DNA from: Flammeovirga pectinis
Lineage (GTDB): Bacteria > Bacteroidota > Bacteroidia > Cytophagales > Flammeovirgaceae
Direction: 5' to 3'
Assembly (NCBI RefSeq): GCF_003970675.1
Contig: NZ_CP034562.1
Coordinates: 3,162,001-3,226,000, forward strand
Length of the DNA stretch: 64,000 nucleotides
The notes beneath the pieces were generated by a model that saw only the letters and a list, made by a program, of their open reading frames with translations, was not told where the DNA came from and searched no databases. Shown here one piece after another: positions 1 to 64,000 of the stretch. The position numbers and the translations under genes were made by a program. Every line of letters starts with the position of its first letter. The first letter of the stretch is position 1.

Positions 1-1016
1 GTATATTTTGCAAGCCTATTATTTTTATTCCATTGTTTTAATAATACATAAAAGCACAATCCAAAACTAATCCATGATAAAAGAACAATACTTGTAAAAA
101 TAGAAGCTACAACAATGTAATTAGATATATATACTAGTAGCAGTGTTGTAATAATTGTATAAGTAAAAATTCCTGGTGTTATCCAAATTAATACTTTTCT
201 AAAGCTTTGGTCTTTATCTGAAATGTAATAATAGAAATACATTAGAAATGTAACGTATACCATGTTAGCAATATGCCTAATTACATAATTTAATTGTTCT
301 AATTCTATGGGTATATATTTTAAGAAGAAACCTAATTCACTTTCAGCAAAAAGTAATCCTCCATAAAACGATATGGCATAATATATAAATACTTTTTTCT
401 TTGTGAAAATGCCAATTATTAACCCCAAGGTTAGGAAAACTAAAACTATAATTCGTAAAGTATTTATTACTTCTCGCTCATTATGTACATTGTTATTGAA
501 GGTTTTACTTTCATATAAAAATATGTCAGTATGTGTAGGCCAACCTTCACCATTCATAAAATAATATACTTCTTTTTTTTCTCCAGCCTCAAAACTCAAA
601 GGAATAGAATACCCTCTAAAATTATAATTATTTTCTTCTTGGTGGAAGTCGGATTTTGTGCCCGCATTAATGATTTCTAAATCCTTTTTATTTGATTCTA
701 TCCATAATTTAAAAACTGGAATGAGAGTATATTTGAAACAAAGAATTTTATCAACCGCTACACTACTTTCTATCGTTAATTTACACCACTTCCCTTTATT
801 AAAAGGACCGTTTGATAAACCACTAATTGATTGGTTAATCCATAAATTTGGGAAATATGGAATCTCATTAATTATTAAAGGGGCTTCATCTGCATAAATT
901 TGCACCTCTTCTGTACAATTTATAACCTGCTGACTGTCAGCTGTAATTAAAAAACCAAAAGAATAATTGGAATAGAATAGTAATACAAGAATTAATAAAC
1001 GACAATAGAAAAGCAT
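1..1016 (-). CDS. 7TMR-DISM sensor protein, N-terminal part (partial)
   Basis: I read this frame by hand; it starts at 1016 and runs off the left edge, leaving about 338 residues. An N-terminal signal segment is followed by a roughly 160-residue extracytoplasmic beta-rich region of the 7TMR-DISMED2 kind, then several hydrophobic helices from about residue 185, matching the 7TM-DISM membrane module. In Bacteroidota this sensor architecture usually ends in a histidine kinase, but the output domain is outside the window. It lies 100 bp downstream of the REC-LuxR gene on the same strand, so I infer a cognate two-component pair. A diguanylate cyclase or HTH output cannot be excluded. Confidence 0.7.
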   Translation of the reverse strand, partial: MLFYCRLLILVLLFYSNYSFGFLITADSQQVINCTEEVQIYADEAPLIINEIPYFPNLWINQSISGLSNGPFNKGKWCKLTIESSVAVDKILCFKYTLIPVFKLWIESNKKDLEIINAGTKSDFHQEENNYNFRGYSIPLSFEAGEKKEVYYFMNGEGWPTHTDIFLYESKTFNNNVHNEREVINTLRIIVLVFLTLGLIIGIFTKKKVFIYYAISFYGGLLFAESELGFFLKYIPIELEQLNYVIRHIANMVYVTFLMYFYYYISDKDQSFRKVLIWITPGIFTYTIITTLLLVYISNYIVVASIFTSIVLLSWISFGLCFYVLLKQWNKNNRLAKY

Positions 1017-1116
1017 AGATAGTTTATGATAGTTACTTGGTTGCTTATTGAATAATAACGTCAAGGACTAAAAATAGATATCATTAAAAGAAATACAAAA
1101 TAGTTTATCTAAAAAT

Positions 1117-1737
1117 CTAGACTAATAAATTATCGATGGCATATTTTACTAAATCTGCTCTATTTTCAATATTCAATTTTGATTTAATATTTCTATTGTG
1201 TGTTTTAACCGTTTCTGTACTGATAAAAAGCTCGTCGGCAATATCAGCATTACTTCTACCCTTGGCTACCAGCTTTAAAATATCTTCTTCTCTTGGCGAT
1301 AGAAAAACTTCATTCTCTGCAGTAGAAAATTCTAGGATACTTTTAATTCTTTTAGAAAAATATGTTCCATTATTTTGTAGATAATCAATTGCCTTTACAA
1401 ACTCTTTTGCATTATCATCTTTAAGAATGTAACCATTTATTTTCTGCTCTATTGTTTTTTTAATAATAGAGGGTTTATCGTGCATAGTTACAATAAGAAA
1501 CTTGGTAGATCTACCTATAAGTTTTTTCTGAGCCCTTTCAATAAATTCAAAACCTTTCATCTGTGGCATTTCCATATCAATTAAAATGATATCAAATATC
1601 CCTAATGGAAGTTTTAATGCCTCTTCAGGATTGGAAATAGATTGTACTTCGGCGGTAAAGTGTTTTTTTATTAGTTGTTCAATGCCCATACTAAATAATA
1701 TATGGTCATCGACAATTAATATATTAATAGAATACAT
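1117..1737 (-). CDS. NarL/FixJ-type response regulator (REC-LuxR HTH)
   Basis: A 206-residue DNA-binding response regulator. The receiver domain covers about residues 4-120, with the acidic pair D10/D11, the phosphoacceptor D54 in the ILIDMEMPQ strand, the conserved Thr at 84 and Lys at 106. A LuxR-type HTH occupies the last 65 residues (LSPREEDILKLVAKG, then ETVKTHNRNIKSKL). All key receiver residues are present, so it should be phosphorylatable. It is cotranscribed with the membrane sensor downstream, its likely kinase. The target genes cannot be read from the sequence. Confidence 0.93.
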   Translation of the reverse strand: MYSINILIVDDHILFSMGIEQLIKKHFTAEVQSISNPEEALKLPLGIFDIILIDMEMPQMKGFEFIERAQKKLIGRSTKFLIVTMHDKPSIIKKTIEQKINGYILKDDNAKEFVKAIDYLQNNGTYFSKRIKSILEFSTAENEVFLSPREEDILKLVAKGRSNADIADELFISTETVKTHNRNIKSKLNIENRADLVKYAIDNLLV

Positions 1738-1959
1738 AGTGAGTAGGTAAGTCGTTTTTTATAAACCAGTCGTTGTTAAACTTTTCTAATAATAGTAGTC
1801 AAGTTTGTTTAAATGTAAATATGATGATTTATACACATATAACATAAAAACAAACAATTTTTTATTTAAAGTATCCTACTTTTTGATTAAATGGAAATGG
1901 TTTTTATTTCTTAATAACAAAAAAAGTCATACTTACTTGTTGTAAATATGACTCTCAAT

Positions 1960-2520
1960 TTAGTATCTTTCTTTATCTTGTAGTTTAAAATCAAACAGCC
2001 TGCTTAAACCCATCGATAATAAACCTACACCTATAATTCCTCTAATTTCTAGGAAAGAAAATAATTCATTAATTATTAAGAACATTGAACATACTAATGC
2101 TACAATACTCGTTAAAATTGACATAACTTTTAGAAATGATGTTTTCTTTAAGTGAAGTCCAAGGTTTAATGAACTTATAGATTTTGATAACAACCAAAAC
2201 CCAGAAAAGTATATAATAAAATATCTACCTAATTCATTACTAAACACTAATATAGCACTCATTAATAAATCATAAACTGTATTGATAAGATTAAAACCCC
2301 AACTAAATATTTTTGATTTATTTGAGATGATAAAATTTATTTCAAACAACGCACTTATTAATAATACTGTTGCAAAGAATTCCGTTAATTGAAAATTTGA
2401 CCCAAAAGGAATAATCAAAAGAAGTGCTCCTATAAGAATATAAGAAACCCCTGTAAGAGCAGACATCCACCAATATGGAGTCCTTTTTTCATCATGTGTT
2501 CTTATAAATGTCTTCATCAC
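1960..2520 (-). CDS. HdeD/DUF308-like integral membrane protein
   Basis: A 186-residue protein with about six hydrophobic helices arranged in hairpins and short loops, with a basic N-terminal stretch before the first helix. Size, helix number and the recurring small-residue pattern fit the HdeD/DUF308 family. HdeD of Escherichia coli is linked to acid resistance at high cell density, but the biochemical role of the family is poorly defined. It is followed by a 220-bp gap before the response regulator, so it is probably a separate unit. The family assignment rests on topology and pattern only. Confidence 0.6.
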   Translation of the reverse strand: MMKTFIRTHDEKRTPYWWMSALTGVSYILIGALLLIIPFGSNFQLTEFFATVLLISALFEINFIISNKSKIFSWGFNLINTVYDLLMSAILVFSNELGRYFIIYFSGFWLLSKSISSLNLGLHLKKTSFLKVMSILTSIVALVCSMFLIINELFSFLEIRGIIGVGLLSMGLSRLFDFKLQDKERY

Positions 2521-2844
2521 TAATTTTGTTTAAATATATACATAAAGTACGTATATAATTGAATTACAGTTTCTCAACTTAAAATATTTTAACGGGAATA
2601 TGTCGGATTTACTCACCATAAAAATACTTATTAACCAACTCTATGTATTTTCAAGCTATTTATTGTTTTATAAAGCTATAAATTATTAATAGTAGTAAAT
2701 CACAATAATTGTCAATATTAACAATCTGCTTATTTAGTAAATGGAATAAATTTACTGTAATACACTACTTTTCTTTACTTAAAAAATAAGCTTCTTATAT
2801 TAGCTACTTTTATAGAAAAGGGATAAATATGAAAAGAGATTATT
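2521..2844. other. intergenic region, divergent promoters
   Basis: This 324-bp AT-rich gap separates the divergent HdeD-like and acetyltransferase genes and should hold both promoters. I see a short inverted repeat (AGTAAAT...ATTTACT, about 2735-2757) but no further gene or RNA with clear support. Confidence 0.4.
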
Positions 2845-3318
2845 ATGGAGTGGAATGATTTTACTATCAATATTCAATCTGAGCTATCTGAGTTTGACAA
2901 AGAAACTATTTGTAAACTCTGGAATAAAGAATATCCTATGCAATTGGCTTTTGAGAATACAGATGCTCTTGATGTATACCTTAACAATTTAGAAAGTAAA
3001 CAACATATTTTGGTAAAAAATTATGGTAATCAAATAGTAGGTTGGTTTTTCTGTTTTGAGAGAGAAGGTCAAACTTGGTTTGCTACAATTGTAAATAGTT
3101 TTTATCAACATCAACGTATTGGCTCAAAACTTTTAGCGTTAGGGAAACAAAATTTTGGTAGCTTAAATGGTTGGGTAATTGATCATGATAGGTATTATAA
3201 ATCAGATGGTAAAAAATATTTATCCCCAATAAACTTCTATTTAAGAAATGGGTTCAAAATAGATAATGATAGACTAGAACTTCCTACTTTATCAGCAGTA
3301 AAAATATCATCCTTTTAA
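2845..3318 (+). CDS. GNAT family N-acetyltransferase
   Basis: A 157-residue GNAT-fold protein. The acetyl-CoA binding motif A is visible as QHQRIGSKLLALG at about residues 94-106 (the Q/RxxG/A pattern), preceded by the expected beta strands and followed by the NFYLRNGF segment typical of motif B, where an aromatic residue contacts CoA. The substrate cannot be predicted. It is a single gene, convergent with pgk, and ends in a shared bidirectional terminator. Confidence 0.85.
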   Translation: MEWNDFTINIQSELSEFDKETICKLWNKEYPMQLAFENTDALDVYLNNLESKQHILVKNYGNQIVGWFFCFEREGQTWFATIVNSFYQHQRIGSKLLALGKQNFGSLNGWVIDHDRYYKSDGKKYLSPINFYLRNGFKIDNDRLELPTLSAVKISSF

Positions 3319-3327
3319 AAAAGAAAA

Positions 3328-3357
3328 ACTCCCTACACTGTAAACAATGTAGGGAGT
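3328..3357. terminator. bidirectional terminator, GNAT gene / pgk
   Basis: A perfect 10-bp stem (ACTCCCTACA with TGTAGGGAGT) and a 10-nt loop, flanked by an A run on the left and a T run on the right. It can terminate both convergent genes. Confidence 0.85.
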
Positions 3358-3382
3358 TTTTATATATCTAAATCAGACTAAA

Positions 3383-4570
3383 TTAGTCTTCTAAAGCTGC
3401 AATACCTGGAAGAACTTTTCCTTCCATTAATTCTAACATTGCACCACCACCTGTAGAGATGTATGATACTCTGTCTCCAAACCCTAGAGTATTAACCGCT
3501 GCAGCAGAATCACCACCACCGATTAATGAGAATGCACCGCCTTCAGTTGCTTCAGCAACAGCAGTTGCAACCGCTGTAGTACCAGCTGCAAAGTTAGCCC
3601 ATTCAGAAACACCCATTGGTCCGTTCCAAAGAACTGACTTAGATTCTTTAATTACTTTAGAGAATTCAGCAGATGCTTTTGGTCCAATATCAAGACCCAT
3701 GTAACCGTCTGCAATTGCATTAGAATCGTAAGAAGCAACAGTTGCATCTTCACCAAATTTATCACCACAAATAGAATCGACTGGTAATAATAAATTAACT
3801 CCTTTAGCTTTTGCCTTTTCGATTAATTCTAGAGCAAGATCTAATTTTTCTTCTTCACATAAAGAGTTACCAATAGTACCTCCTTGTGCTTTAAAGAATG
3901 TATATGCCATACCACCACCGATAATAATATTATCAGCAACATCCATGATACGCTCAATTAATAAGATTTTATCAGAAACCTTAGCACCACCCATAATTGC
4001 AGTGAAAGGACGTTGAGGATTTTCTGTAATTTTCTTAGCGTTTAATATTTCCGCTGCCATTACATAACCAGAAACTTTATCTTTCATGAATTTAGCGATA
4101 ACTGCTGTAGAAGCATGCGCTCTATGTGCAGTACCAAAAGCATCCATTACCCAAACATCTCCTCTTGAAGCTAATTTTTCAGCAAATGCTTCATCACCTT
4201 TCTTTTCTTCTTTGTAGAAACGAAGGTTATCTAAAAGCATTACTTCACCTGGCTTAAGATCTGCTGCCATAGCATCTGCTTCAGCACCAATAGGATCTCC
4301 TCCAAATTTCACTTCAACACCTAATTTTTCAGAAAGTGTAGCAACAAGGTGTTTTAAAGAGAATTTTTCTTCAAAACCATCTTTCGGACGCCCCATATGT
4401 GACATCAAGATAGCTGAACCACCGTCTGCAATGATCTTCTTTACCGTAGGAATAACTGCATTAATACGAGTAAAATCACGGATTGAAAAATCAGGATTTA
4501 ACGGCACGTTTAAATCTACACGTACTACAGCTTTTTTTCCTTCGAAGTTATAAGAATCGATCGTTTTCAT
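3383..4570 (-). CDS. pgk: phosphoglycerate kinase
   Basis: A full-length 395-residue phosphoglycerate kinase, which makes ATP from 1,3-bisphosphoglycerate in cytosolic glycolysis. Visible landmarks are the N-terminal substrate-binding block (VVRVDLNVPL, MSHMGRPK), the linker HRAHAS, the nucleotide-binding segments GGAKVSDK and WNGPMGV, and the C-terminal SLIGGGDSAAA loop. The length is normal and no essential motif is missing. It is a single gene, converging on the acetyltransferase gene. Confidence 0.98.
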   Translation of the reverse strand: MKTIDSYNFEGKKAVVRVDLNVPLNPDFSIRDFTRINAVIPTVKKIIADGGSAILMSHMGRPKDGFEEKFSLKHLVATLSEKLGVEVKFGGDPIGAEADAMAADLKPGEVMLLDNLRFYKEEKKGDEAFAEKLASRGDVWVMDAFGTAHRAHASTAVIAKFMKDKVSGYVMAAEILNAKKITENPQRPFTAIMGGAKVSDKILLIERIMDVADNIIIGGGMAYTFFKAQGGTIGNSLCEEEKLDLALELIEKAKAKGVNLLLPVDSICGDKFGEDATVASYDSNAIADGYMGLDIGPKASAEFSKVIKESKSVLWNGPMGVSEWANFAAGTTAVATAVAEATEGGAFSLIGGGDSAAAVNTLGFGDRVSYISTGGGAMLELMEGKVLPGIAALED

Positions 4571-4894
4571 AATTTTAAACTATTTTTAATAGATTATTTT
4601 GAATTTTAAATTTTGCAGTCGCAAACTAGATTTATTAATCGATTAAAAAAATGATCAAAATCAGACTTCAAAAAGAAATCTTTAAGCGTAAAAATCACCG
4701 TTTTAAACAATTAAGGTCTAGTTTTTCATCAGATGACTGGTTTTGACCGGCTGCCAAAGTGTTCTTCTTATATAACCCAAAAGTAGAGGAAAATGATACC
4801 TTCGTTAACATACTTTCAATTAATCATCTTTAATTCATAACTTAATGTAGTGTTATCAATCACTTTAAGTACACTTCCATATTAAATTAATAAA
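4571..4894. other. intergenic region, divergent promoters
   Basis: A 324-bp gap between divergent pgk and the SDR gene. A near-consensus -7 element for the SDR gene (TACCTTCG, one mismatch to TAnnTTTG) lies near 4796-4803. A 31-codon ORF from 4651 has no supporting features. Nothing else is evident. Confidence 0.4.
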
Positions 4895-5809
4895 ATGAAT
4901 ACGTTCAATTTCAATACTATTCCCTCACAAAAAGGTCGGATTGCAATTATTACAGGTGCCAATATTGGCTTGGGATACGAAACCACTAAGTTTTTTGTAA
5001 AAAAAGATATTAAGGTGGTGATGGCTTGTAGAAATATTGAAAAAGCTGAAAAGGCAAAACAGGAAATAGTTAAAACTGTGCCGGGTGCTGAGATTATTGT
5101 GATGAAATTAGATTTAAATTCTTTACAATCTGTAAGAAATTTTGCAAGTGCGTATAAAGAGCAATTTGATAGGTTAGACTTACTTATCAATAATGCGGGT
5201 ATAATGGTTCCTCCATTTGCTAAAACTGAAGATGGCTTTGAAAGTCAGATGGGCGTAAATTATTTTAGCCATTTTGAATTAACGGGCTTACTTCTACCTC
5301 TGTTAGAAAAAACGGAAGGTGCTAGAATAGTTTCTTTAAGTAGTATGGCACATAAGAACGGAAAAATTGATTTAAATAATCTCAATGCAGAGAACGGTTA
5401 TTCTAAATTTGGTGCATATAGCCAAAGTAAATTAGCCTGTTTAATGTTTGCCTACGAACTAAAAAGAAGACTTGAAAAAAGTGGAAGCCATGTAATTTCT
5501 GTAGCTGCTCATCCAGGAGGCGCAACCACCAATTTAGGGCAACATGTTCCTAAGTTTTTATACACTATTGTTGAAACATTATTTGGTGGCTTTTTTAATA
5601 CTCCAGAAATGGGTGCTTTGCCAACTGTTTACGCTGCTTTAGGAGAAGATATTAAAAGTGGTGATTATACAGGACCTGATGGTTTTAATGAAATAAAAGG
5701 GCATAAGCCTAAAAAAGTTTCATCTACTAAATATTCCCATAGAACTGATATTTCCAAATTACTTTGGGATGCCTCTGAACGTTTAACCGGTTTTACTTAC
5801 TCAATTTAA
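4895..5809 (+). CDS. short-chain dehydrogenase/reductase (retinol-dehydrogenase-like)
   Basis: A 304-residue classical SDR. The cofactor loop TGANIGLG is at about residues 21-28, NNAG at about 97-100, the catalytic Ser within SLSSMAH, and the YxxxK pair within YSQSK. Length and the long C-terminal part after the PGG segment resemble the retinol dehydrogenase/WWOX-like branch, usually NADP-dependent. The substrate is unknown. The next gene, a NAPE-PLD-like hydrolase, starts 15 bp downstream, so the two are probably cotranscribed and may act on related lipophilic substrates; that link is inference. Confidence 0.9.
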   Translation: MNTFNFNTIPSQKGRIAIITGANIGLGYETTKFFVKKDIKVVMACRNIEKAEKAKQEIVKTVPGAEIIVMKLDLNSLQSVRNFASAYKEQFDRLDLLINNAGIMVPPFAKTEDGFESQMGVNYFSHFELTGLLLPLLEKTEGARIVSLSSMAHKNGKIDLNNLNAENGYSKFGAYSQSKLACLMFAYELKRRLEKSGSHVISVAAHPGGATTNLGQHVPKFLYTIVETLFGGFFNTPEMGALPTVYAALGEDIKSGDYTGPDGFNEIKGHKPKKVSSTKYSHRTDISKLLWDASERLTGFTYSI

Positions 5810-5824
5810 TCATATAATAAAGTT

Positions 5825-6880
5825 ATGCTCCATTTATTTAGCCATCAATTTGGCGGTCCTTTTTCTGATAACGAAGAAAAGAAATTAGAAAAATCAAAAA
5901 ATTGGAAAGATGGAAAGTTTGAAAACCTTGAGTTGACAACAATGAATATCAACTTAAAAACTATTCCGGGTTTACTAAAAGCTCAACTTACTAACCGAGC
6001 TGCAAGAGCTCCGAAGAAAAGTTTACCTATAGTTCCTTTAGATAAAAATCTATTTGAAAGCTCTCCAGATATTCCTAAATGTGTTTGGTATGGCCATTCT
6101 TGTGCTTTGTTACAAATTGAAGGAACTACTATTTTAATAGACCCTATGTTAGGTCCAGATGCATCTCCAATAGGTCCTGTTACAACAAAAAGGTTTAGTG
6201 AAAATAGTTTAGATGTTATTGATCAGTTACCAGAGATTGATGTATTAATGTTAACCCATGACCATTATGACCACCTTGATTTAGCGAGTATAACAAAGTT
6301 AAAACCTAAGGTTAGAAAATATATAGTTGGCCTAGGCTCTAAAAGACATTTGATTAAATGGGGAGTAAACGCTGACCTAATCACTGAAATGGATTGGTGG
6401 GATAAGACACTTTTTGAAGGTATTGAAATTACATACACACCTTCTAGACATTTTTCTGGAAGAGGTCTAACAGATAGAGCTAAATCGCTTTGGGGAGGAT
6501 GGGCTTTTATTACCGCTACTACTAGAATTTATTGGAGTGGAGATGGTGGCTATGGAGATCACTTTAAAGAAATTGGTGATAAACTAGGTCCTTTTGATTG
6601 GGGGTTTATGGAGAACGGTCAATACAACGAGAATTGGCACAGTATACATATGTATCCAGAAGAAAGTGTACAAGCAGCTATAGATGCAAAAGTAAAAAAT
6701 GCACTACCAGTACATTGGGGAGGTTTTGTTCTTGCACTTCACCCATGGAAAGAACCCATTGAGCGGTTTATTATTGAAGCGAAGAAGAAAAATATAAAGT
6801 TTTTTACTCCTAAAATTGGAGAGGTTGTAACTCTTGGAGAAGAAGATAAACACACAAATTGGTGGAATGAACTAGATTAG
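5825..6880 (+). CDS. metallo-beta-lactamase fold hydrolase (NAPE-PLD-like)
   Basis: A 351-residue MBL-fold enzyme. The zinc signature THDHYDHLD (HxHxDH) is at about residues 140-148; further ligands are provided by SRHFSGRG, WSGDGGYG and VHWGGF. The N-terminal extension and the WYGHSCALLQIEG entry strand match the N-acylphosphatidylethanolamine phospholipase D / RomA-like subgroup. These enzymes cleave phosphodiester or related bonds in lipids, but the bacterial substrates are mostly unknown. It is the second gene of a unit with the SDR. Confidence 0.85.
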   Translation: MLHLFSHQFGGPFSDNEEKKLEKSKNWKDGKFENLELTTMNINLKTIPGLLKAQLTNRAARAPKKSLPIVPLDKNLFESSPDIPKCVWYGHSCALLQIEGTTILIDPMLGPDASPIGPVTTKRFSENSLDVIDQLPEIDVLMLTHDHYDHLDLASITKLKPKVRKYIVGLGSKRHLIKWGVNADLITEMDWWDKTLFEGIEITYTPSRHFSGRGLTDRAKSLWGGWAFITATTRIYWSGDGGYGDHFKEIGDKLGPFDWGFMENGQYNENWHSIHMYPEESVQAAIDAKVKNALPVHWGGFVLALHPWKEPIERFIIEAKKKNIKFFTPKIGEVVTLGEEDKHTNWWNELD

Positions 6881-7038
6881 TTCATAACAAAATCTGTAAC
6901 TGACTCGTAAATTTCGATAACAAAAAAATCAGCTTCTTCAACTTTTTCAGCTGAAGCAATTACTGAACTCGATGTTAAAGTTACAGTGAGTTTAAACCAA
7001 AAGAATACTTTTCTAAAGTTTTGACGTAATGCTATCAT
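6877..7038 (-). CDS. candidate small protein, 53 aa
   Basis: Read by hand on the minus strand: MIALRQNFRKVFFWF, then a hydrophobic/Ser-Thr stretch ending in SSVIASA, then an acidic tail. The N-terminus looks like a short signal or membrane segment with a possible cleavage after ASA. The stop codon overlaps the end of the convergent metallo-hydrolase gene. No family is recognised and no ribosome-binding site is clear, which is common in Bacteroidota. It could be a chance ORF. Confidence 0.35.
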   Translation of the reverse strand: MIALRQNFRKVFFWFKLTVTLTSSSVIASAEKVEEADFFVIEIYESVTDFVMN

Positions 7039-7247
7039 AATATTGAGATGATATGGTAGTGAGTGTAATCTAAATTACTTTACGAGGCTTTTTTTGAAAA
7101 AGATGTATTCATTAACGCATATTTTGAAATTCTTTAAAAAAGTTAAATTGATATTTTTTATTCAATGTGATGCGCTTCACATATGGAGAAGTAATAATGC
7201 GTTTAATTTGTAGTAGAAATTAGAAATACAACCTAAAAAACTATAGA
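6881..7247. other. intergenic region with candidate small ORF
   Basis: A 367-bp gap between the hydrolase gene and the DoxX gene. Its left half is covered by the 53-residue minus-strand ORF ending at 6877. The right half (7040-7247) probably carries the DoxX promoter; no perfect TAnnTTTG element was found. Confidence 0.35.
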
Positions 7248-7640
7248 ATGAAAAAGTATATTATCATTACAATCAGAATATTAATTGCGATTATTTTAGT
7301 TCAGACATTACGTTTTAAATTCTCTGCTCATCCAGATAGTGTTTTTATTTTTTCTCAAGTTGGGTTAGAACCTTTTGGAAGAGTAAGTATTGGAATTATG
7401 GAGTTAATAGCCAGTATTTTAATTTTAATTCCTAGAACTGCTTGGATAGGTGCAGGACTTACTTTAGGTATAATAGCAGGTGCTATATTAATGCATCTTA
7501 CAGTTATTGGAATTGAAGTAAACGGAGATGGTGGCTCTCTATTTTTCTTAGCAATAATAACAGAAATTTTAAGTGGTATTGTACTTTGGGATCAAAGAAA
7601 GCACATTCCTTATTTATTCGATATCAGTTATAAACTATAA
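7248..7640 (+). CDS. DoxX family membrane protein
   Basis: A 130-residue protein with four hydrophobic helices. Features of the DoxX/DoxD-like family are visible: the early RFKFSAHPDS loop, GIMELIASILILIPR in helix two, and a GALL-type third helix ending in HLTVIG. The family is linked to membrane redox or stress functions, but its activity is not settled. It is a single gene followed by a bidirectional terminator. A second DoxX-like protein is encoded at 24028-24396 with different sequence and context. Confidence 0.75.
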   Translation: MKKYIIITIRILIAIILVQTLRFKFSAHPDSVFIFSQVGLEPFGRVSIGIMELIASILILIPRTAWIGAGLTLGIIAGAILMHLTVIGIEVNGDGGSLFFLAIITEILSGIVLWDQRKHIPYLFDISYKL

Positions 7641-7644
7641 ATTC

Positions 7645-7680
7645 AAAAAGTAGGATACACATAAATGCATCCTACTTTTT
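7645..7680. terminator. bidirectional terminator, DoxX gene / apbE
   Basis: A 12-bp perfect stem (AAAAAGTAGGAT with ATCCTACTTTTT) around a 12-nt loop, with a T run on the right and an A run on the left. It serves both convergent genes. Confidence 0.85.
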
Positions 7681-7683
7681 TTA

Positions 7684-8718
7684 TTATTTCTTATAAATAT
7701 ATTTTTCTGCACCAGAAGAAATATAATTTTTCATTTCACCATTATCATCATAAATAAGAATAGCTTCTATCTCAGGGTTATTTTCAATTATCTTAATCGA
7801 CTTTTCTACTCCAGCTACCATAAATGCAGTTGCATAAGCATCTGAAGCCATACAGCTTGGAGTAAATACAGATGCACTTAAAAGATTATGTTGTACAGGA
7901 AAACCCGTTCTTGGATCTAATGTATGTGCATATTTTTTTCCATCTTTAATATAAAAATTTCTATAATTTCCAGAGGTTGCCAATGCTTTATTATCTAACT
8001 CTACTATAATAGAAATTTGATTTTTACCCGATTCAGAAAAACGAGGATTATCAATACCGATTTTCCATAATTTCCCTTTTTCATTTTTACCAGAGCAAAC
8101 TACTTCTCCACCAATTTCGACCATAAAATTAGAGATGTTCCTTTCTCGTAATAAATCTGCAACAACATCTACAGCGTATCCTTTTGCAATTGCACTAAAA
8201 TCTAGTTCTACCCCATCTTTAGATTTAGTAACCGCTTTATCTGTAAATGAAATGTATTGATCAAAACCTACATAGTCTAAAATAGAGTCTACTTGTGCTG
8301 GTTTTATAGTTGGTGTTTTGCCCGGCCCAAAACCCCATGCTTTTACTAACGGTTGAATTGTAGGATCGAATGCTCCTCCAGTTTCATCATATATTATTTT
8401 ACTTTCTTTAATTACGGGGTAGAAATAAACAGACTCATAAGTCAGCTCCTTATTTTTATTAAACCTAGATATTTCTGATGAAGGGATATATGTTGATAAA
8501 GACTGATTAAATTCTTCTAAAGCTATTATTATTTCATTATCCAAAGGTCTACCTTCTTCATCAATATATTTTACATTATAAGGAACCACACCCATAGTTG
8601 TTCCTGTTACATGAAAATGAGTATTAATTGGTTGATGTGATTGTCTATATGACCAAACAATTCCAATGAAGGCAATTAGAATTATCGAATAAATAATGTT
8701 TTTCTTCCTGTAATCCAT
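7684..8718 (-). CDS. apbE: FAD:protein FMN transferase
   Basis: A 344-residue ApbE-family flavin transferase, which attaches FMN covalently to Thr or Ser of target proteins such as Nqr or Rnf subunits. An N-terminal membrane anchor (about residues 9-23) without a lipobox Cys places it on the periplasmic face. Family blocks are present: the GTTMG-type start (TGTTMGVVP), WGFGPG, LDFSAIAKGYAVD, GGEVVCSG, HTLDPRTGFP, and the metal-binding ASDAYATAFMV segment. No flavoprotein substrate gene is adjacent, so its target lies elsewhere. Confidence 0.93.
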   Translation of the reverse strand: MDYRKKNIIYSIILIAFIGIVWSYRQSHQPINTHFHVTGTTMGVVPYNVKYIDEEGRPLDNEIIIALEEFNQSLSTYIPSSEISRFNKNKELTYESVYFYPVIKESKIIYDETGGAFDPTIQPLVKAWGFGPGKTPTIKPAQVDSILDYVGFDQYISFTDKAVTKSKDGVELDFSAIAKGYAVDVVADLLRERNISNFMVEIGGEVVCSGKNEKGKLWKIGIDNPRFSESGKNQISIIVELDNKALATSGNYRNFYIKDGKKYAHTLDPRTGFPVQHNLLSASVFTPSCMASDAYATAFMVAGVEKSIKIIENNPEIEAILIYDDNGEMKNYISSGAEKYIYKK

Positions 8719-8866
8719 TACGATTTTAATTATTCGTTGTGTATCTTGATAGAAATTGTGAATCTATTACTCTCACAAAGGTGATTAAGTCTTTTATTAT
8801 ACACCTATTTGTTTAGCAATTATTTTAAAAGATTCTGTGATTAAGACCAAAATTAAAAAGTAAACA

Positions 8867-11800
8867 GTGCAAAAGACCCTCAAAACCTACCAAAAGAGAC
8901 TTGCCAATTTATCTGCAAGAAATAAATCTTTGTATTTACCTAGAGCTTATTCTGGTCAATATGTAGATTTAGCAGATCTTGACCAGCTAATGCATTTGCC
9001 TTCTTTCGATATAATTCGTCAGGTAATTAAAGGATACAAGAATATTCCTATTAGTCCTGTTGCAGATGCTAGAGATAGTAGTGCAAACAAAATTAGTACG
9101 CAATTAAGAAGAGTAGCTAAAGCTGCAAAGTATGTTTTAGAAGAAGGAGGTCGTCACGATTTATTCTTAGGATACCCATTTGTACATGGTAGGTTAGCTA
9201 CAGGTGGGAACTTACGCGCTCCGTTACTTTTTTTTCCGGTAAACCTTGTGGTTGAAAATGGAAATTGGTGCTTACAATTAAGAGAAAATACAGAGGTTAC
9301 TTTTAATAAGACATTATTATTAGCAATTTCTCATCATAATAATACCCGTTTTAAAGACGACTTTCTAGAATTAACTTTCGAAGATTTCCCTAAAGATTCA
9401 AGAGAATTTTTAACCAAATTATATCATACATTAGAAAATTCTAAGTTAGAATTAAACTTTAACCAAGATACATTTGGAGAGTGGGTTAAACCTTTTGAGA
9501 AGTTAACTAAAACAGATTTCACCACTCAATATGGTGAAGGAGAAATGAAACTTTTCTCTGAAGCATTAGTTGGGATCTTTCCGCAATCAGATTCTTACTT
9601 AATGCCAGATTATGATGATTTGATTGAAAACTATGCTGTAAAAGATTTAGAAGATTTCTTTGGTTCTCCTCAAGATCATTTAATAGATCTTGGTGTAAAA
9701 GATACCTTCGTAGGTAAATCTCAACAAGAAGAAGAATTGCTTTCTCCATATCCTATGGATGCCTCTCAGGAGAAGGTTGTTAAAACTATAAAAAGTGGTA
9801 ATTCAGTAGTTGTTCAAGGACCTCCTGGTAGTGGTAAATCTCAATTAATTTGTAATCTAATTGCAGATTTTACTACAAGAGGCAAAAATGTATTGGTTAT
9901 CTCTCAAAAACGTGCTGCACTGGACGTTGTATTTAAAAGAATGAAAGAAATTTCTATGGGTTCTTTTTGTGCAATGGTTCATGACCACAGATATGACAGA
10001 GGGCATATATACAATAAAATGAAAGAGCAAATTGATGCTCTAGACAAATTTAAAGAAGACAATCATAGCCTTGGGGCAATGCAACTAGAACGCAATTTTG
10101 CCCTTCGTTCAAAGCAAATAGATAGTACAATTTCTCAATTAGATGATTTTAGAGATGCTCTGTACGACACCCAAGAATGTGGAATTTCAGCAAAAGAATT
10201 ATACCTTAAATGCAATAGAAAATCTGCACACACACACCTTAAAGGATGCTACCAACAGTTCGATTTATCAGAAATAAAAAACTATAGAAAACGCTTAAAA
10301 ACATACCTTGAGTTTGCTGAAAAATTAGATGCAGATGGCTATGTATGGAAAGATAGAATTCCATTTAATAATTTTGATAGTAGTGCCATTACACATATGC
10401 ATGAAATTATTGATGAAATAATTCCATTCAGAGATCAGATTATTGAAGAAATAAAAGAAAATATTCAAGTAGAATTATCCTTTGATGAATGTCTTTGGAT
10501 ATTGAGACAAGAAAATCAAGTAAACAAGTTCATGGAGATTATCAGTGATCCTGAAGTCTACAAAATGTTTAATTTGATGATAAAAAAGAGAGGTCGTGTT
10601 CCTACTATTCAAGACTGGCAAAACCACAGAAGAGGATGTTTAAGTTCTTTTAATAATGCTGGTACTAAAGTAGAAAAAACACTATCTGATGATGAACTAG
10701 GAGATGTTATTTCATGGGTAACAACATCTATTGATGCAAAAAACAACCCGCTCACATTATTAAAATGGCAATTCTCTTCACACCGAAAATTTGTCAATAC
10801 CTTACTTGAAAAGAATGATCTCCCAAATACAAAAAAGGGGCTTAGAGATTTAAGAGATAGATTAGAAAATAGAATGAATCTTACGCATCAGAAAAATGAT
10901 ATGCGTAAGTATGGATGGCTGTCGTACTTCCCTGCAGATTTAGAAGAACCTACTTGGATTAAATGGTTTGCAGCTGGTTTAAAAGCAATCGAAGCTCGTA
11001 AAATCTATATTTCTTTACGATCAAGTGTTCAGTTTATTGAACTCTATAATTATAGTTATGATGAGTTATGGACAAAAATGGATGTCTTGTTTAAATGTAT
11101 CCATAAAATACCAAAAACTCGTGCAAATTGGGAAACATACCTTTCTCCGTTAGAAGTTGAAGACATTCTAAATAATAAGATTCCGATTAAAGAATTTAAG
11201 GAGGTCTTAGAAGATGATTTTGATGAAATCTGTCGCTTTGATAAATTAAAAGAATCATTCGGACAGCATGAATGGGTTGCGCTCAGAATTATTGATGGTA
11301 ATATGGATGGGGTACATAAATACCCTATTGAAGAGGTGTTAGATTATTTTGAGAACAGTTTAAATATTAGCTGGCTCTACCATATAGAAATCAAACACCC
11401 TATTTTACGTATAGTTTCTAATGGCGCTATGGAACAGCTTGAAGAAAACCTTCAAGAGGCAATTTTAGAAAAAAGATCTATTGCTAAAGACATGACATTA
11501 GTGCGTTTAAAAGAACGTACTTATGAAAAAGTAGAATACAATAGATTAAATAATAGGGTTACTTATAGAGATTTATACCACCAGGTTAATAAAAAAAGAA
11601 GTATTTGGCCATTAAGAAAAACCTTCCATAATTTTCAGGATGAAATTCTTGATTTATTACCCTGTTGGTTAACGTCACCTGAAGCCGCTTCTGCTATTTT
11701 CCCATTAATTCCTTTCTTTGATCTTGTTATTTTTGATGAAGCCTCACAATGTTTTGCAGAAAAAGGTATTCCTGCAATGTATAGAGGAAACCAAGTTGCA

Positions 11801-12880
11801 ATTATGGGAGATTCTCAGCAACTACCTCCATTTGATTTATATAAACCGAAATGGGAAGAAGATGATGAGTATGATTTAGAACCAGCTCTGGAGGTCAATT
11901 CATTATTAGATCTTGGTAAACAGTTCTTAGGAGAACATTATTTATCTGGACACTACAGAAGTCAATCTTTTGATTTGATTGATTTTTCTAATCAACATTT
12001 TTATAAAAATAAACTTCGCTTTATTCCATACTTCGAAAAAATGGATAAACGTGAAAATGGAATTGAATTTATTAAAGTTGAAGGTGCTGTATGGAATAAA
12101 GGCATTAACCAAGAAGAAGCAATCCACGTAGTAAAAATTGCTAAAAAATTAGTTGACCAAGGAGAAAGGAGCATTGGGATTATCACTTTTAACCATAAAC
12201 AACAAGAACTTATTCAAGAAATTATGGATAGGATTGATGTAAATTGGCCAGAAGGTACTATCGTAAAAAATATAGAAAATATTCAAGGAGATGAACGAGA
12301 TAATATCATTTTGTCTATCACTTATGCCCCAACAGAAAAAGGTAGAATTAATCTACAGTTTGGGTCTTTAAGTCAAGAAGGTGGAGAAAAAAGACTTAAT
12401 GTTGCTATAACAAGAGCTAGGAAAAAAGAATTTGTTGTAAGTAGTATTCTCTCACATCAACTTAATACAGATGAGGTGAAAAACGAAGGACCTAAATTAT
12501 TGAAGAAGTTCTTGTACTACGCACAAGATGTTACAGAAAATGGGTACACTCCTAGCTCTTATATTAATGATCAGTGGGGCTTTGGTAAAACTTTAAAAGA
12601 AGAGATTTTAAAAGATAATGAAGTTCTAGAACTACTCCCTTTCTCTGCTTTAACTGTAATGGAAAAAGAAACACCTATTGGTTTATTAATGACTGATGAT
12701 GAAAATTATCATCAGTTTATTTCTGTGAAGGAAGCACATGGATATTTCCCGATTGAACTAAAAAGTAAGCATTGGAATTTTGGGCGTTTTTATAGTAGAA
12801 ACATCTGGAAAAACGCTAAAAAATTCAACAAAAAAATCACTGCTTTTATAGATAACACAGAGAATAACCGATTTATATAA
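8867..12880 (+). CDS. large superfamily 1 helicase / AAA ATPase (DUF4011-like)
   Basis: A 1337-residue ATPase with a UPF1-like SF1 helicase core. The start is GTG at 8867, giving the family-like N-terminus KRLANLSARNKSLYLPR. Walker A (GPPGSGKS) is at about residue 318; Walker B (IFDEAS) at about 953, followed by MGDSQQLPPF (motif III), HYRSQ (motif IV), QGDERD (motif V) and LNVAITRARKK (motif VI). A region of about 600 residues separates motifs I and II. No nuclease motif is obvious. Similar proteins have been linked to DNA repair or phage defence, but it stands alone here and the role is open. Confidence 0.85.
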   Translation: MQKTLKTYQKRLANLSARNKSLYLPRAYSGQYVDLADLDQLMHLPSFDIIRQVIKGYKNIPISPVADARDSSANKISTQLRRVAKAAKYVLEEGGRHDLFLGYPFVHGRLATGGNLRAPLLFFPVNLVVENGNWCLQLRENTEVTFNKTLLLAISHHNNTRFKDDFLELTFEDFPKDSREFLTKLYHTLENSKLELNFNQDTFGEWVKPFEKLTKTDFTTQYGEGEMKLFSEALVGIFPQSDSYLMPDYDDLIENYAVKDLEDFFGSPQDHLIDLGVKDTFVGKSQQEEELLSPYPMDASQEKVVKTIKSGNSVVVQGPPGSGKSQLICNLIADFTTRGKNVLVISQKRAALDVVFKRMKEISMGSFCAMVHDHRYDRGHIYNKMKEQIDALDKFKEDNHSLGAMQLERNFALRSKQIDSTISQLDDFRDALYDTQECGISAKELYLKCNRKSAHTHLKGCYQQFDLSEIKNYRKRLKTYLEFAEKLDADGYVWKDRIPFNNFDSSAITHMHEIIDEIIPFRDQIIEEIKENIQVELSFDECLWILRQENQVNKFMEIISDPEVYKMFNLMIKKRGRVPTIQDWQNHRRGCLSSFNNAGTKVEKTLSDDELGDVISWVTTSIDAKNNPLTLLKWQFSSHRKFVNTLLEKNDLPNTKKGLRDLRDRLENRMNLTHQKNDMRKYGWLSYFPADLEEPTWIKWFAAGLKAIEARKIYISLRSSVQFIELYNYSYDELWTKMDVLFKCIHKIPKTRANWETYLSPLEVEDILNNKIPIKEFKEVLEDDFDEICRFDKLKESFGQHEWVALRIIDGNMDGVHKYPIEEVLDYFENSLNISWLYHIEIKHPILRIVSNGAMEQLEENLQEAILEKRSIAKDMTLVRLKERTYEKVEYNRLNNRVTYRDLYHQVNKKRSIWPLRKTFHNFQDEILDLLPCWLTSPEAASAIFPLIPFFDLVIFDEASQCFAEKGIPAMYRGNQVAIMGDSQQLPPFDLYKPKWEEDDEYDLEPALEVNSLLDLGKQFLGEHYLSGHYRSQSFDLIDFSNQHFYKNKLRFIPYFEKMDKRENGIEFIKVEGAVWNKGINQEEAIHVVKIAKKLVDQGERSIGIITFNHKQQELIQEIMDRIDVNWPEGTIVKNIENIQGDERDNIILSITYAPTEKGRINLQFGSLSQEGGEKRLNVAITRARKKEFVVSSILSHQLNTDEVKNEGPKLLKKFLYYAQDVTENGYTPSSYINDQWGFGKTLKEEILKDNEVLELLPFSALTVMEKETPIGLLMTDDENYHQFISVKEAHGYFPIELKSKHWNFGRFYSRNIWKNAKKFNKKITAFIDNTENNRFI

Positions 12881-13213
12881 TACGTGAATACATATTCACT
12901 TACACCAAAATAATCAACTTCCTAATAATGAATAAACACTCACTTATTTTGAGTTAAAATAAATGTTCAGAATATTATTTTGAAAACAACACACAATTCA
13001 ATATAATTATTAGCTATTTAAAATTAGTGAACACAAAAGTAACACTGTTTACTATAATTTAACTAAATATCTAATTTTCAATAAATTACGCATTAAGTTT
13101 CTTTTAATATCTTAATTTGAATTAGCAAAAATTAGCCTCCTACCTTTGTGTTATCGCAAACGTTTCGACTAAGTTTTATAAGCCTAATTTATTATTATAT
13201 ACCTAATTAAGAT
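12881..13213. other. intergenic region with promoter of the barrel gene
   Basis: A 333-bp AT-rich gap. It holds the consensus promoter described at 13116-13148 and a leader of about 55 nt before the beta-barrel gene. No other structure was found. Confidence 0.5.
13116..13148 (+). promoter_or_regulatory. Bacteroidota-type promoter
   Basis: TTTG at 13116-13119, 21 nt, then TACCTTTG at 13141-13148: an exact match to the primary sigma factor consensus of Bacteroidota (TTTG, 19-21 nt, TAnnTTTG). Transcription should start near 13155, upstream of the barrel gene at 13214. Confidence 0.75.
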
Positions 13214-13981
13214 ATGAAAAAGTTATTAAGTATTCTTTTACTATCAGTTGCTAGTATCATGACTATTAATGCCCAAGGCGTACTTGGCGTAAAAGGTGGT
13301 TTATCACACGCTGGTATTCTTGTTGAGAATCCTGATGGTGGTTTAATACCAGGATTTGTAGGTGGTGTTACATACGATTTACCAATCAATGAAAAATTAA
13401 CTTTTGGTGTTGAACTTTTATATTCACAACAAGGAGTCTATAAAAATTCAAATATTCCTCTGCAATTCCCTAGCGAATTAACAGGTTTACCAGAAACTCT
13501 AAATTATTCAGCATCAGGAGAAACTCATATCCGTTTAAACTATGTTAATGTACCTATCGTTTTAAAATATGGTTTTGGAGAGAATGGTAACTTCAAATTA
13601 TTTGGTGGTGGACAAGTTGGCTTTTTAGTCAATAATAAAAAGACATGGAAAGGTGATGTTACATTAACTGGAGCTGAAAGTGGTAATGATTACATGCCAG
13701 TATTCTCAGAGATTTTAACTGCAAGTGGATTACCAACAAGTAATGACGACATGCAATCAATTGCAGATCAACAAGATTTCAAAAAAGTTGACTTCGCTTT
13801 TGTTATTGGAGCATCTTATGACTTTGCTAACACGCCTCTATCTTTAGATTTTAGAGCCAACTACGGAATGGTAGATATTAATAATAGTGGAGATATTAAT
13901 AGCAACGACAATACAAGTGACGATTGGATGAAGAATATGTCATTACAATTAACATTGAAATATTCAATCTTTGCTCTGTAA
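13214..13981 (+). CDS. outer membrane beta-barrel protein (PorT family)
   Basis: A 255-residue secreted protein. It has a cleavable signal peptide (MKKLLSILLL core, cleavage near NAQ at residue 21), then GVKGGLSHAG and repeated amphipathic strands with alternating aromatic residues, ending in a strand LQLTLKYSIFAL typical of outer-membrane barrels. The pattern fits the OmpA-like/PorT 'outer membrane beta-barrel' family. No ligand can be inferred. It has its own consensus promoter and a strong terminator, so it is monocistronic. Confidence 0.85.
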   Translation: MKKLLSILLLSVASIMTINAQGVLGVKGGLSHAGILVENPDGGLIPGFVGGVTYDLPINEKLTFGVELLYSQQGVYKNSNIPLQFPSELTGLPETLNYSASGETHIRLNYVNVPIVLKYGFGENGNFKLFGGGQVGFLVNNKKTWKGDVTLTGAESGNDYMPVFSEILTASGLPTSNDDMQSIADQQDFKKVDFAFVIGASYDFANTPLSLDFRANYGMVDINNSGDINSNDNTSDDWMKNMSLQLTLKYSIFAL

Positions 13982-14006
13982 GTAAACTTATACACACATC
14001 GCAGTT

Positions 14007-14044
14007 AAAGGTCTATAGTACAACTACTATACGACCTTTTTTTG
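14007..14044 (+). terminator. terminator of the beta-barrel gene
   Basis: The stem AAAGGTC-TATAGTA pairs with TACTATA-(C)-GACCTTT around a 4-nt loop and is followed by a run of seven T. Confidence 0.85.
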
Positions 14045-14153
14045 TTTAACAAATCTATAATTATCATTTTTTATGATGATTGATTAAACTTTTTAGTGAT
14101 ATTTTCCGATAATACATATAACTACACATATACTAAAAACAAGCATAATAAAC

Positions 14154-14429
14154 ATGAGAAAATTATTTATTACAGCAGCTTTTTTATTTTCATCAGTCTT
14201 TACTTTTGCTAATCAGAATGAAAACACATTAGTGATTACAAAAAGTAAAACTCCTATTTATAAAGAAGTTAATGGTAAAATGAAAAAAGTGGGTAACTTT
14301 CCTAAAGGACACACTGTGATGGTACAAACAACCCCAGAAATTGAGGGTAAAGTGGAATATAAAGCCACAGTAAACTATCACAGAACAGAATGTGGACATT
14401 TAGTTTCTACAAGATATTTCAAAAAATAA
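14154..14429 (+). CDS. small secreted protein, unknown
   Basis: A 91-residue protein with a clear signal peptide (MRKLFITAAFLFSS core, cleavage near TFA at residue 19). The mature part of about 70 residues is basic and beta-rich; KSKTPIYKEVNGKMKKVGNF recalls a short SH3-like strand pattern. One Cys occurs near the C-terminus (RTECGHL). I do not recognise a family. It is monocistronic with its own terminator. Confidence 0.6.
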   Translation: MRKLFITAAFLFSSVFTFANQNENTLVITKSKTPIYKEVNGKMKKVGNFPKGHTVMVQTTPEIEGKVEYKATVNYHRTECGHLVSTRYFKK

Positions 14430-14448
14430 TACTATATATTTTCAAGAA

Positions 14449-14480
14449 AAAAGCCATTCAAAATTAATTGAATGGCTTTT
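14449..14480. terminator. bidirectional terminator
   Basis: A perfect 13-bp stem (AAAAGCCATTCAA with TTGAATGGCTTTT) and a 6-nt loop, with an A run on the left and a T tract on the right, between the convergent 91-residue secreted protein gene and the thioredoxin gene. Confidence 0.85.
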
Positions 14481-14500
14481 TCTATTTTACAAAATATCTA

Positions 14501-14863
14501 TTATAAATTAATTAACTTTTTAAGTTGATCAATTGGTACAATACCATGTGCTTTCCCTATAATTTTAGCATTCTGAATGCCTAAGAAATAAGGTATTCCT
14601 TTAATTGAATATTTTTTTAAAACTTCAGGGAAAACCTCTGGATCTATTTTAATTATTTTTGCTTTGCCTTCTAACTCAAAAGCTAAATTTACTATTGTGC
14701 CTTCCATAACTCTACAAGGTGGACACCAATCTGTAGAAAAATCTAAAATTAGATATTCATTAAGCTCCATCAACTTATCTAAATCATCTAGTTTCTCTAA
14801 ATTAATTACGCTTGAAGGTATATTTAACATCGTATTATTTTTTAATGATGTACTACTAATCAC
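14501..14863 (-). CDS. thioredoxin family protein
   Basis: A thioredoxin-fold protein of 120 residues, or 109 if translation begins at Met12 (14830), which gives a more usual thioredoxin N-terminus. The active site is STDWCPPCRVM, a WCPPC variant of the WCGPC motif, followed by the KIDPEVFPEVLKKYSIKGIPYF segment with the conserved cis-Pro. There is no signal peptide, so it should be cytosolic. It is probably a disulfide reductase or a thioredoxin-like regulator; partners are unknown. Confidence 0.88.
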   Translation of the reverse strand: MISSTSLKNNTMLNIPSSVINLEKLDDLDKLMELNEYLILDFSTDWCPPCRVMEGTIVNLAFELEGKAKIIKIDPEVFPEVLKKYSIKGIPYFLGIQNAKIIGKAHGIVPIDQLKKLINL

Positions 14864-14979
14864 AAAAATAAGACAATAGTCTATTATCCTATTTACAACC
14901 TATCTTTCTTTAAAAAAATGTGATTTTTATAAGCCATAATGTCAATTACTGTCATAATGACTCAAAAAAATCTTACACG

Positions 14980-15170
14980 TAAAAAACAAGGCCCGTCATT
15001 GACGAGCCCCGTTTCAATTTACACCCAAACTTTAAACACTATGAAAATTGATCTGCCCTTTATATAGGACAGAAACTCTCAGTTCTATAACAATACTCTT
15101 TAAAGAGTATATGAATCACATAAGATGGCAAGGAAACATATGTTTCAATGCTTTTCCCTTATGACATTAC
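14980..15170 (-). ncRNA. candidate structured small RNA
   Basis: On the minus strand this roughly 190-nt segment ends in a hairpin (15008-14990) followed by TTGTTTTTT, an intrinsic terminator with no gene in front of it. Upstream are an outer stem CATAAG/CTTATG enclosing the palindrome GAAACATATGTTTC, an 18-nt palindrome ATACTCTTTAAAGAGTAT, and a stem TGTCC/GGGCA. In the terminator and in the TGTCC stem the imperfect pair is a G-U wobble on the minus strand but an A-C mismatch on the plus strand, which favours a minus-strand RNA. The size fits 6S RNA, but no family was recognised. The 5' end is approximate. Confidence 0.45.
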
Positions 15171-15275
15171 AAATATGATAAGAAAGTAAACCTTAAATAC
15201 TGATGCCTGTCATCAAAATAAAATGATACTTCAACGAATTAAAAAATTAAAACTTCTATTCATAGAATCTTATTT

Positions 15276-15308
15276 TTTGATAAAAAAGTTAAATAGATGA
15301 TACATTTG
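15276..15308 (+). promoter_or_regulatory. Bacteroidota-type promoter of htrA
   Basis: TTTG at 15276-15279, 21 nt, then TACATTTG at 15301-15308, an exact consensus match. Transcription should start near 15315, leaving a leader of about 110 nt before the protease gene. Confidence 0.75.
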
Positions 15309-15426
15309 CACCTCATTTGTACTAAATAGAATATTACTAGTGGAATTATTAGATAAACAGTGGTGAAAACCTAATCCATCATCAACCTGTTTTCTAGATT
15401 TAGAACAAATTATTTACTATCAATTT

Positions 15427-16908
15427 ATGAAAAAGCAATTTTTATCAATGATGACCACCTCAGTTTTAGGTGGAATCATATCAGTTGGTATTTATAGTAC
15501 CGTTATTGAACCTGAATCAAAAACAGAAATTAAGCGCTTCGATCAACCTGTTTCATTAACAAAGTACGAAGCCTCTCCTGCTCGAACAGATTATACCGTT
15601 CCCGAAGGAATGAATTTTGTAAACGCTGCAGAAAAATCTACACCAGCTGTGGTTCATATTAAAACCTATTTAAATCCTTCATCATCTAGAACTCCAAGAA
15701 ATACACCTAGGTTATTTCATGAGTTTTTTGGCGATCCACGTGCTGAAGGCGGACAATTAGGTTCTGGTTCTGGTGTTATTCTATCTGCTGATGGTTATAT
15801 AGCAACCAATAACCATGTTATAGACGGAGCAGATAAAATTGAGGTCGTTTTAGAAGATAAACATACTTTTAAAGCAACATTAGTGGGTACAGACCCTACT
15901 ACGGATCTTGCCTTGCTAAAAGTTGAATATGAGGATACTTTACCCTACTTAAATTTCGGGAATTCTGATGAAATAAAAATAGGTGAATGGGTTTTGGCTG
16001 TCGGAAACCCCTACGAGCTGACCTCTACAGTTACTGCAGGTATTGTTAGTGCGAAAGCAAGAAATATAGGAATCCTTAGGTCTAAAACAGGTTTATCTGT
16101 AGAATCTTTTATACAAACTGATGCTGCTGTTAACCCAGGAAATTCAGGAGGAGCACTTGTAGACCTTAACGGGAATCTAATTGGTATCAATTCTGCAATT
16201 GCTTCTAAAACAGGTTCATTTACAGGTTATTCGTTTGCTATTCCTTCTGAGCTTGTAAAAAAGGTAATGGATGATTTACGTAATTATGGAGCTGTTCAGA
16301 GAGCTTTAATAGGAGTTCAAATTGCTGAGGTAAATCAAGAAATTGCAGACGAAGCAGGTTTAGATAAAATTGCTGGTGTTGCTATTATGGGTGTTACACC
16401 ACAAGGTGCTGCTGAAGGAGCAGGAATTCAAGAAGGTGATATCATTACTAAAATCAATAGTGAAGATGTAAATACTGTTTCCGAATTACAAGAATATATT
16501 GCTAGAAAAAGACCGGGTGATGTTGTTGATGTAACAGTAAATAGAAATGGAAAAGATAAAGTCTTTAATGTGAAATTGAAAAACACTCAAAACACAACGG
16601 ATATTGTATCTGCTCCGAAAAATACTGCAGAAGCAATAGAAGCATTAAATGCTGAAGTACAACCATTATCTGAGAAAAAAGCAGCTCAACTTGGTATTAA
16701 TGGAGGTCTTGAAGTAACTACAATAGCACCTAATAGTAAATTAGCGAAAGCAGGTTTAAAAGAAGGTTTCATTATTCTTTATGTTGATAGAGAGCCAATC
16801 ACTTCTATTGATGATTTAGGAAATGCTCTAAGAGGAAAACGTGGAGGTATACTTTTAGAAGGCATGTATCCTAGTGGAGAAAGAGAATATGTAGGTATTG
16901 GGTTATAA
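15427..16908 (+). CDS. htrA: HtrA/DegP-type periplasmic serine protease
   Basis: A 493-residue Do-family endopeptidase for envelope protein quality control. It has an N-terminal membrane segment (about residues 10-27), a trypsin-like domain with the triad H130 (NNHVIDG), D160 (TDLALLK) and S240 (NPGNSGGAL), and two PDZ domains (about 290-380 and 400-490) for substrate recognition and oligomer control. All catalytic residues are intact. It lies alone between a consensus promoter and a strong terminator, as expected for a housekeeping stress protease. Confidence 0.95.
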   Translation: MKKQFLSMMTTSVLGGIISVGIYSTVIEPESKTEIKRFDQPVSLTKYEASPARTDYTVPEGMNFVNAAEKSTPAVVHIKTYLNPSSSRTPRNTPRLFHEFFGDPRAEGGQLGSGSGVILSADGYIATNNHVIDGADKIEVVLEDKHTFKATLVGTDPTTDLALLKVEYEDTLPYLNFGNSDEIKIGEWVLAVGNPYELTSTVTAGIVSAKARNIGILRSKTGLSVESFIQTDAAVNPGNSGGALVDLNGNLIGINSAIASKTGSFTGYSFAIPSELVKKVMDDLRNYGAVQRALIGVQIAEVNQEIADEAGLDKIAGVAIMGVTPQGAAEGAGIQEGDIITKINSEDVNTVSELQEYIARKRPGDVVDVTVNRNGKDKVFNVKLKNTQNTTDIVSAPKNTAEAIEALNAEVQPLSEKKAAQLGINGGLEVTTIAPNSKLAKAGLKEGFIILYVDREPITSIDDLGNALRGKRGGILLEGMYPSGEREYVGIGL

Positions 16909-16962
16909 AGAACAAGAAAAAATTAGTTTTTTGATATAAAATAAAAACTTTTTAAATCTTAG

Positions 16963-16997
16963 AAAATAGGCTATTACACTGCGTAATAGCCTATTTT
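16963..16997 (+). terminator. terminator of htrA
   Basis: A perfect 15-bp stem (AAAATAGGCTATTAC with GTAATAGCCTATTTT) and a 5-nt loop. The U tract is part of the stem. Confidence 0.8.
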
Positions 16998-17099
16998 ATA
17001 GTAATCCTGTAACAAAGCACACTGACAATTATCATTCTATTACAATCATTTTCATTCATTAACTATTTTAATGAAACTATTTACCCCACCTTTGACGTT

Positions 17100-17252
17100 T
17101 GTATAGTTGTAAGATGACTAAAGAAGAGGTTATCAATAAGAATTTAGTAATAGTATTACTTGAAAACATTTAATACGATTTACAGAAGAAACAATAGTTT
17201 GCTTTAAGTAATGGGGAAAGGGTTTAGATTTTATCTGATCCCTTCTTTTTTT
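17100..17252 (+). ncRNA. possible small transcript between two terminators
   Basis: A second good plus-strand terminator (17218-17252) follows the htrA terminator by 220 bp with no annotated gene between them, so something short must be transcribed here. A partial -7 element (CACCTTTG, 17087-17094) lies at the expected distance. Only a 19-codon ORF (ATG at 17114) is available. It could be a small RNA or a short peptide gene; no family was recognised. Confidence 0.3.
17218..17252 (+). terminator. intrinsic terminator without an assigned gene
   Basis: AAGGG-T-TTAGA pairs with TCTGA-T-CCCTT (one U-G wobble, one T-T mismatch), followed by CTTTTTTT. Confidence 0.65.
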
Positions 17253-17275
17253 GTCTTTTATTTTTTACAAAAAAA

Positions 17276-17302
17276 CAGTCCTACCCTAAAAGGATAAGAC
17301 TG
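17276..17302 (-). terminator. terminator of narK
   Basis: On the minus strand CAGTCTTATCC pairs with GGGTAGGACTG (11 pairs including two wobbles) and is followed by a run of seven T, downstream of the transporter gene. Confidence 0.75.
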
Positions 17303-17368
17303 CTCAAAATTTTTAAGAGTTTAAAATTATTATGGAACACTAATGATGTTCAAAGCTTTTTACAAAGC

Positions 17369-18733
17369 CTAAATCGCTATATTTTCGTTTTGAAGAGATG
17401 CTTCGAACGCTTCTAATTTTTCTTGTTCTTCTATTGCTGATTTTTCATCGGCTTCAGAAAATTTAATTGTAAGACCAAGTAAGCCTATCACTGATACAGC
17501 TATGCCGTAGATTAAGAAACACTCTTCTAAACTTGAGCCACTTCTTAATAAATATTGAGCATAGATTACAGCACCTACATTTCCGCCTGCCCCAACTATA
17601 CCTGAAACAGAACCTAACGCCTTCTTATTTATAAATGGAACAACTGAAAAGGTAGCACCCTCTGCCATTTGAACAAATAAAGAAAAACCAATCATTGCAG
17701 TAATTGCGAATGGTAAATAATCCATTCTTGAAAAAAGGACCAAAGCCATTCCTTCTACAACCATAACAGCAACCAACCATTTTACTCTACCTTCCAAACC
17801 TCCTGTTTTCGAAAATTTATCGCCTAACCATCCACCCATAGAACGGGCAAATAGGTTCATTAATCCAAATAATGCTGCAATACCTCCAGCCATGTTTTCT
17901 GATAAAGCAAACTTTGTCTGATAATATGTAGCTGCTCTACCATTCACAAATAACTCCATTCCAAAACACCCTGCATACATTGCAAATAAGACCCAAACTC
18001 TTTTGTCGCTTACCGCAGACATAAATAAACTTTTCTCTCCTTTTGCTGCTTGTGGACGTTCTTCTGGAAGGTCTTCATAATTACCTTTTGGACAATCTGT
18101 TGTATATTTCCAATATAAAAATGCTACTAGAAGCATTAAAATTGCAGGAACAAACATTGCTGGTCTCCATTTTGATAATTCAGAATCTGCAAAACCTGCT
18201 GCTAACATTCCTGATGCAATTAAAGGCATCATTATCTGAGTTACACCTCCGCCTAAGTTACCCCAACCTGCTGATGTTGCATTGGCAATACCAACAACAT
18301 TTGGAGCAAACATTACCGACGTATGATACTGAGTAATTACAAAAGATGCACCTATTACACCAATTGCTAATCGAGAAACAAAATACATTTCCCAAGTAGT
18401 TACAAAAGCTGATGCAGATACTACAACTGCACCGAATGTAAGTAAATAGATATAACTTTTTCTTGGGCCAATCTTATCACATAAGTTACCTACGCCTAAT
18501 CTTGCAAAAATTGTAACTCCTACTGAAGCTATAAATGCTATAATTTTTTGATCTTTTGTTAGATCTAAATCTGGTCCTATCGTTGAGTTCATTAGTGGAG
18601 CATGAGCAAACCACCCAAAGAAACAAAGAAAAAATGCCATCCAACTTAAATGGAATGAACGCATTTGAATACTACTTAGGTCAAACAAGTTTATACTTGT
18701 TGCTTTTTCATTTGATAACGTATTTGATCGCAT
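17369..18733 (-). CDS. narK: NarK/NNP family nitrate/nitrite transporter
   Basis: A 454-residue MFS permease with about 12 membrane helices, of the nitrate/nitrite porter branch. The two nitrate signatures are visible as GWGNLGGGVTQ in helix five (about residue 155) and GAGGNVGAV in helix eleven, along with the MFS loop GNLCDKIGPRKSY. It imports nitrate or exchanges nitrate and nitrite across the inner membrane. No nitrate or nitrite reductase lies in the window. An FNR-like regulator is encoded 0.9 kb upstream on the same strand, and a TACGTA-rich palindrome precedes the start, suggesting control by oxygen or nitrogen oxides. Confidence 0.93.
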   Translation of the reverse strand: MRSNTLSNEKATSINLFDLSSIQMRSFHLSWMAFFLCFFGWFAHAPLMNSTIGPDLDLTKDQKIIAFIASVGVTIFARLGVGNLCDKIGPRKSYIYLLTFGAVVVSASAFVTTWEMYFVSRLAIGVIGASFVITQYHTSVMFAPNVVGIANATSAGWGNLGGGVTQIMMPLIASGMLAAGFADSELSKWRPAMFVPAILMLLVAFLYWKYTTDCPKGNYEDLPEERPQAAKGEKSLFMSAVSDKRVWVLFAMYAGCFGMELFVNGRAATYYQTKFALSENMAGGIAALFGLMNLFARSMGGWLGDKFSKTGGLEGRVKWLVAVMVVEGMALVLFSRMDYLPFAITAMIGFSLFVQMAEGATFSVVPFINKKALGSVSGIVGAGGNVGAVIYAQYLLRSGSSLEECFLIYGIAVSVIGLLGLTIKFSEADEKSAIEEQEKLEAFEASLQNENIAI

Positions 18734-18767
18734 AATAGTTAAGTAATTTTCACTACAATAATTTTAT

Positions 18768-18786
18768 TACGTAGCAATACTACGTA
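18768..18786. promoter_or_regulatory. palindromic operator candidate upstream of narK
   Basis: Perfect inverted repeat TACGTAG-N5-CTACGTA, 35 bp upstream of the narK start. A related palindrome precedes the Crp/Fnr gene. Binding by that regulator is an inference, since the half-site spacing differs. Confidence 0.45.
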
Positions 18787-18833
18787 GTTTTACTTAAAAA
18801 CAAAAACATTATTCAAAATTTTACGTAAAAAAA

Positions 18834-18855
18834 AGAGATTCATTACTGAATCTCT
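18834..18855 (-). terminator. terminator of the recombinase-like gene
   Basis: On the minus strand a perfect 9-bp stem (AGAGATTCA with TGAATCTCT), a 4-nt loop and a long T run, 20 bp downstream of the stop. Confidence 0.85.
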
Positions 18856-18875
18856 CCTTTTTTAACCAAATATAC

Positions 18876-19517
18876 TTAGACAGTCGTAGTTAACTGCTCT
18901 TTTTGTTCAGATGGAAAAATATCTTTTTGATTACTCTGTTCAATTTCTCTTAATCTCTTTCTCACTCTAGAAACCTGAGTTTTACCAACTCCTGTTTCAT
19001 CTGAGATCTGTTGTGTAGTAAAACCTGCTTTTAATCGATTAATAACTTCTTTATTTCGTTCTATCCATCGATCGTAATTCATTTTACGGCCTTTCTTTCC
19101 ACCTTTATACTTACCTTCTGCCTTAGCCCTTGCAATACCTTCTATGGTTTTTTCTTGAACCTGATATTCTTTCATATTGAGCATTGTTTCAAAAGCTGCA
19201 ATAACTGCTGTAATTCCTGCATTTGCTTGGGTATCTTCCAAACCAAACCTCGTAAAATTAACTATTGCTTTAGTAGAAAGAAGAGCTTTTAAGGCAATAA
19301 TAATATCATGTACATTATCTCCTAATTTATCAATGTCACCAATATGTAATATATCCTCTTCAGTTAGAATCTCAAGTAATTCTTTTGCTCTAGGTCTTTC
19401 AACAAATGGTAATGTTACTGGGCATTTATCAATAAAAGGCTTCCCTTTTATTTTTGCTTGCTGCTGAAATTTAGATTGTGCTACGGTAGATACACGTATG
19501 TATGTAAAAATTGACAT
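18876..19517 (-). CDS. serine recombinase (resolvase)-like protein with altered active site
   Basis: A 213-residue protein with an N-terminal resolvase/invertase domain and a C-terminal HTH, like gamma-delta resolvase in layout. R8 and the nucleophile position S10 (YIRVST) are kept, and ERPRAKELL matches the region of R45. The strictly conserved DRLGRD block reads DKLGDN, so both arginines equivalent to R68 and R71 are replaced by Lys and Asp; the later ER pair reads KEYQ. Strand exchange is therefore doubtful. The HTH (TTQQISDETGVGKTQVSRVRKRL) is intact, so a DNA-binding or regulatory role is possible. It is flanked by narK and the Crp/Fnr gene, all on the minus strand. Confidence 0.85.
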   Translation of the reverse strand: MSIFTYIRVSTVAQSKFQQQAKIKGKPFIDKCPVTLPFVERPRAKELLEILTEEDILHIGDIDKLGDNVHDIIIALKALLSTKAIVNFTRFGLEDTQANAGITAVIAAFETMLNMKEYQVQEKTIEGIARAKAEGKYKGGKKGRKMNYDRWIERNKEVINRLKAGFTTQQISDETGVGKTQVSRVRKRLREIEQSNQKDIFPSEQKEQLTTTV

Positions 19518-19661
19518 TCTATTTACTTGCTAATAAGGTTTATGTATTGTGTTGAACACACTTTAAAGCCCATTCAATTCAAACACATTTTAAGCAAAAA
19601 AAAGTAGAATTTTAATTTTATTGACATTTTTTTTAATTGAAAAATCTTAAATAACTCAAAA

Positions 19662-20375
19662 CTAACTATCTATAAAAAAGTTATGTTCAGCAATATCTCT
19701 CTTCAATTTTTCTAATTGATGTATACCTATCTTCTTTCCTTCAGTTTTTAAGATTCCTTCTTTTTTTAATGCTGAAATTACCCGAATTACTTGTTCATCA
19801 GTAGTTCCTGCAAAATCTGCAATTTCTTTTCTAGACAATTGAATATTCAGAAAAGCACCTGTTTTCCCGAATTTCCTATTTATATATAAAAGGCTATCTA
19901 TCACTTTTTCTCTAACTGTCATTTGAGCAATCTTCCGTACTTTATTTTCACTCCTATTCAATTCTTCTGCATAGAAAAGCATCATTGAATACGATAACTC
20001 TGGTACTGACTGCAACATTTTAATGATATTATTGTTCGAAAAATTACATAGAATAGTATCTTCTATAGCTACTGCACTGATATGGTAAGATTGCCCAATA
20101 CCAAATCCACGATGCCCAATTATCTCACCATCATTACAAAGTCTCACAATTTGTTCTCTCCCATTAATTCCTGTTTTACCAACCTTGGTTTTTCCTTTAT
20201 AAATAAAATAAAGGCCGTGAACTGGTGCTCCTTCTAAAATAAATGGTTGTCCCTTCTTAACATAAACAGTAAGCTTATCATCAAGAAATGGCTTTAATTC
20301 GTTTACATGACTATTTTGTTTGATTATACAGTTTGTATTTGAACAGTTTACACAATCGATTTGCTGATTATTCAT
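19662..20375 (-). CDS. Crp/Fnr family regulator with N-terminal Cys cluster (FNR-like)
   Basis: A 237-residue transcription factor with a cyclic-nucleotide-like sensor domain (about 30-150) and a C-terminal winged helix (SRKEIADFAGTTDEQVIRVIS, recognition helix about 195-208). Cysteines at 8, 11 and 16 (CVNCSNTNC) and at 110 match in number and order the four [4Fe-4S] ligands of FNR, so it may sense oxygen or NO. The neighbouring nitrate transporter supports a role in nitrate or anaerobic control. A TACGTA palindrome precedes its start, compatible with autoregulation. Cluster binding is inferred from Cys positions only. Confidence 0.88.
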   Translation of the reverse strand: MNNQQIDCVNCSNTNCIIKQNSHVNELKPFLDDKLTVYVKKGQPFILEGAPVHGLYFIYKGKTKVGKTGINGREQIVRLCNDGEIIGHRGFGIGQSYHISAVAIEDTILCNFSNNNIIKMLQSVPELSYSMMLFYAEELNRSENKVRKIAQMTVREKVIDSLLYINRKFGKTGAFLNIQLSRKEIADFAGTTDEQVIRVISALKKEGILKTEGKKIGIHQLEKLKRDIAEHNFFIDS

Positions 20376-20405
20376 GTTTGTTAGTTTGATTGAAGACGTT
20401 ACTAG

Positions 20406-20421
20406 TACGTAATTTTACGTA
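20406..20421. promoter_or_regulatory. palindromic operator candidate upstream of the Crp/Fnr gene
   Basis: Perfect palindrome TACGTAA-TT-TTACGTA, 31 bp upstream of the start codon. It shares TTACGTA half-sites with the palindrome in front of narK. Confidence 0.4.
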
Positions 20422-20597
20422 TAATTATATAACAAATCAATTTATACGGAAATAAAACAATCTATTTCTATAAAAATTAGCTCTTAGTTCTACCAAGAAA
20501 CAGTCTAATTACTCTATTGCTTCTATCAAAAATGGTATACATAAAAGTTATTACATAACTTATGCTCGCTAATCATCATCATTAAAACCGTGAATTC

Positions 20598-21491
20598 ATG
20601 CATTTTACTCTCGCCTTAATAACTTTTACTCTACTACTTCTACTGATATGGTATGTCCTAACAAGAGATAAAAAGCATAAAAACACCTTAAATGAAGAGT
20701 TTAAAGCTTCTTGGAAGGATATTTTAAAAGAGTATGTTTCTTTTTACAATGAGTTAAATGAAGAGCAACAAAGCCTATTTGAAAAGCGTATTTTAAATTT
20801 TTTACACCATGTAAAAGTCACTGCTGTAAAAACAGAAATTACTGATTTAGACAGGTTATTAGTCGCTTCTAGTGCTATTATTCCAATTTTTGGCTATCCC
20901 GGTTGGGAGTACCCAAATTTAAACGAAGTACTTATACATGATTCTCATTTAAATGATACCGAATTTGGACAGCAGGCTGAAAATGGATATATACTAGGAA
21001 TGGTGGGTACTGGTAAACTAGAAGGTAAAATGTTACTTTCAAAAGGTGCTTTAAGAGAAGGGTTTAGAAATGATAATGATAAAAAGAATGTTGGCATACA
21101 TGAGTTTGTTCATTTAATTGATATGGCCGATGGAAAAATTGATGGTATTCCAGAAGTTCTTCTTCAAAAAAGTTACACACTACCATGGATGAATTTAATG
21201 CACCAGAAAATTGAAGAGATACTCAATAAAGATTCTGATATTAATCCGTATGGAGCTACTAACGTACAAGAATTTTTAACTGTTACTTCTGAGTATTTCT
21301 TTGAAAGACCTAATTTATTAAAGAAAAACCATCCTGAATTGTATGAAAACCTTGCTCTTATTTTTAATCAAAATATGTCTGAACAAGAAAAAAAGTTTGA
21401 AACTAATAAATTAAAGGATGTTGAAATTGGCAGAAATGATCTATGCCTCTGTGGTAGTAAGAAGAAGTATAAGAAGTGTTGTGGAAAGTAA
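20598..21491 (+). CDS. mtfA: MtfA-type zinc peptidase with C-terminal SEC-C motif
   Basis: A 297-residue zinc metallopeptidase of family M90 (MtfA, Mlc titration factor). It has an N-terminal membrane helix (about residues 3-22), the zinc motif HEFVH (about 175-179) followed by DMADGKIDG, and a distal Glu region (NVQEFLTVTSEYFFE). In E. coli MtfA binds the glucose repressor Mlc and is itself an aminopeptidase. Unusually, the last 20 residues form a SEC-C zinc motif (CLCGSKKKYKKCC) as on SecA. No Mlc homologue is in the window, so the target is unknown. Confidence 0.88.
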   Translation: MHFTLALITFTLLLLLIWYVLTRDKKHKNTLNEEFKASWKDILKEYVSFYNELNEEQQSLFEKRILNFLHHVKVTAVKTEITDLDRLLVASSAIIPIFGYPGWEYPNLNEVLIHDSHLNDTEFGQQAENGYILGMVGTGKLEGKMLLSKGALREGFRNDNDKKNVGIHEFVHLIDMADGKIDGIPEVLLQKSYTLPWMNLMHQKIEEILNKDSDINPYGATNVQEFLTVTSEYFFERPNLLKKNHPELYENLALIFNQNMSEQEKKFETNKLKDVEIGRNDLCLCGSKKKYKKCCGK

Positions 21492-21589
21492 TCTTGAAAA
21501 CTTAAAATTAGTTAATGGTATTTAATAAAGATGATCATCATCCATTTTGAATTTTCTCTATACTGAATCACATAAACAGAAAACTTATT

Positions 21590-22402
21590 ATGAAAAAATT
21601 CAATCTATTTTTTATCGTTTCAATTCTATTACTTTCATTTTCATGTAAAAAAAATGAAAATGTTGAACCTATCGTAAAAGAGGTAGAAGTTGCTAAAACT
21701 ATTCAAGAACATAAAATCTCTAAAGGCTTTAAGACTTCATTAGAAGATGTTATTCGCTTTGTAGATTTAAAGAACTACTCTGCTGTATCTTTTGATCATA
21801 CATTAAGAGGTGGTTTACCTTACAAAACCATTATCAATGACCTTATTAAAGGTTCAAATTTTGAGAATGGTAATAAAGAGTATATTTATACAGGTTTAGC
21901 AGACGGTAAAGTTGCTTCTTCTAAAGAATCTCAAGCTGGCCAAATGATTGCTGACTATAGTTATTCATACGATGAAGTTGATGGTACTATCTATGAACTT
22001 AACCATATGTATGCAGGTTTTACTGATAAATACACTTTTAAATATAACAAGGATAAGAAAGTTATTTCATACTCTAAAAATCAAGATGAGTATAAAGTTT
22101 CTTACTCTGGAAACGTTGTTAAAGTTGAACAAACAAAAGGTGCTGACAATGAAAAAGCTGAATTTACCTACTCTAATGGGTTAGTTGTAAAAGCTGACTT
22201 TAGAAACATTGGTGATGATGAAACTAGAACATTTACTTATAATAAAGATAAGAAACTAGAAAAATTTGTGATCAAGCAATTCTCTGGATCAAACATTTTT
22301 CTAAATGATGAATTCGTTTATAAATATTCTTCTGACAAAGTAGAAGTTACTTATACTGATGTTGCTAACGGTAAAAAACCTGTTACAAAAGAAGTAAAAT
22401 AA
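21590..22402 (+). CDS. lipoprotein, unknown, beta-repeat type
   Basis: A 270-residue lipoprotein; the lipobox LSFSC places the acylated Cys at 19. The mature protein contains several spaced strands with Y/F-N-K-D-K pattern (FKYNKDKK, FTYNKDKK), recalling the YD/RHS-like beta repeats of Bacteroidota DUF4595-type lipoproteins. No enzymatic motif is visible. The gene at 25195 encodes a protein of equal length and similar pattern. Function is unknown; probably exposed at the cell envelope. Confidence 0.6.
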   Translation: MKKFNLFFIVSILLLSFSCKKNENVEPIVKEVEVAKTIQEHKISKGFKTSLEDVIRFVDLKNYSAVSFDHTLRGGLPYKTIINDLIKGSNFENGNKEYIYTGLADGKVASSKESQAGQMIADYSYSYDEVDGTIYELNHMYAGFTDKYTFKYNKDKKVISYSKNQDEYKVSYSGNVVKVEQTKGADNEKAEFTYSNGLVVKADFRNIGDDETRTFTYNKDKKLEKFVIKQFSGSNIFLNDEFVYKYSSDKVEVTYTDVANGKKPVTKEVK

Positions 22403-22456
22403 TTCAAATCACATTAGCTAGCTATTTGATTAAAATAGTAATTACTGTGTAAATAT

Positions 22457-22504
22457 AAAGAGTACATAACTCTAGCTTCAAAACTAGAATTATGTACTCT
22501 TTTT
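22457..22504. terminator. bidirectional terminator between convergent lipoprotein genes
   Basis: A long stem, AAAGAGTACATAA(c)TCTAG with CTAGA(a)TTATGTACTCTTT, around an 8-nt loop, with T-rich tails on both strands. Confidence 0.75.
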
Positions 22505-22575
22505 ATATTGCATAGTTTTTTCCACCAAAATACAAGAATAGAGTGAAGAGTGGAATTAGGAGCATTTTTTATCTT

Positions 22576-23100
22576 TTATTGATAAAACAGTTCTTCACTT
22601 TTAAACCAATCTCTTACATATACATTAGCACAATTAATAAAATTTTGCTCTGAATGGTAACTTAATGCTTTTCGATTTAATTCATTAAAAGTATACGTTA
22701 AAATGGTACATGAGCGACACCGCACAGGGTCTAGAATAATATCTATAGAATTTCGCTCCTCATTTGTAAAATACCAATCACCAATATCATTAAATGTATT
22801 TGCTCCATGTTCTATTTCAATCACAATATTGTTTGGTAAAAAAGCACGGTAAAGAGTTATATCATCATAGTTATTCTGAAAATCATCAAACCCATTATTA
22901 CAATTATATTTCTGAATAGACCTTTCATATTTCCACCATACAATATCTTCTTCTTCAAAATATTCCAATAAATCTCCTTCAGGAAAACCCGTCAGAATCT
23001 CAAATCTTTGATCTCCAGGAACAAGAGAGGGCTCAATTTCTGTACATGATGTGAACAGGAGCAGACTTATTAAAAGTCTAAAAAGAAATTTGGTTTGCAT
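22576..23100 (-). CDS. lipoprotein, unknown
   Basis: A 174-residue lipoprotein with lipobox LLFTSC (Cys19). The mature part is acidic and rich in aromatic residues and Asn, with three further Cys including the pair CRSC near residue 133. No family is recognised. It is monocistronic, converging on the preceding lipoprotein gene. Confidence 0.55.
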   Translation of the reverse strand: MQTKFLFRLLISLLLFTSCTEIEPSLVPGDQRFEILTGFPEGDLLEYFEEEDIVWWKYERSIQKYNCNNGFDDFQNNYDDITLYRAFLPNNIVIEIEHGANTFNDIGDWYFTNEERNSIDIILDPVRCRSCTILTYTFNELNRKALSYHSEQNFINCANVYVRDWFKSEELFYQ

Positions 23101-23275
23101 TAGGTCTTTAGTTTTGCTTTCTATGAATAGTATTGTGTTTTAAATGTACTTATTATTATTAAAACAGGTAAGAGAATCAAGAATATTATTTCTAAATAAA
23201 TTATTTTTACGCTACTATTTATCAATCATTTAAGTCATAACTCTAAAACTTATAAAATAGGTTATCTGAATTTCT

Positions 23276-23283
23276 TACTTTTG
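23276..23283 (+). promoter_or_regulatory. -7 element upstream of the truncated haemoglobin gene
   Basis: TACTTTTG matches TAnnTTTG exactly, 46 bp before the start. The -33 TTTG element is not clear. Confidence 0.5.
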
Positions 23284-23329
23284 TAGCATTGGAAATAAAA
23301 AAATCTAATTTATCTCAAATTATACCTAA

Positions 23330-23713
23330 ATGGAACAGATTAATAATAGAAATGATGTCAATAAAATGGTTCTTTCTTTTTATGCTAGAGTACGAAAAGA
23401 TGAAGTTCTAGGATCTATTTTTAATACTGCAATTCCAGAAGAAAAATGGCCTGAACATCTAGACAAATTAACTGATTTCTGGTATTCAAATCTATTTGGT
23501 GTGAGAACATTTAGCGGTAACCCAGTACAAGCACATATCAAAACAGATAACATGATGAATAACACAATGGGACCTGAACATTTTGAAAGATGGTTAGCCC
23601 TTTGGTTCTCAACAATAGAATCGTTATTTGAAGGAGAGTTAGCAGAAAAAGCAAAGCAAGTAGCCTATAATATTGCTCAAAGACAATTGATGATTGTTCG
23701 TTCGGCACGATAA
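23330..23713 (+). CDS. group III truncated haemoglobin
   Basis: A 127-residue 2/2 haemoglobin. Group III hallmarks are visible: FYARVRKDEVLGSIF in helices A/B, W-HL-KLTDFWYSNLFG in helix E, GNPVQAH with the likely proximal His, and HFERWLALWFSTIESLF in helices G/H. These proteins bind O2 or NO; bacterial members are linked to NO or peroxide tolerance. Together with the FNR-like regulator and nitrate transporter 3-6 kb away it suits a low-oxygen, nitrogen-oxide lifestyle, but it is a separate unit. Confidence 0.92.
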   Translation: MEQINNRNDVNKMVLSFYARVRKDEVLGSIFNTAIPEEKWPEHLDKLTDFWYSNLFGVRTFSGNPVQAHIKTDNMMNNTMGPEHFERWLALWFSTIESLFEGELAEKAKQVAYNIAQRQLMIVRSAR

Positions 23714-24027
23714 AAAAATCTGTAGAGATACTGCTTATAATTTGAAACTACAGAAAACATTGTCTTAAATAATTATCTTTCAATTATCATGGTATAATCT
23801 TATATAGGTGTATGTATTAGGCTGTTTTTTTTACTTAATTTTTGATTTAATTTTCAATCTTAAAAAATCATCTATAGAAGCAGATAACTGATAAATACAC
23901 TACCTATCTACTTTTTTGACGATACATAAAAACACCGTATAGACACAAATTACTGCATCTATACGGTGTGAAAAATCAAAATTAAACGCCATATTTATCG
24001 TCTTTTCTGATTTATATTATCTAAAAA
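23714..24027. other. intergenic region with terminator
   Basis: A 314-bp gap between the convergent truncated haemoglobin and DoxX-like genes. It contains only the minus-strand terminator at 23932-23969; nothing else is evident. Confidence 0.45.
23932..23969 (-). terminator. terminator of the MarR/DoxX unit
   Basis: A perfect 12-bp stem (ACACCGTATAGA with TCTATACGGTGT), a 14-nt loop, and TTTTT following on the minus strand. Confidence 0.8.
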
Positions 24028-24396
24028 TTACTTTTGCTGAGCAGCTACTTTATTTCTGAAGAAATACGAAATTGCTAAGAATATCAATCCTGCTACAGCT
24101 CCCCATTGTTCTCCATCACCTACATTAATATGGGCAAAAACTGCCAATAATAAGTTGTATACAAAACCGGCATACGCCCACTCTTGTAGTACTTTTGATT
24201 TAGTTTGCCATAATGCAATAACACCTAAAAACTTAGCAGTAGCCATAAAATAAATCAGTTCCGTTGGAAAGCCTAAAGCTTCAAAGGCTTTTACTACGTT
24301 TTCGTGGTCAAGTATATACATGCTTGCACCCATAACAATTAATAAAGATAAGAGTACTGTAGCAACTCTATAGATGATTAAATTCTTGTTTTTCAT
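24028..24396 (-). CDS. DoxX-like family membrane protein
   Basis: A four-helix membrane protein of about 122 residues. I chose Met at 24396 (MKNKNLIIYRV) over the upstream Met at 24429 because the earlier start would sit only 9 bp from a palindromic operator that more likely lies in the promoter, and because the later start gives a cleaner first helix. The motifs ALGFPTELIYFMATAKFLGV and LQEWAYAGF are typical of the DoxX-like family. It follows the MarR gene by about 80 bp and shares its operator motif, so it is probably the regulated target. Its physiological role is unknown. Confidence 0.75.
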   Translation of the reverse strand: MKNKNLIIYRVATVLLSLLIVMGASMYILDHENVVKAFEALGFPTELIYFMATAKFLGVIALWQTKSKVLQEWAYAGFVYNLLLAVFAHINVGDGEQWGAVAGLIFLAISYFFRNKVAAQQK

Positions 24397-24437
24397 AATG
24401 AATAAATTAAAGTGTAATTTTAAAAACATGTAATTAG

Positions 24438-24449
24438 TTTACATGTAAA
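24438..24449. promoter_or_regulatory. MarR operator candidate upstream of the DoxX-like gene
   Basis: Perfect palindrome TTTACATGTAAA, 42 bp upstream of the chosen start. The same 15 bases, TAGTTTACATGTAAA, recur upstream of marR. A further half-site ACATGTAA lies at 24427-24434. Confidence 0.6.
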
Positions 24450-24475
24450 GTATTTGAGCTTAAAAAAAACATGAA

Positions 24476-24937
24476 TTAATCATGCTTCTCTCTTAAACGA
24501 TCTAGCATCTGACTAAAATGTCCTGCTTCTTCATCGCTTATATTTCCGAGGAAAGAAAATATTTCACTTTTTTCCTGTTCAGTATCAATCTCTAAAAGTA
24601 AATCTAGACCTTTTTGAGTAATTCTAAGATATACAATTCTACGGTCTGTATCACTTCTTTTCCTTTCTACCAATCCTTTGTCTAAGAGTTTATCAGACAG
24701 TCGGGTGGTATTGGGTGTTTTATGGATCATCAAAATTTTGATATCAGTCATGGTTTTCCAATCGTTAGCCCCTTTTAATATTCTTAAAATATTAAATTGC
24801 TCTCTAGATATTCCAAATTGCTTAAATAAACTATTGGTAAGACCAGTTATCCAATTTGACGTAAATATCACATTGGTCAGTAAACGATGTTTATTATTTT
24901 GAAATCTTGTTTTGACTTCATCATCAATTTTTGCCAT
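24476..24937 (-). CDS. MarR family transcriptional regulator
   Basis: A 153-residue MarR-type winged-helix dimer. The fold order is clear: N-terminal dimerisation helix, the HTH about residues 50-95 (LRILKGANDWKTMTDIKIL, then TPNTTRLSDKLLDKGLVERK), and the wing RSDTDRRIVYLRITQKG with the conserved DxR. It should repress its own gene and the downstream DoxX-like gene: identical palindromes precede both. The ligand is unknown; related regulators respond to oxidants or phenolic compounds. Confidence 0.92.
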   Translation of the reverse strand: MAKIDDEVKTRFQNNKHRLLTNVIFTSNWITGLTNSLFKQFGISREQFNILRILKGANDWKTMTDIKILMIHKTPNTTRLSDKLLDKGLVERKRSDTDRRIVYLRITQKGLDLLLEIDTEQEKSEIFSFLGNISDEEAGHFSQMLDRLREKHD

Positions 24938-24995
24938 AAATAGATTTGTTTTTATCTAATGATTAATGATCACACCACAAACATAAGAAAAATAG

Positions 24996-25007
24996 TTTAC
25001 ATGTAAA
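24996..25007. promoter_or_regulatory. MarR operator candidate upstream of marR
   Basis: Perfect palindrome TTTACATGTAAA, 59 bp upstream of the marR start, in the same 15-base context as the copy at 24438-24449. This supports autoregulation. Confidence 0.6.
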
Positions 25008-25194
25008 ATAAATACATGGTAAATATTTATTTTATTTGATTTTCACAGTTTATAATCTTCATTTGAAATAGTCAAAAAGTATAACACTACCTAACATTTC
25101 AAACAGTGAAAGGGGAATTCTACAATCAGAATATTATTTTCTATATTAGTATTTCAAATTAACAAGCAAAACTATTAATTACTTAAGCTTTCAA

Positions 25195-26013
25195 ATGAAA
25201 CATTTCCTCTATTTACTTCCTTTCCTTTTCTTCTTTATTTCATGTGAAAAGGATGAATCAATTCCTATAACACAAAAAAATATTGTGTCCATAAAATACA
25301 TGAACAACGTATATGGATATCAATCAACGTTATCCTATAATGAAAAAAATCAATTAAATTCTTATGTTACTGATTTTGATAATGAAGATGATGGCTTCAC
25401 TGAATTGTCCGACTATATTTATTTGGAAAATGGTCAATTAAATTCTTATAACAGAAGTAGAAATAGTCGCTATATAAACAATAACTCAACTATCGAATAT
25501 ATTTACAAAGAGAATCGAGTTGATATAGTTACTACTGACATTGAGAATTCAACATCTTATATCAATACAGTTATCCTAGATAATAATATACTTACTGAAA
25601 GCTGGTCTTACCTTGAAGATAATTCAACTATTTCCTCTAAAGATGTTTACACATGGGATAATGGCAACCCAATTAACATCAAATCATACACTAAAATTAA
25701 TGATGAATTTGTATTAGGCTCTGAGATTGAAATCAATTATGACAATGGAATAAACCCGTATAGCTTTCTCAAAAATTCTTTTTCTGTAAGATTGAGTGGT
25801 GAAAGTTTTAATTCTGTAAATAATGCAGTTAAGATCTCTGAAAAATTTTATGATAGTGTTTATGGTAATAATTCTACTCAAACCTATACTATTTCGTATG
25901 CATATGATGAAGACAATTATCCCACTCATTATACATATGTAATGACTCAAGAATCTGACAATCCTAATACTACACCTATAATTGGAGGTAAAAAAGAGTT
26001 TACGTATCAATAA
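25195..26013 (+). CDS. lipoprotein, unknown, beta-repeat type
   Basis: A 272-residue lipoprotein with lipobox FFISC (Cys17). The mature part is Asn/Ser/Tyr-rich with repeated strands such as STLSYNEKNQLNSY and NGQLNSYNR, recalling YD-like beta repeats and the protein encoded at 21590. It opens the low-GC accessory stretch, and one copy of dispersed repeat A lies 35 bp after its stop. No function can be assigned. Confidence 0.55.
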   Translation: MKHFLYLLPFLFFFISCEKDESIPITQKNIVSIKYMNNVYGYQSTLSYNEKNQLNSYVTDFDNEDDGFTELSDYIYLENGQLNSYNRSRNSRYINNNSTIEYIYKENRVDIVTTDIENSTSYINTVILDNNILTESWSYLEDNSTISSKDVYTWDNGNPINIKSYTKINDEFVLGSEIEINYDNGINPYSFLKNSFSVRLSGESFNSVNNAVKISEKFYDSVYGNNSTQTYTISYAYDEDNYPTHYTYVMTQESDNPNTTPIIGGKKEFTYQ

Positions 26014-26047
26014 TTATAGCATAGAAAATAGCCATTGTTTTCCTTTG

Positions 26048-26113
26048 TTTTTAGTGTCAAGTCGAAAGATGGCACTGAGAACTTTCCTTTTGTTATAGTC
26101 TGTGACTGATAAC
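26048..26113 (+). repeat. dispersed repeat A, copy 1
   Basis: About 66 bp shared with 27638-27703 and 28764-28832. It folds into a first hairpin (AGTG..GTC-GAAA-GAT..CACT) and a second one (GTTAT..ATAAC). This copy carries GTC/GAT where the others have GCC/GGC, so pairing is kept. Confidence 0.8.
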
Positions 26114-26202
26114 TCAATAAAAAAGCATTTCCAAAAGTGAAAGGTTTTTTAGAAACTAACTTAGTATTTATAAGAAGATGGATAAAATTCTACACCAAAA
26201 GT

Positions 26203-26229
26203 AATTCTGTCACAACTTGTGACAGAATT
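26203..26229. promoter_or_regulatory. 27-bp perfect palindrome
   Basis: Two 13-bp arms (AATTCTGTCACAA and its complement) around a single C. The core TGTCACAA-C-TTGTGACA resembles a CRP-type operator, but the site lies downstream of both convergent genes. It could also form a hairpin; no T tract follows. Confidence 0.5.
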
Positions 26230-26315
26230 AAGGAAGCCCACTATCCTTTGTAAGTAATGATGACGGTTTAAAATATTACTTTGGCATTACTTAAAAGAGA
26301 ATAAAACTTGATATT

Positions 26316-27527
26316 TTATTGAATGATCATTTGTTCTTCTTTCTTAGTACAAGGATATATTTTATCAATATAGATCACACCATCAAAAGTATCTAACCAA
26401 TACAGTTTATATGCTTTTCCCCAGTGATATCGCATTAGAAATTGAACAGGGTCTCCTGAGTAACTTTTGAAATCAAGAAAAGCTTGTTGAAAGTTCATTC
26501 CTGCAATCTTATTCTCTAAAAATTTTTTATTTTTTACTTTACGTAATGACGAAGTATTATCTCGATTTGCCCAACCTGTTGTACCTTCTGAAGAAATAAA
26601 ACCTAATGAATACATTTGATCACCCAAAACCTCATATACTTTATCAGTCATAGTAATTGCTTTAAAGTTCTTATGTAAAACTCTTGAAATATGATAGTTG
26701 TGTGCCCAAACAATTATCTTCTTATTAGGAAATCGTTTTTGAGTTAGCCATAATAAATTATCAGCCATATAATTATCCCTAATATTTAATGATTCTTGTA
26801 GACTTGAAGCTGTTCTCATTTCTGAATAGCCAATAAGACTATGTAGTACTTGCTTCCAGAAATCATCTTTATTATAAGAGTTATATAATCTATTCAGCGC
26901 TTCAAAATAAAAGGTCAAATCTTCTTCTTTATTTTCTGATTCAAAGGGCTGATTGTTTTCCAATAATGTTTTAAAGACCTTAAAGAATCTCTTTTCATCA
27001 TTTACAATAAGGTGATTGTCTTCATAAAACTTCAAAAAATCGTCATAAAAACTTTTCTTAAAATAGAATTGCATATCAAAGCCCGTAGTGTATAATGGAC
27101 GATCAGTATCAAGTGTATTTTTGATGTAAGAAAAAGAAGGTTTACATTCTCCACATTTAGTCCAAATAGGAAAGATTTCTTCGTAGGCATCTTCAAAATT
27201 TAAAGAATCATGTTCATATGCCCCTTGCATTTCATAAAAATTACTTTCATAAGCAATCACATCGAATCCCATCTGTTCATGTAGGTATTTAATTAATCTT
27301 GCTTTCATTATAAAAGCAGTTCCTGTGCCATGATCCTGTTCTCCAAGCATAACTACTCTTGCATTCCCTATTGCAGTTTTAATAGCAGTTAAATCATTGT
27401 CATTTTCATAATTAATATCAAGAGATTTAATTTCTGAAGTGTTTTCTTTTACATAAACATCAAAATCATTTTGAGCAAAAATGTGTATTGGTAATAGTAA
27501 AATTAAAGAGGTGATAATATAGTTCAT
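26316..27527 (-). CDS. erythromycin esterase family protein
   Basis: A 403-residue secreted member of the erythromycin esterase (EreA-like) family. It has a signal peptide (cleavage near IFAQ, residue 19), the entry motif VVMLGEQDHGTGTAF with the conserved Glu and His, AYESNFYEMQGAY, and the distal VWAHNYHISR with the conserved His. Family members include macrolide esterases and hydrolases of unknown substrate; a signal peptide and the Bacteroidota context make an antibiotic-resistance role uncertain. It is flanked on both sides by repeat A copies. Confidence 0.85.
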   Translation of the reverse strand: MNYIITSLILLLPIHIFAQNDFDVYVKENTSEIKSLDINYENDNDLTAIKTAIGNARVVMLGEQDHGTGTAFIMKARLIKYLHEQMGFDVIAYESNFYEMQGAYEHDSLNFEDAYEEIFPIWTKCGECKPSFSYIKNTLDTDRPLYTTGFDMQFYFKKSFYDDFLKFYEDNHLIVNDEKRFFKVFKTLLENNQPFESENKEEDLTFYFEALNRLYNSYNKDDFWKQVLHSLIGYSEMRTASSLQESLNIRDNYMADNLLWLTQKRFPNKKIIVWAHNYHISRVLHKNFKAITMTDKVYEVLGDQMYSLGFISSEGTTGWANRDNTSSLRKVKNKKFLENKIAGMNFQQAFLDFKSYSGDPVQFLMRYHWGKAYKLYWLDTFDGVIYIDKIYPCTKKEEQMIIQ

Positions 27528-27637
27528 CAGTCTAAGTGGTTAATTAAGGATAATAGTATGTTACGCAATTAAATACACTCTCAACAATCAGAAAGTTGGA
27601 ACCTTATTTTTTTTATTATAAGTAATATCCTCTATTG

Positions 27638-27703
27638 TTATTAGTGTCAAGCCGAAAGGCGTCACTGAGAACTACCCTTTTGTTATAGTCTGTGACTTAT
27701 AAC
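27638..27703 (+). repeat. dispersed repeat A, copy 2
   Basis: The most symmetrical copy: hairpin AGTG..GCC-GAAA-GGC..CACT, then GTTATAGTC-TGT-GACTTATAAC. Its outer ends also form an imperfect inverted repeat (TTGTTATTAGT versus ACTTATAACAA). Confidence 0.8.
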
Positions 27704-27778
27704 AAACCCAACACTCTTCCACTCACAAATTGTAATATTCCACTACAAATCGTTTGCTATGCTAATACTTAAACAACC

Positions 27779-27834
27779 TAACAGCAGACCGAAAATGAAC
27801 TAAAGCCTTTTAATCTTTACTGGTGATTTTTTAT
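27779..27834 (+). repeat. dispersed repeat B, copy 1
   Basis: About 55 bp (core ACAGCAGACCGAAAATGAAC) closely matching 29136-29190. Each copy lies 45-90 bp upstream of a gene start. Confidence 0.7.
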
Positions 27835-27921
27835 AAGTTGTAGGTGTTGATGTCTGAAGACATTATATTACGAACAGTGGGGGTGATAATTTAGTTAAAC
27901 TACTATACTTCAAACACAATT

Positions 27922-28755
27922 ATGGTAAAATCTTCAAATCTATACTACTATATTTTAATCTGTATAATTATATACATCTTCTCTACATATTCATCTGCTC
28001 AATCATTAGAAGGTAAAACTTATAACTCTAATTATGCAATAGATCATGGGGAATCTAATTACCATAGAATCTATCATTTATACCTCAATTTCAAAAAAGA
28101 TTATGTCACTATTTTTTGTTTTCTTACTGACTATTTTTACGGAGAGAACAATGAAGAAAAATGGAATAAAAGTTATATGAACATTCCCACTGATGCTATT
28201 TTAAACTATAAATACACCTATAAAAACGATACATTAAGAATTATCAATAAAGTGATTGAATCCAAAAATATTTACCCCAATTTATACACCTCGAAACCTA
28301 TTTTTTCTTGGGGTTCATACTATATGCTACCTTTTGATTTCTCTGATGAAGTATCTGAACCATTATACGTAATTAACGATTCAATAAAATTTGGCAAAAG
28401 AAACGTAAACTACATAGCACTTAAGAAGACTTCTAATCAAACTATTAATAATGGTAATCAATATATTTCTTCTTCACTAAAAGGATTTCTTTCTAAAAAG
28501 AAAAAATTTAAATATAAATTATCAGGAAGATTTATAAATAATGAGTTTTTATTAGACAGTATTCTCATTAATGAGAAATTTAGGAAAAAGTATAACCAAG
28601 AAATTAATAAAGTATTTAGTCAAAACATACAGAGAAAGTTCACTTTTATTGAAAAAGAAAACTATCTAATTATCGAATACCTCTATACCAAAGGGATATT
28701 AAAAATAAAAAGAAAGAAGCTTGTAGGAAAAGATATTTCATTTTATAAGTTATAG
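27922..28755 (+). CDS. secreted protein, unknown
   Basis: A 277-residue protein with a long hydrophobic N-terminus (residues 8-25, followed by SSAQS) that is either a signal peptide or an anchor. The mature part is basic, rich in Tyr, Lys and Asn, with no recognised domain; the C-terminal 100 residues are strongly basic (KRKKLVGKD). Codon use is more AT-rich than in the housekeeping genes, fitting an accessory gene. It is bracketed by repeat B upstream and repeat A immediately downstream. Confidence 0.55.
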   Translation: MVKSSNLYYYILICIIIYIFSTYSSAQSLEGKTYNSNYAIDHGESNYHRIYHLYLNFKKDYVTIFCFLTDYFYGENNEEKWNKSYMNIPTDAILNYKYTYKNDTLRIINKVIESKNIYPNLYTSKPIFSWGSYYMLPFDFSDEVSEPLYVINDSIKFGKRNVNYIALKKTSNQTINNGNQYISSSLKGFLSKKKKFKYKLSGRFINNEFLLDSILINEKFRKKYNQEINKVFSQNIQRKFTFIEKENYLIIEYLYTKGILKIKRKKLVGKDISFYKL

Positions 28756-28763
28756 CTCCACTG

Positions 28764-28832
28764 TTTTTAGTGTCAAGCCGAAGGCGTCACTGAGAACTTC
28801 ACTTTTGTTATAGTCTGTGACTTATAACAAAA
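28764..28832 (+). repeat. dispersed repeat A, copy 3
   Basis: Same element as at 26048 and 27638, with a 3-nt loop (GCC-GAA-GGC) in the first hairpin. It begins 9 bp after the stop of the secreted-protein gene and so would lie in its 3' untranslated region. Confidence 0.8.
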
Positions 28833-28904
28833 TTCCACAAACAACCTCAACCTTACAAAACATTCTGTACCGTCTTTTTCCCTTCAAGAAAACATTTTGT
28901 AGGT

Positions 28905-29000
28905 ATGAGTACTGACCCGAGTTACGCTCCTCATTTTTACGATAGACAAGCTGCTTTGAAAGAAGGGTTTGTGATGCTAGTGATGGAATGGGATGAATAA
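28905..29000 (+). pseudogene. short ORF, possible C-terminal gene fragment
   Basis: A 31-codon ORF (begins MSTDPSYAPHFYDRQ, ends VMLVMEWDE) whose frame is open upstream to 28821. The residue composition looks protein-like and unlike the surrounding AT-rich noise, so it may be the remnant of a larger gene lost by recombination at the flanking repeats. No family is recognised. It could also be a genuine small protein. Confidence 0.3.
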
Positions 29001-29135
29001 TAATCTTCTATTCTTTACTGTTTTAATGTAATAATAGTGTACGGTAATAATCGTTAGCATAATACTTTTATCTATTTTTTGTATTGCGATGATATTTTTG
29101 TTTTGTTAATAATATTGGGGTAAATTTATGAAACA

Positions 29136-29190
29136 TAACAGCAGACTGAAAATGAACTAGAACCTTTTAATCTATATGTAGTGATATTTT
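29136..29190 (+). repeat. dispersed repeat B, copy 2
   Basis: Matches 27779-27834 with a few substitutions (core ACAGCAGACTGAAAATGAAC). It lies about 45 bp upstream of the next gene. Confidence 0.7.
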
Positions 29191-29235
29191 TAGTTATGTT
29201 TTATATTTTTTTATTTACTAATATTTAAGGAAGTA

Positions 29236-29997
29236 ATGTCTACTGAAACAGTATCTAAAGGTGCAGGTATAATACCTGATTTTTTTCATGACATCATAGC
29301 ATATATAATACCTGGGTATACTTCAATAATAGTAATACTAGTTAATTACTCTATTATTACAAGAACGGGTTTAAATTTCTTCAAAGATTTAAATTTTTCT
29401 TCACTTTCAGTTTTGTTCATAATTGCATATGTAATCGGTAGATTCTTAGAACAATTTGGTAAAGAAACTATTCACAATAAAAAATTACCCTATTTTCATG
29501 GTATGAACTCTCCAAAATACTCACTAGTATTGGACGATGATGATAAAACCTATTCTACGGTATTTAAAGATAAATTAAAGACTAAAATTTCAGAATGGTC
29601 TACAAAATCTTTAGGAGAAAACTTCATTGATCAGTGTAAAAGCGAGAACAAAGATGATTATTTTAATTTAATACAATTTTATTTAAGAGAACGTTTTCCT
29701 GCTGTTGCACTTTACGAAAAGAAACAAAATGCTAATATTGTATTAAGTAGAAGTTTGTCAATTTTATTCATATTAAATTTCGTTATTCATTTAATATGTG
29801 TTTTAGCTTTAACTAACTTCAAAAATATAGAATTTTCCACTATTGGTTGCATATGGATAGTAACGAGTATATTACTAGGCATATTTTTCTTTTTAAGATT
29901 TAGACAAAATCAAAAATATCATGCTATGTATATTTTTGAAAATTTTCTTGCTACTAAGAAGCTATTAAAGAAAAGTGATACGGATGATGATGATTAA
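29236..29997 (+). CDS. membrane protein, unknown (first gene of a three-gene cassette)
   Basis: A 253-residue integral membrane protein. Two hydrophobic helices lie at about residues 24-40 and 55-70, then a roughly 100-residue soluble loop, then two helices at about 176-195 and 202-220, and a short acidic tail ending in DTDDDD. The segment RERFPAVALYEKKQNANIVLSRSLS followed by helices recalls uncharacterised membrane proteins often seen in accessory or defence-rich loci; I cannot name the family with confidence. It is followed after 89 bp by a soluble partner and a second membrane protein. Confidence 0.6.
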   Translation: MSTETVSKGAGIIPDFFHDIIAYIIPGYTSIIVILVNYSIITRTGLNFFKDLNFSSLSVLFIIAYVIGRFLEQFGKETIHNKKLPYFHGMNSPKYSLVLDDDDKTYSTVFKDKLKTKISEWSTKSLGENFIDQCKSENKDDYFNLIQFYLRERFPAVALYEKKQNANIVLSRSLSILFILNFVIHLICVLALTNFKNIEFSTIGCIWIVTSILLGIFFFLRFRQNQKYHAMYIFENFLATKKLLKKSDTDDDD

Positions 29998-30086
29998 GCG
30001 TGAATAATTGAAAAGATATTCGATAAATATATCAAAATGGTTACGATAAAATTATTGATAATTAAATAACATTCTATCGAAAAAAA

Positions 30087-30947
30087 ATGAGAGAAATAAC
30101 TAATCATATAGAGATTAAACTAGACTATAGCCCTAACTCTGAAAACCCAAGTAGGTTATTTAAATCTTTTGCAGAGGTAATTGATGCTACTTCAAAAATT
30201 GATTCTATTTTTTCTAAATCAGTAAATTCTAATTACTCTCAAAAATTAATTTTAGAAGACATTGAAAAAGGATCAATAGTTACAAAATTAATTGATTGGA
30301 TTAAAATAAATCCTTCAAATCAAATTGATGATATTCAATCTGATGAAAATATAAAAAATTATATTCAAAATAGTCGTGAAAAAACTTACAAATTTATTGA
30401 GGATAAAAAAGATAGTCCTGAAGATATTCAAGAATTAAAAAATGATCTCGAAAGTATAGCAGAAGAGAATCAAGTAAGGGGTTCATTTAACTACCAACCA
30501 CCTAATTTAATTGAGTTAGCTGAAACAATAAATAAAATTTCAAAAGCAACAAATGAACTAAATGATGAAGAAAGTTATCAAATAAAAGTAGAAGAAGGTG
30601 AACCTATAAAAATTAAAAGCGATTCAAAACAGATAAATATAGACGATGTTGAAAACATTTTAGCAGACAATACTTTAGAAAATGAGTCTATCCTATTTTA
30701 TAAAATAAAAAAGCCTGATTTTCTTAGTGAATCACAGTGGGAATTTAAATATGGTTCAAAAACAATTAAAGCTAAAATTTTTGATTCCGAGTGGTTAAAA
30801 AAATTTCAATCTGGAAGCGTTGAAGTACGACCTGGTTATTCATTAAAAGTAAAAGCAAAAAGCATCACAAAATATGACAAAAACAATAAATTAATTTCTG
30901 AAAAGTTCGAAATAATTGAAATTCTAGATGTTATCAAAAATGGCTAA
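30087..30947 (+). CDS. soluble protein, unknown (second gene of the cassette)
   Basis: A 286-residue soluble, acidic protein. The N-terminal 100 residues (EIKLDYSPNSENPSRLFKSF, then LILEDIEKGSIVTKLIDWI) resemble a module found in uncharacterised bacterial proteins encoded next to small membrane proteins; the middle is charged and probably helical, and the C-terminal 80 residues are beta-rich, ending YDKNNKLISEKFEIIEILDV. No catalytic motif is visible. Its last 8 nt overlap the start of the next gene, implying translational coupling with a membrane protein. Confidence 0.6.
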   Translation: MREITNHIEIKLDYSPNSENPSRLFKSFAEVIDATSKIDSIFSKSVNSNYSQKLILEDIEKGSIVTKLIDWIKINPSNQIDDIQSDENIKNYIQNSREKTYKFIEDKKDSPEDIQELKNDLESIAEENQVRGSFNYQPPNLIELAETINKISKATNELNDEESYQIKVEEGEPIKIKSDSKQINIDDVENILADNTLENESILFYKIKKPDFLSESQWEFKYGSKTIKAKIFDSEWLKKFQSGSVEVRPGYSLKVKAKSITKYDKNNKLISEKFEIIEILDVIKNG

Positions 30948-31365
30948 TAAAAATACAAACTCTTTCAATTATAGTTTATTATCCGAATTTTTATTTACAA
31001 TATTACCTTTGACAATTATTGTAATTATTAGATCATACGAAGAAGACTATAATAAAATATTTTTTAACAGCGAATGGGCTGTTATTTCAATAATATTATT
31101 TGGACAATCAATAGTAAAGCTTGCTTCAGGAATAGCAAACTATAATAATAAACTTACTTGGCAAAAAGTTTCTTTCATCATATCTATTTTGATAATTATT
31201 GGTTTAATTCCTTCTACAACTATTTTAGTTTTAAATGTACTAGATCAACAGAATTCGACACCTAATTTAGTACTTCATACACTTCAAATATTTTTCTTTT
31301 TTCTTAGTTGTATTGCCTTTTTTATTATTGGTGCTGTAGGACAAAGTTTTTTAGAAGATGAATAA
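30940..31365 (+). CDS. four-helix membrane protein, unknown (third gene of the cassette)
   Basis: A 141-residue protein with four hydrophobic segments (about residues 17-31, 45-58, 75-97, 111-132). I prefer the ATG at 30940, giving an 8-nt overlap ATGGCTAA with the preceding stop, over the ATG at 30928. No family is recognised. Tight coupling suggests that it forms a membrane complex with one or both upstream products. The low-GC, repeat-flanked setting suggests an accessory system. Confidence 0.55.
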   Translation: MANKNTNSFNYSLLSEFLFTILPLTIIVIIRSYEEDYNKIFFNSEWAVISIILFGQSIVKLASGIANYNNKLTWQKVSFIISILIIIGLIPSTTILVLNVLDQQNSTPNLVLHTLQIFFFFLSCIAFFIIGAVGQSFLEDE

Positions 31366-31369
31366 AAAA

Positions 31370-31398
31370 AGACCCCACAGCCAAAAGCCACGGGGTCT
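31370..31398 (-). terminator. terminator of the pfa operon
   Basis: AGACCCC pairs with GGGGTCT around a 15-nt loop, followed on the minus strand by a run of seven T, just after pfaD. It may also stop the convergent cassette. Confidence 0.8.
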
Positions 31399-31441
31399 AG
31401 AATAAATAAGATATGAATGAGCAGCTTAAACGTGTGATTGC

Positions 31442-33082
31442 CTAAAATCTCACGTTAGCTGCTTTATAAGTTCCACCAATTTGCACACCTTGCATTTCAA
31501 GGTATTGCAATCTGTACAAGTAAGTTGCACCATTAAATAATGCATGCGCTACATCTACAGCTTTTCGGTTCTCCCATTGTTCTAATGGAGTACCTTTTAC
31601 CCACTCATTGAATGCACCCATTGCTGGTCCACACCAAATTTGGTAATCTAACTCTCTACCTTTAACACCTCTGTTTGCCCAAGAAGATGACAAACCTAAG
31701 TACCAACGGAAGATCAATGCCATCTTACGTTTTGGGTTGTTTTCCGATCTTGTAATTTGTTCTGGATCACGCTCTTGGAAGAAATCAATACACATTTTCC
31801 AGATGTTCTCTAACGTATCTTGGAAAATTGTTTTCTCTAAAGTTAAACGGTCCTTTGCAGGAAGCTCATCTATGCTATCGTACTTAATGTAGATATCGTA
31901 TAACTTCTGTGCTCTAAGTGCGAACAACGTTCCTTTTTTAAGTACTTGTAATTTCACGCCTAGTTCGAACATATCAGATGCTGGTGCCATCATAATATCT
32001 GTCATACCCGCTTGTGCTAACACCTTACGAGAATGATCTGATGCACCCGACTCTAAACATGCTTGGTTAATTGAACCTGTTACTACAAAAGCAGCACCCA
32101 TTGCAAATGCAGCTAAAACAGACTGAGGTGTTGAAATACCACCTGCAGCACCTACACGCACTTGTTCAGAGTAGTTCAATTCTTCTTGAATTCTATTTCT
32201 TAACAATAATACTGATGGTAATAAAGATACCAACGGTCTATTGTCTGTGTGTCCTCCAGAATCTGCTTCTACAGTAATATCATCTGCCATAGGAACAGAT
32301 AATGCTAAAGTTGCTTGCTCTTGAGTAATTGCTCCGTCTGCTACTAATTTATCTAAAATAGATTTAGGGGCAGGACGCATAAATTTCTCTGCTACTTCTA
32401 GACGAGAAACTTTAGCTATAATTCTATTTTCCATATGGATAGAACCGTCTGCATTCTTGCTTAACCCTGCCGCTCTGAACTTCACAACGAAAGGCGTTAA
32501 ATCCATAAATGCTGATGCTTCAATCACTTTTACACCACGTTTCAAAAATAAATCACAAGCTTCTCTTTCTAAAGCTACCTCGTTAGGAGAGTGAATTAAA
32601 TTAAAAGCGTAAGGTCCGTTAGGTAATGCAGCTTGAATCTTATCAATTGCTTGTTCTATGCGAGATGGAATTAACCCACCAGCACCAAAAGAACATAACA
32701 TACCTGCTTTTCCTAAAGCAATCACTAGGTCTTCCGAAGAAATACCGTTGGCCATTGCACCACCCATATAGTTATATTTCAGACCGTACGCTGCTTTAAA
32801 AGCTGGATCACCTAATTGTTCTGGAGCGTAGGCTGGAATGTTTGCTAAGGCTTCGCCTGATGTTAAATCTGCTGGAGATGATGTTCCCATTCCATCAGCA
32901 ACACCAATTGTACCTTCTACATTACGTACTACAAAAAGTTGCTTGTCTAATTTCTCAAACTGTACTTTAATTTCTGCAGCGTTATATTTTAATAAGCTTG
33001 ATGCACCAAACCATTTAGCGTTTGATGGTAAGCTTTGACTTTTTAAGCCGTTATTTTGATTCACGATTGTTGTGTTCATCAC
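31442..33082 (-). CDS. pfaD: PUFA synthase subunit PfaD, FMN-dependent enoyl reductase
   Basis: A 546-residue protein of the PfaD family, the trans-acting enoyl reductase of secondary lipid/PUFA synthases. It is an FMN-binding TIM barrel of the nitronate monooxygenase type: GGAMANGISSEDLVIALG near residue 110, CSFGAGGLIPSR, ADSGGHTDNRP and RVGAAGGISTPQS, with VVTGSINQACLESGASD for phosphate binding. The C-terminal helical part (WYLGLSSSWANRGVKGRELD, then WCGPAMGAFNEWVKG) is characteristic of PfaD. It is the last gene of the operon, 168 bp after pfaC, and supplies the 2,3-reduction for the megasynthase. Confidence 0.95.
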   Translation of the reverse strand: MMNTTIVNQNNGLKSQSLPSNAKWFGASSLLKYNAAEIKVQFEKLDKQLFVVRNVEGTIGVADGMGTSSPADLTSGEALANIPAYAPEQLGDPAFKAAYGLKYNYMGGAMANGISSEDLVIALGKAGMLCSFGAGGLIPSRIEQAIDKIQAALPNGPYAFNLIHSPNEVALEREACDLFLKRGVKVIEASAFMDLTPFVVKFRAAGLSKNADGSIHMENRIIAKVSRLEVAEKFMRPAPKSILDKLVADGAITQEQATLALSVPMADDITVEADSGGHTDNRPLVSLLPSVLLLRNRIQEELNYSEQVRVGAAGGISTPQSVLAAFAMGAAFVVTGSINQACLESGASDHSRKVLAQAGMTDIMMAPASDMFELGVKLQVLKKGTLFALRAQKLYDIYIKYDSIDELPAKDRLTLEKTIFQDTLENIWKMCIDFFQERDPEQITRSENNPKRKMALIFRWYLGLSSSWANRGVKGRELDYQIWCGPAMGAFNEWVKGTPLEQWENRKAVDVAHALFNGATYLYRLQYLEMQGVQIGGTYKAANVRF

Positions 33083-33107
33083 TATGTTAAAATAGTTCGT
33101 TGAAATG

Positions 33108-33131
33108 AGGAGCGCTATTGCTAACGCTCCT
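33108..33131. other. hairpin 1 in the pfaC-pfaD gap
   Basis: AGGAGCG pairs with CGCTCCT across a 10-nt loop. No T tract follows on the minus strand, so it is not a usual terminator. It may protect or set the processing of the pfa mRNA. Confidence 0.5.
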
Positions 33132-33160
33132 TCATCTCTGTGATGTGTGTATTTTTATAT

Positions 33161-33193
33161 GTTCCAGTGTTTTGCATAAGCATCACTTGGAAC
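33161..33193. other. hairpin 2 in the pfaC-pfaD gap
   Basis: GTTCCA-GTG pairs with CAC-T-TGGAAC (one bulged base) around a 14-nt loop. It again lacks a T tract on the transcribed strand. Confidence 0.5.
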
Positions 33194-33250
33194 TTTATTA
33201 TTGCAATCATAAGTAACACCTATCGGGTAAAACTTGTAATCGCTATATGA

Positions 33251-36200
33251 TTAACCAATTACTAAAGAAAGATCAGTTAATTCATAAATTCTTAATTCAC
33301 CTTTCCAAAGGTTAGCGTCTACAAGAATGACAACTTTGCCATTTTCGTTTTTCACTTCTTTGATATGGCATTCCAAGTTCATTGTTGGGTCACCTTGTAA
33401 AATTTGACCTCTGTACTTCCAAACTGTTTTGTTTGGTGCAAGATGGTTAAACCCTACGTTAGCTAAACCATTACCTAAACCTTGTTGTAAGGCATAAACT
33501 TGAACGGCTTGATGAATTGCCTCAACACCTAAAGAACCTGGCATAACAGGATCTTGGTAGAAGTGACAAGTAAAGAACCAATCGTAGTTATTGATAGCAC
33601 GTGTAGCATGGATATATCCTTTACCATACTTACCACCTTCTTTTATAATTGTAGCACTGTCTAACAAGTTCAACTGGTCTTCTGCCAAGTGCAATCTTGG
33701 TGAAGCTGGGTTTGTTGACTTAAACAACTTCATTTTACCAAATAATGAATCTAGGTTAAATGAAATGCTATTCTTTTTATCGTATTCGTTCGAATCTTTC
33801 CAAGTTGGCATCTTCCCTCCTGAATCTAAACCTGCTTGACTAGATAAGTCGGCTACAGTAAAGAACCCGAATGATGATTGACCTACGTAGAATACCGTAC
33901 CATCTACAGACAATTCGAAAGTATAACGTTGTAATACCGTACCTGCAAGGTTAGTATGCGACGTCATCACTACTTTGTTTGTGATTGTTTTTCCTTGAAG
34001 ATCAACATCCACTAACATCTCACCATCACCATCTAGGTTACGGAAGAATAAATCTTTATCAGGAACAGACAATGTAGAACCTAAGTAAGCACCTAAGAAA
34101 CCACATGGCTGTAATGCCACTTCCATCAATACCGAATAAGGCATTACAGGAGAAGCATTTTGCTTAAAGTACCAAGCATCTACAGGCACATCATACTCAG
34201 AGATGATTGTAGGCTTGTTTCTAAAATCATGTCTTTCGTTGCTGATAGACAATACTCTTGAAATTACTTGTAAGTCTGTATTAGGCTGACGAGATAAAGA
34301 ACGTCCGTCAAATACTTTGTACTCATCACCAAAACATTTAGAAACTGGTCCTAATGCAAACTGTGTGATGTCACCTTCATCTAATAAAACTTCTTTATTA
34401 ACAGGCTTCACGTATACACCGTGATTTGTGTTGGCTAAATCCTTCTTGTATTGAGGATTGTCTTTTTCTTGTAAACGAAGTCCTAAGTTTTCGAAGTATA
34501 CAGAAGATAAATCGTCATAGATAATTTCTAAATCAGCTACTACGTAAGGTTCAGGAACTAAACCTACTTCTTTCACATCCATACGGTAGATTAATTTACC
34601 GTCTTTTGCGTTTACTTCTTTACGACATCTTACTTTTTGAGGGATATCTAATACAGGTTGGAAACGAGCATCTTTAGTTAAACGCTGCATACCCATATAT
34701 AACATCAAGAAACGAAGCAACTGTCCGCCACCTTCTGCTTGTAAAGAACCTGCAAGCACTTCGTCATCTCTAAAGTGACATGGGAAGTACCAATCGTCTG
34801 CTTTTAAATCTTTTTCTGCTTCGATAAAACCAATTCCTGAAGAACCACCTTTAAGGTCTAATTCAGTAATTCTATCTAACATTAAGATATCTTTAGGAGG
34901 AAGACGTAAAGATCCGTTTCTACCTAAGTTATTGTAATCTGCACCAAATACACCTTCTAAATCACCATTCGTTAAAGCTAAAAGCTCTTCTTGGTTAAAA
35001 GTAGTTTGGTTACAGTGTAATAATGGCTCAAAGAATTGTTGCTTACGGTTGTTTCTTTCTTCAATTTCAGAAGGTTTGAATACTACTCCTTGTCCAACTG
35101 ATAAATCAGCTTCGTTAAAGAAACCAGCACAACCACCACGCATTTTCAATACCATTCTATCTTCTACGTAACAATCATAACGGAAGAAGAATAATAAGTT
35201 GTTACCATTACGTACATAGCTATCAATGCTAATGTCATAACGTAACGTTTGTCCTTCAAAAGGAAGATCATCCAAGAAAGTTAAAGTACAATCTAATAGA
35301 CGGTATTTGTACTCTCCTTTGTTTTGGAAATCAATTCCTAAATAAGAAATCAATAAAAGGTCACATTGTCCAGATTCTACGGCTACTGCCCAAGGAATTT
35401 GTCCGTCTGTTGCAAACCAAGAATTGTAAGGGATATCGTATTCAGTAGTTAAACTAGATGGCTTATACTCGTTTGTTTTAGCATCTAATTTTGTTACTCT
35501 ACTTACTAATAAGTAAGGAGGCATTGGTAGCATTACTCTACATGGGTACGTATCAATAATTGAGTATTCAGGTCCGAATACGTCAGCAATTTTACTAGTA
35601 GCAAATGTAAGTAGATCTTGCTCGTTCCAGATTGCATCTTTTTTAGAAGCTTTATAGTCTGGTGCATCAAAATCATAAAGAGCCAAGCCATTCTCAGCAA
35701 TTTTCTGAGAAACCTTCTTCTCAATAGTATCTAAAGTTGAATTCTTATCCATCTTATTTATTGTTTGTTCTTTTTCTACTGCCGCAAACATATCGTAGGC
35801 TTCTTCACCAGCAAAAGCAGGTGTTCTTTCTCCAATTCTGTTTGTTGCATTTTGGAAAGTCGCTTTGTTCTGTTCAGTTAAGGCAAATTCCTCAAAACGA
35901 GCTCCTCCAGTATGTAATCTCTTGTAAATTTTCTTTCTTTTGATTCCTCTCTCAGAAGTTTTTGTAATGTAAGCCGATAAATCAAGCGCTACACCTTCTC
36001 CTAGTAATTGAGCAATCATTGCAGTAAAGCTTTTCAACGAGTCAGAACCCTTACGGTCTGTAGCTATAGTTGTATGCTTTTGCTCTTTTAAGATCTCTCC
36101 AATCCATCTTGAACAAGTAGAGTTAGCCCCCACTTCTAAAAAGATATCATGACCATCTTCTTTCATCTTTCTGATTAGCTTCGGAAGGTTTACCTCTTGG

Positions 36201-39200
36201 CAACACACCTCTTTTGCATTTTCAGCAATTGCATCAACATCAATTTTCATTGGTGCCATAGTCACACCAGAATACACTGTTAAAGGCACTTCTTTTTGCA
36301 GTGGCAAATGATGCATTGTAATAAACTCATCCGATACTCTACGGATAAATTCATGATGCACAACATTATTAATTGTAAGTGTTACCGATGCTAAACCATG
36401 CTTTTGCATAATTTCTTCAAGGATATCATTATCACCCGAAAGAATAATTTCAGAATCCGTATTGATGAACGTTAGATAAACTCTTTCGTATTCACCTTCT
36501 ACTTCTTGTCTGTACCATTCTTCTAATGTTTGATACCCTAGCTTTTTAGCATTTGTAGTAATCAAACGGCTTCTCCAACGTGCTTTAGCTGTAGCAACAT
36601 CTAATCCCCATTCTTTACTCAGAATAGTCATATCACCGCCAACAACCTCACTAAAAATGTTAGACTCTAAGAATTTCTCATCTACTAAATGAGCATCCCA
36701 GAATTGTTGTCCGTACCACATTCCGCTAGTTTCACCCATGCTATACCCTGCCATTGCATCTGGCTTCATCTTCAAAATATCTTGAAGTAAATGTGTATAA
36801 GCAGCAGAGAAAGCACAACCAATTGCCATTACAGGAAGTGCGTTAGTACCAAGATTTTGCTCTTGTAACTTCACTTCTTCAGCAGATGGTGTTTTTAAAG
36901 TTCTTGGGTATAAATACTCCGTAAAGAACGCTCTGTTTGGATGGTTAACCGACTCCTTGATGTTATCATATAGGCTTGGGAACATCTGTAATAAAGAAGC
37001 ACCAAAACCTTGATAAGCACTACCAGAACCAGGATACATTAGGGCTACTTTTCCATTTTTGCCTAACGGCGATGGGTTATAGTAACTACCTGATGGCATT
37101 TGTAATACTACATTATTCTTGTAAGCCTCTTTCATGTGCTTTTGGAAGAATTCTACATCACGTAGTAAAACGTCCTCAGACTTGGCTACAAAAATGACTT
37201 TAATATCAGCAGCTTGATCAAATGTTTCGCATAGCTTGTCCGATGTCTCATTAAAACCAACTGTCTCAACATCTGTCAATACAGCCAATAATTGATGGTT
37301 TATTGCACCAGGACTAGTAATAGAAACAGGGAATAAACGCTCTCCTCCTTTTGCTAAGTAAGGGCTGCGCTCTTCTACCGTTGGATGAGAAGCTTCCGAC
37401 ATCAATACATGTGCAGAAGAACCATCACTTGCCAAACCACTAATTGCTGCACGTAAATCTTCTTTTCCTTCTTCTACAACCCAAGGCATAGATACATTTG
37501 GAACAAAGAAAGATGTACCTGCAAATTTATCTTCAGATTTAGGTCCTGTCCATTGTGGAGTTGCAGGAATAAATCTATGGTATAAAGCTAAAGCTGATCG
37601 AATAATAGAAGCAATACCAGATGCAGAGAATGTATGACCCACTGTAGATTTACTAGAACCTAAAGCCGTTGTCAATTTCCCATTTTCTGATTTATAAACC
37701 GAAGTTAAACCTTCGATCTCTGCTTGATCTTCTGATGTTACACCACTTGCAGAAACTTCTAATAAACCAATATCAGAAGCATCTAAATTATTATTTGATA
37801 GAATCTCTGTAGCACCTTTTTTAACAGCCTCTACAGTTACTTCACCTCTAATAGAAGAAACTTCGGATTGAATAATTGCGATGTCATCAATTTGTGCATA
37901 CACACGATCTTCTTTCGCGTCTTCTGCTCTTTTAATAACAATTGCACCAGCACCTTCACCAACATTCCAACCGTTTGTTTCAGTGTTCCATCCTAAAGAA
38001 ACATCACCTGTATTTACTGGGTTTTGCACATGACGGCTCAATACACCTTCCATGCTACCTGCTAAATCAATAGCACCCAATACAACTGCATCTACTTCTC
38101 CTAGAGCCAACATATTTCTTGCAACATCTAATGCTTTATATACAGCATTTTCATTAGAAGAAATTGTAAACGATGGTCCTGTAAAATCCCAAAGTGATGA
38201 AATACGGCTAGAGATAATGTTACCAATAAAGCCTGTATGTTCAGATGGAGAATGGTCTTCGAATGCCTCAAAAACAGTATTTTTCAACACGTCAGAAAGT
38301 GATGCTTGTTTCTCAACATCCATTTCTAAACCTGCCATCTTCAGTGCTTCTTCTACTTGCCAGATAAGATCCCATCTCCCCATACGGTGATGTATTTCTA
38401 ATTCTGATTCCATAGCAGTAAGTACCGCAATGTTGGCTCCTTTTCCTTGTGCTCCTGTCAAACCAGCATCGTGCAATGCTCTATCTGCAACAGTTAGCAT
38501 CAACGTTTGTTGTAACGTTAAGCGTTCGGCTTCTTTTGGCTGGATTTTAAAGCGTAAGATATCTAAATCAAACTCTTCTAACCATGCCCCTTGAATACCT
38601 TTTATATCTTCTAAACCTAAACCTTTCTTCAACGTTTCCAATTCTTCCATTCCCTTCCAACGGTTAGCCGGAAGTCCTTTAAAGAATTGCTCTCCTTGGT
38701 ATAAAGCCAAATAGAAATCTTCTACTGTAGCACAACCTCCAAAATGAAGATCCATACCAACAATAGACATTGGTTGTTTAGGCGAACTAATTTTTTCTTT
38801 TTCTACTTTTTCTTCTGCATTGTAAGCAGATAAAATCATGTGTGCATTTGTACCACCAAAACCAAAAGCGTTAATTCCTGCATGAGGACGCTCTCCTTTT
38901 TGTGGCCAAGCAGAATTTTCCAACATGATCTGCTCTTTTCCTACTTTTTGATCTGTAGAATGAACAGCTCCTTCAATCTTAATTGTTGCTGGAATAAACT
39001 TCTTTTGCATGGCTATGATCACCTTTAACATTCCCGTCATTCCGGCAGCTGTTAAAAGGTGTCCCATATTAGATTTCACCGACCCCAAGAAAGGAGGTCT
39101 AACGGTATCTTGAGCAAAGAAATTACTAATAGAGTTAATTTCTGTAGTATCTCCTAGCGGAGTACCTGTTGCATGACATTCTAGGTAATCAATTTCTGCT

Positions 39201-40180
39201 GGCGTTAAGTTCGTTCCTTCGTAAGCTCTTTCAAAAGCTAACTTCTGCCCTTTTGGGTTTGGACTTAATAAGAATTTTCCTTTACCATCATTTGATAAAC
39301 CTACACCATCTACAACTGCTAAAATCTTATCTCCATCACGTTGTGCATCGCTTAAGCGTTTTAACACCACCATACCTGCACCTTCAGAAGAAATCAAACC
39401 ACCAGAAGTATTATCTAATGGCGCTGACTTTTCGTTCATTCTTGCATAAGCGTGGAAATAAGAAAAGCCCATCTGAATAAACAAAGGATCAGCACCACTT
39501 ACGGCACCTGCTAACATCATGTCAGCTTTTCCTAATTGTAATTCGTCAATGGCTAATTTAATTGCATATAAACTAGAAGCACAAGCCGCATCCAAAGAAT
39601 AGTTTGTTGACGATAATCCTGTTGCTTGAGCAATTAATGCTGAAGGAGAATTAGTCAATAACGTTTCATGAATGTTGGCTTCGTATGCTGTATTTGCAAA
39701 AGGAATTTGAATACTTTCTCCCGTTAATTCTGTAATCACAGTGCTAGCCATATCTGCATAGATAGGTGCTAATACTTGGCGTGATCTTCTTGTAGGGAAT
39801 GACAAGTTACCCACAATAACACCACAATTTTTTCCTTGTGTGTTTTGCCAGTAACCACTGTCTTTTAATGCTTGTTGTGCTACATACAACGACCACTTAA
39901 ATTGATCGTCTTGTTTTGTTAGTAAGTTGGCATCCAATTTATATCCAGAAGGATCAAATTGAAAATCTCGAACATATCCACCTCTTAATGCATAACACTT
40001 ATCTAGTTTCCCTTTTTCTTTATTATAAAGACGTTCTGGAGATTGTCCAAACGTTTCATCATCAGAAAGAGTAACTAGATCTTTATTATCCAGTAGATTA
40101 TTCCAGAATGTATCTAATGAGTCTGATCCTGGGAATAAACCTCCCATTCCTATGACTGCTATTTTATCTTTTTTGCTCAT
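33251..40180 (-). CDS. pfaC: PUFA synthase subunit PfaC with internal AT (KS-CLF-AT-DH-DH)
   Basis: A 2309-residue megasynthase subunit. Ketosynthase: residues 1-455, nucleophile C200 (DAACASSL) with the His motifs CHATGTPLGD and NMGHLLTAAG. Chain-length-factor-like KS: about 470-930, where the Cys position reads SSNENAV and the first His is lost. Acyltransferase of PfaB type: about 1065-1450, PGSGSAY and S1147 in GYSMGETSG. Two double-hotdog FabA-type dehydratases: about 1590-1960 (CHFRDDEVLAGSLQAEG) and 1980-2309 (CHFYQDPVMPGSLGVEA). In gammaproteobacteria the AT is a separate PfaB; the fused order seen here is that of myxobacterial Pfa3, without its terminal AGPAT. Second gene of the operon. 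Confidence 0.95.
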   Translation of the reverse strand: MSKKDKIAVIGMGGLFPGSDSLDTFWNNLLDNKDLVTLSDDETFGQSPERLYNKEKGKLDKCYALRGGYVRDFQFDPSGYKLDANLLTKQDDQFKWSLYVAQQALKDSGYWQNTQGKNCGVIVGNLSFPTRRSRQVLAPIYADMASTVITELTGESIQIPFANTAYEANIHETLLTNSPSALIAQATGLSSTNYSLDAACASSLYAIKLAIDELQLGKADMMLAGAVSGADPLFIQMGFSYFHAYARMNEKSAPLDNTSGGLISSEGAGMVVLKRLSDAQRDGDKILAVVDGVGLSNDGKGKFLLSPNPKGQKLAFERAYEGTNLTPAEIDYLECHATGTPLGDTTEINSISNFFAQDTVRPPFLGSVKSNMGHLLTAAGMTGMLKVIIAMQKKFIPATIKIEGAVHSTDQKVGKEQIMLENSAWPQKGERPHAGINAFGFGGTNAHMILSAYNAEEKVEKEKISSPKQPMSIVGMDLHFGGCATVEDFYLALYQGEQFFKGLPANRWKGMEELETLKKGLGLEDIKGIQGAWLEEFDLDILRFKIQPKEAERLTLQQTLMLTVADRALHDAGLTGAQGKGANIAVLTAMESELEIHHRMGRWDLIWQVEEALKMAGLEMDVEKQASLSDVLKNTVFEAFEDHSPSEHTGFIGNIISSRISSLWDFTGPSFTISSNENAVYKALDVARNMLALGEVDAVVLGAIDLAGSMEGVLSRHVQNPVNTGDVSLGWNTETNGWNVGEGAGAIVIKRAEDAKEDRVYAQIDDIAIIQSEVSSIRGEVTVEAVKKGATEILSNNNLDASDIGLLEVSASGVTSEDQAEIEGLTSVYKSENGKLTTALGSSKSTVGHTFSASGIASIIRSALALYHRFIPATPQWTGPKSEDKFAGTSFFVPNVSMPWVVEEGKEDLRAAISGLASDGSSAHVLMSEASHPTVEERSPYLAKGGERLFPVSITSPGAINHQLLAVLTDVETVGFNETSDKLCETFDQAADIKVIFVAKSEDVLLRDVEFFQKHMKEAYKNNVVLQMPSGSYYNPSPLGKNGKVALMYPGSGSAYQGFGASLLQMFPSLYDNIKESVNHPNRAFFTEYLYPRTLKTPSAEEVKLQEQNLGTNALPVMAIGCAFSAAYTHLLQDILKMKPDAMAGYSMGETSGMWYGQQFWDAHLVDEKFLESNIFSEVVGGDMTILSKEWGLDVATAKARWRSRLITTNAKKLGYQTLEEWYRQEVEGEYERVYLTFINTDSEIILSGDNDILEEIMQKHGLASVTLTINNVVHHEFIRRVSDEFITMHHLPLQKEVPLTVYSGVTMAPMKIDVDAIAENAKEVCCQEVNLPKLIRKMKEDGHDIFLEVGANSTCSRWIGEILKEQKHTTIATDRKGSDSLKSFTAMIAQLLGEGVALDLSAYITKTSERGIKRKKIYKRLHTGGARFEEFALTEQNKATFQNATNRIGERTPAFAGEEAYDMFAAVEKEQTINKMDKNSTLDTIEKKVSQKIAENGLALYDFDAPDYKASKKDAIWNEQDLLTFATSKIADVFGPEYSIIDTYPCRVMLPMPPYLLVSRVTKLDAKTNEYKPSSLTTEYDIPYNSWFATDGQIPWAVAVESGQCDLLLISYLGIDFQNKGEYKYRLLDCTLTFLDDLPFEGQTLRYDISIDSYVRNGNNLLFFFRYDCYVEDRMVLKMRGGCAGFFNEADLSVGQGVVFKPSEIEERNNRKQQFFEPLLHCNQTTFNQEELLALTNGDLEGVFGADYNNLGRNGSLRLPPKDILMLDRITELDLKGGSSGIGFIEAEKDLKADDWYFPCHFRDDEVLAGSLQAEGGGQLLRFLMLYMGMQRLTKDARFQPVLDIPQKVRCRKEVNAKDGKLIYRMDVKEVGLVPEPYVVADLEIIYDDLSSVYFENLGLRLQEKDNPQYKKDLANTNHGVYVKPVNKEVLLDEGDITQFALGPVSKCFGDEYKVFDGRSLSRQPNTDLQVISRVLSISNERHDFRNKPTIISEYDVPVDAWYFKQNASPVMPYSVLMEVALQPCGFLGAYLGSTLSVPDKDLFFRNLDGDGEMLVDVDLQGKTITNKVVMTSHTNLAGTVLQRYTFELSVDGTVFYVGQSSFGFFTVADLSSQAGLDSGGKMPTWKDSNEYDKKNSISFNLDSLFGKMKLFKSTNPASPRLHLAEDQLNLLDSATIIKEGGKYGKGYIHATRAINNYDWFFTCHFYQDPVMPGSLGVEAIHQAVQVYALQQGLGNGLANVGFNHLAPNKTVWKYRGQILQGDPTMNLECHIKEVKNENGKVVILVDANLWKGELRIYELTDLSLVIG

Positions 40181-40194
40181 TGCATATCTTATTT

Positions 40195-40239
40195 TTCATC
40201 AATGGGGACGTAGCTAACTACGTCCCCTATTTTGATGAA
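40195..40239. other. strong hairpin between pfaA and pfaC
   Basis: Inner stem of ten perfect pairs (GGGGACGTAG with CTACGTCCCC, loop CTAA) and an outer stem TTCATCAA/TTGATGAA. It begins about 5 nt after the pfaA stop and has no T tract, so readthrough into pfaC is expected. Confidence 0.75.
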
Positions 40240-40244
40240 TGTGG

Positions 40245-43200
40245 TTATGACCAAGTTAGCTCACGACTGATTGTCATTGCTGCGCCATAACTTTTCATAT
40301 AAACTTTTCCAGTTTCTGCATCATAGGCTGTGATATCAGAAACCATTGAGAAGTCATCTGCTTTTTTTACTTCGATTTGAACGTAGAACGGCTTTCCAAA
40401 AGGAAGAGCATCGAAGATCTCTACATATTCAGTACTTAAAGGTAAACTTGCTGCACCATGGAAACGACGTACCCAAACGACTGCTCCTTGATACATAATG
40501 TCCATCAAGTAAGGATTTACCTTTTTAACAGGTACCTGTCCCTGACGTTCTTCTGTTACCCCATTGTGCTCACATAAGAACACCATGCTTTTTTCGTTCA
40601 TCTCTAGAATCGATTTGATTCCGTTAAAGTCTGAACCATGAAACAATGTTCCATCTGTATATACTGAAGAAGCATCTGCTACCGCTGGCGTTGCATTTGT
40701 ATTAGGCAATGCAACCACTGGAGCTTCAACTCCTTTAGAAGTTAAAGTGATTTGTGTTTGATAATGGTTCAAGGGAAGTTTTCCACCATTGTCGCTAGAA
40801 ACATTCACTGTCATAGTTACAGTATCTTCTGATTTTGATGTCTCTTTAACTGTAATAGTGTAATCTTCCGCTTGTTTACCATCAAATACGATTCCTTTAA
40901 AAAGTTTCGCATTATCAACTCGTTGGATGTTAAAGCCTGGATATAAATCCGTTGCCGTCTGAACCATCCAAGTAGATGCATTTACGATTGGAAGCACTGC
41001 GTTTCCTTGAATCATATGATGTTGTAAGAAAGGATTTTTCTCCTCCGTCATATTTCTCTTTACCGTATATGTCTTTAAATCACCTGAGATATCTGCTTTT
41101 GCTAATGGTAAAGTACCACCTAGAATTACTTGAGGCTGATCTGCAAAGGCATCACTTAATTGATCTACCATTGCTACTGGTCCTTCTTCAGAAGGAACTA
41201 ATGCAACACCGTAAGCTTCGAACATTTTCTTTAACTCACCACTTACCATTCCTGCGTCCCATGCTCCCCAGTTAATAGAGGCGATATGAACATCTGGATG
41301 GTTCTTCTTAAATAAATGAGCTACTCTGTTCAATACTTCATTGGCCATTGCATAATCTGATTGACCAACATTACCATAGAAACCTGCTACAGAAGAGAAC
41401 AACACTACGTGTTTGATATCATGAATACTACCTGCTGCTACTGCGGCCAATAGTCCTGAAATCTTTACATCATATACATTATCGAAGTCTGTTGCTGTTT
41501 TATTTTCGATTAACTTATCTGCTAATCTACCTGCACCATGAATAATACCAGTAATCTTACCTGCTTGTGCTACTATTGGTTCAACTGCTGCTTTTAATGC
41601 TTCTGCATTAGTAACATCAGCTGCTGTGTAATAAGCTTTTGCTCCTACACTTTCGATATACTCTAAGTTCTCTTGGATTTCTCTTTGAGAAAGTACCGCA
41701 CCTACCATTTTATTTATTGCCTTTGGAAGTGGTTTCTCTCCAGCTTCTTTTAAGGCCATCATTGCACTACGTTTAAGTGCTGGCTCGTCTGCCACACCTT
41801 GTGCCCATGCAGGTTCTGAATCTGTTAATGCCGATCTACCAACCAAAATAAATTTCGATTTGTATGTCTTCGCCATTGCTCGAACACAATCTGCTGTTAC
41901 ACCTTTTGCACCACCTGTTACCAAGAAAACGCTTTCTGAAGTGATACTAGAAGTTCTTACCGTTCCTGCTTTATGAGGTTCTACAACCGCTTGAAGCGTA
42001 AAACGTTTTCCTTCGTCATTGTAAGCTGTTTCTGTTGTAGTAACATCTGCATCTTTCAATTCAGCAATTACTTTCTTTGCAGCTACATCTGCTTTCAATT
42101 GAGGCGACAAGTCAAGTGCTCTACAGAACACGTTTGTCCATTCTAAGTTCATTGATTTTGTAAGACCAAATAAGCCTCCACCAATCACTGAAACATTTCC
42201 TGGGTTTTTGATACCAAATGCTCCTTCTAAACGAGTTACTGTCATGAAAGAAGCTCTTGTAGTTTTAGCCGCGTAATCGTTTAATGACGACTTCAAGTGT
42301 TTTGCTAACAAATACGCTGATTTCAATAATTCTTTTTCTTTATCGAAATGCATACCCCATTGTCCTAAAGGAAAACGGAAGTGAGGATGAACATAAATAA
42401 ACTGATCAACTCCTCCGATTTGTGCTAAAGCACTTTTAATTGCATCATCAGAAACATCTGATAATTGAAGCTCTTTTGCTCCTTGAGGTAAAGTTACTGC
42501 CGCTTGGCGAACCAAACTTGATGGCATTGTCAATACCGCTACATTTCTGCCTTCAGCCAATAATTCTTGTGCTAAAGAAACAGATAATCCCGAGCCATCA
42601 TTCGTAATGACTGTCCATGCATTTGCATCGTTATCGATCACCAATTGATCTGGCTCGGGAATATATTTTAATTGAACAGAAGAACGAGGTACACGGTCAT
42701 AGTTTCCTGAAACAAATGATGTTTGATCTTCTGCAATTACTTCTTCTAACTGCTTAGTAGACTTTTTTTTTTCAAGTCCCGTAGAACTTGTAGTTGCGCC
42801 TGCTTTACCTGAGATATACTCAGCAATCTGGGCGAGCGTTCGCAGTTCTGCAAGTTCTTGTGGATCTACTCCTTGAACGGATGGATTAGCTTCTGTCATT
42901 GCACCGAAGATTTCTACTCTTTTTATTGAGTCGATACCTAAATCTGCTTCCATGTCCATTTCCATTTCCAACATTTCTGAAGGGTAACCTGTCTTCTCTG
43001 CAATCACTACTAATAATGATGCTTCGATTTCTGCGTTAGTTACGCCACCTGCTGCTGGTGCTTCTGCTACAGGTGCCGCCGCTGCTACTGGAGCTGCTGC
43101 TGCAGGTGCTGATGTTGCTCCCGCTTTTCCTGAAATATATTCAGCTATCTGAGCTAATGTTCTTAATTCAGCTAACTCTTGTGGATCTACTCCTTGAACG

Positions 43201-46200
43201 GATGGATTAGCTTCTGTCATTGCACCGAAGATCTCTACTCTTTTAATTGAGTCAATACCTAAGTCTGCTTCCATGTCCATTTCCATTTCCAACATTTCTG
43301 ATGGGTAACCCGTCTTCTCTGCAATCACTACTAATAATGATGCTTCGATTTCTGCGTTAGTTACACCACCTGCCGCTGGAGCTGGTGTTGCTGCTACAGG
43401 TGCCGCCGCTGCTACTGGAGCTGCTGCTGCAGGTGCTGATGTTGCTCCCGCTTTTCCTGAAATATATTCTGCTATTTGAGCTAATGTTCTTAACTCAGCT
43501 AATTCTTGTGGATCTACTCCTTGAACGGATGGATTGGCTTCCGTCATTGCACCGAAGATCTCTACTCTTTTAATTGAGTCGATACCTAAATCTGCTTCCA
43601 TATCCATTTCCATTTCCAACATTTCTGATGGGTAACCCGTCTTCTCTGCAATCACTACTAATAATGATGCTTCGATTTCTGCGTTAGTTACGCCACCCGC
43701 TGCTGGTGTTACTGCTACTGGAGCAGGAGTTGGTGTTACAGGTGCCACCGCTACTGGAGCTGGTGCTGATGTTGCGCCTGCTTTTCCTGAAATATATTCT
43801 GCTATTTGAGCTAATGTTCTTAACTCAGCTAATTCTTGTGGATCTACTCCTTGAACGGATGGATTGGCTTCCGTCATTGCACCGAAGATCTCTACTCTTT
43901 TTATTGAGTCGATACCTAAGTCTGCTTCCATGTCCATTTCCATTTCCAACATTTCTGATGGGTAACCCGTCTTCTCTGCAATCACTACTAATAATGATGC
44001 TTCGATTTCTGCATTTGTTACGCCACCCGCTGCTGGTGTTGCTGCTACTGGAGCAGGAGTTGGTGTTACAGGTGCCGCCGCTACTGGAGCAGGTGCTGCT
44101 GCCGGTGCTGATGTTGCTCCCGCTTTTCCTGAAATATATTCTGCTATTTGAGCTAATGTTCTTAACTCAGCTAATTCTTGTGGATCTACTCCTTGAACGG
44201 ATGGATTTGCTTCCGTCATCGCACCGAAGATCTCTACTCTTTTAATTGAGTCGATACCTAAGTCTGCTTCCATGTCCATTTCCATTTCCAACATTTCTGA
44301 TGGGTAACCCGTCTTCTCTGCAATCACTACTAATAATGATGCTTCGATTTCTGCGTTAGTTACACCACCTGCCGCTGGAGCTGGTGTTGCTGCTACAGGT
44401 GCTGGAGTTGGCGTTACAGGTGCTGCTGCTACTGGAGCAGGAGCTACTGGTGTTTCAACTGATGCTGCAATTTGTTGTTGAACTGGAGCCGCTGTCGATC
44501 CCAATTGATTATTTGTTTGCATGTTGAACAACGATGACAACATTTGCTCAATACGAGATTGTTGTTCTGTTAAACGTTGAATATCCGCTTGGATTTGATC
44601 CAATACTGCCTTCTCTGCCATGGAAGCTGAATTTTGTTTCTGACGTAATTTTTCTTCAATGACCTGAGACATATCTGTTGTCTCAGCAATCACTGTTTCA
44701 ATTTCTTCTACTAATGGTGCTTTTTTAGCAAGCACTTTTCCACCTTTTTCTAAGATGTCTTGGTATCTCTTCTTAAATGCAGGAGTCAAGTAGTTTGTAC
44801 CTGAAATCTGAACATTCATTTTCGATTTTGCACCTGCTACTTGTACTGGACGAGCATAAGGATCAAAATTTTGAAGAGCGATACCCATCACTGCAAGTTG
44901 TACTGCAGCTTCTCTCAACTGTACTTCTGAGTTTTTCTTAGCATTTGCATTTAAAGACACCACTTGATGATCTTTTCCTGCTAAGATTTCAGACGTTAAG
45001 TTTGAAAGGATATTTTTTGGTCCAAATTCTACAAAGACTCTAGCACCCTCTTGGTACATTTTTTCAATTTGGTCTTTAAATAGAACTGGGCTTAAGATAT
45101 GACGCTTTAAAGTCTCCTTGATAAACTGAGGTTGTGCTGGGTAAGCAGTACCTAGTGTATTAGAATACAATTTACCTTTAGGAGCAACAATGTTTGCATT
45201 GTCAATTACTGCTGCAAAAGGTTTAGAAGCATGTCCTACAAATGGTGTATGGAATGCTGCTGATACAGGTAAAATTGTTGCCAATAAACCTGCTGCTTTT
45301 AATTCCGCTTTCAACGCTGTTAATTCATTAACTGCTCCACCCAAAATAACTTGAGTACCAGAGTTAATGTTAGCAACTTGAACATTTTTGTATTTACCAA
45401 TGTAAGGTTGTACTGCAACTACATCAGCTTTAACAGCCATCATAGTACCTGCATCAACACCTGCTTGAGCAGACATTGCCTGACCTCTTTCTTTCGATAA
45501 TTGTAAGAAAGTTGTTAAATCAATTGCTCCAGAAGCATAAAGCGCAGAAAGTTCACCGTAAGAGTGTCCTGCAAAGAATGAAGCGTTAAAACCTGCATTC
45601 TTTAAGATATGATACATACCAATACTCAATGCACCAATTGCTGGCTGAGCATTTTCTGTAGCTGTAAGTGTTGCTTGTTGTTGTTTACGCTCTTCGTCAG
45701 AGAATACTGGAATAGGGTAAACTGTTTCGGTTAAAGGTGATTTGTTTGCCGCTTCGAAAGTTTCGTTTGCTTTAACAAATACATCACGTACATCTGGGAA
45801 TGACCATGCTACTTCATTACCCATGTTTACGTATTGAGAACCCTGACCAGCAAATAATGCTGCTACATTGTCCTTACCATTATAAGCAGTGCTTCTATAC
45901 CAAACGTTTAAGATTGGGTTTTTCCACTCTGCTACATTTGCATCTTTAGAAATTCCGGCAACAAAAGCTTCAAGTTTTTTCAATGTATCTTCAATAGAAG
46001 AAGCTACAAAACCAACTCTTGGCTGACCTAAAGGAACATTTTCTGCAAATGAAGTTGCTGATACTTCTTTGTAATATGCCTTAGCACTATCACCTTTCAG
46101 ACCTGCAATATGTTTTTGAACCAAAGCAACTAATGCAGATGAAGTAACATCAGTCAATAACCATTGCTTGTGGATATTATGTACTCTATATTGAGATTTA

Positions 46201-47627
46201 GGAGTTGGCTTATACTCCTCTAAAGAAAAGTGTAAGTTTACACCACCAAAACCAAAGGCAGATACACCCGCTCTTAATGGCGTAGCTGAATCTTTTTGGA
46301 ACCAAGGACGTGTCTCATTATTAATATATAATGGAGATGTCTCGATTTGCACTTTAGGGTTTGGTTTGGTTACGTTAATCGTACCCGGTAATATTTTATG
46401 GTGAAGCGATAAAGCTGCTTTAATCATACCTGCTGCACCTGCTGCTGCTTTTGTATGACCAATTTGCGATTTCACTGAACCTAATGCAATATGATTTAAA
46501 CGGTCAGAGTTTTTACCAAAAACCATTTTCATTGATTCACCTTCAGAAGCATCTCCTGCACCAGTACCTGTACCGTGTGCTTCGATTAAACCAACTGTTG
46601 ATGCATCGTAACCCGCTTCTTCATATGCTCTATTCATTGCTAATGCTTGTCCTGAAGGACGAGGAGCATAAACAGATTTATAACGACCATCTGATGAACC
46701 ACCAATACCATTAATAACAGCATAGATTTTATCACCATCACGTTCAGCATCTTCTAAACGTTTCATGACCATCATACCAACACCTTCACCAATCAACATA
46801 CCGTCTGATTCGTGATCGAAAGGACGAATACTTCCTTTACGAGAGAATGCCGGAGTTTTTGAGAATGACATGTACATAAATGGAGAGTTGTCTGTATCAA
46901 CACCACCAGTTACCATCATATCAGCACGTTTTTCTATCAATTCAGAAACAGCCATTTTAATTGCTGATAAAGAAGCTGCACAAGCTGCATCTACTACTGA
47001 GTTAATACCTCCAAAGTCGAAACGGTTAGCAATACGACCTGAAATTACGTTACCTAACAAACCAGGGAAAGAGTTTTCTGTCCAAGGCACAAATGCAGCT
47101 TTCATTTTCTCGATAGCTGTAACAATTTGTTCCTCTGGCATACCCATTGACTCTAACGCTCTTCTCCAAATTGGATACTGTAAACGAGCTGTTAAAGGAA
47201 TGATCAACTTCTGTCCACCACCTACACCAAGGATTACCCCTGTTCTTTCTTTAACTTCTGATTTTAATTCTTCAGAACCTGGAGCATAACCTGCATCTGT
47301 TAATGCATCTTTTGCTACTGCTAAACCTAATAGTTGAGAAGCATCTGTTACCTCAAGGATATTTGGCGGTAAACCAAATTCCATTGGGTTAAAATCAATT
47401 TTTGGAATAAACCCACCCACTTTACAGTATGTTTTATCTTCTGCAAATGGATCTGGATCATAGTAATCAGAAATTTTCCAGCGATCATCTGGAACTTCCT
47501 TAATACAGTCAACACCTTGAATGATGTTTTCCCAATATTTCTCGAGGTTCTCAGAATCCGCAAAACAAGAAGCCATACCAACGATGGCAACAGGCGTTTT
47601 CTTGAGTAGTTGGTTTGTATCTTTCAT
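40245..47627 (-). CDS. pfaA: PUFA synthase subunit PfaA (KS-AT-5xACP-KR-DH)
   Basis: A 2460-residue megasynthase that starts and carries the growing chain. KS: residues 1-480, nucleophile C216 (DAACAASL), EAHGTGTGAGD and GHTKAAAGAAG. Malonyl-CoA AT: about 590-900, S689 in GHSYGELSA. Five ACPs, phosphopantetheine serines at about 1127, 1241, 1351, 1460 and 1567 (LGIDSIKRVE in each), joined by Ala/Pro linkers. Ketoreductase: about 1890-2150, VTGGAKGVTAD and SDYAMAN, preceded by a structural subdomain. C-terminal PKS-like dehydratase: about 2195-2455, HMIQGNAVLP. First gene of the operon. No phosphopantetheinyl transferase is encoded nearby. Confidence 0.96.
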   Translation of the reverse strand: MKDTNQLLKKTPVAIVGMASCFADSENLEKYWENIIQGVDCIKEVPDDRWKISDYYDPDPFAEDKTYCKVGGFIPKIDFNPMEFGLPPNILEVTDASQLLGLAVAKDALTDAGYAPGSEELKSEVKERTGVILGVGGGQKLIIPLTARLQYPIWRRALESMGMPEEQIVTAIEKMKAAFVPWTENSFPGLLGNVISGRIANRFDFGGINSVVDAACAASLSAIKMAVSELIEKRADMMVTGGVDTDNSPFMYMSFSKTPAFSRKGSIRPFDHESDGMLIGEGVGMMVMKRLEDAERDGDKIYAVINGIGGSSDGRYKSVYAPRPSGQALAMNRAYEEAGYDASTVGLIEAHGTGTGAGDASEGESMKMVFGKNSDRLNHIALGSVKSQIGHTKAAAGAAGMIKAALSLHHKILPGTINVTKPNPKVQIETSPLYINNETRPWFQKDSATPLRAGVSAFGFGGVNLHFSLEEYKPTPKSQYRVHNIHKQWLLTDVTSSALVALVQKHIAGLKGDSAKAYYKEVSATSFAENVPLGQPRVGFVASSIEDTLKKLEAFVAGISKDANVAEWKNPILNVWYRSTAYNGKDNVAALFAGQGSQYVNMGNEVAWSFPDVRDVFVKANETFEAANKSPLTETVYPIPVFSDEERKQQQATLTATENAQPAIGALSIGMYHILKNAGFNASFFAGHSYGELSALYASGAIDLTTFLQLSKERGQAMSAQAGVDAGTMMAVKADVVAVQPYIGKYKNVQVANINSGTQVILGGAVNELTALKAELKAAGLLATILPVSAAFHTPFVGHASKPFAAVIDNANIVAPKGKLYSNTLGTAYPAQPQFIKETLKRHILSPVLFKDQIEKMYQEGARVFVEFGPKNILSNLTSEILAGKDHQVVSLNANAKKNSEVQLREAAVQLAVMGIALQNFDPYARPVQVAGAKSKMNVQISGTNYLTPAFKKRYQDILEKGGKVLAKKAPLVEEIETVIAETTDMSQVIEEKLRQKQNSASMAEKAVLDQIQADIQRLTEQQSRIEQMLSSLFNMQTNNQLGSTAAPVQQQIAASVETPVAPAPVAAAPVTPTPAPVAATPAPAAGGVTNAEIEASLLVVIAEKTGYPSEMLEMEMDMEADLGIDSIKRVEIFGAMTEANPSVQGVDPQELAELRTLAQIAEYISGKAGATSAPAAAPAPVAAAPVTPTPAPVAATPAAGGVTNAEIEASLLVVIAEKTGYPSEMLEMEMDMEADLGIDSIKRVEIFGAMTEANPSVQGVDPQELAELRTLAQIAEYISGKAGATSAPAPVAVAPVTPTPAPVAVTPAAGGVTNAEIEASLLVVIAEKTGYPSEMLEMEMDMEADLGIDSIKRVEIFGAMTEANPSVQGVDPQELAELRTLAQIAEYISGKAGATSAPAAAAPVAAAAPVAATPAPAAGGVTNAEIEASLLVVIAEKTGYPSEMLEMEMDMEADLGIDSIKRVEIFGAMTEANPSVQGVDPQELAELRTLAQIAEYISGKAGATSAPAAAAPVAAAAPVAEAPAAGGVTNAEIEASLLVVIAEKTGYPSEMLEMEMDMEADLGIDSIKRVEIFGAMTEANPSVQGVDPQELAELRTLAQIAEYISGKAGATTSSTGLEKKKSTKQLEEVIAEDQTSFVSGNYDRVPRSSVQLKYIPEPDQLVIDNDANAWTVITNDGSGLSVSLAQELLAEGRNVAVLTMPSSLVRQAAVTLPQGAKELQLSDVSDDAIKSALAQIGGVDQFIYVHPHFRFPLGQWGMHFDKEKELLKSAYLLAKHLKSSLNDYAAKTTRASFMTVTRLEGAFGIKNPGNVSVIGGGLFGLTKSMNLEWTNVFCRALDLSPQLKADVAAKKVIAELKDADVTTTETAYNDEGKRFTLQAVVEPHKAGTVRTSSITSESVFLVTGGAKGVTADCVRAMAKTYKSKFILVGRSALTDSEPAWAQGVADEPALKRSAMMALKEAGEKPLPKAINKMVGAVLSQREIQENLEYIESVGAKAYYTAADVTNAEALKAAVEPIVAQAGKITGIIHGAGRLADKLIENKTATDFDNVYDVKISGLLAAVAAGSIHDIKHVVLFSSVAGFYGNVGQSDYAMANEVLNRVAHLFKKNHPDVHIASINWGAWDAGMVSGELKKMFEAYGVALVPSEEGPVAMVDQLSDAFADQPQVILGGTLPLAKADISGDLKTYTVKRNMTEEKNPFLQHHMIQGNAVLPIVNASTWMVQTATDLYPGFNIQRVDNAKLFKGIVFDGKQAEDYTITVKETSKSEDTVTMTVNVSSDNGGKLPLNHYQTQITLTSKGVEAPVVALPNTNATPAVADASSVYTDGTLFHGSDFNGIKSILEMNEKSMVFLCEHNGVTEERQGQVPVKKVNPYLMDIMYQGAVVWVRRFHGAASLPLSTEYVEIFDALPFGKPFYVQIEVKKADDFSMVSDITAYDAETGKVYMKSYGAAMTISRELTWS
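42795..44375 (-). repeat. five tandem ACP-coding repeats in pfaA
   Basis: Five units with serine codons at 42927, 43248, 43575, 43905 and 44247 (spacings 321, 327, 330 and 342 bp). The folded domains are identical in protein sequence; DNA differences are almost all silent. Length variation lies in the Ala/Pro linkers. The unit nearest 42800 is the most diverged at DNA level. Confidence 0.95.
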
Positions 47628-48298
47628 ATCTCTTATTCTTAGAATAGTACAATTAAAGAATCATACTATCCATTATCTTTTCTTAGTTACATGAAAACAG
47701 GTCTTGCACGTTCGTTTGTGTTTCCACTTTTTCAGTCTGCAAACCATCAGTTTTCAGCACATATAACAGGAGTCGTCTTTGAATTGTGACAGTTTTTCTA
47801 AAAAAAATCAACGTTAACTTTTATTGATTAATGAGATAGTATTCACTCATCTATTAAAATAATACAACTACTTTACAAAAGTATATTCATTGCAATAGTG
47901 ATCGTTCATTCATACTATTTTTCATCTAAAAAATTATTTTAAAAAAAAGTTGAAAAAAAAATCAAGTTTTGTCACAAACTGCATAGACATTATAAAAAAT
48001 AGAGACTTTTAGGTCCAATATTTAAAATAAAAACATTTAGTAGTACCCAAAAGCAAGGCTCATAACAATATTCATTACATCAATTTGAGTGGTTTTAAAA
48101 GTGAATCAAAAAGCTATTTTACAGAAGTGTTACTACACAAATAACACTACTTTAATACACTAATATTCTTTTTTAAATGATACGTTATAAATATGAAGTT
48201 GAGTGATATTTTCAATTAAAATCACTCAAAAAGCAAAACAAAATAAGGTGACAAACAATTATCGATGTATAAAAAAGGACTTTTAACCCAACAATCTT
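47628..48298. other. intergenic region, divergent promoters of pfaA and the photolyase-like gene
   Basis: A 671-bp gap, the longest in the window. It must hold the pfa operon promoter, but no exact TAnnTTTG element was found on the minus strand. Two opposed TTGTGACA motifs (47784-47791 plus, 47970-47977 minus) and several A/T tracts are visible. No ORF or RNA is supported. Confidence 0.45.
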
Positions 48299-49399
48299 AT
48301 GCATCATTTTTCTACAAAATACGCTGATATATTAGACCAAATAGATCAATTTTCACCTTTAAAATACGGCGGATCTAGAAATTATATAGATGGAGGTGTT
48401 TCTTATTTATCTCCGTACATCTCTAGAGGTGTTATTTCTACTCGACAGGTTTTAGATCACTTAATGCGAAAGGGTTATGATTTTTATAAATCTGAAAAAT
48501 TTATCCAAGAATTAGCATGGAGAGACTATTGGCAGCAAATATGGATTGACCAGAAAGAGCATATTGATTTTGATTTAAAGCACCCACAACCTGATGTAGA
48601 TCATTATAAATTACCAAAAGCACTCTCTGATGCTGAAACTGGAATTGAAGCTATTGATAAAGGAATAAATGTATTAGAAGAATCGGGTTACATGCACAAT
48701 CATATGAGAATGTATGTAGCAATGCTCTCTTGTAATGTTGGAAAAGCACATTGGTTATTACCTGCAAAATGGATGTATTATCATTTACTAGATGCCGATT
48801 GGGCAAGTAATGCTTTAAGTTGGCAATGGGTAGCTGGTGCAAACAGTAATAAGAAGTACATTGCAAATCAAGCCAATATAAATAAATACTGCCATTCTAC
48901 GCAAGAGGATACTTTTCTAGATATTACTTATCAAGATTTTGAAAAAATAAATACACCTAAACACTTATTAAACTGTGTTCCTTTCACTTTAACAACAGAA
49001 TTACCTAAAACAAACCCCTTAACTATAGATGAATCCATTCCTACTTTTATTTACAATAGTTATCAGTTAGATCCAACATGGAACAGTACTTTACAAGGAA
49101 ACAGAATACTCCTATTAGAACCTTCTCACTTTAATAAATATCCTATTAGTAATAAGTCGCTTAAATTTATTATTGACTTGAGTGAAAATATAGATAATAT
49201 TCAGCTGTTTGTGGGAGAATTTACTGATCTACAAAAACAATTAGGGGCTTCTACTATTTATTATAAAGAACATCCTACAACATCACACTATCATGGAAAT
49301 AGAGAAGAAAGAGATTGGATATCTGATGTTAAAGGAAATTATTCTTCATTTTTTAAATTTTGGAAAAAAGTTAAGAAAGAAATTTATGTAGTTCAGTAA
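48299..49399 (+). CDS. photolyase/cryptochrome-like protein with FAD domain first
   Basis: A 366-residue flavoprotein. Residues 1-215 match the helical FAD-binding domain of DNA photolyases: YLSPYISRGVIS, FIQELAWRDYWQQ, TGIEAIDKGINVLEESGYMHNHMRM and DADWASNALSWQWVAG. In ordinary photolyases an alpha/beta antenna domain comes first. Here the FAD domain starts at residue 1 and an alpha/beta segment follows it (about 230-366: RILLLEPSHFNKYP, then IQLFVGEFTDLQ), which suggests a permuted order. It may repair pyrimidine dimers or act as a light sensor. It is cotranscribed with a flavin reductase and a DUF2256 gene. Confidence 0.8.
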   Translation: MHHFSTKYADILDQIDQFSPLKYGGSRNYIDGGVSYLSPYISRGVISTRQVLDHLMRKGYDFYKSEKFIQELAWRDYWQQIWIDQKEHIDFDLKHPQPDVDHYKLPKALSDAETGIEAIDKGINVLEESGYMHNHMRMYVAMLSCNVGKAHWLLPAKWMYYHLLDADWASNALSWQWVAGANSNKKYIANQANINKYCHSTQEDTFLDITYQDFEKINTPKHLLNCVPFTLTTELPKTNPLTIDESIPTFIYNSYQLDPTWNSTLQGNRILLLEPSHFNKYPISNKSLKFIIDLSENIDNIQLFVGEFTDLQKQLGASTIYYKEHPTTSHYHGNREERDWISDVKGNYSSFFKFWKKVKKEIYVVQ

Positions 49400-49422
49400 A
49401 CTTATATAACCCATCTAAATTT

Positions 49423-50061
49423 ATGCAATTATCTAAAAATGATATTCAGAACGCCAATCGTATTTATCGTTTAAACCTTGTAAATTCCGTAACGGGTATT
49501 AAGCCTGGTAATCTGATAGGGACAAAAGATAAAGAAGGAAACGAGAATTTAGCAATTTTCAGTTCAGTGATTCACCTTGGAAGCGATCCCGCGTTACTTG
49601 GTTTTATTACAAGACCTTCGAAGGAAGTACCCCGTCATACGTTACAAAATATAAAAGAAACGGGTTCTTATACTATTAATCATATTCCAATAAGTAGTAT
49701 AGAAAATGCCCATAAAACGTCTGCTAAATTTGAAAAAGGTATATCGGAATTTGATGTATGTAATTTCACCCCAGAATATATAGAAGGTTTTACTGCTCCT
49801 TTTGTAAAAGAGAGTCACTTAAAAATTGGACTACTCTTTAAAGAAGAAATACCAATTCCTCTAAATGGAACATCATTAATAATAGGAGAAATTGAGTATA
49901 TCCAAATAAATGACGAATGTATAGACACAAATGGATATATAGACTTAGAAAAAAGTGAAAGTGCAGGAATTTCAGGTCTAAACACATATTACAGTTTTAA
50001 TAAACTAGCATCGTTCCCTTATGCTAGAGTAGAAAATTGTATAAATACAAGTACTCTATAA
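49423..50061 (+). CDS. flavin reductase-like FMN-binding split-barrel protein
   Basis: A 212-residue protein of the flavin reductase/flavoredoxin family (DIM6/NTAB type). The split-barrel core shows [46 protein letters not shown] and the C-terminal GEIEYI strand. Such proteins bind FMN and reduce free flavin or other acceptors with NAD(P)H. It starts 23 bp after the photolyase-like gene, so it may supply reduced flavin to that enzyme; this is inferred from gene order. Confidence 0.85.
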
Positions 50062-50065
50062 TACA

Positions 50066-50227
50066 ATGAAAAAACAGCATCTTCCTCAAAAAAAATGTAT
50101 TGTATGTGATCGTCCATTTAATTGGAGAAAAAAATGGAGTAAAGTTTGGAATGAAGTAAAATATTGCAGTGAAAAATGTAGGCGAAACCGATCAAAAACC
50201 AATAATTTGATAAAAAGTTGTATATAA
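50066..50227 (+). CDS. DUF2256 small zinc-ribbon-like protein
   Basis: A 53-residue protein read by hand, starting 4 bp after the flavin reductase stop. It matches the DUF2256 family: [16 protein letters not shown], then [10 protein letters not shown], giving two CxxC-type pairs likely to bind zinc, with the invariant aromatic W residues between them. DUF2256 genes are often found beside photolyase/cryptochrome genes, and that is the case here. Function unknown; a helper of the light-repair unit is plausible. Confidence 0.9.
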
Positions 50228-50292
50228 ATATCAATTTATTGAATGTTTCTAAAATCTACGTTTTTAAAGAACTTTTTCGCTAAAAATTGACT

Positions 50293-50300
50293 TATATTTG
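50293..50300 (+). promoter_or_regulatory. -7 element upstream of the small zinc-finger gene
   Basis: TATATTTG matches TAnnTTTG exactly, 31 bp before the start codon. The -33 element is not clear. Confidence 0.5.
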
Positions 50301-50331
50301 TGTTCACTCATAAAAATCATAATATCAAAAT

Positions 50332-50631
50332 ATGGCGTCGACGAGAACTTGTCCTAGATGTAAAGGTAGAATTAATGATGCAGAATTTGTCAGTCACTTG
50401 GTGCGTTGTGACGGAAGCGGATCTGTAGTAACTGCTGAAGTAGAAGAATCAGTAGCTAGAGAGAAAAAAAATAAGGAAACAAAGAAGAAAGCAACTGCAG
50501 CAAGAAAGAAAGCTGCTCCGAGAAAGGTGAACACTGCAGAGGTTGAACTTCTAATGAAAAAATTTAGAATGTCTGCCGAGGATGCAGAAATGTACTTAGT
50601 ACAAAATCCTAACTACTTTAAGAAAGGCTAA
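50332..50631 (+). CDS. small basic protein with N-terminal zinc-finger pattern
   Basis: A 99-residue protein. Residues 7-27 carry CPRCKGRINDAEFVSHLVRC, a C-x2-C...H-x3-C arrangement likely to bind one zinc. A Lys/Ala-rich linker (about 45-68: KKNKETKKKATAARKKAAPR) recalls histone H1-like tails, and a C-terminal helix-turn region (VELLMKKFRMSAEDAEMYL) follows. It could be a nucleoid- or RNA-associated protein. No named family is recognised. It is monocistronic with its own promoter and terminator. Confidence 0.6.
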   Translation: MASTRTCPRCKGRINDAEFVSHLVRCDGSGSVVTAEVEESVAREKKNKETKKKATAARKKAAPRKVNTAEVELLMKKFRMSAEDAEMYLVQNPNYFKKG

Positions 50632-50659
50632 TCTCTTTTCGAGAAAAAAAATTATAAAG

Positions 50660-50697
50660 AAGGCAATGTATAGTATATATATATATTGCCTTTTTTG
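50660..50697 (+). terminator. terminator of the zinc-finger gene
   Basis: AAGGCAAT pairs with ATTGCCTT around an alternating TA-rich segment and is followed by a run of T. Confidence 0.75.
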
Positions 50698-50820
50698 TAT
50701 TAAAATATAATTTTACATAGTTTATATTTAACTTTTTTTATTTTTTATGCGGAAAAATAAATTTTTATTGATATTTAAATAAATAGATTATAGATTTAGA
50801 ATACTATACTTTTAAACTAA

Positions 50821-50848
50821 AACTAAAGGTCTATAACTAAAGGTCTAT
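50821..50848 (+). repeat. 14-bp perfect tandem duplication
   Basis: AACTAAAGGTCTAT occurs twice without a gap, about 220 bp upstream of the envelope operon. Confidence 0.8.
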
Positions 50849-51070
50849 ATTATTTTTCAACAAAAAATTACTACTTTATTTTAATGTGAATTAAGCACGT
50901 TCTGTGGGACATTGTGAAATTTCATCTGACTAATGAAATATGATATTTCAAAAAATTTCAAAAAAAAGTCCTATAATAATTCTATTATAGAACAGACATT
51001 CGTGATCAATTTAACCATACTTAAGGTTTTATATTCTATACTATTGTTAAAATTTTTAAATTAAAAACTA

Positions 51071-52117
51071 ATGAAAAAGCTTATTCTAACTAGCTTAATC
51101 CTTTCATTCTGTATAATGAATGGTACATCTTTATTTGCACAAAATTTAAAGAAAGAAAGTGTAAAAGTAAATTACATTCAGCTTCCTGGTAATCCACTTC
51201 CTTCTGATATTACTACTTATTCGAGAAACATTAAGCTTCCTAGCTCTTTAAACGCTGGTGAAAGTAGATCTGCAATTTCAAGTACATTGGAAAAAAATGC
51301 CCGAATAGCAGGTTACAAGCTAGTTGAAGAGGGTGCTCCTGTTGAATTATTTGTTGAAATTCAAAATTTCTATAATCGTTCTTTCGAATCTAGAACAATT
51401 GAAAAAGAAGAAAAAAGAGGTGAAGAAAAAGTTAAGGTAAATTATTATGTATATGATTTACAGTATAAATATCCTTTATATTTTTCTTTAAAAGTAAATG
51501 GAGAGAAAATTCAAGATGGCTACATCAATAATTCTAATGATTATAAATTAGCAACTAGCCCAGAATTTAAAAATTCAAATGATCGTTATGAATGGTACAA
51601 AAAAAACAAAACTTCTTTTATCTCTAGCTTAAGAAGTAGTGCTCTTAACACAAATTCAGGTGCATATGGTAAGTCATTAACTGATAACTACGCTTTTCAA
51701 TCTAAGTCTAAATTGGTAAGCGTTTTAAATATCAAAACAACTAAGAAAAAGAATTATGATGATGTTAATGCCATAGGTTTAGAAATGCAAACAGCTTTAG
51801 AAAGTATTCTTCCTAAAAAAGGATCTGCAGGGGCTGATTTTAATGAAAAATCAGGACCTGTAATTGAAAAATATATTGCACTTCTTGAACAAGTTGATTG
51901 GAAGAACAAAAAGGCAAGATTAAACAAAAAAGCTGGTGCATATTTAGCTGGAAATATCGCTATTCTAAGTTTTTGGGCAAACGATTTTGATAAATGTAGA
52001 GAATACTTAAGACTAGCAGATAAATATTCTAACAAAAGTTTTATTTCAGAGTACAAAAGCCTTATCAATGCTAGAGAGGGAAGACTTGCTAAATATAAAG
52101 CATCTATCTCTAATTAA
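51071..52117 (+). CDS. secreted protein, unknown (envelope operon gene 1)
   Basis: A 348-residue protein with a signal peptide (cleavage near LFAQ, residue 24). The mature N-terminal half is beta-rich (VKVNYIQLPGNPLPSDITTYS), and the C-terminal 100 residues are helical and TPR-like (FNEKSGPVIEKYIALLEQV, AILSFWANDFDKCREYLRLAD). The same C-terminal pattern recurs in gene 3 of this operon. No family name can be given. It is followed 35 bp later by a lipoprotein gene, so a joint envelope role is likely. Confidence 0.6.
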   Translation: MKKLILTSLILSFCIMNGTSLFAQNLKKESVKVNYIQLPGNPLPSDITTYSRNIKLPSSLNAGESRSAISSTLEKNARIAGYKLVEEGAPVELFVEIQNFYNRSFESRTIEKEEKRGEEKVKVNYYVYDLQYKYPLYFSLKVNGEKIQDGYINNSNDYKLATSPEFKNSNDRYEWYKKNKTSFISSLRSSALNTNSGAYGKSLTDNYAFQSKSKLVSVLNIKTTKKKNYDDVNAIGLEMQTALESILPKKGSAGADFNEKSGPVIEKYIALLEQVDWKNKKARLNKKAGAYLAGNIAILSFWANDFDKCREYLRLADKYSNKSFISEYKSLINAREGRLAKYKASISN

Positions 52118-52152
52118 TTTTTTAATTTAATATTATTTTAATTTTTATTACT

Positions 52153-52647
52153 ATGACAAACTTACGTTCATATTTGATCGGTCTTATTTCTATGTGCTTA
52201 ATTTTTAGCTGTACTGTAGAAGAAGAAGAACCTCTAACTGATGGGTTAGCTACTTATAATGATTCTGAAGGAATTGAATTCTTTGCAGAATGGAAAGTAG
52301 GTGATGCTACTATTACTGAATCTGTTGATATTGAATATCTATTCTTAGAAGCTTATCATGAAAATGATGTTGATTCAGATGGTGAATTTACTGAAGCAAC
52401 TGTAAGTGGGTATGCTGAGTATAAGAAATATATTGGAAAACAACTTCGAGATGGGGTTTATACGATCAAAATTTCTTGTAGCTATGACGTATCTGAAAGA
52501 ATAGATTATACAGTTTATCTTCAAGGTCAATCGATTTCTAAAGACCCTGTAACCAAAGAAGGTTATTTCCTTGAAGGAGATTCTAATTTAGAAATTAAAG
52601 CTTTTCGTCTTGTAAAAGATGGTAATAATTATACAATTTATAATTAA
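52153..52647 (+). CDS. lipoprotein, unknown (envelope operon gene 2)
   Basis: A 164-residue acidic lipoprotein with lipobox CLIFSC (Cys20) followed by TVEEEEP, the acidic residues after Cys that in Bacteroidota favour surface export of lipoproteins. The mature part is beta-rich, with no recognised domain. It lies between two related secreted-protein genes, with 4 bp to the next start. Confidence 0.55.
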   Translation: MTNLRSYLIGLISMCLIFSCTVEEEEPLTDGLATYNDSEGIEFFAEWKVGDATITESVDIEYLFLEAYHENDVDSDGEFTEATVSGYAEYKKYIGKQLRDGVYTIKISCSYDVSERIDYTVYLQGQSISKDPVTKEGYFLEGDSNLEIKAFRLVKDGNNYTIYN

Positions 52648-52651
52648 ACTT

Positions 52652-53872
52652 ATGAAATATACAAATTTATATTGTCTGACGTCTATATTAATTTTATGTA
52701 GTACACTTACTTTTGCTCAAAAGAGAACAAGTGCTTCTGCTGCAAATATAACTTTTGAATTTGCACCTTTATTAGACGTTATCAATGATGTAAGAGGAAT
52801 AGAAAGAACTAAATTGATTACATCTATTGATCCTATTACTAAAAGTGAGAAAAAAACTATTTTAAAGGAATTTCCTAATAAAGAATTCAAACAACTTCGA
52901 AACGACTTTCCTGACAAGTCAGATCAAGAAATTGAACTAGATATTATTACTGAAGCACAAGAAGATACACTTTATAAATATCAGGGTTATCTCAATTTAA
53001 GTGAGTCTATTGTTGGAAAAGGGAATGATCCTAAACTTCTTATATCTTATGAGGTCGTTCAACCAAAAGCCGTTAAAGTAACTAATAGCTTTAAAGGAAT
53101 GAAAGGGAATGATACTGCTTTATTTATTGAATCGCCTGCAATCCTTACATTCAAAAAAGGTGATAAAATTATTTTTCAGAAAGATATCTCTAATGAAAAA
53201 TACCTTCATCTGTCAGCTGCTGATTTAATTCCAAACATTAGTCTTAAATCAGGTATCAATAAAGCTATATCTCAAGATTCAAAGTTAGCTATTGCGCAAG
53301 AGTTTGTAGACAAAGAGCAAAAATGGCTACTTCAATATTCTTTAAAATATGCCATCAGAAGTACTAAGGAACAGTTAACAACTAGAATTGAACCTTATAT
53401 GGTATCTATTTACGCTGCAAAAAGTCGTCATAAATCGGCAGATCAGCTTGAAGAGATTCAAGAAAATTTATCTGATGCAATTAAAAAAATGTACACTTTA
53501 AGTAAAAAGAAAAAAACAACTTTAAGTGATGTAAAGGTTCTTTTTAATGAGGCAATTCCTGTATGGGAAAAAGTTTTAGTTGATGCTAATTACGAAGATA
53601 AAAAGGCAGAAATTAATGCTGAAATTGCTGATGGTTTACACTTAAACTGTGCTTTAGGGTATTTAGTTAAAGGTGAGTATGATAAAGGAATTAGTCATCT
53701 AGATAAAATTGAAAAATCTTTTCAAAAAGACTCTGCCTTTTCTCAAACAACCACAAACTCAATGTTTGGCTCATTTAATGATAAAGCTCGTAAATTAAGA
53801 CAAATCATAAATATGATTAAGTTAGATCCTAATAAAGTTACTGTAACTAGTAAAGGTTCTGGCTATATGTAG
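52652..53872 (+). CDS. secreted protein, unknown (envelope operon gene 3)
   Basis: A 406-residue protein starting at the ATG at 52652, 4 bp after the lipoprotein stop; the longer frame would overlap that gene. It has a signal peptide (MKYTNLYCLTSILILC core, cleavage near TFAQ). The C-terminal part (LFNEAIPVWEKVLVDANYED, then CALGYLVKGEYDKGISHLDKI) lines up with that of gene 1, showing shared ancestry of the module; TPR-like helices are likely. The N-terminal region differs from gene 1. Function unknown; a strong terminator follows. Confidence 0.6.
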   Translation: MKYTNLYCLTSILILCSTLTFAQKRTSASAANITFEFAPLLDVINDVRGIERTKLITSIDPITKSEKKTILKEFPNKEFKQLRNDFPDKSDQEIELDIITEAQEDTLYKYQGYLNLSESIVGKGNDPKLLISYEVVQPKAVKVTNSFKGMKGNDTALFIESPAILTFKKGDKIIFQKDISNEKYLHLSAADLIPNISLKSGINKAISQDSKLAIAQEFVDKEQKWLLQYSLKYAIRSTKEQLTTRIEPYMVSIYAAKSRHKSADQLEEIQENLSDAIKKMYTLSKKKKTTLSDVKVLFNEAIPVWEKVLVDANYEDKKAEINAEIADGLHLNCALGYLVKGEYDKGISHLDKIEKSFQKDSAFSQTTTNSMFGSFNDKARKLRQIINMIKLDPNKVTVTSKGSGYM

Positions 53873-54281
53873 TCAAATATTTTTTATTAATAAGTGGTCT
53901 AAATTTACTTTTCCAAAAACCACCTCATAACATGATAGTTTTGAGGTGGTTTTTTTTATGCTAACCTTTTAATAATAATTACAACCAACACACATCTAAA
54001 CCACTTATTTTACAAATCTCCTAATGCTACAGCTATATTTTTTAAATTAAGTTAAATTTTATTAACTCTATTTTTTTAGCCAACCTCAATTTCTAAATGT
54101 CATCTAACTGTGAAATTTTATTTAAACCTAATCAACCAGTCATTTTTACTATCTCTTCAATTATTCTAGAAGTTCTCTCTCAATCTTCAATCTAAATAAG
54201 GATTACTTCAATTGTTAAAACGAAAAGGTACGTGCATAGCAGACAACTGTGCTTAAAAAAAGACTAACATTTCTATTAATT
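53873..54281. other. intergenic region upstream of the SusC gene
   Basis: A 409-bp gap with the envelope-operon terminator (53915-53954) and an AT-rich leader. A GTG-initiated N-terminal extension of the SusC frame (from 54249) is judged non-coding. No riboswitch or regulator gene is seen. Confidence 0.4.
53915..53954 (+). terminator. terminator of the envelope operon
   Basis: A 13-bp perfect stem (AAAAACCACCTCA with TGAGGTGGTTTTT) around a 14-nt loop, followed by more T. Confidence 0.85.
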
Positions 54282-57200
54282 ATGAAAAAACGAATATTCG
54301 CATTCTTATTTCTTTTTCTTGCCGCTCTTGCATACGATGCTAGTGCTCAAGGCAAAAAGGAAGTATCGGGTGTTGTGAAAGAAGGAAGCGAAGCACTTCC
54401 TGGTGTAACTGTATTAGTAAAAGGAACTACTTACGGCTCTATTACTGACTTAGATGGTAACTATAAATTAAATGTCTCTCCTACCGATGTTATCGTTTAT
54501 CGATTTATTGGTTTTAAAACGCAAGAAATTACTGTTGGAAATCAATCTACAATTAATGTAGGCTTAGAAGCTGACGCTGAAGAACTTGAAGAAGTGACAG
54601 TTATGGGTTATGCAAAAACCGATGTTTCTTCTAATTCTACAAAAGTAGAAAATGTAACTGATGTTGTTACACCTTCAGTAACAAGTTCTTTACAAGGTAA
54701 GGCTGCTGGTGTAAATATTTCTAGTAATTCTGGTCAACCCGGGGCTAAACAAAACATTATTATCCGTGGCCAAGGTTCTATTAGTAATACTGCTTCTGAT
54801 CCACTTTACGTCATTGATGGTATTATCCAAGATGGAGAAGATATTAATTATTCTTCTTCACAAAGTGAAGCTGAAAGAGATCCTCTTTCAATGATTAATC
54901 CAGAAGATATTGAGAGCGTAGAAGTATTAAAAGATGCTGCTGCTACTTCACTTTATGGCGCAAGAGCTGCCAATGGTGTAATTGTAATTACAACAAAAAG
55001 AGGTAAAACTGGAAAACCCCAGATAACATTCAATACTCGCCAAGGAATTTCTATTGTAAATAAAGGCAATTGGTCAGCAATGAATGCAGATCAATTTGTA
55101 GATTCACAAGCACAAGCATTAGCAAATAAAAATGGAGGTAAACCTGAAGACTACTATTCTCAAATACCTGGTGTAACAGTTGATAGTAAAGGCAATCCAA
55201 TTTATTCTAATACAGATTGGTCTGAACATGCATTTAGACAAGCAAGAATTTCATCATATGATTTAACAATGAGCGGTGGTAATGAAGATACTAAGTACTA
55301 TGCTTCTGCTGGTTATATGAATAATGAAGGAATTTTAGTAGGGTCTAACTTCGAAAGATATTCATTACGTTTAAATTTAGATCAAAAAATAAATAAGCGT
55401 TTAACAGCTAACATTTCAACAAACTTAAGTTATACAGATCAACAAGATGCTAGTGGCGGTGGTGGATATTCTTCTCCATTATTAGCAACTTATATGCAAT
55501 TACCTACTTTATCTCCTTATGATAGTAATGGAGAACTATTACCTAGAATAAAAGGAGGATCATCAGATGCTAACTTCTTATATGACCTTGAAAAGGGAAA
55601 TAAAGTTGTTATAGGGCAAGTAAGTACTCAATTAGTAGGTTCATTAAAATATCAAATTGCTGATTGGTTATCATTTAAACAAACAGGTTCTGTAAATTAT
55701 CAAAATGCTCAAAGAGAAAACTATAGATCTCCTTTATCATATGATGGTGCTGCATATAGTGGTTATAAGTCAGATAAAACCACATCTAACTCTACTATTT
55801 TAGGTAACTCTATATTCAACTTCTCAAAAACGTTTGGTAATGTTCATAATATTGATGCAATTGCTGGTTTTGAATATCAGGTAAATAATAAGAAAAGATC
55901 ATATTCTTATGGTGAGAACATTCCAGTTGGACTTGAAAATTTAGATAATTCAGCTGCAAATAAAGATGCTTCAGGATATAAGACTTCATATAAATACATG
56001 TCTTATTTAGGACAATTAAGTTATAATTATGATGGCAAGTATTATGCAACTTTTTCGGCAAGGCGTGATGGTTCTTCAAAATTTGCTAGAAATAAAAAAT
56101 GGGGTACTTTCTGGTCTACTTCAGCTTCTTGGTATTTATCAAGAGAAGATTTCTTAGCTGATAACAATGTGATTACTCTTGCCAAATTAAGAGGCTCTTA
56201 CGGAACAACAGGTAATGCTAATATTGGTAACTTTGATGCCAGAGGTTTATACAGTTATTATGGATATCAATCTAAAAGTGCAGGAACCTACAGACAAATT
56301 GAAAACCCTGATTTAAGTTGGGAGGTTAGAAAAAAGCTTGGTGTTGGATTTGATATTTCTTTAGTTGATCGCGTTACGTTAAATGTTGATTATTATAGAG
56401 AAAGATCTGAAAGTATTTTATTAAACAGACCTTTATCTAGCTCTAGTGGATTTACATCTGGTAAACAAAATTTAGGTGTTATTCTAAACAAAGGTTGGGA
56501 ATTTGCTCTTACAACAACAAATATCCTTAAAACTAATTTTACTTGGTCTACATCATTTAACATCGGTATTAATAAAAATGAAATATTAAAATTAGATGGT
56601 CAAGACATTATTTCAGGAGCAAGAATATCAAGAGTAGGTTCTGCTGTCAATACTTTTTATTTAAGAGAATGGGCTGGTGCTGATCCTAAATCAGGAGATG
56701 GCTCATGGTATACTAATGACGGTAAAGACCATGCTGGAGAAAGTGGATATTATAAACGTAATAACCGTTGGGCAACTTCAGATTATAATAAAGCTGAAAG
56801 AATTGAAAGTGGACAAGCAGGTCCTAAAATCACAGGTGGATTAACTAACAATTTTAAATATAAAAATTGGGATCTATCTATTTTCCTTACTTTTTCTCAA
56901 GGTGGAAAAATATGGAGAAACAGTAATGTTTATACTGATAACGATGGCTATTCAAAAAATAGAAATCAAGAAGGATATAGTTATTCTGTTAACCGTTGGA
57001 AAAAAGATGGAGACGTTGCTGATTATGCCAAATGGGGAGCATATGGTGCAAGTAAAAATTCTGATAGACAATTAGAAGATGGTAGTTACTTATCACTAAG
57101 AAATATCACTTTAGGGTATACCTTTCCTTCTACTTGGATTAAAACATTAAGACTTGGTTCTGTTAGAATATATGGTTCTGCCCAAAACTTATACACATTG

Positions 57201-57308
57201 ACTTCGTACTCTGGAATGACTCCTATTACAGTACCAATACATGGTCAAAACTTTTTTGAATATCCAGAAGGAAGAGTATTCACAGGTGGATTATCAGTAA
57301 AATTTTAA
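54282..57308 (+). CDS. SusC/RagA-type TonB-dependent outer membrane transporter
   Basis: A 1008-residue transporter starting at ATG 54282, which gives a proper signal peptide (MKKRIFAFLFLFLAAL core, ending ASAQ). A carboxypeptidase-like domain follows (VSGVVKEGSEALPGVTVLVKG, SITDLDGNYKL), then the plug with the SusC signature (QPGAKQNIIIRGQGSIS, PLYVIDGI, DAAATSLYGARAANGVIVITTK) and a 22-strand barrel ending in FTGGLSVKF. It imports oligomeric nutrients with its SusD partner, energised by TonB. No glycoside hydrolase, peptidase or ECF/anti-sigma pair is adjacent, so the substrate is open. Confidence 0.96.
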   Translation: MKKRIFAFLFLFLAALAYDASAQGKKEVSGVVKEGSEALPGVTVLVKGTTYGSITDLDGNYKLNVSPTDVIVYRFIGFKTQEITVGNQSTINVGLEADAEELEEVTVMGYAKTDVSSNSTKVENVTDVVTPSVTSSLQGKAAGVNISSNSGQPGAKQNIIIRGQGSISNTASDPLYVIDGIIQDGEDINYSSSQSEAERDPLSMINPEDIESVEVLKDAAATSLYGARAANGVIVITTKRGKTGKPQITFNTRQGISIVNKGNWSAMNADQFVDSQAQALANKNGGKPEDYYSQIPGVTVDSKGNPIYSNTDWSEHAFRQARISSYDLTMSGGNEDTKYYASAGYMNNEGILVGSNFERYSLRLNLDQKINKRLTANISTNLSYTDQQDASGGGGYSSPLLATYMQLPTLSPYDSNGELLPRIKGGSSDANFLYDLEKGNKVVIGQVSTQLVGSLKYQIADWLSFKQTGSVNYQNAQRENYRSPLSYDGAAYSGYKSDKTTSNSTILGNSIFNFSKTFGNVHNIDAIAGFEYQVNNKKRSYSYGENIPVGLENLDNSAANKDASGYKTSYKYMSYLGQLSYNYDGKYYATFSARRDGSSKFARNKKWGTFWSTSASWYLSREDFLADNNVITLAKLRGSYGTTGNANIGNFDARGLYSYYGYQSKSAGTYRQIENPDLSWEVRKKLGVGFDISLVDRVTLNVDYYRERSESILLNRPLSSSSGFTSGKQNLGVILNKGWEFALTTTNILKTNFTWSTSFNIGINKNEILKLDGQDIISGARISRVGSAVNTFYLREWAGADPKSGDGSWYTNDGKDHAGESGYYKRNNRWATSDYNKAERIESGQAGPKITGGLTNNFKYKNWDLSIFLTFSQGGKIWRNSNVYTDNDGYSKNRNQEGYSYSVNRWKKDGDVADYAKWGAYGASKNSDRQLEDGSYLSLRNITLGYTFPSTWIKTLRLGSVRIYGSAQNLYTLTSYSGMTPITVPIHGQNFFEYPEGRVFTGGLSVKF

Positions 57309-57329
57309 TAAGAAATTATATACATTACT

Positions 57330-58796
57330 ATGAAATTATTTAATAAAAATATAGTAGTAGCAATATTACTCTCAGCCTCTTTTATAAGTTGTAATCTTGA
57401 TGTTGAGCCACAACAAAATATTGAAACAATAGATGCCGCAGACTTACCTCCACAAGATCTTATCAATGGCTTATTTGATAGATTCCAGAGAACTGCTTAT
57501 TATGGTGCTGATTTTATCAGAATGGGAGATATTGGTACTGATTTAATTTCACAATATAATAGCTCTGGTCGTTTTGACGATCAGTATAAGCTACAAAAAA
57601 ACCCAACCACAAGAAATACAGATAGTTATAGAACATACGACTATATTTATATTACTATTGCTGATGCTAATAGAGTTATAAATAGTTCATTATCTTCTAA
57701 TTCAGATACTGAAAGTTCTAATGCTTTAGGTCAAGCTCATTTTGTAAGAGCAATTTGTTACCTAGATTTATTAAGAGCATATGGAATTGTTCCTTTAATT
57801 ACTGAAGATGTTTATTCTTTAGATGTTGCTAAAGATATGGCACCAGGGAAAGCTGATAGAAAAGACCTTTTTAGTTTAGTATTTTCTGATTTAGATAAAG
57901 CTGAAAAGCTAATAACAGGATCTAGTAAAACTTTGCCTTCTAAAAATGCTGCATTAGCATTAAAAGTACGAGCTCTTTTATTTGAAATTGAATTAGATGT
58001 ATCTAAAGAAGCTACTAACTTTAGTGAAATTGATAAAATTGCTACTGATTTAGAAAGTCAATATTCTATAGTTGAAAAAGATTTATTTCTAGATTACTTC
58101 CAAAAATCTGGTGGTGATGCTACAATTCTTGAATTAGAATTTGAAACAGACGAAAGTCAAGGGAGTGATAACTTTGCTGGGTTATACTTATGGAATTCTG
58201 TTTATGCAGGTTATGGTGATTTTGTAGCAAATCCTAAAATTCTTGATGGAACATTATTTGGTGATGTTTCTAAAGATATTCGTTGGAAATCATCTGAAAA
58301 TATCGGTGAAGCTGCAATCATTAATGAAGACAATACTAAATTAAATATGATTGTTCCTAGAATTTTCAAATTCTATACTTATAAAAACACTAAATCTTTA
58401 ACTGCTCCTAAGTTGTTGCGTATCGAAGAAATAATTCTTACTCATGCTGAAGCTGTTGTAAAAACAAATCCAGCTAAAGCTGCACAATTAATTAATGATT
58501 TAAGAGCTAAAAGAATTGAAAATTACATCCCTTTTACAACAGTAACATTACAAGATGTTTGGAACGAAAGAGCAAAAGAACTTGCTTATGAAGGGCATCG
58601 TTTATGGGATCTTCGTAGAACGAAACAAATGATCAATGTTTACAATCTTACAACTGGAAAAATTGAATCTTCAGAAGATCCTACGATTGATGGAGGTAAA
58701 GACGGAGCTGGCCAACAAGCTTGGTTCCCAATTCCTGAAAGAGAAATGAATGCTAACCCAACTTTACAATCAGAAGGTAATAACTGGGGGTATTAA
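57330..58796 (+). CDS. SusD/RagB-type nutrient-binding lipoprotein
   Basis: A 488-residue surface lipoprotein, lipobox SFISC (Cys21), starting 21 bp after the SusC gene. The family pattern is visible: TPR-like helices with GQAHFVRAICYLDLLRAYG, VPLITEDVY, and the C-terminal WNERAKELAYEGHRLWDLRR block followed by WFPIPEREMNANP. It caps the SusC barrel and binds substrate. The pair lacks catalytic neighbours, so it may serve a soluble or already degraded nutrient. Confidence 0.96.
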   Translation: MKLFNKNIVVAILLSASFISCNLDVEPQQNIETIDAADLPPQDLINGLFDRFQRTAYYGADFIRMGDIGTDLISQYNSSGRFDDQYKLQKNPTTRNTDSYRTYDYIYITIADANRVINSSLSSNSDTESSNALGQAHFVRAICYLDLLRAYGIVPLITEDVYSLDVAKDMAPGKADRKDLFSLVFSDLDKAEKLITGSSKTLPSKNAALALKVRALLFEIELDVSKEATNFSEIDKIATDLESQYSIVEKDLFLDYFQKSGGDATILELEFETDESQGSDNFAGLYLWNSVYAGYGDFVANPKILDGTLFGDVSKDIRWKSSENIGEAAIINEDNTKLNMIVPRIFKFYTYKNTKSLTAPKLLRIEEIILTHAEAVVKTNPAKAAQLINDLRAKRIENYIPFTTVTLQDVWNERAKELAYEGHRLWDLRRTKQMINVYNLTTGKIESSEDPTIDGGKDGAGQQAWFPIPEREMNANPTLQSEGNNWGY

Positions 58797-58829
58797 AATA
58801 TAAAATCGAATAGAGAAGAATATAGTTTT

Positions 58830-58858
58830 AGAGATTTCATTATTTTAATGGAATCTCT
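58830..58858 (+). terminator. terminator of the SusC/SusD unit
   Basis: AGAGATTTCATT pairs with AATGGAATCTCT (one wobble) around a 5-nt loop, followed by a short T-rich tail. Confidence 0.65.
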
Positions 58859-58896
58859 TTATATTTACTCTAAATGCTACTAAAATCATTCTACTA

Positions 58897-59358
58897 TTAT
58901 AAAGGGACTTCGTAAGATTGCTTAATCTCTCCCATCACAAAAGTACTGTGTGCACTTCCAATATTTTCAATTTCTCCTAAATTATTCAGTACAAAATCTT
59001 GGTAAGCCCTCATGTCTTTTACCATTACTTTTAAAAGGAAATCATAGTCTCCAGATACATTATAACATTCTGTTACTTCTTTTAAAGAAAGGATATCTTT
59101 CACAAATTGATGCCCAATGGCTTTACTGTGTTCTTTTAAAGTGATATTACAAAAAACCATCAAATCTCTATCTAACTTTTCTCTGTCAAGTACTGCTACA
59201 TACTTTTTGATATACCCTTGTTGCTCCAGTTTTTTAATACGTTCGTACACTGGTGTAGTTGATAAATGAATTTTCTGAGCAATCTCTTTTGTAGTGATAT
59301 CTGAGTCTTCTTGTAGTAGACGAAGGATTTTTACATCCATTTTATCTAAATCTCTCAT
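58897..59358 (-). CDS. Lrp/AsnC family transcriptional regulator
   Basis: A 153-residue feast/famine regulator. The N-terminal HTH (DVKILRLLQEDSDITTKEIAQKI, STTPVYERIKKLEQQGYI) is followed by the RAM ligand-binding domain with GDYDFLLKVMVKDMRAYQDFV. Such proteins form octamers that respond to amino acids. It is divergent from metE, with a 156-bp shared promoter region containing inverted GTAGTTTT half-sites, so control of methionine synthesis is likely but inferred. Confidence 0.93.
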   Translation of the reverse strand: MRDLDKMDVKILRLLQEDSDITTKEIAQKIHLSTTPVYERIKKLEQQGYIKKYVAVLDREKLDRDLMVFCNITLKEHSKAIGHQFVKDILSLKEVTECYNVSGDYDFLLKVMVKDMRAYQDFVLNNLGEIENIGSAHSTFVMGEIKQSYEVPL

Positions 59359-59427
59359 AGAATATTTTTCTGTTTCATTTGCTTAATAGAACGATCAATA
59401 GGTAAATATACTACCAAATAATTATAT

Positions 59428-59475
59428 GTAGTTTTATTTTCTATATTTTAATTACAAACAAGAATAGAAAACTAC
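59428..59475. promoter_or_regulatory. inverted half-sites in the lrp-metE promoter region
   Basis: GTAGTTTT (59428-59435) and AAAACTAC (59468-59475) are perfect inverted 8-mers 32 bp apart, just upstream of the metE -7 element. Spacing and location suit binding of an Lrp-type oligomer. Confidence 0.4.
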
Positions 59476-59481
59476 CATCAC

Positions 59482-59489
59482 TAGATTTG
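59482..59489 (+). promoter_or_regulatory. -7 element of metE
   Basis: TAGATTTG matches TAnnTTTG exactly, 25 bp before the start codon. The predicted start site lies near 59496, giving a short leader without room for a riboswitch. Confidence 0.55.
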
Positions 59490-59514
59490 CATAGAATTTA
59501 AAACTAATAACACT

Positions 59515-61836
59515 ATGAGAACAACAAATTTAGGATTCCCAAGAATTGGCAGTAAAAGAGAACTAAAAAAAGCCGTTGAAAGATACTGGAAAGGAACTTT
59601 AGATGAAGCTCAACTTTTAGCCGAAGCAAAAGAGATTCGTCTATCAAATTGGACTTTACAAAAAGAAAATCAAATTGATATAATTCCATCCAATGATTTT
59701 TCTCTTTATGATCAAGTGCTTGATTTAGCATTTACGGTTGGTGCTATTCCTCAACGTTTTAAAACTTTACAACAGCAAGGCAATCTTTCTACTATTGACC
59801 TTTATTTTGCTATGGCTAGAGGTTTTCAAAAAAATGGTTTAGATGTAAAAGCCTTGAGTATGAAAAAGTGGTTCGATACAAACTACCACTACATCGTTCC
59901 AGAATTTACCAAAGACCAAGATTTTTCTCTCTTCTCTTCTAAAGTAATTAATGAATTTAAAGAAGCGTTAGCCATAGGAATAAAAACAAAGCCTGTACTT
60001 ATTGGTCCTGTTACTTTTCTGCTTCTTGGTAAAGCTAAAAATGACGATTTTAATTGCCTTGATTTATTAGATAAGCTACTTCCTGTTTATGCTGATTTAT
60101 TAAACGAATTAAATAAATTAGGTGCTGAATATGTACAGTTCGATGAACCTTGTCTAGCATTAGATAGTAGTCCTATTATTAGAAAGAAAATCATTACTGC
60201 ATACAATTACTTTGCACAAAAAACACCAAAATTAAAGCTCTTCTTGGCCAACTATTTTGATTGTTATGGAGACAATCTTTCTACTGTTTTGCAATTGCCA
60301 ATACATGCCTTACATGTAGATGTTACTCGTTGTGGCGAACAAATAAATGATATTTTTTCTACTGAGGATATTCCAACTACACTTCATTTTTCTGTTGGAA
60401 CAATTGATGGGAGAAATATCTGGAAAAACGACTATAAAAAGTCTCTCCAAACACTATCTACCGTTATTAATAAAGTAGGAAAGGAACGTATTTATATCGC
60501 TCCTTCATGTTCTCTTTTACACGTTCCTTGTGATCTAAATTTGGAAACGGAAACATCTAAAATAAATCAAAATATACTTCCTTGGTTATCATTTGCTACA
60601 CAAAAACTAGCAGAGCTTTCTACATTAAAGCAACTTATTTTATCAAATGATTATCTAAATGAAGAAAGCTATATTATCAATCAAAATACATTGCAAAAAC
60701 GTAGTGAATCTACTATAATTCATCAACCTAAAGTAAAAGAAAGGGTACATCAATTAACACTTAAAGATGCACAGCGAAACCACATTTTTAAAACACGAAA
60801 AATACTCCAAACAGCGGCTTTAGATTTACCACTATATCCAACTACTACAATTGGATCATTTCCACAAACAAAAGAGGTAAGACAATGGAGAGCTGCATTT
60901 AAAAAAGGCAACTTATCTGCTCAAGAATATCAAAGTAAATTAGAAGAAGAGACGAAAAGAACTATTTCGCTTCAAGAAGAAATAGGTTTAGATGTTCTTG
61001 TACATGGAGAGTTTGAAAGAAACGATATGGTAGAATATTTTGGAGAACAGCTAGATGGGTTTACTTTTTCTAGTTTTGGATGGGTTCAAAGTTATGGTAG
61101 TAGATGTGTAAAACCTCCAATAATTTTTGGAGATGTTTCTCGTTCAAATCCTATGACTGTTGCATGGACTAAATATGCACAAAACTGTACCGATAAACAT
61201 GTTAAAGGAATGCTTACAGGTCCGGTAACTATCTTACAATGGTCTTTTGTTAGAGATGACCAACCAAGAAGTGAAACATGTACGCAAATTGCGTTAGCCA
61301 TTAGAGACGAAGTCCTAGATTTAGAAAGTGCATGCATTAAAATTATTCAGATTGATGAACCTGCCATTCGAGAGGGTTTACCACTCAGAACTGCAGATTG
61401 GTCTGCTTATTTACAATGGGCTGTTAATGCTTTTAAGGTAAGTAGTTGTGGTGTAAAAGATGAGACACAAATACATACACATATGTGTTATTCTGAATTT
61501 AATGATATTATAAAAAGTATTGCTGATTTAGATGCCGATGTAATTACTATTGAATGCTCACGTTCACAAATGGATCTTTTAAATGCTTTCTCCTCATTTA
61601 ATTACCCTAATGATATTGGGCCTGGTATTTATGATATTCATAGCCCAAGAGTACCATCAAAATACGAAATGGTTGATTTAATCGACAAAGCAAAGCGCCA
61701 TATCCCTGCCGAACAATTATGGGTAAATCCAGATTGTGGTTTAAAAACTAGAGATTGGCCAGAAACAAAAAAAGCATTAGAAAAAATGGTTGAAGCAGCA
61801 GTTACAGCTCGAAAACTATTTACAGTCTTAGCATAA
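59515..61836 (+). CDS. metE: cobalamin-independent methionine synthase
   Basis: A 773-residue MetE, which transfers the methyl group of 5-methyltetrahydropteroyl-polyglutamate to homocysteine in the last step of methionine synthesis. The N-terminal half starts TTNLGFPRIGSKRELKKAVE; the catalytic C-terminal barrel shows TTTIGSFPQTKEVR, HGEFERNDMVEYFGE, MLTGPVTILQWSF, IQIDEPAIREGLP, and zinc ligands in HTHMCYSEF, ITIECSRS and VNPDCGLKTR. All ligands are intact. It stands alone, divergent from an Lrp-type regulator. Confidence 0.97.
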   Translation: MRTTNLGFPRIGSKRELKKAVERYWKGTLDEAQLLAEAKEIRLSNWTLQKENQIDIIPSNDFSLYDQVLDLAFTVGAIPQRFKTLQQQGNLSTIDLYFAMARGFQKNGLDVKALSMKKWFDTNYHYIVPEFTKDQDFSLFSSKVINEFKEALAIGIKTKPVLIGPVTFLLLGKAKNDDFNCLDLLDKLLPVYADLLNELNKLGAEYVQFDEPCLALDSSPIIRKKIITAYNYFAQKTPKLKLFLANYFDCYGDNLSTVLQLPIHALHVDVTRCGEQINDIFSTEDIPTTLHFSVGTIDGRNIWKNDYKKSLQTLSTVINKVGKERIYIAPSCSLLHVPCDLNLETETSKINQNILPWLSFATQKLAELSTLKQLILSNDYLNEESYIINQNTLQKRSESTIIHQPKVKERVHQLTLKDAQRNHIFKTRKILQTAALDLPLYPTTTIGSFPQTKEVRQWRAAFKKGNLSAQEYQSKLEEETKRTISLQEEIGLDVLVHGEFERNDMVEYFGEQLDGFTFSSFGWVQSYGSRCVKPPIIFGDVSRSNPMTVAWTKYAQNCTDKHVKGMLTGPVTILQWSFVRDDQPRSETCTQIALAIRDEVLDLESACIKIIQIDEPAIREGLPLRTADWSAYLQWAVNAFKVSSCGVKDETQIHTHMCYSEFNDIIKSIADLDADVITIECSRSQMDLLNAFSSFNYPNDIGPGIYDIHSPRVPSKYEMVDLIDKAKRHIPAEQLWVNPDCGLKTRDWPETKKALEKMVEAAVTARKLFTVLA

Positions 61837-61844
61837 AATAAATT

Positions 61845-61879
61845 GAGCAGTCTTAGTTTTTGTACCTCTAAGACTGCTC
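61845..61879. terminator. bidirectional terminator, metE / TPR-LuxR gene
   Basis: A perfect 12-bp stem (GAGCAGTCTTAG with CTAAGACTGCTC) around an 11-nt loop, with a T run on the right and an A-rich tract on the left. Confidence 0.8.
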
Positions 61880-61888
61880 TTTTTTATT

Positions 61889-63526
61889 TTAAAGAGCTCG
61901 GATAAATTCTGCTAAATTTACGTCTTTGTTTAGGTTCAGCTTCTTTCTTAATCTGTATCTTGAAGTGTTAGCACTCTCTGCAGAAATCCCTAAAAGTTTT
62001 GCCATTTCTTTAGTTGTAAAATCTAATTTTATTAAAGCACATATTCTTAAATCATAGGGTTTTAGATTAGGATATTGAGAACACAGAACTTTATAAAATT
62101 CTTTATTTACAGCATTAAAACGAGTTTCAAAAGCTAACCAACTTTGGTCTTTATTTAAATCAATTTCTTTAATTAACCTTTTAATATCTATCAACTTATT
62201 TTCTTGATATAAAAAGGTTAATTTATCTTTTATAGACACAAGTAATTCATCTTTAGCTACTAACTGTAATGTCGATCCTGTTAATTCTTTATTCTTAACA
62301 GCCATTATTTCTGTATTACTTTTCACCTCTAAAATACGTTGTTGTTGTAATAATAAACGCTCTGCTTTGTGCTTATTCCTAATTGTTCTTGCCCATACCA
62401 TAGCAATTATGACTATTAATAATATGGAGGTAATTAGAAGAATCGTTTTTAAAAACCAGATTTTTTCATCTTGTTTAAGTTGATGTAAAGTTTGTTTTAA
62501 TTGTAGCGTTTTTTGTTCTTCTTGTACTTTTCTGTATTTATCTTTTATCTCAAATAAAAACTGATTTTTAGTGCTTTTACTACTATACAAATGCTCTTCT
62601 AAAGTAAGAGCGTAAAATAAATAAGAAGTAGCATTACTTTGTTGTTTTAAAGCTGTGGAATTAGAAGATAGTTTTTTATAAATATCAGGAATAAAATTTA
62701 AATGTTTTCTGTAACTTTTTGCTGCTTTTATTGCTAACAAATAATAAGAAGTGCTCCTTTTAAATTGTTGCATTCCTTTATATAAATCGCCTAATAAAGA
62801 ATAATACACAACTGTGTAAGCTGGAGTAGTAGATTTTATTTCATCTTCTAAAGGCAATAATATATATTCTGCTCTTTTATATTTCCTTTCTAGAATATTC
62901 AAATAGCCTTCTTCTGCATCTATAAAGAGTACATTTTTTTTCTGAAAAAAAGCTAATTTTCTACTTTTTTCTAAATAAGATCTTGCCGCTTTTACATTGT
63001 TTTCATAACGGTAATGTACTGCAATCTGAAAATAGTTTGATCTTAGGCCTTGTATATACTTCTTATTTTTATTTACTAATTCTTGATGAATAACCAATGC
63101 CTTCATATAATATATTAAGGCATCTTCTCTCCTTTCGTACAAACTATATAAAATACCTAAACCAATATAACTTCTGGCAGTAGCTTCTCTTTCATGTATC
63201 TGGTCTGCTAATAATAATGCATCCCAATAATAAGAGTACGCTTTCTCATAATTTACCTGATTACAATACACCCCTCCCAATTTATTAAAGGCATTTACGA
63301 TCCCTAAAGTATCATTATTTCTGAGGCTTTCTGCTGCAATTTTTTCTTGATTTATTATCAACTCATTTAGTTCTAAATCTTTCGATTTATTAAAAATAAG
63401 ACTCCATTCATTATTTATTTCAGAAAGTAAAACAGTTGTGTTCTGTGCTTCTGAATTTGTAAATAAAAAGAATATCAAAAAAATGACTGAAGCTAATTTA
63501 AAAATCACTTTGTCTATAGTCGTCAT
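61889..63526 (-). CDS. TPR-domain membrane regulator with LuxR-type HTH
   Basis: A regulator of about 545 residues starting at ATG 63526, which places a signal/anchor segment (KLASVIFLIFFLFTNSEAQ) at the N-terminus. A periplasmic block of TPR repeats covers about residues 60-330, followed by a membrane helix near 355-380 (LLITSILLIVIIAMVWA), a coiled coil and a C-terminal HTH (YDLRICALIKLDFTTKEMAK, ESANTSRYRLRKKL). This architecture is widespread in Bacteroidota and is thought to carry envelope signals directly to DNA. Ligand and targets are unknown. It converges on metE and is divergent from the cytochrome-like gene. Confidence 0.85.
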   Translation of the reverse strand: MTTIDKVIFKLASVIFLIFFLFTNSEAQNTTVLLSEINNEWSLIFNKSKDLELNELIINQEKIAAESLRNNDTLGIVNAFNKLGGVYCNQVNYEKAYSYYWDALLLADQIHEREATARSYIGLGILYSLYERREDALIYYMKALVIHQELVNKNKKYIQGLRSNYFQIAVHYRYENNVKAARSYLEKSRKLAFFQKKNVLFIDAEEGYLNILERKYKRAEYILLPLEDEIKSTTPAYTVVYYSLLGDLYKGMQQFKRSTSYYLLAIKAAKSYRKHLNFIPDIYKKLSSNSTALKQQSNATSYLFYALTLEEHLYSSKSTKNQFLFEIKDKYRKVQEEQKTLQLKQTLHQLKQDEKIWFLKTILLITSILLIVIIAMVWARTIRNKHKAERLLLQQQRILEVKSNTEIMAVKNKELTGSTLQLVAKDELLVSIKDKLTFLYQENKLIDIKRLIKEIDLNKDQSWLAFETRFNAVNKEFYKVLCSQYPNLKPYDLRICALIKLDFTTKEMAKLLGISAESANTSRYRLRKKLNLNKDVNLAEFIRAL

Positions 63527-63709
63527 AATAAAAAAGTTTGCTTTACCCCTTAAATATGAGAAAATTAAGAGGTTTGTACAGTAAATTTTCACTAAAAACA
63601 TTCTCCTGTCTATATCTAGTCTATATACAACTTACAGAAGTAACATATTTTATACACCATATTTGAGATATCCAAACAAAAAAATCTCATCGGTTAACTT
63701 ACTTTTTAA

Positions 63710-64000
63710 ATGAATATAGACTATAAAATAAACTCTTGTTTACTTCTACTCTTATGCTTGTTATTTTCTTGTAAAGTAGACATGCCACAAGATGTAGCCT
63801 TGGCTTACGAACAGCTTCCTGAGGAACTAAATTTTAATACTGATATAAAGCCAATCTTATCAGATAAATGTTTTGCTTGCCATGGACCAGATAAAGGTAA
63901 AATATTGGGAGGTTTACAATTACACACTCCTTCTACTGCTTACCAAGAATTATCAGAGTCGCCAGGCAAGTATGCTATTATTCCGGGTAATGTTGTGGCC
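63710..64000 (+). CDS. planctomycete-type cytochrome c (PSCyt1) domain lipoprotein, partial
   Basis: The first 97 residues of a gene cut by the right edge. A lipoprotein signal with lipobox LLFSC (Cys19) precedes FNTDIKPILSDKCFACHGPDK, which holds the haem-binding CxxCH motif and the typical PSCyt1 context. Full-length proteins of this type usually continue into DUF1549 and DUF1553 domains and are linked to polysaccharide or sulfated-glycan degradation. The remaining domains cannot be seen here. Confidence 0.85.
   Translation, partial: MNIDYKINSCLLLLLCLLFSCKVDMPQDVALAYEQLPEELNFNTDIKPILSDKCFACHGPDKGKILGGLQLHTPSTAYQELSESPGKYAIIPGNVVA

Follow-up and report, generated by a model that had tools for sequence, protein, structure and literature searches.

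The gene cluster described here is best set beside the PUFA synthases of Type D, on which Ujihara et al. (2014) have reportedly worked. Type D is represented by Psychroflexus torquis, Ulvibacter, and Aureispira marina (Shulse & Allen 2011); it is one of the cluster types (C, D, H, and I) for which a pfaBC fusion was published in 2011, and its pfaA is named there as two genes, pfaA1 and pfaA2 (PMC3098273). The Type D fusion cluster yields arachidonate in Aureispira (PMC4882568), and Flammeovirga pacifica is listed among the Bacteroidetes that mainly make arachidonate (PMC13311796). Type C (Desulfatibacillum alkenivorans) has the pfaBC fusion with pfaD at the 3' end (PMC3098273). In the gammaproteobacteria Shewanella and Moritella, PfaB is a separate protein that lacks a PGQ motif and has GYSMG, with a Tyr just ahead of the catalytic Ser, and conserved Ser and His; that Tyr is crucial in Moritella PfaB (PMC12895367). 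In the myxobacterium Aetherobacter the AT lies mid-way in Pfa3, the counterpart of PfaC, which also has an AGPAT domain, and pfaD is upstream (PMC4882568).

The window, by which we mean the whole stretch of 64,000 nucleotides of Flammeovirga pectinis that was analysed, carries a three-gene cluster at 31442-47627. Its content is as an earlier note on this DNA had read it, namely PfaA [KS-AT-5xACP-KR-DH], PfaC [KS-CLF-AT-DH-DH], and PfaD: the open reading frames stand as described there, and the domains are recovered by profile. The features, with ORF coordinates for the three genes, are as follows.

40245..47627, minus strand: pfaA, 2460 aa; KS, AT, five ACPs, KR, and PKS-type DH
47615-46203, minus strand: KS of pfaA
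45875-44913, minus strand: AT of pfaA
44369-42792, minus strand: the five ACPs of pfaA
42710-41223, minus strand: KR of pfaA
41120-40263, minus strand: PKS-type DH of pfaA
33251..40180, minus strand: pfaC (pfaBC), 2309 aa; KS with C200, CLF with E677, PfaB-type AT, and DH regions with H1802 and H2206
35891..37075, minus strand: PfaB-type acyltransferase inside PfaC, with Y1146-S1147 and H1275
31442..33082, minus strand: pfaD, enoyl reductase, 546 aa; GTG start, with ATG as the second codon

With Pfam and NCBIfam profiles, PfaA gives matches for KS (C216), AT (S689 in GHSYG), five ACPs, and KR, and a weak one for the PKS-type DH (24.5 bits, under the 27-bit cut-off). PfaC gives two KS, an AT, and three FabA stretches; the second KS is a CLF, since E677 replaces the C200 of the first. 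Custom domain models find four hot-dog segments in PfaC, which may be read as two double hot-dogs. The identification as a PUFA synthase, also made earlier, is supported, with PfaA at 2463 bits against TIGR02813 (cut-off 1010) and PfaD at 674 bits against TIGR02814 (cut-off 449). PfaA, PfaC, and PfaD thus make a complete set of KS, AT, tandem ACP, KR, CLF, FabA-type DH, and an ER of the TIM-barrel family. Full-length PfaC is present in one copy in the window's own genome and in 9/9 genomes of the genus, at 85-100% identity; the closest matches among those listed are from five named Flammeovirga (85-86%). Two PPTase matches lie elsewhere in the genome, one roughly 0.5 Mb and the other roughly 1.2 Mb away. 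One of these (L006) has FNISH and NGKP, fitting the P1b and P1a motifs that are tied to PUFA-type PPTases (PMC3098273), with a P0 motif that is imperfect by eye.

The five ACP repeats (42792-44369) share an 86-residue core that is identical as protein, with 5 to 29 silent differences per 258 nt between copies, a sign of strong purifying or concerted evolution. In other Flammeovirga the ACP number reads as 3 to 7, where drafts may collapse repeats. The divergent neighbours of pfaA (48299-50061, plus strand) encode two proteins, one FAD-binding and of photolyase type, the other flavin reductase-like, and an Erythromycin-esterase-family protein is encoded at 26316-27527 on the minus strand.

In such a synthase PfaA would load malonate and the chain would be carried on the five ACPs; the KS/CLF pairs would lengthen it, KR, DH, and PfaD would reduce and isomerise it, and the PfaB-type AT of PfaC would deal with the finished acyl chain. 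The cluster is taken to be a Type D-like pfaA-pfaBC-pfaD synthase for a C20 polyene, most likely arachidonate. We say "Type D-like" because pfaA is unsplit, with the ACPs and the KR in one frame in 9/9 Flammeovirga genomes.

The AT of PfaC, with S1147 in GYSMGETSG, does lie between the CLF and the DH regions, as the domain and residue positions confirm. It scores 25.2 bits against the general AT profile, under the 32.7 cut-off. Against TIGR02816, the PfaB profile, it matches at 9.2e-30 but its 103.9 bits stay below the curated cut-off of 144.3. The best PDB match is PfaBs (9ry8, 2.8e-23), the next being at 1.8e-4. Among 75 aligned sequences, the window's included, the Tyr before the active Ser is present in 71/75 and the Ser and the His in 75/75 each. 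In the AT tree the PfaC AT joins PfaBs and the separate AT gene of L076, and eight PfaA ATs stand apart (support 100); the PfaBs stretch from PDB is the sole gammaproteobacterial reference there, and its place is unsure because of its long branch (2.59). These observations support a PfaB-like AT in PfaC. It has the motif, Tyr, Ser, and His of the gammaproteobacterial PfaB, and likewise no PGQ motif; it differs in being fused into PfaC and in falling under the PfaB cut-off.

The earlier note had seen in this an intermediate arrangement in the evolution of the megasynthases, a view that is not supported. Beside the fusion types published in 2011, 69 of the 70 frames with KS/CLF and DH in our survey, whose loci are mainly the best 78 of 405 PfaC matches and which is biased to AT-bearing PfaC by its PfaC query and by one of six search peptides lying inside the AT, also carry the AT. 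These 69 span Bacteroidota, SAR324, Chloroflexi, and two Streptomyces plasmid clusters, again among loci that are mainly the best 78 of 405. One Streptomyces cluster (L106) has the order of the window, pfaA-pfaBC-pfaD. Trees of PfaC and of the AT were built on sets without gammaproteobacterial PfaA or PfaC and without myxobacterial sequences; the former nests Flammeovirga within Bacteroidota, and the latter groups the PfaC AT with PfaBs. The published types, the survey, the Streptomyces order, and the PfaC tree are the grounds for rejecting the intermediate. The AT in PfaC is thus an ordinary finding, already known, because the fusion has been published and is widespread in the survey.

The exception among the 70 frames is L076 (9725-11923), of the Desulfobacterales, with the order pfaA-B-C-D, a separate PfaB-type AT gene, and an 8-ACP PfaA. 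The Streptomyces plasmid cluster L106 adjoins genes for isochorismatase, anthranilate synthase, and chorismate mutase, perhaps an aryl-lipid pathway.

The linker between the ACPs and the KR of pfaA contains a run of ten A, which the earlier note does not mention, and with it a candidate slip site. The features are these.

42754..42773, minus strand: slip site and -1 stop, GAAAAAAAAAAGTCTACTAA
42763-42772, minus strand: run of ten A (A10), inside pfaA, in the ACP-KR linker
42762-42768, minus strand: in-phase heptamer A_AAA_AAG
42756-42754, minus strand: -1 stop TAA; the -1 frame reads KKKVY and then stops

Slippage to -1 here would give a product of 1624 residues, KS-AT-ACP5, and frame 0 continues to 2460 aa. 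The 20-mer GAAAAAAAAAAGTCTACTAA occurs once per genome in 9/9 Flammeovirga, with exactly A10 in all nine, and the linker on either side varies by substitutions and indels. Identity over six codons at the slip site among the nine, found in 2/104 windows, is suggestive only. The 12-mer GAAAAAAAAAAG has a single occurrence in the whole 6.68-Mb genome, the GC content of the window being 32%; a reversed-pattern control was uninformative, as this pattern is its own reverse. Apart from this run, the window has a single A/T run of nine or more, at 47953-47961, in the gap ahead of pfaA.

Most relatives have PfaA in two frames, KS-AT-ACPn and KR-DH. Among the scored rows of this first set, with loci mainly the best 78 of 405, 10 are fused and 39 split; in 39/39 split loci the second frame lies at -1 relative to the first, and an in-phase X_XXA_AAZ heptamer is present within every frame overlap. 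These states leave out three loci at contig edges (L025, L030, L042) and one with two KR frames (L072), and the 39 leave out L070 and L071, both with broken PfaC frames. L070 fits the pattern (-1, AAAAAAC); L071 has AAAAAAG with its second frame off by +1 and, as it stands, does not fit.

Among drawn genomes, the KR-DH part was found in 30/52 of the SAR324 phylum, 27/297 of the Desulfobacterota, and 15/301 of the Chloroflexota. At 1e-60 it was found in 1/395 Bacteroidota genomes, and this draw added no new junction because the sole match was the window's own genome. In total 62 split ACP/KR junctions were collected, and six duplicates were dropped before counting. The 56 distinct junctions are from Bacteroidota (32), the SAR324 phylum (23), and Streptomyces (1); those within one lineage are related, not independent, and the Streptomyces one (L107) is weak, sitting in a 1351-nt overlap of GC-rich frames. 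All 56 have an in-phase X_XXA_AAZ heptamer inside the overlap, ahead of the stop, and all 56 have the second half in the -1 frame. The motif is an A run of 9 to 11 in 46 junctions, AAAAAAG on a shorter run (6 or 7) in five, GGGAAAG in four, and CCCAAAA in one. In 25/56 the overlap spans no more than 25 nt, and in those 25 the switch therefore has little room elsewhere.

PfaD is above cut-off in 15/291 drawn Cytophagales genomes, nine of them Flammeovirga. One of the six others has a cluster whose junction letters match those of Spirosoma L011 (split, AAAAAAG), and three have AT-ER genes as in trans-AT PKS. The Cytophagales loci L192 and L199 have a PfaD-family ER gene with no PfaA or PfaC in the fetched stretch (about 16 kb upstream in L192, <5 kb in L199).

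Within 60 nt of the other stops of the clusters, heptamers of this class occur in 5/56 for PfaA or PfaA2, 0/76 for PfaC, and 5/50 for PfaD, and in internal windows of about 60 nt in 159/2855 (5.6%) and 519/7265 (7.1%). In Desulfobacterota the ACPs and KR share one frame in 27/28 loci; of four linkers examined closely, three are without the heptamer and one (L141) has GGGAAAC. No X_XXA_AAZ heptamer was found in the ACP-KR linkers of the fused L106, L139 (= L076), L140, and L142, and the fused L109 of the SAR324 phylum has no A run and only CCCAAAT. A weak heptamer can thus occur by chance, as L109 and L141 illustrate. It is important to remember that the frame offset alone is no proof of slippage, and we rejected it as such, since ATGA-type overlaps produce the same offset.

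The sequence evidence of domains, frames, heptamers, scarce start codons, and conservation makes it probable, in our view, that the "split" pfaA of Bacteroidota and of the SAR324 phylum is one gene read by -1 slippage, with both products made. A fraction of ribosomes would slip by -1 at the slippery heptamer in the ACP-KR linker, and where the A run is at least nine, slippage of RNA polymerase may assist or do the whole job. One gene would then give two proteins, the short KS-AT-ACPn and the long KS-AT-ACPn-KR-DH. Frame 0 would make the short form and -1 the long one in most of the rows studied; Flammeovirga, one of the Persicobacter, and part of the SAR324-phylum genomes would have these roles reversed. 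KS dimer and ACP arrays would be common to both forms, which might have a role in setting the number of ACPs per KR, or the output.

How far the ribosome is needed is a fair question, and it is possible, although we lean the other way, that transcriptional slippage at the A9-A11 run makes both products instead of ribosomal frameshifting, as in the dnaX of Thermus thermophilus, where A9 suffices (PMC1088944). The run is of at least nine A in 46/56 split junctions and A10 in the window, where -1 and +1 alike reach a stop within a few codons. In E. coli, with stimulators supplied, AAAAAAG (the heptamer of the window), GGGAAAG, and CCCAAAG rank near the top of the -1 motifs in efficiency (PMC4066793). 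Only 12/56 junctions have AAAAAAG or GGGAAAG in phase; the last in-phase heptamer of the other 44 is AAAAAAA (29), AAAAAAC (12), AAAAAAT (2), or CCCAAAA (1), motifs that are less efficient, or untested, outside an A run, and most of these junctions would depend on a longer run of A. The window site has no predicted RNA structure downstream (z +0.78), so slippage there may be weak or transcriptional. Over the whole set, however, such structure is enriched: in the 75 nt downstream the mean z is -1.30 (n=56) vs -0.19 in controls (n=112; p 2.7e-6), and z is below -2 in 12/56 junctions vs 3/112 controls. Five Flavobacteriaceae, a small set, have a common predicted structure of 26 pairs, four of them with changes on both sides. 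Stimulators usually lie 5-8 nt downstream, and at other sites the hairpins, on our reading of the folds, often start some 20-45 nt downstream. Also against a transcriptional origin, 10/56 sites keep the heptamer intact with A runs of only 3 to 7, and the GGGAAAG sites should be unsuited to polymerase slippage. These four sites, with the five that have A runs of 6 or 7, speak against polymerase slippage, or homopolymer error, as the general cause. Ribosomal and transcriptional slippage may each be in use, with different lineages relying on different ones.

An older reading is that the PfaA of Type D is two true genes, the second with its own start or coupled to the first, that the A-rich run is a functionless lysine linker, and that Flammeovirga merely has the two joined. 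We consider this improbable, even though the genes were published as pfaA1 and pfaA2 (PMC3098273) and those of A. marina have been expressed as AmpfaA to E (PMC5067506), and even though a start codon of some kind, in most cases GTG or TTG, precedes the KR in 13/56 second frames. A second-frame ATG within 12 nt of the stop is found in 0/56 junctions, and any start codon in 3/56. The comparison is with seven Chloroflexota loci (L169-L175) in which PfaA is split inside the KR, with an ATG overlapping or adjoining the stop in 7/7 and heptamers in 0/7; the split there is a normal gene boundary. The first ATG after the slip precedes the KR in 4/56, and 27/56 have their earliest ATG, GTG, or TTG 20 codons or more inside the KR; PfaC, for comparison, has an in-frame ATG before its KS in 45/52 loci (the window is among the 52, unscored). 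Nor does a lysine linker explain in-phase heptamers at every junction, four of them being GGGAAAG, with no lysine run. A point against the slippage reading is that substitutions just past the slip lean to third positions only mildly (74, 43, 40; 62 nonsynonymous and 44 synonymous codons).

Since long runs of A readily undergo slipped-strand change, and fused and split states both exist, the run could also be a phase-variable contingency tract that turns PfaA on and off through changes in DNA length. This is very unlikely: the run is A10 in all nine Flammeovirga, GGGAAAG sites swap frame without any run, and the state tracks the KR tree, on which, by a quick method and with several long branches, there are five changes between the two slip states and six for each against all scored rows, with 0/500 shuffles as low. 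That homopolymer errors in the sequencing of draft genomes produced the apparent splits is scarcely credible, for although many loci are from metagenome assemblies and L071 looks error-ridden, all 56 share both the -1 direction and the location, and GGGAAAG is found in both L086, a record called complete, and L010, an independent contig.

An exchange of frames is seen within Persicobacter. At the same GGGAAAG, strain JZB09 (L087) keeps frame 0 open and meets a stop one codon into -1, and P. psychrovividus (L086), like L010, has the stop in frame 0 and the -1 frame open. The SAR324-phylum loci L125, L131, and L132 resemble the Flammeovirga arrangement. Overall, the -1 stop comes within two codons in 5/7 frame-0-fused rows (P 0.013, taking the highest background rate), and only after 18 and 11 codons in L052 and L116, which are less like Flammeovirga. 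A simple re-fusion of a truly split PfaA was considered and dropped on the frame and heptamer evidence. The Persicobacter clusters of L086 and L087 are on replicons of 1.07 and 1.58 Mb that are recorded as plasmids.

Among the open-licence papers listed, no title, term count, or abstract opening points to frameshifting in pfaA or a PUFA synthase; in the part of the Atkins review that was covered, the words "polyketide," "fatty acid," "acyl carrier," and "Bacteroidetes" do not occur, and the terms checked in the GeneTack survey gave one polyketide cyclase and one fucose synthase but no Pfa. When the PfaA of A. marina was swapped for the fused PfaA of Shewanella, ARA in E. coli rose 48-fold (PMC5067506), which fits the recoding reading and is no proof of it.

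A broader reading, for and against which we would give equal weight, is that the recoding in Bacteroidota and the SAR324 phylum is dnaX-like: selection would hold the ratio of short, KR-less PfaA to the full-length one so tightly that the slip site outlived several swaps of frame, the split into pfaA1 and pfaA2 in Type D would be an annotation artefact, and a mixed PfaA complex would set output or product. Should the slippage reading hold, the published domain map of the Type D synthases, those for arachidonate, is in error where the ACPs meet the KR, and pfaA and its KR part, when expressed as separate genes, as seems to have been the case for A. marina, would lack the native long subunit. 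The conserved roles that recoding plays in bacterial cells would also come to include a lipid megasynthase. Persicobacter, with its frames swapped at the same heptamer, offers a natural experiment on whether the long protein alone or the ratio is selected.

Among known systems, myxobacterial Pfa3 and Type C were set beside the window by description only. Pfa3 has the AT mid-way in the PfaC counterpart as here, and is unlike the window in its upstream pfaD and its AGPAT domain; Type C shares the pfaBC fusion and the 3' pfaD. Type D shares the PfaA domains, the KS-CLF-AT-DH2 pfaBC fusion, and the phylum, and differs in that its published pfaA is split, whereas the Flammeovirga PfaA is a single open frame. 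In dnaX (tau/gamma) of E. coli the mechanism is a ribosomal -1 frameshift. The window, L087, L125, L131, and L132 have in common with dnaX a slippery site within the gene, a frame 0 of full length, and a slip that would give a short form ending at once; dnaX differs in that it is not a biosynthetic megasynthase, and in that most pfaA rows would make the short form in frame 0.
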